A stretch of DNA of 47,570 bases. It comes from Saccoglossus kowalevskii. Taxonomy: Eukaryota > Hemichordata > Enteropneusta > Harrimaniidae. A model generated the notes under the pieces. The model was not told the origin of the DNA, ran no database searches, and saw only the letters and a program-made list of their open reading frames with translations. Shown here piece by piece: positions 1-47,570 of this stretch; position 1 is the first letter of the stretch, and every line of letters begins with the position of its first letter. The stretch lies in the NCBI RefSeq assembly GCF_000003605.2, contig NW_003155237.1:1030757-1078326 (forward strand), read 5' to 3'. Position numbers and translations under genes: made by a program.

Positions 1-8
1 GTACATAC

Positions 9-156
9 CTTGTTTTGTTTGTAAGTTTTCTAATATTTAGTGTAAATGCTACAACCCATCTGATGACTGCAACCCGACAAGCGGACACTTGGTTGCCTGA
101 GTCGGTCTCATCAAAACCTTTATTGACCTCAGAAAATGATCGTGAGTCAGGAACGT
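9..156 (-). CDS. RALGAPA1: RALGAPA exon 8 (last exon in window)
   Basis: It encodes residues 276-324 plus two bases (148 bp). The first part is low-complexity acidic/serine ([17 protein letters not shown]). The second part contains [15 protein letters not shown], aligning with the family's KARV-VIRWLVSFWL. The acceptor is TTTTCCTCAG and the donor is GTATGTAC, which reaches base 1 of the window. The plus strand is also open here, but only by overlap. Confidence 0.88.
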
Positions 157-3100
157 CTGAGGAAAAAGATACACACAAACATAGATTAGCCGATCTGTTT
201 GTTAAATTGATTACAAAGCAGGTAATTTGGACTCCACATACAGTAATTTTTAACTGCTTTAACGCTATAATTTGTTCTCGCTAAAATTTTGGTGCAACCT
301 TTTGCAAATTTTTACATATTTTTGCAAATTTTTAAATATTTTCAACAATTGCTTAGTTAAATTTGGAACAAAATCACCAGAGTACAGTTCACGCTCAAAA
401 AAAAAAAAAAAAAAATTGTGCACCTTTTTTGACTTAAGTTGACTTTCGCTTTTAAAGGGTTGAGGTTGAGCCTGTAACTGTATTTATGGTTGCTGTGCTT
501 TTCAACTCAAGATTAGTAAAAAACCTGAGAGAGTCTTACAAATTAAAGCTAAGTGCCTCAAATGCTACAATTACACTGAACGACTTTACAAATGCATTTC
601 CTCCTCTAGCAACCAAGGAGAACTCGTAGGTGCAATTACCTAAAACAGGATCAAACAGACTAGTTTTCCAGGAGAACTCAGGAAATACATGTGGCAGGTA
701 ATATTTCTTAAAATTTTCAAATAAAAATATAAAACTTCTCTCCTTTCTTTCACTATCCCGCCAGTCCATTTTGGTGATCTGCAAAAAGTGAGGAAAATTA
801 TTTCAGCTAACAATCATGTTAATAATGGCTGCTATAAATATGTATTTAATTTTATAACATCATGCCAAAATGGTAAATATTTAAAAAAAACTTAAAAATT
901 TAATTTGATAAGTACTGCACAAATAATCTAATTTTAATTGTCCACAGAAAATTCACAAATAAATTCGTTTTGGGAAATCAAACAATATCACAAAATCTCA
1001 CAAGCAATCCAAGCAGTAAGCAGTATGCACATTCAAGTTGTCGTCGTGAGATGATCCAATATGTGATGAAAAAAATGAAACGGTACATGAAGTAATGATG
1101 TCACAGTTATTACTATGCTATAAATACTTACCTGGGAGACACTGAAGTGAAGGACAGATTCTAATAAAAACTTTGTAATATTTTCTGGTTGTTTTTCACC
1201 AGCCTGAAGAGCTATGAGAGGTGTGATTTCTACAGGAGTGACAGCTGTTGCAGTAACTATGGAAACAAAGCAAAGATGAAAGTCACAAGTAAAATTTTAC
1301 AGTCATCACACAACACATGTTCAAATTTCATTTTAACAAACACATTTACAGTATTTTATATGCTGTTTATTCGATACATTGGATACTGTAAAATACTTTA
1401 TTTTATCTGGAATTAATTTTCGATGAAAATACTTTTTGGGTACAGCATTTATTTTGAGTTGAATGTAAAATATAGAAAAAAAGGTATATTCGCTGGATTT
1501 TATTTTCACTAAATCATTCCTTTAGCGAAAATTAATTCCAAGCAAAAATATAGTATTTTACAGTACATACATTTGTGAAAAAATATGAAACAAATCAATT
1601 CATCTAAAATCACCCAAGAAATGTCATGCAGATCACAGAAATCTAAAGTCAGTTTTACTCTAAACTTAAAACAAACAAAAAATCAATCTATATTTCACCC
1701 TAAAATGCTGCCGTTGCATTATTTTCTGTGTCTGAAGTCTCATGTATTTCTATAACCCCTCTGAGCAAAAACCTCCCCTCCAACATCAAAATAATGGTTG
1801 AATCCAGAGTCTCTTTTCACTTACAATCTAGAAAGACACTAGAGGGCGGTCTTGCAGAGTTGTTGATTAAACTATCCAGGGTATGAATGGTAGAGGCACT
1901 GCTTGGAAGCGGAAACCCAGGTATCAAGGTTGCATAGATTAGATAGCATTCATCATCGGCATGTTCTTGTAACGCTTGAAACCAGAGCAGAAAGAGACGA
2001 ATACCTTCCCTGCGAAGCTGGCGAAGAAATACAAAAACATCAATTAATTTAATATACCAGAATGATTGTACATGTACTAATGTTCAATTGAATTACTGTG
2101 GATTACTTTATTTTCGCTTGGGATTAATTTTTCGCTATTTTCGCTAAAGGAATGAATCAGTGAAAATAAAATCCTATCCTATCTTTTACATTCAACTTGT
2201 CAAAAAAATCAGTGAAAATAAATTCCATACAAAACGCCCAAAAAGCCTATTAATTAATTCCAGCTAAAATAAAGTATTTCACAGTATGCTTTAGTTTGCA
2301 TATTTGCATTGGTAGATCTACAGCCATTCAATGCATGGTCAATTTATAGGTATCCATTGCATTGACCAATCTGTATATGAACTCTGTGGTCTCTTTATAA
2401 TTCAAAACATTAGCACTAAAGAATCAGAGTGATTATGAAAAACAGCTTAGTTATATACTAGTAATAAGCAGTTTGGAAAGTTTTACATTAGATGAGTAAA
2501 AGTACAATGACAAGAACAATAGTGTTGTATAGTGTATTCTACATAGTCATATATTTGATGGCAGAATCTCAGCTCATCTACACGTCGGTTGTAGTCATAG
2601 TATTTTGACACCTGCCAATTCGAACACATTGTTTTTTCTGTGGTGAATTCAGAGACCTTAATATTAAAAGGCGATAGTTGTCTGGACGTGCATGTGCAAC
2701 AATGAGCTTTTCTAATGAAATCGCGAGTACGAGTTTTGCAGTTGGTGCCACTTGCACTAATTGTTGCCAGCGACTCATTTGATACCTTCCAAATCCCCAA
2801 CAAGAATACCTAATTAAAGCTTGGTAACCTCTCAGTTTGTACCGTAATATGTGTATTAGAAGCCGCATCCCTTATAGAAGTCGCACACATTCTTTTTGAA
2901 GAATTGAGAACCAAAAATTGATCATTTCTCATCCCCTCTGTTGCATTGTACCATTTTAATAGAAGTTGGGGCTTCTAATACAGATTTTACAGTACTAGTT
3001 GGTATGCATGACAGTCAAAATCGTCATCTTTGTTTATATAAAACCCATATTTCGAGCATGCCTGGAACGACAACCACCACCCTTTAATTGCCACACCCAA

Positions 3101-6100
3101 GTGAGCAGTGAAATACAAAACACAATAAAAATATACAAGAGACGTACAAAGCACCAGAAAGCAAGCAAGTAAAGCACAGTACAGATAATTATTTTTATAT
3201 AGAATTGAATTGTAGACGAGAAAATATTATTGATTTTAACGCAGAATTACAAGCCATGTAGAGTTTTTTTCTTCTTTTTTTTTAAATACATGCAACTCAC
3301 CTTCAAAGCATTCCCAGGATGCAACAGCTTTTTCATTAAGCGACCTAAAACAACAAATAAAATAATTTATATCCAGCCACAGGCTAAGAAATACAAAGCT
3401 AAATATTCTTGATTGTAGGTTTATTGTTTTTAAATAATGGTGGGAAAAAAAACTGTAGAAACATTTACATATGATGTAATAGCCTTGTCAAAAACCCTGA
3501 CACAAAATCTTTTTTTTTAATTTTTTTTATCAAAAGGGTAAAAATTATTACACAAGAACAGAACCTTGGGGTGTGGTTGGACTTATTAGAAAATATTGAC
3601 AAGTGGTTACCAAGGCAACAGTTGTTCTTGAATCTGATAAGACTTTACATATGTTGATTCTTAAATTTTCAATAGTCTCTGTTATTTTACAACTTATTGA
3701 AACCATCAAAGCAGTGTTTTTTTAATATTAAACTAAAACGTGCAATAACATGCATCCCTTAGAAGGGAATTGTTGATTGTTCAGAAATTGATGAGGTATG
3801 TACTCTCAATTCAACGTGCCTTAAGGCAGTTTGTGTCCAATTCAAATTTCTCATACTGAATATGTTACTGCACATAGTTTTTTTGCAATTATCCTGATAG
3901 CATGAACCCATTATAATAAAAGCATAATGAACATGACATGTATAATCTTTAATTGAACTTGAACATTCTTAATATCATTGGATTTAAGCATCATTATATC
4001 TACCACTCAGTCCTTCTTGAATTTAGTAAATTTGATAACATAACCCTTCGAAACATCAATATTCACTATAAATCTCACTATGAAATTTTTACTAATTCTT
4101 TATTCATTCAGCAAATTTTGAAGAAAAAAAAAAAATTCAATTTACTACAATCATAAATTAATGACATAGAGCATGGTATAAACATAACAGCCATCATGCG
4201 TAATGGTATTGATATGGCTCATGGCATTGCGAAATAATGTACAGAAATCACAATCTACAACCTTGAAGATGCATAATTATCAATTCAGTGAAGATTTCTG
4301 ACCAAAGACGCTAAGTGCAGTATTACAAGATACATATTTATATGTTAACATTAAAAAACTGTTTAACCCTTAGAGTATCAAAATCAACTTTTGCCAACAT
4401 CCACAAAATAAAACCCACATTTGTAGGCTAAAATTATGAAGAAAAAAAGTGAAAAATGCATAAAAATAGGGGAAAAATGCACACGAATTGTGCTGCTGAA
4501 AAAGTGAAATTCTATATTACTCGGTATCCTGATTTGAAAATAGCATCATAAAAGTGAATACATAATAGTCTAAATACAGCGGTCTTGAGATTATGGTGTG
4601 GAAAGTGTTACATGCAATGTACATATAGATTAATATATCACAGTGGATTTCATTGGATATAGGCATCAATATTGACGATATATTCACATTTTAGCAAACA
4701 AAGAAACAGAGAAATTTAGTCAACAATTTTAATAATAACTTCATGGTAATGCTTTGCATGAATATTCAATACCTGTATTATACTAAAAAAAATTATTATA
4801 ATGTGAAATGCTGGAATTAAACTTTTTGGGTGTTTTGTATGGAATTTATTTTCACTGATTTCTGATGAGTTGAATGTAAAATGTAGGAAAAAAAGGTATA
4901 TTCACTGGATTGTATTTTCACTGAATCATTCCTTCAGCAAAAATAGCGAAAACTAAATCCAAACGAAAATAAAGTATTTTACAGTATTGGATATATTTGA
5001 AATACTGAAGGAAGCCGTGAATAAAAAGTTCACACTACTATAGGCAGTTGTCTCTTTCAAAGGATCGTTAACTTTTAATACTATGTTTCGCCTTTATAAT
5101 ACTAACTGAGGCTTCACCAGGAACTGTAAACAAAAGGCAATACAACAAAGTAGGATGCTGAATGTAAGGAATATTAATATGAAAGCCAAAAGCAAGGTCT
5201 CATGACTACTTGGACAGAGTCTTTCATTATAAATATGAATTTTGTCCAATCCTCTGTTTGAAACATTTGATATTTCAGATACGTGTATATTTGAATTATT
5301 ACCAGTTCGTGTGTAATTCATTTGATGTGTACGAAACGCAAAACATGAAATGGTAGTACTGTACCCATGCTCAACTACCCCCCACCCCCAACTTTTGGGG
5401 CATTTCTACTGGTATTTTCATGGTCACGCCATCAACTCCAAAATGCTCTAAATTGTACTATTTGAACATTGTTTGACTTTTCCAAATACCGTTAATGAAA
5501 TTTATACAGCAACTGCCTTGAATATCGTTTGAATGTGTAGACTACAGTAACCGTGCATAAACTACGCTTCGACAACAATCTGTTAACAACCATGAAAGAC
5601 GATACTTCATCCCATATTCAATTTACCCTTTAAAAAAAGTCTTTTTTTATTTAAATCATGCCATTTTTTTTTTTTTTGCCTTAGACATCAATAATTCACT
5701 TTCGCATCGCGTTACAAGAAGGTCTTTGGGAATTTCCATAGAATTGCGTTGGTACAACACTGCATTCTGATTGGTTAATAACAGACTTGACCTACCAGGT
5801 CAATGGAAATTGTGGTAGGTCAAATCATGGGAGAAAATATTATGACAGAAGAAATTGCTTTGCATTGAGCATTTGTGTAAAATTGAACACATTGTACAAT
5901 GAAGATAATGATAAAAATCTTGATATTGTTTTCTCACACACACCCTAATAATATACATAGTAAATTGTGATGGTGTGAAAATAATATTGTACTAAAACAT
6001 ATTTATAAACATATTTTGTTATATTATATTTCGTCATTGTAAAAGTGTTGAGGAAATCAATGATGATGCACCTCATTTCACAATTTTAATTTCACCAAAA

Positions 6101-9100
6101 ACAGACGTACCGTACTATTCTCATTAATCTGGCACATGGCAAACGCAAATTATCATTTGCCTAATTTTTCAAGGTGGGTGCTCGGCTACTAAGCACCCAC
6201 TTCCCTAAAAAAAAAAAAACGCACAAATTCTGGACCTGAGTATCGCAGATGCTAAGTTGGACAAGTACGGTATTAGTAAACTCAGAAACAATACAGTACT
6301 ATAGTCATACATGTAGGTAAGCTCTGCAAACCACAAATGCCATGACCTGTGTAATATCCTCTATTAGATATGTACACGCCCTGAAGTTAAATGTCATTTC
6401 ATAGCAAGAACATCTATCCAAAGATGCAGTCAAGAGTTGTTTCATCAGAATATGTTGACTCACATTATAAAGGTACACGTCTCGAACTTCACCTTTTGTA
6501 GTGAAGTACACTTAGCACTCAGTCATGAAAGATACATTTTATAAAACTAAAAAAAAAATACACATACAAATTGAATATACAAGAGATAATAGATATCTAA
6601 AAATCATTGGATTTATTCACAGAAATTGTACCATATCTGAAAGATTGAGAATCCAAAAGCACCTACCAGGCAACTACTTTACTCCCAAAATTTAACACCA
6701 TAAAATTAGGATTGAAAAAAAAATATTTGGCGAGATGAGGTGCTTTGTAATGTTCTAATTCTTGGCTCTAAATGCAGGTGAAGTAAAAAAAAAAGGTGAC
6801 CTTTGGTCTGCATGTAAACCTCGATCCAAGACATCACCCTGAGGTTATGGCTTTGTCAAATACTGTTTATAAGAATACGTGGATAGCACATCAAATTTGA
6901 AACATATATTAGAGAAGTCTAGGACTCGTGAAAGTGACCATGACTGTGGTTGCTCAGCAACCAAGTTTCCTTGGTAACAAACTTCAATATCACATTGATA
7001 GACTAATCTTATGCCAGATGACAAATTTTATAAAGAAGCTACGCCTGAGTAAAGGAAATAACACTCAATCCCCACAGTGAGTGGGGTAAGGATAAAGATA
7101 TTTAATATCCTTCTATTTTCGGTATGATGTTGGAAGAACAGTATTTATTTAGATGAGTTTTCCATGAATAAACTATTAAATTGTTTCTAAAAAATAGCAA
7201 CGAATACTATGAAGTTTATTGTCTAAGAGACACTTAATAAGTAATACAGATCAATTCCCAGTAAAACTGTAGAGTCATGAGTAACTTGCTCTTTTTAATT
7301 CATATTTAATCCAAAATTGTTCTATCAAGTCTGGTTGGATTTCTGGCAATAAATCCAATTGTTTTGGAGATATCTAAATAATATTTATCTTTGCCGTATT
7401 TTTAGGTTGTATGTCCTATGTTTGATTGTATGATTCTTCGGTCAGGTATTGCAGAATCTAGACGACACTACCCTTGGCAGAATCACAGAGGTTAATCTAG
7501 GTGGTGATACATGTGGTATCAAGTCAGGTCTTTACTACAGAAATTTAGAGTAGCACAGAGCTGACAGTCCACCATGAGTGAATTCAATTGTCAGAAACAA
7601 GCAGTGTAATAACAAACAAATTAAAGACGTATTTCAGTTTATGAAAAAAATAAAATAAAATTGGCCCTATGGCCTGACCCTGGTACATGTACTTTAATAC
7701 TGAGTCTAAGCAAACAAATTCAATTTCTCAATTATTTTTTCCCAAAAAGCAGTTACAATAGAAGTTCAACACGGCAAAAAAAAAGATACAATATTGGAAA
7801 TTATTGCTGTAACAGCAAAGTGCCAGGATGTGTGACATTTGAGGTCAAGAAGAATATTTATAAAAACAAATCACCGATTAAATCTGCTGACAGATGCCTA
7901 GAACGTAAATCCATACATTGGATGCTGTCAGGTAAAAAACGAACACAGATGAGACCTAGAACTAACATTTTTTTGATACATAACTAATTGATACGACTGT
8001 AATTCAAAATTACATGCACGAATGTCAAACTAAATAAAAGCCAGACAGAATACTCAACTGTGGGGCAACAAGGTACTGTACAACAATGTAAACAAATATC
8101 CGTGTCCATACTTTAATTTAAATGTACACTGTTATCGAACAGCCAAGTAATTAAATTAACCACGTTTCACAGTGCTTTCCACAGGCTTGTGAATGCCTGA
8201 TAAACGTCCATGGAGAAGCTGACAAGTGTGACGTCAGTGATCAGTACTTACCTATGCAGTGAAATTGCCATCTCTCATGAATGTAATCGGGTAAAAAAAG
8301 TAAAATTTTCTGGAAACAAAACAAAACATACTATATTTATTAATGATATTGGAATCGTTATTCATTGTTACATGTACGTATTGGGGTTTTACTATGCACA
8401 TACATGTAACAGGGGTATCATATGATATCATATGTTTATAGAGTGAACTGGAGTATCCATAAACTAAAGGAAAGTAGATACATACAGCCTATGATGTTAT
8501 GAAAACCTTTTTAAAAATTATCACTTGAGCTATATTGAGTGTCATAACAACAAAGAAAACACGAACTATGCCTACGAAGCACAGGATAGTTCAATTATGC
8601 TAATTAGGCATGACATCTAAGCACGCGTCAGTGGATGCACATTTGCAGTGATGCCCATCGATGGTTTTACCGGTTTCACCCTTTTTAGACATATTAGGTA
8701 AACTTTCAGTTGTCATTGTTAGAAGTTATAAGTCATGACAATACATTGCACCATGCTTGTAATTATTGTTATCAATTCTAAAACTTTCATATCGCAGCGA
8801 TAAAATGATTTGGTTTTCTCCGCATACTGTTTGAGCACACACAGACTGATGATATTTAGCGTGCATATCGTAACATTTATCGTGAAATATCAGTTATCGA
8901 TATTTCACGCTGAACGTCAATAATTACGTACATGTAGCAATGTTATTGATAGGTCAGTATTTACACATATAACAACCAACAGCAAAATTTGTCATTTGTT
9001 TTTTTCTCTCTAACACTGCAGTATTTTTTTATTTTCATCTTCTTTTTTTTTTTATTTTTGAATAAACAATGAGACTTTTAAGCAAGTCAAGGAGAGCAGT

Positions 9101-12100
9101 AAAATGCTAACCTGATTACAACATTTTGTAATTTGGATACGTAAAGTTAGCAATCAGATCATGTTAAAAACAAACAAACTGATGCTTCAATAAAGAAAGT
9201 AGCTTATGAGCAGGGAGATATTCACAGTCGAAAAGTGTAACTCACGAATAACATTAAAAAAAATGAATGAAAAACTTTTGCAGTGAAAAGAAAAAAACTA
9301 ACAGTGTTGGATTTAATGCCTGAAGAAGAAAAAAACAAGGCGACCTATTATAAGATTAAGAGACATTCAACGTAGATAGAATAAGATTGTGTTCACATTG
9401 ATATACAATACAAGTGATCTGTAAAACCTGTTAACATGCTCAATAATTTAATTAGTAGACAGATACTATCCCACTGTATATGCTATACCTGAAGAACATG
9501 GCGTGTAAATATCACCAGTTCATCACATTAACGCAACATGCTACCTGCTTTCTCAGACTATTAGCGGAGAAAAGTCCACTCTCACAACATCGAATGAAAT
9601 TCTACATTCATCAATTGAGCTACACAATGCTTGGGCAAATGAGCCTAGGCTTAACCCTATGAACAGATTATTTCACTTTTTTCACTGCCATTTTTTTAAA
9701 TTATAAAATACTGTAAAACATTTCTTTTTAGCTAGCATGTTATTTTAGCTAATTTAGCTAATCTGTAATTTCGCTAATTCAAGATGTAGCTAATTTAACA
9801 GTAAGTATATTCTCACTTTAGCTAAATTAAGATTCTGTTAATTCATGCCAAGAATCAAATCCACTAAAATTGCATGCAGCTATTTCAACGTGTTCTACAG
9901 TAGGAAAGAAGAAGTAAAAATGTGCAAAATCTTGCATTAAAATTTGTCTAAAAAGATGATACATGTAGTATTCAAAGTGTACTACGTGTATATCAATGAA
10001 CGTTTCAAATTTGATAACAAGCAGCCTATCGGCTGAGATACTAGTAGCTCCGCTGTTAGCAATGCACATTTCAATTAAAGAACTGAAGACATCATTAGAA
10101 AATGAACAATATGAATAGTATCAAAGCAATCGGACTTACAGTTTTTAACAAGAAGTCGAAAATATCACTTTTTACCAAAAATTACAAAAATATTCACCAA
10201 AATAAATAGAGAATTGAAGATATCATCACAAAACAAACAAATCTGAGAGAGGTCCACATGTAGTACCTATATATGTAATATCAAAGCAATCGGACTTACA
10301 GTTTTCAACAAGAAGTCGAAAATATCACTTTTTACCAAAAATGACAAAAATATTCACCAAAATTAGAGAACTGAAGATATCATCACAAAATGAACAAATC
10401 TGAGAAAGGTCTACATGTAGTATCTATATATGTAATATCAAAGCAATTGAACTTTCGGTTTTTAACAAGAAGTCAAAAATATCACTTTTTACCAAAAATT
10501 ACAAAAATATTCACCAAAATTAGAGAATTGAAGATATCATCACGAAATGAACAAATCTGAGAGAGGTCCACATGTAGTACCTATATATGTAGTATCAAAG
10601 CAATTGGACTTGCGGTTTTTAACAAGAAGTCGAAAATATCACTTTTTACCAAAAATGACAAAAATATTCACCAAAATTAGAGAATTAAAGATATCATTAC
10701 AAAATGAACAAATCTGAGAGAGGTCCACATGTAGTACCTATATATGTAATATCAAAGCAATTGCACTTGCGGTTTTTAACAAGAAGTCGAAAATATCACT
10801 TTTTACCAAAAATGACAAAAATATTCACCAAAATTAGAGAATTGAAGATATCAACATGAAATGAACAAACCTAAGAGAGGTCTACCCAAGGTACATATAC
10901 ACCAAGTATCAAAGCATTCAGGCTTGTAGTTTTCAAGAAGAAGTCGAAAAAGTAAAACATTGACAAGGACGACGGACGACAGACGACTACGACGGACAAT
11001 CACTCATATGATAAGCTCCGCTCGACAAAGTCGACAGCGGAGCTAAAAAGTGCACTTTAAAGCAAAGATTGATTTTTATTAAAAATGCAAAACTAATCAG
11101 ATAGCATGTGACTACAACTGTGCGAAACCCACTGATGTAGAGACAAATCTGAGATGATCTGTCACAAACCAACTGATATGTAAAGAAGCAATTAAATAAT
11201 AATATTGGAAAAAAAAATTATTAGGCTGTCTATAAGTGTAGACGCTATCAATGCGAGTGTACGCGGCTTCAACTTAAACAGATTATTAAGATAATGTATA
11301 AATCAATATTGACTGAATACGGCATTTATGAACTCAAATCCAGATTATTTTGTCAAATATTAATCTATACCTATCTAATTGAATTATTGTGATAAAACAT
11401 TTTTTATTAATAAGAAATCAAAAGGTACCACAGCTGCTTGTCAATGTTATGTGAATTCATATAAAATAGTAAAGATTATTATAACAACACAATGAGCAAC
11501 TCGTAGTGCAATATTGGTTGCGAAGTTGATCTATGCAAGATAACGTGCAAGTCACTGGTGAGAACATTATTAAAGAGTAGAATCAACTGTGAATCCAATA
11601 CATGTACGTCACTGTGGGGAGTTCGCTATACCATATATCAGCATGTATTAGGCGTTTTAAGCCGCCTATTTTTATAACAGTAAATAACATAGTACTGTAT
11701 GCCGTAGCTCTGGATCGTGTACAAGCTGATCGCACTACGCTGAGACGCGCAGATGACACATTGAGATCTTCTTATGAGGTCCTCTTTTTATAAATTATTA
11801 TGCTTTAATTTTCATGTTGCAAACCAGAAACGCTGCATGATTTTGTATTAACGAATTTAACATCAAAATGTTATAACACAAACCAAAATTGTTTGCGTAA
11901 TTTAAATGTAGTAGTACAAAAAATGTAATTTCTCTTGGCTCCTACAACATCAAATCTCGCACATTTCTAGCAGCAAAAATTAAGTGGTTTTTCAGAACTC
12001 TCGCCCGATAGTTACACAATGTCCAACTAATAGCATGTTATACTGGTACTCAAAAATTCAGATCAAAGTTCCAGGTATATGTAACATTTCACAAATGTTG

Positions 12101-15100
12101 CTGCTGTTTAATCAGTGTAAACATACCATACCATACAATACAGCTGAAGACAACATACCGGTATAAAAATATGGATTTATGGAGAAAACACTCCTATGAG
12201 TCATAAGAGTTATACTGTGCATAAATGTTCAGGGTAGAAGAAAAACATAAATAGTCGTGTTCAGGCTACACCAACTACGGGCTACGGCCTGGATTTAAAG
12301 GGCGGTGGTCATCACGTCACACATGCACAAGATATATGGATCTCATATAAATATAAACAAAGATGGCGACTTTGACTGTTGCGCAGATCAACAAGTACAA
12401 ACTGAGACACTACCAAGTTTTAATTAGGTATTTTTTAGGTGATTGGAAGGTGTCAAAGGAGTCACTGGCGGTAATCAGTGCAAGTCAAATTAGTGCAAGA
12501 CAAATGTCGCACATGCGCAGCACGACGACTGCCGCTAATCTCATATGTTTGCATATGTATAACAACAGTTAGCAAGGGCTAAGGAACACCCAAACTTGTT
12601 AGGAATATACAAATCTTCAGTACTCTTACTCTGTATTGTAACCAGGGACATAATTAGTTTTATGCAAGATTGCAGAATGACCAGAAGTATTAAAAAGTCT
12701 CATCAGTCAGCCCTCAGTCCAATTTTTTCCCCACGAATTATTGGCATTTTGGGCAATTTCGCCAAAGCTAAGTATTCGCGCACACTTCCTTAAAGCATGT
12801 GCTAAGGGTCCTGACATAAGAAGCGCTATTTGCCTCAACACAGGGGTTTAATTATTATGGACAAGTGACCGAAAAACTCATCATACCTCAATAAATTGTT
12901 GTGGCCCATATTGCATGTCAATATCATGAATATCAGATTTCAGTTTCCAAGGAGCCGATATGAGTAACAAGGTAGATAACAACTATCGTAAAATCTGTAT
13001 TAGAAGCCGCATCCCTAATAGAAGTCACACCCAATCTTTTTGTACAATTGAGAACCAAAAATTCATCATTTCTCATATGTGTAGATGCTCTAATAGAAGC
13101 CGCATCATTTATGTTGCATCGTACCATTTTAACAGAAGCCGCGGCTTCTAATACATATTTTACAGTAGTCATCTGTCATGATATGGTAAATCCTTTAATC
13201 CGGTATATGTTTAATAGTTGCAGACACACATAGATAAGGGTAATCTCACACGTTCACACTAGTTAACCCCTTTGAACCCCATAATATTTCCTGCCAATAT
13301 TTTGCGACACAATTATGCAAATGTGTATGTTACTATAATTTTTGTTATATGTATGACCGTAATTACCTAGATCTTTATCAACATAAAAGGTGAAGAGCTG
13401 ATTTACAGATGTGGTTTATATTATTGGTGTGTAGCTAATACAATGCCGGTTTACACCCTGCGTATGAATACAAGTGTGGCCAGTTTACAATTAGCATAAA
13501 TACATTGGGTGTACAGAAATTAGAGTACTGTGAAATACTTTACTTTAGCTGGAATAAATTTTTGCTGAAAAGACTTTTTGAATCATTCGTTCAGCAAAAA
13601 TAAATTCCAAGCGAACAGTTGAACAACAAAGTAAATAAGGACAGATTCCACCAGACAACAGGCCATCACAGAGATTACATTGGCGGACATAGAATTATCA
13701 TCACCCTCCGCCTCATTTGCCAAAATTATAGGAAATACTAGAACTTTTAGACAGTTTTCAAAAACATCTACATGTATATACAACATAATCAAAACATTGG
13801 AAGTCAATGTTCTCATAGAACAAAATAATGATAACTTCAAACATACCGGTAGTACAGATGTTTACATGCCAGAGGCTAAACATTACCAAGGATATATACT
13901 TCCATTTGTACATGCTTGCAAAAAGACATAACCACTATTTCAAAGTCAGATTTCTAATTTGCATAAAAGTCTATCGGCAATCTAAAAGCTTCAATAATAT
14001 ACATGTATGCATTATATGGCGTCTCTTGTCTTAATCAGACATAACACTATGACATTTTATTTTGGTTATATGACATCAAAAGATTTGAGTGACTGCCAGC
14101 TGGGTTTGATATCAATCTGAGCAGAAATATTTATGATCTAAAGTTTAATTAAAATAAATAAAAAGCAAAAAAATAAATACATCACTATTTTAATGCAAAT
14201 TATGTTTTTCGTTTATTCTTTATATTGATTTTGCTTGTTTTTTAAACATTGTCCGAAACACACATTTTCACAAACTCAATGTAAACATACTTTCATGAAA
14301 ACTTGGGAGATGTTTGACCTCCGTAAAATTGATAATTTTGATTGGATGCAGCTCGAAACATGCACCAAACCAGAATTTGAATAGGATTGACCTTGGTTAG
14401 CATAGGTGGTTGGTCAGCAGCAATGCCAAGCGTATTAAAAAAATTTTTCTCTAGCAATTGAATACTAGTTCTGTGCATACCAATATCATTATATTTTCCA
14501 CAGCCCTCAGTTTTTAAACAGTATGAAGTCCCAGAAGTGCTAGACAACCATCTCATAGACAAAAAAAAAATCTGTTTACATTTTTGATCTGCCATCATGC
14601 GTCACGCGATGACGATTCAGGCATCATGCACATGTTATTAAAAGCAGATATAGTGATTTTGTGAAAATATTTGGTCAGGTTTATACAATACAAGTTGTGT
14701 CATTAGTACATTATAGACATTCAAGTAGAAAATATTTATATTGTATATCATACAGGTAAAAACGACTGATCTACAGTGCACAAAACACAGACAATTGCAA
14801 TTATTTCCGCCCCACAGTTGTTGGCACAGAAATTTAAAAGCTAACAAAATTGCTGATTAACTGTCGCAGCCATCATAAGTCTTACAAACCCAAATTGTTC
14901 AGCTGAGAAACTCCATTAGTGTACATATACTGCATGAGACAATCTTATAAAAGTTGCATGTACATTTCATTCAAGAGCACTATAGTGAGACTCTTCAACA
15001 TATACAAGCGCTCTATCATTAAGGAGTACAGCTCGACTATAAAGTGCTGCAAAGCAAATGTATATGATATTCAAAGAACAATACACACATGATCTGAATG

Positions 15101-18100
15101 TACAAATGTTAAGCGATCACCAACCGCAGCACGAAAAATAACCCCAAATTTAGGCCGATTTGTTGTTATTAAATGCTACTTTTATCAAGGGTAGGAGCTT
15201 AAAAATATTCTGCAGAAACGCCACTACTTGTGGTGTCACACTAAAATGTCAGGGGACCGGGAATGACGTAGAAAGGAGTTCAATTTACGTCATCGATATT
15301 CAGAAAGTAAAGAATGTAATCCTGTCCTTAGAAGCTTTTAATATGAAACTATCCATATGATGGATTAGGTACACACACACACATATTACCGTAAAATCTG
15401 TATTTTGAACAATTGAGAACCAAAAATTCACCATTTCTCATATGTGTAGATGCTCTGTTGCATTGTACCATTTTAATACAGATTTTACAGTAGTAGTGAA
15501 TGGCAAAATAAAATTATACAATTAATGCTATTGACGCTTTACATGTGCTTCAATGGGAAATGCACATCTAATAGAGAAAATACGGTATTGCTAAATCAGA
15601 TTAAATCTTATAATTTGTTTGTTGGAAAGGAAAAATGGGGTCGCTGATTTCTGAAACTGAAACTGATTATTGTATTTCATCATAGCTGCATAAAATATAT
15701 GCAATGATGACCTTTGTATAGTGACAGTGGAGGCAGAAAATATTGCAGGTAGAAAATTTACATAATCAAGTGCTATATTTCTTGTTTTTTTGAAATTTCT
15801 TAATTTTGAGGGGCAATCTCGAGGACAGAATATTTTCCTGACTCCTAAAATTAGCGAATATTTTTGTTGCAAAATGATTTACATTCTTACAATGTATACT
15901 GCAATATTCATAATAACGGTACTAAGGTTAGACATTTTGTATGGTCAATTTATATGTGTTTACCATGAAGTAGTTGCAAAAGACTTTTTTCACAAGAAAT
16001 AGAAAATATTGACAAAAGGCTATGAAGCGGCCATATTATTTTTCATAATCCTTTTGTTTTCACTTCAATAATTGGCTGAATGTTGAAACACAAATGTATT
16101 TGATTCAATTTCAGCACATGGTAATCAAGTTTATAGCCCTAAAAAAATTGAAATAAACTGAAAAATGTTGTTCAATCTTGTACATAGTATAAGAAATTGT
16201 AGAAATAAATATATATTTATTATTTATATGTGCCAATTATTCAAAATAATTCACAGTCTAATGTGAAATCAATTAAACACCTTGTTTGACAAGTGTATAT
16301 CATGTAGACAATTCAAAATAATCTTGACTAAAACAGCATAAGAGAAAACAGATTGGCTCTATATACATGTACATTGTATAAGGGGAAATTGACAACATAC
16401 ACTGATGTTTACAGAGTAAATATTATTATTTATGAAGGAGCATTCCATTGTGTAAATAGGCAGCGAAGGTAATTGGCAAATATAACAGTCCACTTTATGG
16501 GAAGGGGGTATAGATAAAAGAAGTGATATTTTTTTAATGATACATTTTCCTACTCCCTGTCTTCAAATATTTGGCAAAGACACTTTACCACATCATTTTA
16601 AAAGACACAGCTGAATTAAGCCCCTTGTAAGACATCTGCGGAAAGCCCTAAAGCACAATTGCATGTACATTAATTGAGTAAACTGTAATTGTATGGTTTC
16701 TAGAATTTTACATGGTTTGAAGATCTAACTATAATTACATGCATTCTGCACATTCAGGAAGCTTAAAACATCAACTAGAATTAACATACATCGCATGTAC
16801 CGGTAATTCAAAGAACTCACTTGATTATTATTCTGATACTACTTCTGTAATTTTAAATACTGTTTATAATTAAAATATATTTAAAATATATCTAAATGCC
16901 AGGCAAAATATCAGTCAAATTGTTTTCCAATATGCATGCAGGTTCTCACTTTTGAAATTTTTATATTATCATAAAAATAAGACTTTTTATTGAAATGTTA
17001 TTTCCAGAAATTCTGTCAAAAACCAGATGCTGTGATATGCACATTCTCAACTACCATAAAGGTAGCACAATGACTGCTCATCTGTTGATGTTAAAATCTG
17101 TTTTTGACTATGATGATCGACCAAACTCAACTTCAAGACTGGATTTCAGTTAAACACATCATTTCATATTTTCAAATATTTGAGATAAAGATCAAAATAC
17201 AAACATGAATTCTTAGTCCGGTCAAGATGGCTTCACTTAAGCACAGAAATTAATTTGAATTACCGGTAAGCAAAAACACAAGAAATTAATTAAAAGCGAA
17301 AATATAATATTATGCCAATGGGCAAAACAAAATCATTTGCAACAGGTCGATACAATAGTTGTCTCAGACTGTGAGTCACACGTTTACGTAAATATAAATG
17401 CCCTGTTGTATATATCGCTTTGAGACTCATATCGAACAAAGATATGAAGCAACAACCGCTGCACTTAAAAGGTACTGAAGATTGTACCTCAAAGAGGGCA
17501 AATGCGATATTACTAATTAAATTCTAACCTTCGATTTATGAACAAATTACAACACTTAGATGTTACAGTCACCATAGCAACAATACACAGCAGGACATTG
17601 ACAACGCAATACTTTGGAAAGCAAATTGAGATGAATTTCTGTTGCCCTATTATTTGTAGTTGATGAGTTAGTTGTGGAGACTTAGTGAGCACTTATTCAT
17701 GCAGATACAAGAAATCTATTATCTGCAGGCAAGCTCACATCACTGGTCCATTAAACCTCAAGTACAAGAAGTGCAAAGAGCAGGAAACATCAGGAAAATG
17801 ACAGTTGAAGCCTCTTTGTGCAATCGAGATTAACAAGATCACAACCAGATGATGATATTTTATAAAACTACTGCAATCTCATTCTATAATTTTTTACTAA
17901 TTTAGGAGAACTTGTAGCTGATTCTGCTAAAATAATTAATTTCAGTTAAATTAGGTTTATGTTAATAACTTAGCCCTAAAATGGCTCTCAAGAAAGGGTA
18001 AAATCTATGTACAAACATAAGCACAGAGCAAATACAGTATATGATTAAAATTGCAAAGCTTAATGCCAGATGTTTTGCACATTGCATTTTTAAATCCCTT

Positions 18101-21100
18101 TTCAAATGCAAGATTGTTTCTTATATTGAAAGCAATGTTTGAAATTGAGGTGAAGGCAATTACCGAGAAAATTCACAGTAATTTCTGTTAGAAATGCTGG
18201 CATTGTAATTGGGTGCTCTCAGATGTTAAAGCCTTGTCAAGGTAGATGTTAAATATGCATGCATATTTCGACATTGTGACAGGGCAGGTCAAAAAATCCA
18301 GAAAATATTGCTTTTTATACAAATATGACAGTTATTAGTTCTCATTTATTATTCAACTTACATGTACATTTTTTTTCTCTGGATGTGTGACCTGTGTTAC
18401 CAGGATGTGTGACCTGTGTTACCAGGAAGTATGACCTGTGTTACCATCATTTAACTAAATTCAACCCAGTCTGGTTGTTTGAAGATAGAACACTATGTTA
18501 TCCAACTTTACTGAAGATATCAGAGCTGGGTTCAAGAAAGCAACATATGCAGCACCCTTTGACTCACCTCAAAAACGAAGAGAATCCCATCAAGTTCTTC
18601 TCGTTGTGCTTTGTGTACTTTTTGCTTCAGTGTGCTTTCAACGGAGATGAAATTGTCATAAAATATTTGAAATATGTGCGAGTAATATTGCTCAAAGAAT
18701 GACTTAGCCTCGGATGCATCATAGTGATCTGAAACAGAAAAATAAATAATTCAGTAACTTTGCAGAATAATTCCTGATCTTTTTATGAAATAAATCTTTA
18801 AAAAATTCATTATTATATTATAAATTATAATATAATAATTAAGTTAATTTTAGTCATGTAAAAAAAAACATAATAGTGCTTGAGATACAATTGCAAAAAT
18901 CAGGATTCAAATTTTTTAAATTATGCAAATTAACATGTATAAATTTTACACAAAAAAATAATCATGTTTTCAAACTTCTCTGCAGAACTGACTATACGAT
19001 ATCCACAAAAATGTCAAAGAGTACGTATTTCAAACATACATCTAAAAATTGGGTAATTGTTATGCAAATTGGGTAATTAATCAGCCCTTATGAATTTTCA
19101 TAGGTACTAGTAGTTCTTATATAATATACCCAGATTTACTAGAACTCTGATATTTATTATGTAATTAATATAAATGTAATTGGATTTGGACTGCAGGAAA
19201 TCACATGCACCATATTTCACTAAAAAGCAGTGTAAACACTTGTAAAATACTGTAAACAATCTGTCATTAAAAGTGATTCACAGTGAATTTCAGGTGGGTC
19301 CTAGGGAGTCACAATGACATTTACTTGAAGTCCTAGGTAGCCACAAACATCATCAACAGTCAGTGACTTTTACTTTGGTACATGTACTAGGACTAATCCC
19401 TAATATCTATGTACCAAATTTCAACATTCTTCAAATATACGAGAAAAAATCTAACAAATGCCTATCTATTACGCTAATAATATACTTATTATGCATGAAT
19501 TTCAACAAAAACTAGTCAGGTCTTTGGACAAGTAGATTTACTAAGATTCATGATTTTATGAGTAGTAAATCTTGAGATATTTGTGGAATAGCTGATAATT
19601 GAATAATTATTTATTATTTAAATTAGACAATTAACATGCATGACTTTTGACCAAAAACTAATCTGGTTTGTGAATTGTTCCAGAGCAACTACGTGAAATT
19701 TGTGTTCCAAGAGGTATCAATAGAAAATCTGCTTATAATTATGCAAATTTAGGTAATTAATATGCAATGACTTAAACCAAACAAGCCATGCATGGCACAA
19801 TCCCCGTTAGTTATCAAATTTAAGATATATAGTTTGACATTTGTATCTGATCGTCAAACAAGTACATGTCCATATTGAGCGATATTGCTCTGGAACAGCA
19901 TTCAAAATCAGCCATTTTGAATACATGTATATATATAACATGATGTATAACGAATATATAAAATTTAAATATAATCAGTCAAAGCATTTAAGAGATATGG
20001 CTCTAGAAGCCCAATCATTAAAACAAAATGGCCGCCAGTCAGCCATTTTGAATCCAATCTGAAAAATAAAATGACGTGCCTCAGGAACCCGTAATGTGTA
20101 ATGTTTGTACCAAGTTTGAACGAAATCCACCCATAAATGCTTGATATTTGATGATTTTTAGCACAAAAATGACTACCATTCAACCATTTTGAATAGGATA
20201 GTCAAACCAATATATCTGTTTATCTATGACATGATGTATAATGAATATTTAAAATTTTTAAATATTATCAGTCAAAACAAGTCGGAGATATGGGTCTAGA
20301 AGCCCATTCATTAAAACAAAATGGCCGCCAGACAGCCATTTTGAATCCGATCTGAAAAATAAATGATGTGCATCAGGAACCTGTAATGTCTAACAGTTTG
20401 AACGAAATCCATCCATAAATGCCAGAAATGCTTGATATTTGATTGTTTAGCACAAAAATGGCCACCATTTGGCCATTTTTAATAGGATCGTCAAACCAAT
20501 ATATCTGTCTATTTATGACATGATGTATAATAAATATTTAAAATTTGAACATAATCAGTGAAAGCAAGTCATAGATATGGCCAGAGAACCACATTCATTA
20601 ATACAAAATGGCCGCCAGTCGGCCATTTTGAATCTTATCTGAAAAACAAAATTATTTGCATCAAGGTCCCATAATGTCTAATGTATATACCAAGTTTGAA
20701 CAAAATCCATCTGTAAACAGCCGAGAAATGCTTGATTTTTAGGATTTTTTAGCACAAAAATGGCCTCAAAAATGAATCAGATCATAAAACAAAATGATGT
20801 GCAGGCATTTCTAAGATACAGGTCCGGACGCACGCACAGACGCATACACGCACACACGCACAGACACACGGAGGTCAAAACATAAGTCCTCGTTTTCGGA
20901 CTGCGTCCGAACGGGGACTAAAAAACAATAGTCAATACTCAATGCCTTACTAGTAAGCTGTCCATGGTTCAGCGAGCAACATTAAAAAAATACATTAATG
21001 ATAATACTGTATTAAATATTTTCATAAAATTAAATGCTTTATTATTAGAACAACAAACATTAAATAAGCTGCTCTGATAACAAATAGAATTTGAAATATC

Positions 21101-24100
21101 ACCATTTTATGTTTTGGAAAACATGAAGTCTATGCTTGTGATTGAGATTAGAAATATAATAATCATTACCCAGAGGACTCATCACATGAATGTGAAGCAC
21201 AGAGTGATTTTCCAATCGAGTCAAGAAACAAACAACACTGCATGTATACGATATCCAATTCAGCTGTAGATTCTTAAAACATTGAAGGAAACAGCTATTT
21301 CAAAAGGTTGAATATATAAGTGAGTGAACTTTCATATTCATGTGAAAACATACGCTTTAAGGCACGTATCGTGAAAACTAGACTATAACGGAAGACACTG
21401 CAGTATTGACATTCTTATTATGTTACGAAATGTCAAAGAATATAAACATACGTTTAATTACTGTGAAGTATAAATGAAAAGATCTACTGTGTGCAGGAAA
21501 CGCGAGACGAAATGACACAATGGGAACACAAATAATCTGCGATCTGTCTGGGTATTTTTCATTCAAAGAACAGATTGTACAGATTTCACATTTTGTATGT
21601 TTTACACACACACAGAATGAACACACACACACACATGTATGTACAGTATTATACTACATGTACATATATGCTTGGGGTTTGTTTCTTTCATAATTATCAC
21701 TGGGAGTAAAAAAAAAAAAGGTACAGCATAGAGTATGCAAATTCCATGAAAAGTAAATGCATCATTTATAAACCTTTTGATAGATTTACATAAGCATTAC
21801 ACCAAAGCAGACTCATCCTAATAATCACAATACAGTACAGCTAAACCATGTAGAAACTCAATTCAAGGAAGATATTGGATTGCATATTAATAACGACTGG
21901 CGTGACTGACATAAATAATTACAACAATAACAAGACAACATTAATAATGGGACCAATATTCTACGAGTATTTAAATCACTTTTGTCGCACCTCAGTCATG
22001 TCCAACATCATCATGCTGATTGGTATGAATGAGGTCATGTGGGAGACATGAAAACTGTGGTTGGCTTAAGGTGAGGTTGACTTCTTATTTCAGCACATGC
22101 TTCGTTAACATTTTAAAATTAATTCTTCACCTGACAGTTCAAATTTGTCTGCTCTAGAACCTTCCGGGGAATTAACGTTTGATTTGAGTTTCTACTTTGC
22201 ATGTCTTAAAGAGGGTAATGGAAATGAACGACTACAGTAAATTCTCTGTCAATTCACCATAGTAAACACAATTGTTTTTTCAAGTGTGCAAATTGAAAGA
22301 ATACATTTTGACATTCGCTATGATTTGATCTGGCATTGATAGGTTTTGCGAGTTGTTCACTTATATGGCACAGTGGCTGGTGATGCACAGAGCTTTGCTG
22401 ACAAGTTTGCAAATCTACCAAAAAATAACAACAAAACATTCATAATTTAGATGCAATCAGATCCACACAAAAATTATGACAGGGATCAAGCAGTTATCAA
22501 AGATGTGAACTCACGCATCACTATATATGGGTGCAATGAACATGGCACTTCATGTTTGATTTGATGCTTCACTGTATCCATATTACTGAGGAAATGTTAC
22601 CAACTAACGATATATGCATTGTTTAGAAGCATTAAATTTCCTTACACATACCTGTGCATGTAGCATTGTCTATGTTACAAAAAACTGAAATTTTTGTTTT
22701 AATTGTCGCAGATTTGTTGTTCTGCGATCTTTGGCCATGGAGAAGTACGATATGATAGTTAACATGCTTTCTGTGTTAATATGCCTAAAAAGTTAGACTG
22801 TTACATAAATTAATACAATTTTAAATCTTTTTTGAAACATCCAGAATGAAAAGAATACATTTAATAATTTGTGTTTGAAAATTAACTGGGTATGCGAATT
22901 CATAGAGAAACAAATCAAAAAGAGTTATATCAATTCAAGACAGGAAAAAACATGCATGGAAATACACTTAAACAATAACAAGATGACCATGACCTGGCAG
23001 CTGTCAAGGTGTTGAATACGGAGCTTTACTTGGTTCAATGAAACAGATACTTATTTCACTGTTGGGTCAATATTACAGTTTACACGACTCACAGAAAAAA
23101 AAATATATTGATCCCAGTAGTAACTTGTTCAATACTATCTCTTCAGGTCATCAAAACTAAATATCGACCTCAATTTCAGAAATACAGATATACAAATGTA
23201 TAGGGATATAGCTACATGACTAGTGTATTCTCAAGCACTAGGCGAGGAGGGATACAACTTCATGAGGATTTTCACACAGGTGAGGAATTTTGAGGAATTC
23301 TATTAAAATTTATCATAAGTACAGAGAGTCATTCTCATGCATGGATAGATTTCTGGCCGAAATTGTTTGATCAAGTATACAGCAGGACTATTTGATGTAT
23401 ACTTTTGCTGCAAATGCTATATTATGCCCCCCCCCCCCCACTGGACAAGCATCTAACGTAGTGTATTCAGTGCCGAACATTGCTATTACAAATCAGCCAA
23501 TAGTAACTACCAGTAGGATATCCATATGTACCGAGTGCATTAATGTATTTGCATGTAACACAGTTCTGTCCATTTCATAAAATTTGTTTTGCAATGAAAT
23601 TAAGGTCTTGTACCTTTATGTAGGCAATGCAATGACAAAGCTTAAACCAAACATCATTTAACATTTTTGTCAACTTATGCATACATCATCGTACACTGTA
23701 AAACAGATAATAGAAAATTCCTTGCAGAAACTGATATGATGATGTAACAAGCAGCCTGTCAGCTGAGATAGCTCCGCTGTTAGCAATGCACATTTCAATT
23801 AAAGAACTGAAGATATCATTAGAAAATGAACAATATGTAGACTTGCTGTTTTTAACAAGAATTCAAAAATATCACTTTTACCAAAAATGACAAAAATTAT
23901 CATTAAAATTAGATAATTGAAGATATCACAACGAAATGAACACATCTGAGAGAGGTCCATATGTAGTACCTATATATGTAAAATCAAAGCAATTGGACTT
24001 GTGGTTTTCAACAAGAAGTCGAAAGTATCACTTTTTACCAAAAATTACAAAAATATTCATCAAAATTAGAGAATTGAAGATATCATCATGAAATAAACAA

Positions 24101-27100
24101 ATCTGAGAGAGGACCCCATGTAGTACCTATATATGTAATGTCAAAGCAATTGGACTTGCGGTTTTCAACAAGAAGTCGAAAATATCACTTTTTACCAAAA
24201 ATGACAAAAATATTCACCAAAATTAGAGAATTAAAGATATCATTACAAAATGAACAAATCTGAGAGAGGTCCACAAGTAGTATCTATATATGTAATATCA
24301 AAGCAATTGGACTTGCAGTTTTCAACAAGAAGTCGAAAATATCACTTTTTACCAAAAATGACAAAAATATTCACCAAAATTAGAGAACTAAATATATCAT
24401 TACAAAATGAACAAATCTGAGAGAGGTCCACATGTAGTACCTATATATGTAATAACAAAGCAATTGGACATGCGGTTTTTAACAAGAAGTCAAAAATATC
24501 ACTTTTTACCAAAAATATTCACCAAAATTAGAGAATTGAAGATATCATCATGAAATGAACAAATCTAAAAGAGGTTTACCCAAGGTACATATACACCAAG
24601 TATCAAAGCATTCAGGCTTATAATTTTCAAGAAAAAGTCGAAAAAGTAAAACATTGACACGGACGACAGACGACGGTCAATCACTCATATGATAAGCTTC
24701 GCTCGACAAAGTCGACAGCGGAGCTAAAAATATCCCCAATATTACTTCCCCACATTTTATGTTTCAAAACTTTCTCTACTTTTGTAGGTGTACTCTTAGT
24801 CATATACATCTATGGATCACATAGAAATATGGATTCACATACCGTTCACACACCGCATTTGTTGAAATAGAATGGCAAAATATGAGTTATTTGGATCATA
24901 GAAACAAACACCGATGTTATTCAAGTATTAGCGCATTCAAAGCAAATATAGTATGTATAGTGTGAGCTCACAATGAAAAGAGAAAAGATCTATGCATGCG
25001 ACAATTGAATTTTTATGGTATACAATTAGTAATACAACAGCATAATTATTCATGCTACTGTACTGTACCTACATGTAGAGAAATAATTTAAGGTATGTGA
25101 TTGCAAAACATCATGTACCCTCTCAATTCTACACTTTGATGATGCATACAAAAATAGATACAAGGTTTTCCTTCCACTCATACCCAACAAAATACAAAAT
25201 GGAAACATATTTTTTTGTTTTCTGGGACTCTTATAATATAATTGGGCTTATTTATACTGGTCAGCAAAACTGAAGTCCCTTATGCCCAAGGGCAAGTACA
25301 TTTTTGAGAAAATGTATTCTACCATTCCATCATAGTTGTCATCTCTCATAATCTAGTATGCCTAGCTGATTGGAAGAGAGTCAATCATGTGGAATGGAAT
25401 AACTTACAATATACCACCCAGTTTATGCACATTACACTAACATTCCACCCTATTGGCATCTGCATGTAGGACAAACCATACAAGTTCACGGTAGCAAATT
25501 TTGACATTGAAATACTGTACTCTGAGAGTCCAAGTACAGACATGTGTCGCAAACTTGATTACTATATGACAACCAGAAAATAATTGCCAACAAAGATGCA
25601 GATAACCACCATAGTATTTCCCTTCCTGTGGCACAAGCAGCTGATTAGATAGTGTCCGTGTAAATTGCTTGGAACATCACAACAACACAAATGAAGCGCA
25701 CACTTTTAATTGTGTACACAAATACAACTAGGTCAGCAGTGGGGTCAGCAGATGACTGAATAACATCAATAACATAGAATAAACACATTGAAAATAGGAT
25801 AAATATTTCCTTATACAGATCTATTGTCCCTGGACTGTTGTGCCTGGCTGCAGTGCTTGCCATGGACATTCGAATCACTGATTTAGTAAGTAAACTCTCA
25901 AAGTTGAGATAACAGAACAATTATTAACTGTAAGCTTCGGTTATCAAAATATTTGTCTCTCTGATGTGACAATAACTTTCAAATCTTCCTATACCTTCAA
26001 GGGTAGATAATAATTATATATTGCAGACCTTGTGAAATCTAAATGAGATAATTTTTCTGAGGTAACTTGGGTAAAATTGTTTTAGTGCATTCAGGTGCTA
26101 CCAAAATTGTAATCCCATCTCGAACGGAGCAATTAAGTTCATATGATAAGCACAACATATGTAAGAGAGACACATGTTAGGTATTCAACTCTGACACAAA
26201 TGAACACACATATGACAGGTATGTATAATGTCTGCAAGTAATCCACAATATATATACATTTATACTACATGTATTGAAACAACAAAATAATTTTTTTATA
26301 AATTTTACAATTCAAACTGAAGCAAGAGATATTATTTTTAAATCATTACCGGGAGTATACACTGAACTCGTCAAGCGGTTGGTTGGATTTAACTACCGCA
26401 ACAATTTATAAATATTTACATTTCTATAAAGATCATGAGAATTAGTGAAAATATTTCAGAGGAATAGTAACACACAATGATGGTCTTAAATGCCTCCATG
26501 TATTCAAGCTCTGTCAATTAAGTATACATCTTTTAAAGACATTAGATTTAAATTAGCAGAACAGCATGGGAACCCGGTGGTGTAATTATAGATGTAAACC
26601 AATTGACAAGTAACTCGACAAGCAGCTTTTTTGTCAATTGTGTCAGACAGCAACAAAGATGTTACAGTGAAATTCCATATTCAATATAAATTAAATTGAA
26701 TTTTGAGTTGAATTAATTATACTCCACACTAACACTTTTATAATAGACTGACATAACTAAACCTGAACGGTCACAGCCATCAAACCAGTACGTGTGCAAT
26801 GTTTAAAAAAAAAAAATCTGATGACATTTATACACTTTAAAAATACTACATCCACAAGAAATAGATACAATTAATCTCATCATGTACCACCACGTCTGCA
26901 AAGACATAATATACAAATACTAATGGCATTGGTATTTCAAGCCTTGAGGCAACATTGTAATAAATATCACAATGGTCGACAATAATTAATATTGATGTTT
27001 GAAAGAACATCAATAACCGTTCACCTTTCTGCAATATAAAATAAATCCTATTTTGTATCTTAGTATGATTTAATAACATAAACATGCAGTTAATTTGGAC

Positions 27101-27361
27101 AGCTAGCGATCATGCTCGCCCACATGTGCGCGTATAATACGAGTACTTGTCATAGACTTGAAGGTGAAATTAAATATTCAAATCTAAGGATGGATCATAT
27201 GAATTAAAATTGAATAAATGATGTTGAATTGAATGAATCTAAAACACACACTCACCGAGAACCACACGAAGGTGTTTCAGCCTGGTCAAAGCATCCTTTT
27301 TAGGATCCAATACTTTCTGAGATGATTTCTTGACGTCGCCATGTTGCTTCTTGCTGAACAT
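9..27361 (-). CDS. RALGAPA1: Ral GTPase-activating protein subunit alpha, N-terminal part (8 exons, gene continues off left edge)
   Basis: Exons in coding order: 27361-27256, 18728-18568, 8309-8252, 3344-3301, 2017-1825, 1256-1132, 778-640, 156-9. All junctions are GT-AG and all phases join, giving 324 uninterrupted residues plus a split codon. The N-terminus [12 protein letters not shown] and the segments [37 protein letters not shown] and [14 protein letters not shown] match vertebrate RALGAPA1/RALGAPA2 in order. This is the helical N-terminal region; the catalytic Rap/Ran-GAP domain at the C-terminus of the roughly 2000-residue family is outside the window. In the family, the alpha subunit pairs with RALGAPB to switch off RalA/RalB in the cytosol and is inhibited by Akt phosphorylation. 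Features resemble alpha-1 and alpha-2 about equally, so this may be the unduplicated invertebrate orthologue. It is divergent from NPC2. Introns 1 and 2 are 8.5 and 10.3 kb and full of repeats. Confidence 0.95.
157..1131. other. RALGAPA introns 7 and 6 (157-639, 779-1131)
   Basis: Both introns are AT-rich with homopolymer runs, including an A19 run near 397-415. I saw no mobile element or other gene in them. Confidence 0.6.
640..778 (-). CDS. RALGAPA1: RALGAPA exon 7
   Basis: It encodes residues 230-275 plus one base (139 bp). It contains [18 protein letters not shown] and [12 protein letters not shown], the family's W-NKE----F-FLF--F-KYYLP--FP motif. The donor is GTAATTG and the acceptor is TTTTTGCAG. 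The reading frame stays open for about 100 bp into the intron, but the splice site and homology set the exon end. Confidence 0.95.
1132..1256 (-). CDS. RALGAPA1: RALGAPA exon 6
   Basis: It encodes residues 188-229 (125 bp). It contains the conserved VEITPLI core followed by a helix ending VLHFSVSQ, in the place of the family's EEITPL...LLKY-VIQ. The acceptor is TTTCCATAG and the donor is GTAAGTA. Confidence 0.94.
1384..1565. mobile_element. MITE family C, copy 1 (TA target)
   Basis: The element has terminal inverted repeats beginning CTGTAAAATAC and ending GTATTTTACAG, flanked by TA on both sides. The arms continue inward as TTTATTT...GGAATTAATTTTCG and its complement. It lies in RALGAPA intron 5. 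There is no coding capacity. The TA target and short arms fit a Tc1/mariner-type non-autonomous element, by inference. Confidence 0.8.
1825..2017 (-). CDS. RALGAPA1: RALGAPA exon 5
   Basis: It encodes residues 124-187 plus one base (193 bp). [27 protein letters not shown] and TLDSLIN align with the same order of motifs in vertebrate RALGAPA proteins. The acceptor is TTCGCCAG and the donor is GTAAGTG. Confidence 0.95.
2094..2286. mobile_element. MITE family C, copy 2 (inverted orientation)
   Basis: It carries the same termini (TACTGTGGATTACTTTATTTT ... AAAGTATTTCACAGTA) and the same interior as copy 1, read in the opposite direction. The interior has the motifs TCAGTGAAAATAAA and CATACAAAACGCCC. 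It lies in intron 4, about 530 bp from copy 1, so the two copies flank exon 5 as an inverted pair. Confidence 0.8.
2663..3088 (-). repeat. Dispersed repeat D, minus-strand copy, split by MITE B
   Basis: Read on the minus strand, it matches 12295-12545 with many substitutions. Shared landmarks in order are TTAAAGGG-GGTGGT, ATAAACAAAGATG-CGA-TTTGACTGT, CAAACTGAGA, TTTAATTAGGTATT and TGCACATGC. A 151-bp MITE interrupts it at 2842-2992. Both copies are open in part but share no clean frame. The parent element is not recognised. Confidence 0.65.
2842..2992. mobile_element. MITE family B, copy 1, nested in repeat D
   Basis: Termini on the plus strand are CCGTAATATGTGTATTAGAAGCC and GGCTTCTAATACAGATTTTACAG, with TA duplicates at 2840-2841 and 2993-2994. 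The other copy of repeat D has an unoccupied single TA at 12396-12397 in the matching position, which directly supports a TA target duplication. Confidence 0.82.
3301..3344 (-). CDS. RALGAPA1: RALGAPA exon 4 (44 bp)
   Basis: It encodes the end of Gly109 through Lys123 ([14 protein letters not shown]), matching the family's LKKLLHTGNS-K segment. The acceptor is TTGTTTTAG, a weak one with TAG, and the donor is GTGAGTTG. The short exon and weak acceptor make it a plausible candidate for skipping. Skipping would remove 44 nt and shift the frame. Confidence 0.92.
4799..4986. mobile_element. MITE family C, copy 3
   Basis: It has the same orientation and interior as copy 1 (TTTTTGGG-GTTTTGTATGG, TGATGAGTTGAATGTAAAAT, TCATTCCTTCAGC) and an intact right end AAAGTATTTTACAGTA. 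The left end is decayed (TAATGTGAAATGCTGG). It is 188 bp in RALGAPA intron 3. Confidence 0.75.
6108..6272. mobile_element. Fold-back MITE with central GC hairpin
   Basis: The outer inverted repeats TACCGTACT (6108-6116) and AGTACGGTA (6264-6272) enclose 165 bp. At the exact centre is a strong stem, GTGGGTGCT / AGCACCCAC, with an 8-nt loop (6175-6200). The symmetry suggests a small fold-back element with a TA target. Only one copy is seen here. Confidence 0.5.
8252..8309 (-). CDS. RALGAPA1: RALGAPA exon 3 (58-bp microexon-like)
   Basis: It encodes residues 90-108 and the first base of Gly109. The peptide [20 protein letters not shown] aligns with the family's KILQ-LPERI-RW-F-SIG segment. The acceptor is TTTTCCAG and the donor is GTAAGTAC. 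The exon sits alone between introns of 10.3 and 4.9 kb and is too short to find without homology. Confidence 0.92.
8881..8909. repeat. Perfect 11-bp stem-loop
   Basis: CGTGAAATATC and its exact complement GATATTTCACG are separated by 7 nt. It is intronic; the function is unknown. Confidence 0.6.
9709..9902. mobile_element. Fold-back MITE, single copy (TACTGTAAAACA termini)
   Basis: It starts TACTGTAAAACA and ends TGTTCTACAGTA, about 194 bp. The interior is rich in repeated TTTAGCTAA/TTAGCTAAA blocks. The ends resemble MITE family C but the interior differs, so it may be a related TA-target family. It lies 114 bp before the HINE-like element. Confidence 0.55.
10016..11049. mobile_element. Helentron/HINE-like ('pearl'-type) element, family 1 copy A
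   Basis: The left end is ACAAGCAGCCT..., with subterminal GCTCCGCTGTTAG. The core is a tandem repeat of about 157 bp, with the anchor TCAAAGCA at 10121, 10281, 10438, 10595, 10752 and 10909. A GAC/GGAC-rich run follows. The right end is a hairpin GCTCCGCTCGAC-AAA-GTCGACAGCGGAGC followed by TAAAAA. The subterminal inverted repeat GCTCCGCTGT/ACAGCGGAGC is perfect. It has no coding capacity. The architecture (short sub-terminal inverted repeats, tandem core, 3' hairpin) is that described for bivalve pearl elements and other Helentron-derived HINEs; the assignment is inference. It lies in RALGAPA intron 2. Confidence 0.78.
12295..12545 (+). repeat. Dispersed repeat D, plus-strand copy (unoccupied site)
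   Basis: It contains AAACAAAGATGGCGACTTTG, then CAAGTACAAACTGAGAC and TTTAATTAGGTATT, homologous to 3088-2663 on the other strand. A short open frame starts at 12363 ([20 protein letters not shown]...), but its homologue is frameshifted. The TA at 12396-12397 is where MITE B sits in the other copy. Confidence 0.65.
12986..13165. mobile_element. MITE family B, copy 2 (longest)
   Basis: It starts CGTAAAATCTGTATTAGAAGCCGC and ends GCGGCTTCTAATACATATTTTACAG between TA dinucleotides. The motif AGAAGCCGC or its complement occurs four times, giving an internal array of inverted copies. The interior AATTGAGAACCAAAAATTCATC is shared with the other copies. Confidence 0.8.
13526..13616. mobile_element. 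MITE family C, copy 4 (internally deleted)
   Basis: The left arm TACTGTGAAATACTTTACTTTAGCTGGAATAAATTTTTGCTG is joined to a right arm AATCATTCGTTCAGCAAAAATAAATTCCAAGCGAA. The middle and the outer right end are missing, leaving about 91 bp. Confidence 0.65.
15389..15490. mobile_element. MITE family B, copy 3 (deleted)
   Basis: CCGTAAAATCTGTATT and ACAGATTTTACAG ends lie between TA dinucleotides. The interior keeps GAGAACCAAAAATTCACC and TGTAGATGCTC, but the AGAAGCCGC motifs are lost, leaving 102 bp. Confidence 0.72.
18381..18446. repeat. 22-bp tandem triplicate
   Basis: There are three head-to-tail copies of GGATGTGTGACCTGTGTTACCA. The third has GGAAGTAT at its start. They lie 120 bp beyond the donor of RALGAPA exon 2. 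Confidence 0.85.
18568..18728 (-). CDS. RALGAPA1: RALGAPA exon 2
   Basis: It encodes residues 36-89 (phase 1 in, phase 0 out), including [17 protein letters not shown] and [13 protein letters not shown], which align directly with the vertebrate alpha subunits. The acceptor is TTTCAG at 18729-18734 and the donor is GTGAGTC. A 31-nt AT palindrome (18809-18839) lies 81 nt upstream of the acceptor. Confidence 0.95.
18809..18839. repeat. AT palindrome
   Basis: The 14-nt arms ATTATTATATTATA and TATAATATAATAAT flank a 3-nt centre. It lies just upstream of the RALGAPA exon 2 acceptor. Confidence 0.7.
19801..20925. mobile_element. HINE-like element, family 2
   Basis: The left subterminal TCCCCGTTAG (19801-19810) mirrors the right AACGGGGACTAAAAA (20910-20925). 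The core has about three copies of a repeat near 290 bp, with the anchor ACATGATGTATAA at 19938, 20229 and 20518. Each copy contains an inverted pair AAAATGGCCGCC...GGCCATTTTGAA. A CGCACACA-rich run follows. The right-hand hairpin GTCCTCGTTTTCGGAC / GTCCGAACGGGGAC is imperfect. Architecture and the GTTAG...CTAAAAA ends match family 1 although the cores are unrelated. No coding capacity. Confidence 0.7.
23746..24730. mobile_element. HINE-like element, family 1 copy B
   Basis: It shares both ends with the copy at 10016-11049 in the same orientation. The 157-bp core anchors are at 23984, 24141, 24298 and 24455, with a last shortened unit (148 bp) to 24603. The right hairpin reads GCTTCGCTCGAC-AAA-GTCGACAGCGGAGC, with one change that weakens the stem. 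It lies in RALGAPA intron 1. Confidence 0.78.
27256..27361 (-). CDS. RALGAPA1: RALGAPA exon 1 (start codon)
   Basis: The ATG is at 27361-27359 and the exon encodes residues 1-35 plus one base of codon 36. It ends in CTCG before a GTGAG donor. The first 12 residues ([12 protein letters not shown]) are the family's usual start, which fixes the start codon. Upstream on the minus strand, TTCTCAACAG at about 27370-27380 looks like a 3' splice site, so the 5' leader may be spliced from a separate non-coding exon in the promoter region. Confidence 0.93.
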
Positions 27362-27837
27362 TTCAGATTTCTGCTGTTGAGAACAAAATTAAGCAGTGGT
27401 TTATTGACCAGTCAGTGCAGACATCATTCATAAACAAGCCGCCATTTCTACCTTTCCTATTTCAACATGGCCGACATGATAATTCTGAGCATGCGCCACG
27501 CGTGGACTTTACAGACTTTGTTGTTATTATTATTTACGACTCATATTCGATGGGAACTCCAGCGAAAGTAATACTTTAAACTGATTGGCATGTTCATCCG
27601 AAACAATTTACATTTAAGGAAAAAATATACAACTTCAGTTATTTTGAAGCTGTCAATAAATTAATATTATTTCAACAGTGAAAGTAAAAGTGTACACGGT
27701 ACAAATCTCGCCATTCGCGAGATTAGATCATGTGATGGACAGTCACCTGACTTTTGACCTCGTCATTACTTCCACTCTTCCTGTGTTTGCGAACTGACCG
27801 ACGAATCCCTTCAGCATCCCGTAGCCCACGTTGTAAA
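27362..27837. promoter_or_regulatory. Divergent RALGAPA/NPC2 promoter region
   Basis: Only 476 bp separate the two start codons, which point away from each other, so a shared promoter is likely. It is more CpG-containing than its surroundings and has no obvious TATA box. Sites seen: GCATGCGCC at about 27489-27497 (NRF1-like); TCTCGC-CATTC-GCGAGA (27704-27720); TCATGTGA (27728-27735), an M-box-type E-box; and GTCACCTGAC (27742-27751), one base from the CLEAR motif GTCACGTGAC. NPC2 is a known TFEB/CLEAR target in mammals; use of these sites here is inference. Confidence 0.6.
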
Positions 27838-27928
27838 ATGGTGCCGAAACCAATGCTCTTCGCGCTTTTTTGCGTTGCTGTTCTCCCCTCCATATCTCTT
27901 CAAAAGACGGTCACCTACAAAGATTGCG
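27838..27928 (+). CDS. NPC2: NPC2 exon 1
   Basis: It encodes the signal peptide and KTVTYKDC plus the first base of Gly31. The donor is GTAAGCTC. Confidence 0.95.
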
Positions 27929-30900
27929 GTAAGCTCAAACCTGTCGTGCGAAAAACAGACGTCGCCCAGGATACGATGCATGGCAAATCGACTCGAAAAC
28001 TGCCATTGCTATTTTCAGTATGCGCTAAAACGGACTTATGATGGTTAGTTTGTAATTGAGCTAACTATGACGTGGTTTACTTATCTACGTCAAATCCAGA
28101 TAACCGCACCAGTAAACTAATAGCCTCCCGGTTTCTATATTTATTCTTTGTTTGGTACCTGTGGGAGATCTCGTGACTTGGGGATGTCATTGTCACGAGG
28201 TGGCGCACTTGTCAATGTGGCTATAGTGTATTTTGCCAAGTACATTTGTACTAGTATTCCAATAAGTATACTTGTATCATCAGCAAGCCTTTCATTTTTA
28301 GTGGTGGGGGCACTCAGTACTTGATGCCTTGGGTGTACTCTCTAGCCAATCATTAATCAATAAAAACAAATATTAATGTTTAAAAATATGGTACAGCATT
28401 CTGCCTTCTCTGTGCTATAGTACCAACAATTTATAAAAGGATATGCAATGTGCATTTACATGTAGGTCTCAATATGATCAGGAAATTGCAAAACAAGACT
28501 GCATTATGAGAAATGTGTAAGTCTGTTGAAAAAGTGCTTAGTGTTAGTCTTGACTGATTTTTGTTGGTTCTTGTTCATTCACATGTATGCATGTATTACA
28601 TGCTTTTTTGAATAAGGCAATGACCTTGCTCATCTCTGTTTGCGTAACCGGAACCTTTCCAAGTGTCCACTGCGGTCGGTCGTGTCATCGGAAAATGTGG
28701 TCAATTGACACTCACATGGGACACATGAGATCTTCATTGCATATCACCATACATTGATATTAAAGTTGCATACCCTTATCTTATAAATCCTTGCTGTAGT
28801 TCTTAATCAAAAAAGGGGCGTATTTGTTTGTCTTGTCAGCACATAGTAATATATTATTTACAGTCGGAATTTTTTACTGCCTGGATCACTGCCTTTCAAA
28901 TAAAAATTGTGGTTTATTTTGCATTACAAATGTATTCTAATATTATTTATGTAGGTACAGTTTTCAGAGTTGGGTTTAAGTTACTACCAATTTCATTGGA
29001 ACTTCTCCATTGTTTTTTGTTTTGCATTTTTCGCTTGCTGTATTTCAAACTAATTTGTATTTTTAAAACTGTCTAGGCATTCAACAAATTGTCATTATTC
29101 AGTAAAATGGTAAATAACCTGTATGATTGAGTCATTAAAAAGCATTTGCTTTGTCACTGATGTGACCAGTAAGGGTGACCCCCCCCCCTCCCTATTGACT
29201 GACTTGAACCAACTGCTAATGTACGTCCTATTGGTAGTAGCAAATGCATCAACGTGCACAGCTACTACTCTATATAGCAAAGTCGAACTGACTGATCAGT
29301 CTTCAAATTGGTTGCTAGTCATCAAAAATTGAGTCTGAAACAATTAGTTTATATGAAATCAACATTGTTCAACTTCTCATGAAATTTCATCAAAAATATT
29401 TTAAAAAAATGCATTCTATTCTGTAATGTGTAATTTTGTTTACTACTGGTAATGATTGCTTTTCGCACTCAGACTTTCAGACAGACATGTTAAGTAGTGC
29501 TAATTTGATTCAGATAATGCCTTCTATTGCCAATATTCATCAAATTCATGTCATGAAGAAAAGGTTTTTAATTGACTAACTGAATTGATGGATTCTGTAT
29601 GAAATTTGTGTCAAGTCCAATTTTATTTCATTATTATTTTATTTAATTTAATAAAATCTTTTACCAATATTTTTAACTTTTTCAGACATTATTCAAAAAA
29701 TATTTACAAAAATATATAGTCACAACATTGTCTAAGGCAGTAAAATCTATGGCCTGAAATGTCCTTAGCCAAAGTGTCCACATGAAATGTTTACATTCGA
29801 AATGTCCACAGCCAAATTATCGAGAGCCGAAATGTCCACAGTTAAAATGTTTACATTGAAATGTTCACAGCCGAATTATCCACACAATTATATACATCCA
29901 AATTAAAATATCCACAGCCAAAATGTTAATCTTTCACAAGATCAGTGTCATTCTGATTAATGTCTTTCTTTCCCATGTTGACCGATTTTATCCTATGTTA
30001 ACACTTTTAGAGAATTTAACATTACATAATTTTCATTCATTGATTTATTCCACTAGGATCTGTAATGGGTTCTATTCAAAGTGTTGAAGTTTCACCATGT
30101 TCATCTGAACCGTGTGTATTCAAGAAGTCTTCTAATGTAACAATTACGATCCACTTTACAGCAAGTAAGTTCATATACATTTGTAATCAACTCTACCATC
30201 TAGTGTATTTTCTGTGTACCTCCATTTCACCAATAGATTTTTCAAGGTTTTTAATCAAATGCATACATATAGTGCAACTGTTTGAAATGCTTATTTCAAA
30301 AGGATGTTCCAGATTGCAAGATTTGAATGTGACCTATTATGTAAATTGGTCAGATCTATGAGCAGCTTTCACACACAAAAAATGACAAAATCAAAAATTA
30401 AAAAAAGTACCAGTAAAGAAATTAAAAAAAAATAACTAAAACCCCCAAACAGATCAGAATGTAATACATGTACCTAAAAACTGCAAGTTTGAAAGTGGTG
30501 TCCAAGTCATTCCCTTGCTTTGTATACATTGTATATAATATATTGTAGATATCACCATAGGCAATAGACTGTATGATACAAGATACTAGTACCGTTTAAC
30601 TCGCACCTCTTTGTGAAAACCATCTCAATGTACTTTCAGATGCCATGATAATGCTCTCTCAATCCTAGCATTTCCCCATGAACTATAAAGCCAAGATGAA
30701 AAGTATGCAACCAAGAAGATGTCATTCATCTGTGAGGGTGTATGTCATGCTTTGTATCAGAACCAACAAAAACACTTAAAGTCCTGTGAATATACCCAAT
30801 CTGTACTGTAATGTAATGGATCAGAGATTTGCAATTTTGCAATTATCTATTTTTATATATTTTTTTTTATAGAAGAAGCAGTTACTAAGGCAACTTCATC

Positions 30901-31355
30901 TGTGCATGGTATCATTGGGGGTGTGCCAATTCCATTCCCACTTCCCCAACCAGATGCATGCAAAGACAGTGGCCTTAAGTGTCCACTTGTATCTGGTCAA
31001 GCCTATGATTTTCAGCAGCAACTTGAGGTGAAATCATCTTATCCATCGGTAAGTGTATTCTGGATTTTTCTGAAGCTGCTGCACAGTTGGGTGTAAAAGG
31101 TTTCCTAAGTTTATTCATTATTGGGAAATGAGAAGACAACCTCAGATAGGCCTACTCAAACATCTAGACTAATTGTAAACACTTATTGATATTTGTTGTA
31201 ATTTCTGTCATTGTATTCATTCATTCATTCAATCAAGCCTATTAAAATGTTTCTCATAATTGTTTCAGTTGAAGTTGGTGGTTGAATGGGAAATCAAAGA
31301 CCAGGCCAACAAAGACATTGTCTGCATTGAAGTGCCTGCACAAATTTCCAGTTAG
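27838..31355 (+). CDS. NPC2: NPC intracellular cholesterol transporter 2 (ML domain), complete
   Basis: Exons are 27838-27928, 30057-30164, 30873-31048 and 31269-31355, encoding 153 aa (human 151). Residues 1-22 form a signal peptide (LFALFCVAVLPSIS). The mature ML domain has all six family cysteines: C30, C45, C50, C96, C103, C144, pairing 30-144, 45-50 and 96-103 by family precedent. The N57-V-T sequon matches the conserved glycosylation site. The signature GGVPIPFPLPQPDAC (about 82-96) and the C-terminal LKLVVEWEI are diagnostic. In the family it binds cholesterol in a beta-sandwich pocket in the lysosome lumen and passes it to NPC1. An in-frame upstream ATG at 27754 exists, but it would bury the signal peptide; the ATG at 27838 with G at +4 is preferred. 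It is divergent from RALGAPA. Confidence 0.97.
27929..30056. other. NPC2 intron 1
   Basis: This intron is 2.1 kb and AT-rich. It contains a C10 run at 29179-29188 and a degenerate minisatellite at 29755-29935. No other gene was seen. Confidence 0.6.
29755..29935. repeat. Degenerate AAATGTCCACAGCC minisatellite
   Basis: AAATGTCCACAGCC and variants (AAAGTGTCCACATG, AAATGTTTACATT, AAATGTTCACAGCC) recur about eight times at irregular 18-25 bp spacing. This looks like an old, decayed short tandem array. Confidence 0.55.
30057..30164 (+). CDS. NPC2: NPC2 exon 2
   Basis: It encodes residues 31-66 plus one base: SVMGSIQSVEVSPC, the C45/C50 disulfide loop and the N57-V-T glycosylation sequon. The acceptor is TTCCACTAG and the donor is GTAAGTT. 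Confidence 0.95.
30873..31048 (+). CDS. NPC2: NPC2 exon 3
   Basis: It encodes residues 67-125, including the GVPIPFPLP signature, C96/C103 and VKSSYPS. The acceptor is TTTTTTTATAG and the donor is GTAAGTG. Confidence 0.96.
31269..31355 (+). CDS. NPC2: NPC2 exon 4 (stop codon TAG)
   Basis: It encodes residues 126-153 (LKLVVEWEIKDQ ... VPAQISS), with C144 closing the long disulfide. The acceptor is TTGTTTCAG. Confidence 0.96.
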   Translation: MKLVVEWEIKDQANKDIVCIEVPAQISS

Positions 31356-32471
31356 TTTCATCAGAAACCCCAAAGACAGTGAGGGGAAAGTAACTAGTTA
31401 CTATTCTAGAATTAATAAGACTACCCCCCCCCCAAATGTTGTTGTTCTGATAACAAAATCTTGACTCCAAACTTGTTTCACTAAAAGTTATTCAACCATG
31501 CAGGATTAGAGCAAAAGTGTTAAATTTCAGAGGATTGTTAGCAACTGCCAATGAATGTACAAGAATTATTCAAAATGACGTTGAACCACAACATGCTTTA
31601 TCAGAACTAAACAATTTTTGAGGGGATGTAATTTTAATAGAATTATTGTACACAGTTTTTCAACATTTATCTATTGAGGGACTGTGCTGCAGTAGTGTGT
31701 AGTAGTTTCAATGTTCACATTTAATATTGCTATGTTAGATACTACTCGCAAACCACTGCCGTCACATACAAATGTATTCCGACTGAATTTCAGTTATGAA
31801 GCCTTCACTGTGGGTCAGAACACTGTAAACATTGAGGTACTGTGATTGATGTAAAACGCAAACCTGGAAAGTTATTCATTTTATGAAAACTTGTGGTCTG
31901 TTTTCATCTCTTGTTAAAACAATGTAGGTTTACGAAAATTTCATTGGTGTAAAAGTTTGTGGTTTACATTCTCAAGATGGATCCAATTAAACCATGACTA
32001 CTGTGATTTGCAATCTGTCTGAATCCAGTCTGACAGGAGTAATTCACACAAGGCAAAAAGTGGTATAAATATTAAATATTTTTAATGTAAAATATAACAA
32101 TACTGAATGAGATATTTTGATAGCATACACTTTTATTAACTCTTAATTATTCAGAATTCCACCAAGAATTTCATAAAACAACTCTTTGGAAACTGATATA
32201 AGTAATCTTGGAATTTTTTATATAAATAATCAAGATACACTATTACAGTTTTAGAAACTTATTCCATCTATGCATGCATCCTTTTCACTTTTAATAGAGC
32301 AAAATACAATATTCACTCAAGGTGTAATTGTAACATGCCTTCTCCCAACCCCAATGTTTGTGTAAATATCAATACTACCCTAATCTTTTTCCCTATAACA
32401 GGGTATTTTTATATATTTTTTCCAATAGTTAAGTAATTCTGCAAACAAATTGAGAAGTGTTTTTGGTTGTT

Positions 32472-32683
32472 TACTGTAGAATACTTTATTTTCGCTTGGA
32501 ATTTATTTTCGCTATTTTCGCTGAAGGGATGATTCCGTGAAAATAAAATCCAGCCAATATACTTTTTTCCCTATATTTCACATTAAACTCATCAAAAACC
32601 AGTGAAAATAAATTCCATACAAAACGCCCAAAAAGCCTTTTCAGCGAAAATTAATTCCAGCGAAAATAAAGTATTCCACAGTA
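32472..32683. mobile_element. MITE family C, copy 5
   Basis: It has intact ends TACTGTAGAATACTTTATTTTCG and CGAAAATAAAGTATTCCACAGTA. It runs in the same direction as copy 2 and is the best-preserved copy at 212 bp. It lies 1.1 kb past the NPC2 stop codon. If the poly(A) signals near 33140 are used, it is inside the NPC2 3' UTR. Confidence 0.82.
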
Positions 32684-33136
32684 TGTTTTTTCTGCTTTGG
32701 TAGGCAGACCATTATCAAAGATAATGTAACATTTTTGTAATAGTACCGCTACATATATATGGACTCGTTTCCAAGGGAACGTTTAATCCATACTGATTAT
32801 GTAAAATAAAAATTATATTCTGTATCATGTATTAAAATTTGAGAGAAAAAAATATCTGCAAAGTAAAGGTTGAATTCCAGATGCATGTATATGATATGCA
32901 AATGTCTTGTTATTTGTTGCTGTACACAAAATTATAACGATTATTATGGCAATTGAATTTTTACACTGATCATTGTGGGGATCAGGGTAGTTTATACTGT
33001 AATCATGTTTAACCGCTAAGCTTAGAGTATACTCTTTTTACTCCATGCTACACTCTTTGTTTGTATTTGTAATATAGACTGGTTTTCTGTAATTCACTGC
33101 ATCATGAAATATCAACTGTTTTTATTTTTGTCTGAA

Positions 33137-33190
33137 AATAAATTTGTATGTGGAAAAAAAACTTGTGTGAAGCTGTTTTGCTACAATAAA
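33137..33190 (+). terminator. NPC2: Candidate NPC2 polyadenylation signals
   Basis: AATAAA at 33137-33142 is followed by a GT-rich stretch (TTGTGTGAAGCTGTTTTG), with a second AATAAA at 33185-33190. Apart from those inside the MITE, I noticed no AATAAA between the stop codon and here, so the 3' UTR may be about 1.8 kb. Placement is inference. Confidence 0.35.
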
Positions 33191-34142
33191 CGCATTTGTT
33201 CAACCTACATTTGAGCAAAAGGTATTTTCCAGTGTGTTGTAAATTGCTGCAAGAGCACGTGTTTTGTTTGTATTAATGAATGGACTTCGGGGAGGTGTAG
33301 TAGTGAGAGTTTTTATTGCATCACTCCCACATCATAAATTGCCAGGGTAAAAATTTGAACAATGTGAAGTAATCTGTGATCACGAGTGGTACACTGTATT
33401 AGCAATAGACGCCCCCTCCCTTACCTATGCACATACAAGACAAATATATTGATTGCAATTTTGATATCCTAAAAATGTTTCAATAAAATAAAAACAGATT
33501 TTAACCTGGTTGCCAGTGGGCCATATCATTTAATGCACTAATAACAAGGTTATTTGGTTGGAAGTCTCAAAGATGCCAATAAAGTACTACAATGGGAAAA
33601 TATTCGTATATAGTTGCAAATGTATTGGAATGAACTGCAGTCGCGAAGGCCGGGGAGAAATCAAAAGTACAGATTGTGTTTTGCAGGCAATTGAATGGCG
33701 CAATTTATTTGGAGAAAGACAGGATAATTGGGTCGGACAAAGGTGATTCAAACGACCAATAAAAACTACGTGAAACCACACTACGCATTTGGAAACAAAT
33801 GAACTAACTGTCCAAGCATCATGCTGGTCTTTTCACTAAATGTATATACTGTGTTTTGGAGGTCGATGAAGTATTGACAGTATGCACTCCAGGAGGGTAA
33901 TATGTGCATTCAATGACAAAACGCGCACGACAGGAAAATAATGATGTCATTAACACATTACTAAAGTGCTGTCCGGGAAAAACTTGTTTTGTTGACTGCC
34001 GTGAACTAACTACTACGCAATTAAGACTCGTACATCGTAGCTTTACAGGTGAATACAATATATCGTATCGTGCACGTGACAACCATTTTGAAAATTTATA
34101 AATACACTAACTAAAAGTAAATCAAAATTTTCAGTAATATAT

Positions 34143-34149
<7 letters not shown>

Positions 34150-34191
<42 letters not shown>
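34150..34191. repeat. (AT)n microsatellite
   Basis: An uninterrupted AT dinucleotide run of about 21 units, preceded by ATATACATGT. Confidence 0.95.
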
Positions 34192-34196
<5 letters not shown>

Positions 34197-36501
34197 ATTC
34201 AAAAGAACATCAGGTTACCATTTCAGTTTAAACTAGTCTCTACCAAATTGACGTCAAATCCCTTCCACCCCGCCCATCCAAAATCAGGATACAACGGTAT
34301 TATCACATCGTCCTGCTATGAACACTTTCCCGACTAGAATCTACTGCCAACGATAAGTTGTGTTCGCCCATGCGCCAATTCTCACCTCCAATGTTTCACA
34401 CAGTTCTGATGAGTTTGGGCCGAAATGATGGAGGTGCTCTCTCGGATGCTTGCGCTGAATGGATTACGCATTTCCAATGGTTTATAATCATTTGAATTTA
34501 ATATAATAAACTCTGATTCCTTTCCACTGGGTTGATTAACGTTTTGCTAGGCTTGTTTTGCATCTCATCACAATGATGCTTATTCAACTATTGGCTAATT
34601 TAAAAGCATAATGTCAACCCGGTGCTCAGACTACATGTACTAATACAAGTAATGTTAGTTGTCTGAACCCGGTGTAAGTGTCATGAATTTGTTTTTGCGT
34701 ATCTGTTGACCGACTTAATTAGCTGATTATTAGCGAATTGCTGTGTTATGTCTGTCATCGTTTAGACCTATTTGAAGTTTTGGACGGAACTTGGCTCAGT
34801 GATTTGGAACTAATTACGAGATAACCGTCGCTATTCTGACTACGATTCTGACAGTTGGTATTCGTAGTTATTAATGTAGTGAACGATTAATCAAAAGATA
34901 TGACGTATTCAGTACTTAGTGTGGTTGGCTAGTATGATTGAAGGTTACGCCTTAGAGTCTTTTTCTGTTTTGTAATTGGTTAGAGTTTTGAAAATGAATA
35001 AAGAGAGTTTGAGTTGGTCTTGGGGAGTACTCCACGAAAGACGCAGTCCTGGAGAGCCTTGGGGCGAGTGTTGACGCAGTTTAAGAGAGTCTTGGGTCAG
35101 CCTTGCGATAGTCTTGGGGATTTTTCCCCAGGGCGCTGTGTCTTATAGAGTGCTCGAAAGACCGACTAAGGCGAGAGCTGAAACGTATTCCGTTGTGTGT
35201 GTCTTATTTGACTGTTAAGTATAAATGACTTTTCTGATCCCGTACCTCAAGGAGACGAGATAGAGAGACGAGACGAGATTCCCCCCTGACAAGTGTGGAG
35301 AACCCCAGAGAGAAGAATTCACCCCTGATATAAGCACTAGCCTCGACTAAAAAATAAAATAGTAACCCTGGCTTTGGGCAAACACTCAAGCAAAATAGAA
35401 TGAGTTACGTTCGAAATGTTTACGCCTTAGTCTACGCGAGGAAATTCAGGCTTTTTGGGCGTTGCCATGCAAATGGTAGGGTAAGACTTCTTCCATATTG
35501 TTTCACCTAACTGCAGGTTTCCCTGTCTGTCAAGTTTGAACAAAATCGGCCACAGAAAAAGTTAAAACTTCATTGCTAACGAAACGAGAGGTCACCACAA
35601 TTTCGGGGTCAAATGTCTTGGCAACGAAGAAAAAATATAAAAAACAAAACAAAACAAATAGTAACACACTTAATCACAGAATAAATAGATATGTCCGAGA
35701 TGTTTACTCCAAGCAGAAGAAGATACATTTAGCATGAGAAAAAAAATCATTACTCCCATATTGTAGGGCGCCCTCACAGCTCCCTGTCAGATACTGTATG
35801 AATTCCAATTATATTTCTTTTTAGTTAAAGCCATCAATCAGTGTGTTCACTCATAAATTATTACACGTAAGTTTGCTTAATATATTGCAACGGCGGAATT
35901 GTAGAAATATTGGTAATGTAGGATAAATGAACGACCACAAAATGCTCACCCATGTTTTTTTTCCCCAGTGAGTTTCCATAACTTAATCCCGTGTGCACAA
36001 ACAATTGCTTGAAATGCATTGTTCCTTTTTATATGTCATCTTTCCGAAAGTATATACCATGTGTGACATGGTTCATAATATTTGTATATAAAAACTATCC
36101 CAATTACAAATATGGTGTTTTTCTAGTAGCAACAGAACATCATACGACACATGTATGATGCCAGGAGCAATGCAAATATATTTTCGTTTTTATTCATTTT
36201 TATGCCACTCTCGAAAATCGTTTATCCACACTGTTCACCTCATGCGTGATCCAACTAAACTACATTGAATGATTGCATAGTTTGTAGGTTGGTTATTCTT
36301 TGTATGTCACTGTGTGTTGGGTATACTTAGTCTATACACACATTTAATTCGGCAGAATTTCACAAACAATACCAATATACTCAGGTATAAGCAGCGAACG
36401 TTAACTCAGCCACTGACTCGAGACTAAGTAGCTTCGGGTCAAGTAGCAGTACTTCTGTTATACACCGTAATACAAACACCCTACTCCGACTGTACATGGA
36501 C

Positions 36502-37025
36502 TAGCCCTGCGTGCAGTGCTGTGTGTACGGAGACACCACCACAGCCCTGCGAACTTCCATAGACAAAGTACGGGACTTTGAAAAATATAACTTTTTTAAT
36601 GAAATAACATGACCAGGTACCCAAAATGATGATCGATTACCAGATATATCCAGAACTTCCAGTTCGGAGTCCAATTGTGGATGAAATCGGCTACTTTGCC
36701 CTAAAAACAAACGCATTCTCTCGCGTGAATGAAATAAAAAATGGCGGCGTTTGGTGGATGATTCCTCCGGTACCTACGCGTTTACAATTTGACCGTCTTT
36801 ACTAGTTGTTATTTAAAAACATTTCAGTTTCAGATAACTTTGTAATGGTTGTTACGGATAACTATCGTCATTTCAAAAGATTTCGGCTGGGAAACTACTC
36901 ATTTTTAACTTGCGCACCAATTACGGTGCGCTCCCGGACTTTGTCTATGGAGGTACGCAGGGCTGAGGTGGGGACATCTGTCAACCAAACGCGTTCCCGT
37001 ACACACAGCACTGTACGCAGGGCTA
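36502..37025. repeat. Imperfect inverted repeat (fold-back element)
   Basis: The left arm (about 36502-36577) and right arm (about 36933-37025) are reverse complements in blocks: TAGCCCTGCGTGCAG / CTGTACGCAGGGCTA, TGTGTGTACGG / CCCGTACACACA, and ACTTCCATAGACAAAGT / ACTTTGTCTATGGAGGT. About 355 bp of unrelated DNA separates them. Each arm encodes the same chance peptide (RTLSMEVRRA), which reflects duplication rather than a gene. Confidence 0.7.
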
Positions 37026-37375
37026 TACATGGACTTGCTAACTTACAGTCTCGAGTGACACAGCTTTGCTTTGTTTTTGTTTTTGTTTTTTAAATGTTTT
37101 TAAAACTGGACACTTGGGGTAGTTGAACGACTACATTTGAAACAAATCAGTAGATTTGCTTGACAAGTACGGTCACCGAACAACTTTTCGCACATAAAAT
37201 GAAACAAACATCCATGAACTTTTGATCTAAAGAAAGATTTATTAATTTGTTCCTTTATAACCGGCATCTCGGCATATCTCAACATTATGCTCGGAAATAA
37301 ATAGTGACCAAATAGTATGCAGTTATGATACTGTTATAGCTGTCATGAATTATTAGGACATTACAATAAAAAAAT

Positions 37376-37531
37376 AAGCAAATAACACCGAATAAACGGC
37401 AAGGTAAAGACTATGTCTAATTATAGTAAACACGTACTGCGTGCGTGACTCGAACCGGCACTCGCGTACGGCGCGGCACCTAATCGCCTAGCTTCACGCC
37501 ACTACACGTCTTCCCGTCGGCCACCGGGCAT
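37376..37531 (-). mobile_element. tRNA-derived SINE, copy 1
   Basis: On the minus strand it begins ATGCCCGGTGGCCGAC, has a box-A-like TGGCGTGAAGC and a good box B, GGTTCGAGTC (37456-37447), then a body ending near GGTGTTATTTGCTT. It is nearly identical over about 150 bp to 45490-45640. Box A is poor and no target duplication was found, so the SINE call rests on box B and the dispersed copy. Confidence 0.6.
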
Positions 37532-37695
37532 TGATTATGACAGCGAATCGTAACAATGTCGACAGCCTCGTTCCGTGATTATGACAGCGAATCGTAACAA
37601 TGTCGACAGCCTCGTTCCGTGATTATGACAGCGAATTGTAACAATGTCGACAGCCTCGTTCCGTGATTATGACAGCGAATCGTAACAATGTCGAC
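37532..37695. repeat. 44-bp minisatellite, 3.7 copies
   Basis: Units start at 37532, 37576, 37620 and 37664 with TGATTATGACAGCGAATCG and contain AACAATGTCGACAGCC. Copies are almost identical (one base differs in unit 3). The array abuts the head of the SINE exactly. Confidence 0.92.
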
Positions 37696-38428
37696 GAAAA
37701 AGTCATACATGCAAAGTCATAATGCATGTCTTTGTAGATCCAGTAAGAAAAACTGCCAAAGAGTTATTGGTGAAAACAAAGTGCTGTTTAGAATTTGTGT
37801 GGAATATGTTTAAAACATGCTCTCATGTGGATGTAAAATTAGTTATTAATTCGGGCTATATAATCTCTGTTGTTTTATGAGAACATCTGATAAACAAGAG
37901 GTTTGCAAAATAACAAACCTAAATGACAGTTGTCAAGAAGAGCGCCACCACTTGGAATCTTGAATGACCCACATGCAAAGGATGGGATACCTTTCAGACT
38001 AAATGGAGCAACGGGTAATCATTTCCTCCAGTCAACGCATACCACTCGCTCACGACACTGCCCAAAAAACCATGTCACATTCTCAAATTATAGTAAATTA
38101 TAGTGCATTTGGAATTGCTATGGCAAAATCGAACCGTGATCGAACACAACTCCGCCAATGACACAAAGCGCACCCGCTAGTGCAAACCAAACTATCCCAC
38201 TGTGCACTAAAATATGGTCCATGTCACCAATGTATGTATATACGTTTAACAGTGATAAATTAGAAATCCATATAGCCTTACTGTGTACCTAGTACTCTAC
38301 GGAACAACACCATACAGTGTGTTCGTCAACATTTAGTAAGTGTACACCATGTAAACACTATCACCCGTGACAACGGATAGAACAGCAAGGAATGTGTCAG
38401 TGAAAACTAACCATATACGTGGGAAAGT

Positions 38429-38797
38429 TCACCCGGTGGTATACCGGAATCTCTGACAAATGCTAAGGATATATTGCAAGTATCCCTTTTCAATTAACAC
38501 TGTTTTGACAAATATATAGAACGTTTGCAATTTGTTTTCTCCCAGTGTATATTTGTCAAGTGATATCCTTTGGTAGCTTAATATTAATTGACAGCTATTT
38601 TTTCCATCAGTTTCATATGAGTCTCGCCAAAGACATTCTTTGATCTCGCCTTGTCGTTGATGATGTAATATTGACCCCATAACTCCTCCGTGGATTGCAA
38701 TATGACTGCATGTAATATTAAGTGCGGCACTGGGCTTCAGTGTATATATGGCAGTGGTTACACCCCCAGTGTTACACGTCGCGTAACCACACATCAT
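38429..38797 (-). CDS. Unrecognised open frame, 122 aa
   Basis: This is a single open frame read from an ATG, with several cysteines (C3, C8, C30 and others) and a stretch CLWRDSYETDGKNSC. I recognise no domain, there is no signal peptide, and no splice site or nearby exon supports it. It lies downstream of the lectin gene on the same strand. It may be chance, a decayed exon of a neighbouring gene, or transposon-derived. Confidence 0.2.
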   Translation of the reverse strand: MMCGYATCNTGGVTTAIYTLKPSAALNITCSHIAIHGGVMGSILHHQRQGEIKECLWRDSYETDGKNSCQLILSYQRISLDKYTLGENKLQTFYIFVKTVLIEKGYLQYILSICQRFRYTTG

Positions 38798-39031
38798 AAT
38801 AATTATTAATACTGTATGTATGCTTTGTATTATATATTCAGAACATAAAAAGCCGGACGAATCAGGTGATTTAGTGCCGTGGTCGCCAGTTCGAATTACA
38901 CGTCTGGTACTTTTCCCCCATGTATAGGTATCGTTGAATTATCTCCTTATTCGGGCCAATTTAGAAATAATCGATGTAACCAGGAAGCGATGGATAAAAA
39001 AGCATGAACTATTAATGACATAATGTGGAGT

Positions 39032-39037
39032 TTTATT
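39032..39037 (-). terminator. Candidate poly(A) signal of the lectin gene
   Basis: AATAAA on the minus strand, about 307 nt after the lectin stop codon, in the context AGAATAAAACTCC. It is the first canonical signal downstream. Confidence 0.45.
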
Positions 39038-39343
39038 CTGTTCTTAGTCGGACCAATAAAGCATGATCTATTATAAAATGAAAATAATATTTTGGTAGCA
39101 AATATAATACATGTACTAGTATTCTACAACAACACAACATTTCGTCTTGGAAATTTGAAAACGATAATCGATGCTTCATTTTAATCAATCTATTTTACAA
39201 GGAAATCATAAACAGAGGATTATGGGAATATACAATTATAAAGAAAGACACATATATTACGAACAACATATAGTATGTAGGTTACAACATTTCAACAAAT
39301 TGAATCTCTTAATTTTACTTCTACGTATTTTTTTTAATTTCCT

Positions 39344-39375
39344 TTACAGACAGGCAACGCAGCTAGGATCACAGG
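39344..39375 (-). CDS. Lectin exon 4: cysteine tail and stop
   Basis: A 32-bp terminal coding exon encoding Ala192 to Leu201 (ACDPSCVACL) and TAA. The acceptor is TTTATTTTCAG and it joins in phase. Its shortness makes it the least certain exon, but the frame, acceptor and stop agree. Confidence 0.7.
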
Positions 39376-41510
39376 CTGAAAATAAACAATATTATGTTAT
39401 AATAATATTATAAAAGTAACAAACAAAAACTTTACGAAGTTATATTTACTCAGCCAAGCGATGAGAACTAACAGAGCAACAACAACAACTACGACGACAA
39501 CATTAACATCGACAGCAACATCACCAGCAGTCAATATCTACTGAGGTTTTAGCCAAGGACAAAGGTCACAACAATTAATACATTACCTGCATATTCGCAT
39601 ATGTATCCTTTTGAGTCGTTACAGTAACCATCATCCCAGTCAAATTGACGCATTTTCCTGTTTAATTTGGGAAAAAAGTAAACCAATTAGTTTATTACCC
39701 TAATAATGTAGTATCATAGTTTATATATTGTACCTCAATACGGTGTTAAAGCGGGGGAGGCATGCGTCAGATGGCCATAGCGTGTCATTGTCTACAAACA
39801 AGCGTCTACCCATGACCCTTTGCGTTTTAGCGTGCGTTGTTATCGTCGCTTGGGACTCTAATTCCCGCGCGTGCGCAGGTGAGGACCATCCCGCTTTAAG
39901 TACTGACGTCACGATACCCCGTAAATTGTGCCTTTTATCGACAACATGTACATTAGCATCCCCTGCATTTAACTCACCACAGCTGCACGCAGTCCTGTCC
40001 ATTGTCGTCTTTCTTGTCGTTGTTATTTGGTTCATCTGCGGCCCATCCTTGATATTGGCTGCACTCGTTTAAGTCTAGCTCCTCACCATCGACCCACATG
40101 TAACGCCCTTCCTCGTCTTTGTCACCAAGCCCGATCCATAGACCTTTCCCGGCGTCGTTAACGATTGTTGACGTTAACTTCGCCTCCTTTATGTAATCGA
40201 CGATCGCTACGTGGATATCTTGGCTTCGTATCTTTGCGAGCATTCCTCCGTTGATCTCACATTTTAGCTTGGCAGCAGACCAGTTTAGAGGGTCTAGGTA
40301 AATCTGATAGTTGCGCCCCTCACAAATTGGACCGAAAGCTTCAAAGAAGAACATGAACCAAGTTAACAAAATAATATCCGAATATAGCAACCATACGAAA
40401 TAATGGCATACTCGCGAAACATTTTCACAAACACTGCATTGTATTTTTTTAAACAACAGTAAAACATATAAGCAAGTCTTCTATCTGACCGCGTGGTCGG
40501 TCTTCAGTGTATGGAATTGGAACACATAATCGAACGAGGATTCTTGATTCCTGATCGCTAAAATACGGACACGCCGAAAACCATTGAAATTTGAACGTTC
40601 ACCGAGAATTTATTCTTCGCATGTTCATAACAACAAATAACTCACAAATGGACAATAATCACCAAATAAAGCAGAAAGTGTCTCAGAATACAACCGCTAA
40701 ATTATCGCGCGTCAGGGCATTGTCCCTAAATATGTCGATCACCATGACTTTTGGTTTTCCAGTACTGCATGGAAGTAATTATGAACTCAGCTACTGACAG
40801 TGTCTTTGTTCGACGTTTGTCTTCAATTGCCAAACGGAATTTTAAGAATTTTCGTCGTTATATACCATGACCTGTAGTGGTTATGGCGTGGTATGAGACA
40901 GCCTGAGACAACTCTAAATATCAGCGCAACTAATAGACTACTAACTACGATACGAGTATTCAAAACGATTGTCCGAAACCTCACAAATTTGCGACAGTCG
41001 TGTTATAAAGTAACAGTAAATTGATGATTTTCCGAAATTGTACTGCGACTCTGACGAACTGCGAAGTTTTGGCCAATCAAATTGTTGCTGTGAATAGGCG
41101 TAGCTTAAATTGTGCTCAGATCACTAATAATGTTTGTCTGAGATTTGTGGTCAAATTGTTGCATATACTACGTTTTCGGAGCTTTAATCAGTCCGTAACG
41201 AGGTTGCGACATATAATTACGGAAATTCTAGAGCGCCCATCGTCTATTCAATAAAGACAGCCATCGTACAATGCTCATGTCTATGATCTAGCCAACACAT
41301 AATCTTCAACTAATGATCTTTTAAATCAGAAATCTATTGTATCATGGCGGCTATAGAACACAACTTACAGGGTGTGACGGCATCCTGACGCTGCTGCAGT
41401 TCGTCTACGTGGTTCATTATATAACTAATGACGTTATTTCTTCTACCGCCCATACATTGGGGAGTAAAGATGGCAACACATAGGCACAAAGTCAACGCAA
41501 TCGATGTCAT
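39344..41510 (-). CDS. Secreted C-type lectin, complete (4 exons, 201 aa)
   Basis: Exons in coding order are 41510-41369, 40338-39978, 39657-39587 and 39375-39344. Residues 1-20 form a signal peptide (IALTLCLCVAIF). Residues 25-42 form a short amphipathic helix with I28, I31, V35 and L38 in heptad spacing, like a short oligomerisation neck. Residues about 53-190 are a CTLD with WIGLGD (115-120), EPN (150-152) and the canonical cysteines C74-C188 and C164-C180. EPN is the mannose-type calcium motif, but the usual Glu before DCV is Q162 and WND reads WDD (175-177), so calcium and sugar binding may be altered. C53 and C140 are extra. The tail ACDPSCVACL adds three cysteines, suggesting disulfide-linked oligomers. 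Similar lectins serve in invertebrate immunity, adhesion or biomineral matrices; the role here is unknown. Confidence 0.88.
39587..39657 (-). CDS. Lectin exon 3: end of CTLD
   Basis: It encodes the end of Trp168 to Ala191 plus one base (71 bp): FDWDDGYCND and GYICEY, the last two CTLD cysteines. The acceptor is TTAAACAG and the donor is GTAATG. Confidence 0.9.
39738..39905. mobile_element. Possible small MITE in lectin intron 2
   Basis: The left end ACGGTGTTAAAGCGGGGGAGG and right end GACCATCCCGCTTTAAGTACTG are imperfect inverted repeats around 168 bp of GC-rich DNA, unlike the AT-rich flanks. It occupies about half of the 320-bp intron. Confidence 0.45.
39978..40338 (-). CDS. Lectin exon 2: main CTLD
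   Basis: It encodes residues 48-167 plus two bases of Trp168. The acceptor is TTCTTCTTTGAAG and the donor is GTGAGTT. It contains CEGRNYQIY, WSAAKLKCEINGG, WIGLGD, EPN and DCVQL. The frame is open further upstream, but that part is intronic and has no homology. Confidence 0.92.
40339..41368. other. Lectin intron 1
   Basis: A 1.03-kb intron of ordinary composition. I saw no repeat or second gene in it. Confidence 0.55.
41369..41510 (-). CDS. Lectin exon 1: signal peptide and neck
   Basis: The ATG is at 41510-41508 and the exon encodes residues 1-47 plus one base. The donor is GTAAGTTG. The sequence TTTCCCAG just upstream of the ATG could be a 3' splice site, so a further 5' non-coding exon is possible. 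Confidence 0.85.
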
Positions 41511-42981
41511 TTTGCAGTCTGGGAAACCTCTGAAACTGATATTGTAACATGATATGGATTTAAAACACCTTTCTGCATGCACGAACCATTCAATGAGGGG
41601 GAATTTTAGTTTCCAAACTTGTTGTTGAATTGTTAGAGTATTATTCAACTGTTTTCCCAGTAAGGATTTGATAGTCAAAGTATTAAATGTGACGTATTAA
41701 ATTATTCAGATGTATTTGGATATAAATTATATAATAATATGTATACCTACTCAACTGATTGCGTGACTGTCTGGTGACTTTTAAAATTACTGTGCTGAGA
41801 CAAGCTGAACATTAACATGTGCTAGTTGAAAGTCCCTCTACCAGAAAGAGTTACAATTATCGGGCAGGTTGAGGCGATTTGTTTCACTTTTATCTTTTAC
41901 ACGCCTGCGACAGAGATAATTTCAATAGCGTGACTGGCTCGAAAACACGCAGCAAAGAATTTACAACAGTTTGAAAACTTGAATAAAGTACAACATGGAC
42001 AGTTACTGTGAATGAAAAACAGTCCAACCAACAATATTGCAATAAAGCTTACTGTTTTGCGAACAAAATAACAATATTGAAAGTTCAAATGTAACTGTTT
42101 GTAATCTGATATCAATATTGCTACTTTTATGTTTGTTAGCGGAACAGTGAGCTATATTGCAATACTGCTGGTTGAGTTGCTCTTTCGTTCACATTGACCG
42201 TGAACTGAAGTAATGAAACGAACATAATTGCTTACCGTTAACTTAAAGTCTAGCTTCTGAACTGACAGCGTACTTGTGTTGGTTCAAACTGAACTACTGG
42301 TCACTATGCTTACATGGCAACTTGGACTTAAACACTTAGTCACCGTGGCTTTACATATGTAAATATCGACACTGTATGGTCATTTGGGATTTGTTTTATT
42401 TGATCTACCACTACACTTATTTGTCGAATTACGATGGCTGTGATCCTGTGACTGTTTGATGAATTCTATTTTTAGGAAATCTACAATTTACAGTAAATGG
42501 ATATGTTTGATAATTAAATCCTCCAGCCATCGGACGACGTAGTCCAGACTCCCAGTACATATCGTTTTCGCCACTTGCGTACCTTGCATAGAAAATGACT
42601 AAATTGGTCGGTATTCATTATTGTATATCTTTTAAAAAAAAGAACTCCACAAAATATACTCTGGCTTTGTATTTTCGTCGTTTTTCCATCTTCACACGTG
42701 AAATGTAATCCTCTGCATGCTCGCGGATTAACTGAGAATGTGCATACAATGCGGGATGTTTAACAAAGTAAACCTATATATATATACAATTAGGATGCCC
42801 CATTTCTTGCTTTTCTCTACTGTTAATATGGTTGCAAGTGAATACAAACTCCACGGGACGCAGCTTTATTGTGTCTGTTGAAAAGAGGACTCGTCAGAAT
42901 ATGCGGTATTCACACCTCGCTCAGTCCCTGTACTGCGATGCTTAAAGACCGAGGCTCACAGTAAAACTTTTTGAGTGAGTA

Positions 42982-43016
42982 TATCCATGGAACAATTATA
43001 GTTCCATGGTATATCT
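42982..43016. repeat. Stem-loop ATATCCATGGAAC / GTTCCATGGTATAT
   Basis: A near-perfect 13-bp stem with one bulged base and a short A/T loop. It is intergenic; the function is unknown. Confidence 0.6.
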
Positions 43017-43357
43017 AAACATGCGCAAAACCTTCTTTCAACTCATGGCCACTCACTCACTCAAGAAGAGGCACTAAAGGAGACACATTTGTTTCATTTT
43101 GATAAATGAGACCCCTCCTTCCTTTGATTGACAAAAATGATATCGCTCAACACCAGACATACTAAATAAACATACCCACGTGAAAAACATCGTAGCCTTC
43201 CGTCAACAGATCTCATAAGTCTCCCTAACCAAAGACTATAGAGAAGATAGTCTTTGCCTTAACAGACGTCTCTCGTTTCTATTTCAGATATTATTTTATT
43301 TATATCAGTTCAATGATATTTTTTTAAATGGTCTGACAACAAATCAAAATACATGGC

Positions 43358-43436
43358 ATATACAAGTGGTAGAGCGGCTTCAACAGGTGTGCTTGATCAC
43401 CTGTCACGCGTACAATGCTCTGTTCAAGTTCTCGTG
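43358..43436 (+). pseudogene. tRNA-like sequence (pseudo-tRNA or SINE head)
   Basis: A D-arm-like AAGTGGTAGAGCGG (43364-43377) is followed about 44 nt later by GTTCAAGTTC (43422-43431), a box B match. The anticodon and acceptor stems do not pair, so it is not a functional tRNA gene. Confidence 0.45.
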
Positions 43437-44666
43437 GGATATTTAACGAGTGACTTAAAGGCAAACACGAATGGTAAATACAGTAGAACTTGTTTACTCT
43501 CGCTAGTTCCTTTGCAAACCAGTCACAAGTAAAGAATCTCTGACGTCACTTACGTCATAGAAAACCTCACTAGCGACTGGGTGCAACAACGTAGCATTTT
43601 CAGCCCGGTGGATGTAATAATTTTCGATTCCCTGCGTAGCACCTATTGAGACGGAGACTTAGAAAGATTACAAGATATATTTTGCTCGGAAGCAAAAACA
43701 AAAATCATATTAAAAGTCACCCCTGCGTTGCTTAGTAACCACTATTATTAGACTCGCGGCTCTTGACTTGATATCACAGTTCGTATCCGCATGAGATTTT
43801 ATGGGGCCAGGTAAAGTGTTGTTTTTTAACAATGGAATGTTTATTTTCTGTCGACCACACAAACATCAAATACCAGAACAAAATAGACAATGTTTTGTCC
43901 CACGTCACGGTATTAAATGCCTATCTCATGGTATGCTTGACCTCATCCTATATAGCGTTACTCAAATGCAAACAATACTGGGAGACATCAGAGACGTTGA
44001 ATGCTGTGTCGACTTTCACTAAGTTCTTTCCAAAATCTGCCACCATAAATCTAATAGTTCAGTCTCGTACAGCCAACACTGACGACAATGGAACACGTGC
44101 AGGTCATAATTCCGAGTCTATCTATCGCCAAAGCCTACAAATCCTAGTATGCATCTTACAGCCGATATGTGGGCTTGGGAATTAGTAGTATTTAACTACG
44201 TAACGTTTAATATATAGAAAATTATAGTAGGTAATTGTAGTCCCTTGGTAAGTATTCAGTATAACCATGGCTTGATTTCCAGTTTCTGTCGTTCCTGATT
44301 GTTATACTGCCCCCAACGCCGACAGCGCAGCAGTAAGAACCAGACGTTTTTTAAATATTTTTTCTCAATGGCAGATCTGAGAAGAGATCGTGAGAGTGAT
44401 GTGTTCTGTTTCATAGCTGATTTGTTTAAGTGTCAGGGTGAATCAACTATTTAATTTTAATTCTTATTGTTTTAGTCACAAAATCTCACTATGATCAATA
44501 TAATTCCCTTTCTGATAAAATAGTCACGTGTTCAATGTGATAAAAAATATTTATATGGAGTTTGTTATTAAAATTACACATAGAACGCGTAATGAGAATG
44601 AGAACCGCCAAACACTTTTCAATATTTATTATATTTCAGTTGAATTCATATGGTTGTTGGTAATAT

Positions 44667-45197
44667 CAGAGGTACATTACTTGGGGTTTGCAACTACGGT
44701 GACATGATACCAAGATCCCGTCACAATCTCGCTCTCACATAAGGACTTTTTTTTCACACTTTTTGTTTTGTTTGTTTTTAACTTTATTACCTTCTACATG
44801 TGTAGAAACCAAAAAAGAATTGTCAAATTTTCTTTAACGTTGTAATAAAGCAATATTCTATTCTATTCATAAGCGTTCCAACTCAGAAAAATGCGAATGC
44901 GCATGCCCGAGGTAACTAGGATACTGGGATGTCCAGGTGGATCAAAATAGCTGCCCACGATATGACGGATTACGAGAACTATATTTTCTGTACATTTTCG
45001 ATGTATTACATTTTTCACTATGATAGTGACAAGAAAAGTTTTATTTTTTCATTACAAACCTTGAACATTGATATGTGTCATGTCAGAAGGTCGTAGCCTC
45101 AGTCTCGCTATGTACGATAAGAGACTTGAACGGGATCTTGACATGATGTCACCATACAGTACTATGCGAGTTGCAAACCCCAAGTAATGTACCTCTG
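44667..45197. mobile_element. hAT-like MITE, 531 bp, with target duplication
   Basis: The ends are CAGAGGTACATTACTTGGGG and its exact complement CCCCAAGTAATGTACCTCTG. Homology continues inward for about 75 bp with one 11-nt gap. GTAATAT flanks both sides (44660-44666 and 45198-45204), a 7-bp direct repeat. CAGAGG-type ends and a 7-8-bp duplication fit the hAT superfamily. The interior is non-coding and includes a T-rich run and GTAATAAAGCAATATTCTATTC, which resembles a retroelement 3' tail. Confidence 0.78.
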
Positions 45198-45489
45198 GTA
45201 ATATTAATTCTGTATCTTTTTTAAATTTTCTCGTACGATTTCACAATTTTGACATCTATGCCCGTGGTTTATTGTAGTTGCGACAATTTTCCCACAACAA
45301 ATCATACACATTTCCGTCAATGTATGTGACTATGGTTACCGCAGGTGTTGTAGCGCCTCCAACGCTCACAATAAAAGTATACTTCATGTGGCATGTATGA
45401 AAAGATGTAGAGCTCATAGATAGTGTTATATTTTTTTTTCTTCGGGTCAAAGGTAGCCAATGATCATTCAAATGGCCTTGATTTAAACC

Positions 45490-45640
45490 AAGCAAATAAC
45501 ACCGAATAAACGGCAAGGTAAAGACTATGTCTAATTATAGTAAACACGTACTGCGTGCGTGACTCGAAACGGCGCTCGCGTACGGCACCTAATCGCCTAG
45601 CTTCACGCCACTACACGTCTTCCCCTCGGCCACCGGGCAT
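45490..45640 (-). mobile_element. tRNA-derived SINE, copy 2
   Basis: It is nearly identical to 37531-37376, with a 5-bp deletion (GCGCG) and a few substitutions. One of these changes box B to GTTTCGAGTC. The strand is the same as copy 1. The flanks differ: the minisatellite beside copy 1 is absent here. Confidence 0.6.
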
Positions 45641-46723
45641 CCCCAAAAAAGGATGCTTAATAACCGAGCTTATTACGTGCAGAGAACATGAAACCCGTCC
45701 ACGCGATCCGCGCCACACAGCTATACTGGGCAAATGATAAAGGAGATGAACAGGCTATTGTAAATACATGCGAGTTTGTTCAAGCTGTTTTCAAGTTTAA
45801 TCGGGGTGCTTTAATTGAGACTGACTTCAGGTCGGGTTGCTGAATTTGTCATGTTCATATCAAAGATCCGTAATCAGGTGTATCCGTAGTCAGGTTCTTT
45901 GACAGCTACTTGCTATTACAGTCACATGCCTGAAAATCGAAATAAATGGATCAGTACTATTTTTATAAATTTATTTTTTTCAGATTCGTTCATCTATAAT
46001 AATATATTATCATTGATTTATTCTCAGCCTCCAAGTGACTTCGCTTGTACATTTTAGGTTTCACCATAGTTTGAGTTTTCTTTCGTGACTGTACCTGCTG
46101 TGAGGGGCCTACAGCAGTGAAAGTAAACTTTATGATGTCTGCAGTTGCTGGAAGCCGGAGTAACATGTTATTTTGTTGAACACCTTGCGTACCACAATCC
46201 CGTTGATAAGGATATTAGAGTGTTGATCTACTCTTTGGAACATGGCGCGCACAAAACGTTTTTGCAGCGCACTATTATCATTTTGCTTGGTGAAATGTCC
46301 AAAAGAGTAGCACACAGGCGGACGAAAACACGCGAAACTACGTTTCATTATTTGAAAAATGTACCGATATTTGCCGACGACTTCAAGACTGCATACTACT
46401 GCATACTCTCATCACAGTGACTATTTGGCCGCCTCAAGTGTAAATATTAGGACGCCGGGAACCAGCGAAAGTGACTGTCTGTCACGAGAATTGCCTTACC
46501 GAACACATTCAGGGTTGAGGGCGCTATGTTCAACTTTCGAAAAACGCTTCAAGTGCACGATTGTGTTTTAACTCATAAATGTTGTCTTTATTTTCAAATG
46601 ATTATTTATAAATTATCATGAATACAAATGTGACAAAAATAAATTTACTCGTCTATATTTCACTGATTTTTTTTGAGCAAATGATTTTTTAAAATATCAT
46701 TCTTGCCATGTCAACTGAAGGAT

Positions 46724-46764
46724 CGTACCTTGTTATTAGCTGAGATACCCTAGGACAAGGTACG
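46724..46764. repeat. Perfect 10-bp inverted repeat upstream of the SPEC3-like gene
   Basis: CGTACCTTGT and ACAAGGTACG are separated by 21 nt, about 175 bp before the start codon. It could be a dyad operator or a cruciform; no known motif was recognised. Confidence 0.5.
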
Positions 46765-46939
46765 AAGTGATCTACTAGAATTACGCGCGCGCGAAAGCAG
46801 GGAAGATAGTTCGTAGGTCAATTTCCCCGGCGTTCAATCGCACAAATTAGGAAGTTTGTGACATTAGAACAACATTACTGCAAGTTAACCCACATATGGA
46901 CCAACGTTTTCTCATTTGAGACATCTTTGACTTCTCAGA

Positions 46940-47066
46940 ATGGCTACAACTACCACAGTCGTTGTCACCGAGAGACAACCAAATTGTTGTCGTGCAGCAA
47001 TCCCAGCACTTCATATTGCCGGCGCTGCGGTGGCTTGTGTATTTAATATATTCATTCCTGGCTTTG
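46940..47066 (+). CDS. SPEC3/stum-family membrane protein, first coding exon (gene continues off right edge)
   Basis: The ATG at 46940 encodes 42 residues plus one base before the GTAAGT donor at 47067. The N-terminus is a Thr/Val run (TTTTVVV). CCRAAIPALHIAGAA leads into a membrane segment (about 23-41) ending FNIFIPGF, with the next base starting a Gly codon. This is the start of the SPEC3/C1orf95 (stum) domain, whose family continues IPG-GT with a second membrane segment. Sea-urchin SPEC3 is linked to ectodermal cilia and Drosophila stum to mechanosensory neurons. The sequence TTGACTTCTCAG just before the ATG may be a 3' splice site, so the leader may lie upstream. The gene is too incomplete to assign an orthologue. 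Confidence 0.8.
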
Positions 47067-47570
47067 GTAAGTTTGTATGGTAGTTCAGTAGTTTGTAGAA
47101 TTGCATATACTCATAATTTGTCTGTGAACATTATGATCTGACTTGTTTGCTTGAAACTTGAAAAATCTATCAGCGTTGACGCGTGGTTTTAATGGTGACT
47201 CTGAGTGAGATTGTGATTTATTTTATCTAGGGATGTACCCGAACCAAGACGACATACAATAAATATAAATAACTTGAAGACTTCGCTTAAACAAAAAAAC
47301 ACTATTTTCATTGAACAACTTACAAATTTAAACTTTCTGTGACCATTTTCTAGATTCAATATTATGATCGCTGTTGCTAGGATACCGTTCTCGACCACAG
47401 CGCATCCGGGTGATTGATATTCTTACCGAAACCATGTTCGTTTCAGACCAAACCAGTCGTAAACAAAGTAAACAAATGATCTGTGTATTACGTCAAAAAA
47501 CCAATCGTGTTTCACCCAGCTTCCACTGCCAATTTGAAAAGACGTCAGACGTCAGACGTCATCGTAGCCC
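47067..47570. other. First part of the SPEC3-like intron
   Basis: There is no recognisable second exon here. The final bases contain a short repeat, GACGTCAGACGTCAGACGTC, near 47541-47560. Confidence 0.55.

What the first reader, a model, noticed from the sequence alone, without database searches (positions are those of the whole stretch)
10016..24730. Two unrelated-core element families share one Helentron/HINE-like architecture
Family 1 (10016-11049 and 23746-24730) and family 2 (19801-20925) have different tandem cores (157 vs about 290 bp). Both have a short subterminal inverted repeat followed by GTTAG on the left, a simple-sequence GAC or CGCA run before the right end, a right-hand hairpin made from the same terminal motif, and a CTAAAAA end. 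That points to one transposition machinery mobilising different satellite-like cores, as proposed for pearl elements and HINEs.
Basis: partly seen in the sequence, partly recalled or inferred. Interest (0 to 1): 0.72.

Follow-up and report, generated by a model that had tools for sequence, protein, structure and literature searches.

The report
Two tandem-repeat-carrying rolling-circle transposon families
Three short, gene-less pieces of jumping DNA in an animal genome carry two different sets of tandem repeats but have the same style of ends, which fits a known class of rolling-circle transposons; this is an ordinary example, with its direction and one end corrected here.

Summary
The observation largely holds. 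Family 1 (10016-11049 and 23746-24730) is an 88.8%-identical pair. Family 2 is one copy with an unrelated tandem core. Their ends share one layout.

Two corrections. (i) Matched to published anatomy, the elements read 5'->3' on the MINUS strand. This corresponds to the published 3' end and moves family 2's border from 19801 to 19780.

So corrected, the layout matches HINEs and non-autonomous Helitron2 elements. Unrelated arrays on related flanks are already in print for oyster Cg_HINEs, and structurally alike but different sequences for Pearl elements. The edge monomers of the two family 1 copies match, so the array travelled with its flanks.

Not tested: autonomous partner elsewhere in the genome, empty sites, copy number. 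The whole-genome search did not complete (13 tries). "One machinery" is plausible but unproven.

Verdict: new members of a known kind, of low surprise.

The parts
10016..11049 (-). Family 1 copy A, whole element
   Evidence: 88.8% identical to copy B with the similarity ending at the same motifs
11014..11049 (-). Copy A 5' end: T-run, AG, 5' subTIR and inverted partner in one hairpin
   Evidence: DNA fold -14.1 kcal/mol, z -6.1, 0 of 200 shuffles as good (folded piece 10996-11049); coordinates
10962..10999 (-). Copy A GTC-type microsatellite just inside the 5' hairpin
10119..10882 (-). Copy A tandem core, 157 bp x 4.8
   Evidence: TRF
10045..10059 (-). Copy A 3' subTIR (12 bp, exact inverse of the 5' one) with CTAAC on its 5' side
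10016..10035 (-). Copy A 3' palindrome CAGCC..GGCTG and terminal GCTTGTT
23746..24730 (-). Family 1 copy B, whole element
24695..24730 (-). Copy B 5' hairpin (one mismatch) and T-run
   Evidence: DNA fold z -4.2, 0 of 200 shuffles as good
23840..24575 (-). Copy B tandem core, 157 bp x 4.8
   Evidence: TRF
23746..23783 (-). Copy B 3' end: CTAAC, 3' subTIR, decayed palindrome (4-bp stem), GCTTGTT
   Evidence: the palindrome does not form in the predicted fold
19780..20925 (-). Family 2, whole element (left border moved from 19801 to 19780)
   Evidence: shared 3' end AACAAGC plus palindrome on the window strand
20885..20925 (-). Family 2 5' end: T-run, AG, 5' subTIR and imperfect inverted partner in one hairpin
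   Evidence: DNA fold -10.5 kcal/mol, z -2.3, 5 of 200 shuffles as good (folded piece 20856-20925)
20826..20874 (-). Family 2 GTG/CGTG-type microsatellite
19926..20765 (-). Family 2 tandem core, unit about 291-302 bp, about 2.9 units
   Evidence: self-BLAST; best ungapped period 293
19780..19810 (-). Family 2 3' end: CTAAC, 3' subTIR, 12-bp perfect palindrome GCCATGCATGGC, GCTTGTT

Best explanation
All three are non-autonomous rolling-circle transposons of the Helitron2/Helentron branch (HINE type), from two families, both lying on the minus strand. Inferred mechanism: a Rep-Helicase made elsewhere nicks at the 5' T|AG junction and peels off one strand through the array. The 3' subTIR then pairs with the 5' subTIR, opens the 5' hairpin and, with the 3' palindrome and GCTTGTT, marks the stop; the single strand is inserted in a T-run without target-site duplication. 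Shown here: the anatomy, a concerted difference of the subTIRs between the two families, and that the family 1 copies share an array edge as well as their ends. Inferred: the enzyme, the nicking, the strand pairing and the insertion.
For: Anatomy in minus-strand orientation: TTTTTAG + subTIR + inverted partner + microsatellite + tandem repeats + CTAAC + subTIR + palindrome + GCTTGTT. The order is that of Cg_HINE and of Helitron2 (5' repeat 0-2 bp from the end and in a hairpin; 3' repeat about 20-30 bp from the end, just upstream of a hairpin). Distance from the 3' subTIR to the end here: 27, 21 and 17 nt (from coordinates). The 5' hairpins fold better than shuffles in all three (z -6.1, -4.2, -2.3). 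Between families the 5' subTIR, its partner and the 3' subTIR differ together: pair 3 is C-G vs T-A and pair 4 is T-A vs C-G (sequences and folds). Strict template: 0 of 400 resampled windows. End-to-end likeness between families: 2-24 of 2000 shuffles and 2-8 of 2000 random window pieces score as well. By eye, the flanks show T-runs and no repeated target sequence. Edge monomers A5 and B5 are 95% identical to each other but 77-85% to the inner monomers.
Against: No Rep-Helicase was recognised in the window (27 of 27 ORFs of 90 aa or more), and no empty site or genome copy could be examined (genome search did not complete). The 3' palindromes do not fold better than shuffles (z -0.7, -0.8, -0.3) and copy B's is degraded. 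The 5' hairpin scan alone is weak: with 8 or more pairs, 3 sites seen against 0.79 expected; with 7 or more, 4 seen against 2.4 expected. Family 2 has a single copy, so its borders rest on motif likeness to family 1, its subTIR is only 9 of 10 bp, and its 17 nt (19 if counted from 19801) is just short of the published 20-30.
Confidence: 0.87

Rival explanations
1. The elements are MITEs of a cut-and-paste DNA transposon, and the inverted repeats are ordinary terminal inverted repeats.
For: Inverted repeats at both ends; Pearl/CvA was first called MITE-like (passages of PMC5874043). Other repeats in this window do look like MITEs with long terminal inverted repeats (read by eye).
Against: The inverted repeats are asymmetric: at the very 5' end but 17-27 nt inside the 3' end, with different hairpins at each end. 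By eye, no target-site duplication in the flanks of 3 of 3 copies.
Confidence: 0.06
2. They are mobilised by an endonuclease-less Helitron2 rather than by a Helentron, so strictly they are non-autonomous Helitron2 elements and not HINEs.
For: The ends fit the Helitron2 description at least as well as the mite HINE one, whose 3' subTIR lies 38-60 bp from the end against 17-27 here. Helitron2 targets TTTT|T or TTTT|C.
Against: The microsatellite plus tandem array is the HINE pattern of oysters and flies, and Helentron proteins are reported across invertebrates.
Confidence: 0.3
3. The two families have separate histories: each has its own autonomous partner, and they share only generic features of the class.
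For: Different subTIRs and unrelated cores. Cg_HINE group 3 elements are unrelated in all modules, and the Cg_HINE authors could not link their elements to 10 autonomous Helentron-type elements.
Against: GCTTGTT, CTAAC, CTTAT and an inner C(G)GAC-N3-GTC(C)G stem are shared at matching positions, and the ends are more alike than shuffles.
Confidence: 0.4
4. They are short satellite arrays whose flanks are coincidental, not transposons.
For: The tandem cores dominate the length.
Against: Copies A and B share the sequence outside the array (94-103 bp on one side, 155-167 bp on the other, parts of it resembling degraded core units) and stop matching at the same motifs although 13.7 kb apart.
Confidence: 0.02

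Closest known systems
Cg_HINE elements of the oyster Crassostrea gigas (PMC7492417: abstract, Results, and part 1 of 2 of Discussion read)
   Same: Order of modules: 5' subTIR, inverted partner, microsatellite (GTC-type in several), tandem repeats, 3' subTIR, palindrome; T-rich insertion, no target-site duplication reported; unrelated arrays on related flanks within one genome.
   Different: No element sequences in the text to compare. Family 2's unit of about 291-302 bp is longer than the 13 published clusters (138-181 bp); family 1's 157 bp falls inside that range.
Pearl elements CvA, CvE, CvG (Gaffney 2003 not read; seen through passages of PMC5874043, PMC11136912 and PMC9659126)
   Same: CvA: 2-6 copies of a 156-bp repeat (157 here), subterminal inverted repeats, microsatellite; members differ in sequence but share structure.
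   Different: Two CvA primers printed in PMC5874043 show no match to the three elements (1 of 6 comparisons at p 0.145, the rest 0.84 or more), so no sequence kinship is shown.
Helitron2 group (PMC3627910, passages read)
   Same: 5' repeat in a hairpin, 3' repeat about 20-30 bp from the end upstream of a second hairpin, T-run target, compensatory changes.
   Different: No Rep-Helicase recognised here; microsatellite and array are not in the passages read.
HINE-Mo and DINE-1 (PMC4067079: abstract, Background, Results parts 1-2 of 3 read)
   Same: subTIRs, inverted partner (DINE-1), 3' palindrome, optional tandem repeats, flanking Ts.
   Different: Mite 3' subTIRs lie 38-60 bp from the end; here 17-27.

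Membership tests
HINE (non-autonomous Helentron) | Paired subterminal inverted repeats, about 11-15 bp | tested here: met
   Family 1: 12 bp exact in both copies. Family 2: 9 of 10 bp, 8 contiguous, which is marginal
HINE (non-autonomous Helentron) | Inverted partner of the 5' subTIR close behind it, then a microsatellite | tested here: met
   3 of 3 copies, partner imperfect in copy B and family 2
HINE (non-autonomous Helentron) | Palindrome near the 3' end, after the 3' subTIR | tested here: met
   Stem of 5 or more in copy A and family 2; 4-bp remnant in copy B; folding energy alone not significant
HINE (non-autonomous Helentron) | Insertion in T-rich site or TT, no target-site duplication | tested here: inconclusive
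   T-run on the 5' side and TT on the 3' side, no duplicated flank by eye in 3 of 3, but no empty site could be compared
HINE (non-autonomous Helentron) | Same ends on an autonomous element coding Rep-Helicase-AP endonuclease | not tested
   Whole-genome search unanswered in 13 tries; in the window none among 27 of 27 ORFs of 90 aa or more by Pfam
Non-autonomous Helitron2 | 5' ATIR 0-2 bp from the 5' end, pairing into a 5' hairpin | tested here: met
   3 of 3 if the Ts are counted as flank; PMC4067079 counts such Ts as part of the element
Non-autonomous Helitron2 | 3' ATIR about 20-30 bp from the 3' end, just upstream of a hairpin | tested here: met
   27 and 21 nt for family 1; 17 nt for family 2, slightly short; palindrome 2-9 nt away
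Canonical Helitron (Helitron1) | 5' TC and 3' CTRR ends with a single 3' hairpin, A|T target | tested here: not met
   Ends are TTTTTAG and GCTTGTT, with a hairpin at the 5' end and a palindrome at the 3' end
Pearl/CvA | Sequence similarity to the published element | tested here: inconclusive

The most novel reading that the evidence does not exclude
One Rep-Helicase recognises the fixed parts shared by both families (T|AG, inner stem, CTTAT, CTAAC, GCTTGTT), while the subTIR is free to change as long as its three copies (5' repeat, hairpin partner, 3' repeat) change together. Such a swappable pairing code would let one enzyme mobilise many families with unrelated satellite cores.
Probability: 0.3. 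Interest if true: 0.5.

Novelty: new member of a known kind. Interest (0 to 1): 0.22.

Why it matters
It adds two families to the evidence that rolling-circle elements carry satellite-like arrays around animal genomes. It also gives a corrected end template (TTTTTAG-subTIR-partner-CTTAT ... CTAAC-subTIR-palindrome-GCTTGTT) that can be used to look for the autonomous partner, a link left unresolved for the oyster elements. The architecture and the idea itself are already in print.

Tried and rejected
Collection searches for relatives of the ends led nowhere. Viral contigs, left-end 19-mer: 1 hit, L001, an IMG/VR contig that I read by eye as phage genes, taken as chance. Core pattern: 0. Family 2 5'-end pattern: 0 in viral contigs; 1 in genome contigs, L002, an Omnitrophota contig where the match lies in what I recognise from recall as a ribosomal protein L34 coding sequence, taken as chance (500 of 8000 bases read). 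Family 1 5'-end pattern: 0 in viral contigs. BLAST against plasmids (family 1 copy B) and phages (family 2): no match. Rfam at gathering threshold: no match in the window. These collections are built from viruses, prokaryotes, phages and plasmids, so absence of an animal transposon there means little.

A loose scan for further HINE-like elements (motifs CTTGTT and TTGTT) gave many AT-rich hits; its null, run for the CTTGTT form only, had hits in 19 of 40 resampled windows; dropped. A scan for 5' hairpins found the three elements plus one further site at 38208 with an AGCGG continuation instead of TTAT; not pursued. The other AACAAGC or GCTTGTT sites (7596, 14233, 27433, 34551, 39797) are not among the hits of the CTTGTT scan or the strict scan. 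The idea that family 2's unit is a dimer of about 145-bp monomers was rejected: only about 45 bp of likeness between the halves (Smith-Waterman 31 vs maximum 25 of 100 letter shuffles). In the monomer table a sixth piece of copy A (A6, 115 bp, about 50% identity, mostly flank) was set aside.

The canonical-Helitron, MITE and plain-satellite readings were considered and set aside for the reasons given under rivals.

The Pearl membership row went from not met to inconclusive. 
Full report
What is there. The window is animal-like DNA: of 27 stop-to-stop ORFs of 90 aa or more, Pfam recognises an ML domain (E 4.9e-13; NPC2-like is my recall) and a C-type lectin domain (E 1e-11) above their cut-offs. 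Family 1 has two copies, 10016-11049 (A, 1034 bp) and 23746-24730 (B, 985 bp), 88.8% identical over 1035 alignment columns. Each has a 157-bp tandem core of 4.8 units. Family 2 has one copy, whose core repeats at an offset of about 291-302 bp with 81.2% identity. The two cores are unrelated by BLAST and by Smith-Waterman of one monomer against shuffles.

On the minus strand the elements begin TTTTTAGCTCCGCTGTCGAC-TTT-GTCGAGCGGAGCTTAT (A; B has one change in the partner) and TTTTTTAGTCCCCGTTCGGAC-GCA-GTCCGAAAACGAGGACTTAT (family 2). In each, the subTIR folds onto its inverted partner (z -6.1, -4.2, -2.3; 0, 0 and 5 of 200 shuffles as good). Then come the GTC or GTG microsatellite, the tandem core, CTAAC, the 3' subTIR, a palindrome and GCTTGTT. 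The palindromes are CAGCCGATAGGCTG in A, a decayed CAGCTGACAGGCTG in B, and a perfect GCCATGCATGGC in family 2.

Fit to published anatomy. The Cg_HINE paper (Results, and part 1 of 2 of Discussion) gives 5' subTIR, complementary IR and microsatellite on the left, tandem repeats in the middle, 3' subTIR and palindrome on the right. Six of its elements share GTCY, GTCC or GTCK microsatellites, and it reports insertion in T-rich DNA and no target-site duplication. The Helitron2 paper (passages) gives a 5' repeat 0-2 bp from the end and in a hairpin, and a 3' repeat about 20-30 bp from the end just upstream of a hairpin. It suggests that pairing of the two repeats destroys the 5' hairpin and sets the replication endpoint. 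Distances here are 27, 21 and 17 nt. The mite HINEs have about 38-60 bp, so the spacing here is closer to Helitron2. Helentrons group with Helitron2 and have similar termini (PMC5148889 passages), so the ends alone cannot tell the two apart.

Chance. A strict template gave copy A and family 2 only, against 0 full matches in 400 windows resampled by a first-order Markov chain; 3'-end candidates were 2 seen against 0.0275 expected per window. The template was built after seeing the elements, so this describes rarity and is not an independent test; copy B was missed by it. Less strict scans were not discriminating (19 of 40 resampled windows with hits; 3 hairpins of 8 or more pairs against 0.79 expected, 4 of 7 or more against 2.4). 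The 3' palindromes alone are not exceptional in folding energy. Aligned end to end, the ends of the families are short and gapped (5' A with family 2: 34 of 45 aligned identical, 10 gap columns; 3': A 28 of 31 with 17 gap columns, B 26 of 34 with 8). They are still more alike than chance: 5' 5 and 2, 3' 24 and 3 of 2000 shuffles as good (A and B); 5' 3 and 2, 3' 8 and 3 of 2000 random pieces of the window as good. The stretches compared were chosen by eye, and the random pieces may include the elements.

What the copies say about mechanism. The monomer next to the 5' end is 95% identical between A and B (A5-B5, tree support 1.000) but only 77-85% identical to the inner monomers of either copy. 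Inner monomers reach 97% across copies (A4 with B3 and B4), but A3-A4 within copy A are 96%, so their one-to-one pairing is not resolved. The common ancestor of the two copies therefore already had this edge variant beside inner-type units, and the array travelled with the ends. Between families, base pairs 3 and 4 of the 5' hairpin differ on both sides (C-G to T-A; T-A to C-G), and the 3' subTIR follows except for one wobble-compatible change. That is one contrast between two families, so it is suggestive only.

One machinery? The families share T|AG, an inner C(G)GAC-N3-GTC(C)G stem, CTTAT after the hairpin, CTAAC and GCTTGTT, but not the subTIR. By the rule in PMC4067079 (at least 11 bp of identical subTIR) they are different families. 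Related Rep proteins are likely; a single enzyme is not shown. Unrelated arrays on related flanks (Cg_HINE group 2) and wholly unrelated HINEs (group 3) are both in print, and the authors could not link 10 autonomous Helentron-type elements to theirs.

Limits. Copy number, empty sites and an autonomous partner elsewhere were therefore not examined. The collections that answered are viral, prokaryotic, phage and plasmid; their single pattern hits, L001 and L002, are taken as chance.

Verdict. A correct but ordinary observation: two families of HINE / non-autonomous Helitron2 elements, new members of a known kind, with orientation and the family 2 border corrected.

Noticed in passing
37376-37531 and 45490-45640: A repeat, 95% identical between the two places, whose reverse complement has a B-box-like GGTTCGAGTC (motif from recall), so perhaps a tRNA-derived SINE. 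At the first place it abuts a 44-bp tandem array at 37532-37695. ARAGORN found no tRNA gene in the window.
   Followed up: partly
1383-1575, 2085-2292, 4822-4986, 32471-32689: MITE-like family of about 165-220 bp in both orientations, with terminal inverted repeats like ACTGTAGAATACTTTATTTTCGC (read by eye).
   Followed up: partly
12984-13167, 2840-2994, fragment 15403-15478: Second inverted-repeat family with CTGTAAAAT- or CGTAAAAT-type ends and AGAAGCCGC motifs (read by eye).
   Followed up: partly
12351-12485 against 2750-3039: 12351-12398 matches 3039-2992 and 12395-12485 matches 2842-2750, both on the opposite strand: apparently the same repeat without the inverted-repeat element at about 2842-2992, i.e. 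a possible empty site for it.
   Followed up: no
19926-20765: Halves of a family 2 unit share a segment of about 45 bp, an imperfect palindrome of the form AAAATGGCCGCC..GCCATTTT (one unit compared).
   Followed up: partly
30044-31093 (+) and 39977-40480 (-): Exons of an ML-domain protein (second exon above Pfam's cut-off, first below it) and a C-type lectin domain; at 13586-13861 (-) a below-cut-off match to 7tm_2.
   Followed up: no
38208 (-): A TTTTAG followed by a 7-pair hairpin, but without the CTTAT continuation; probably chance.
   Followed up: no
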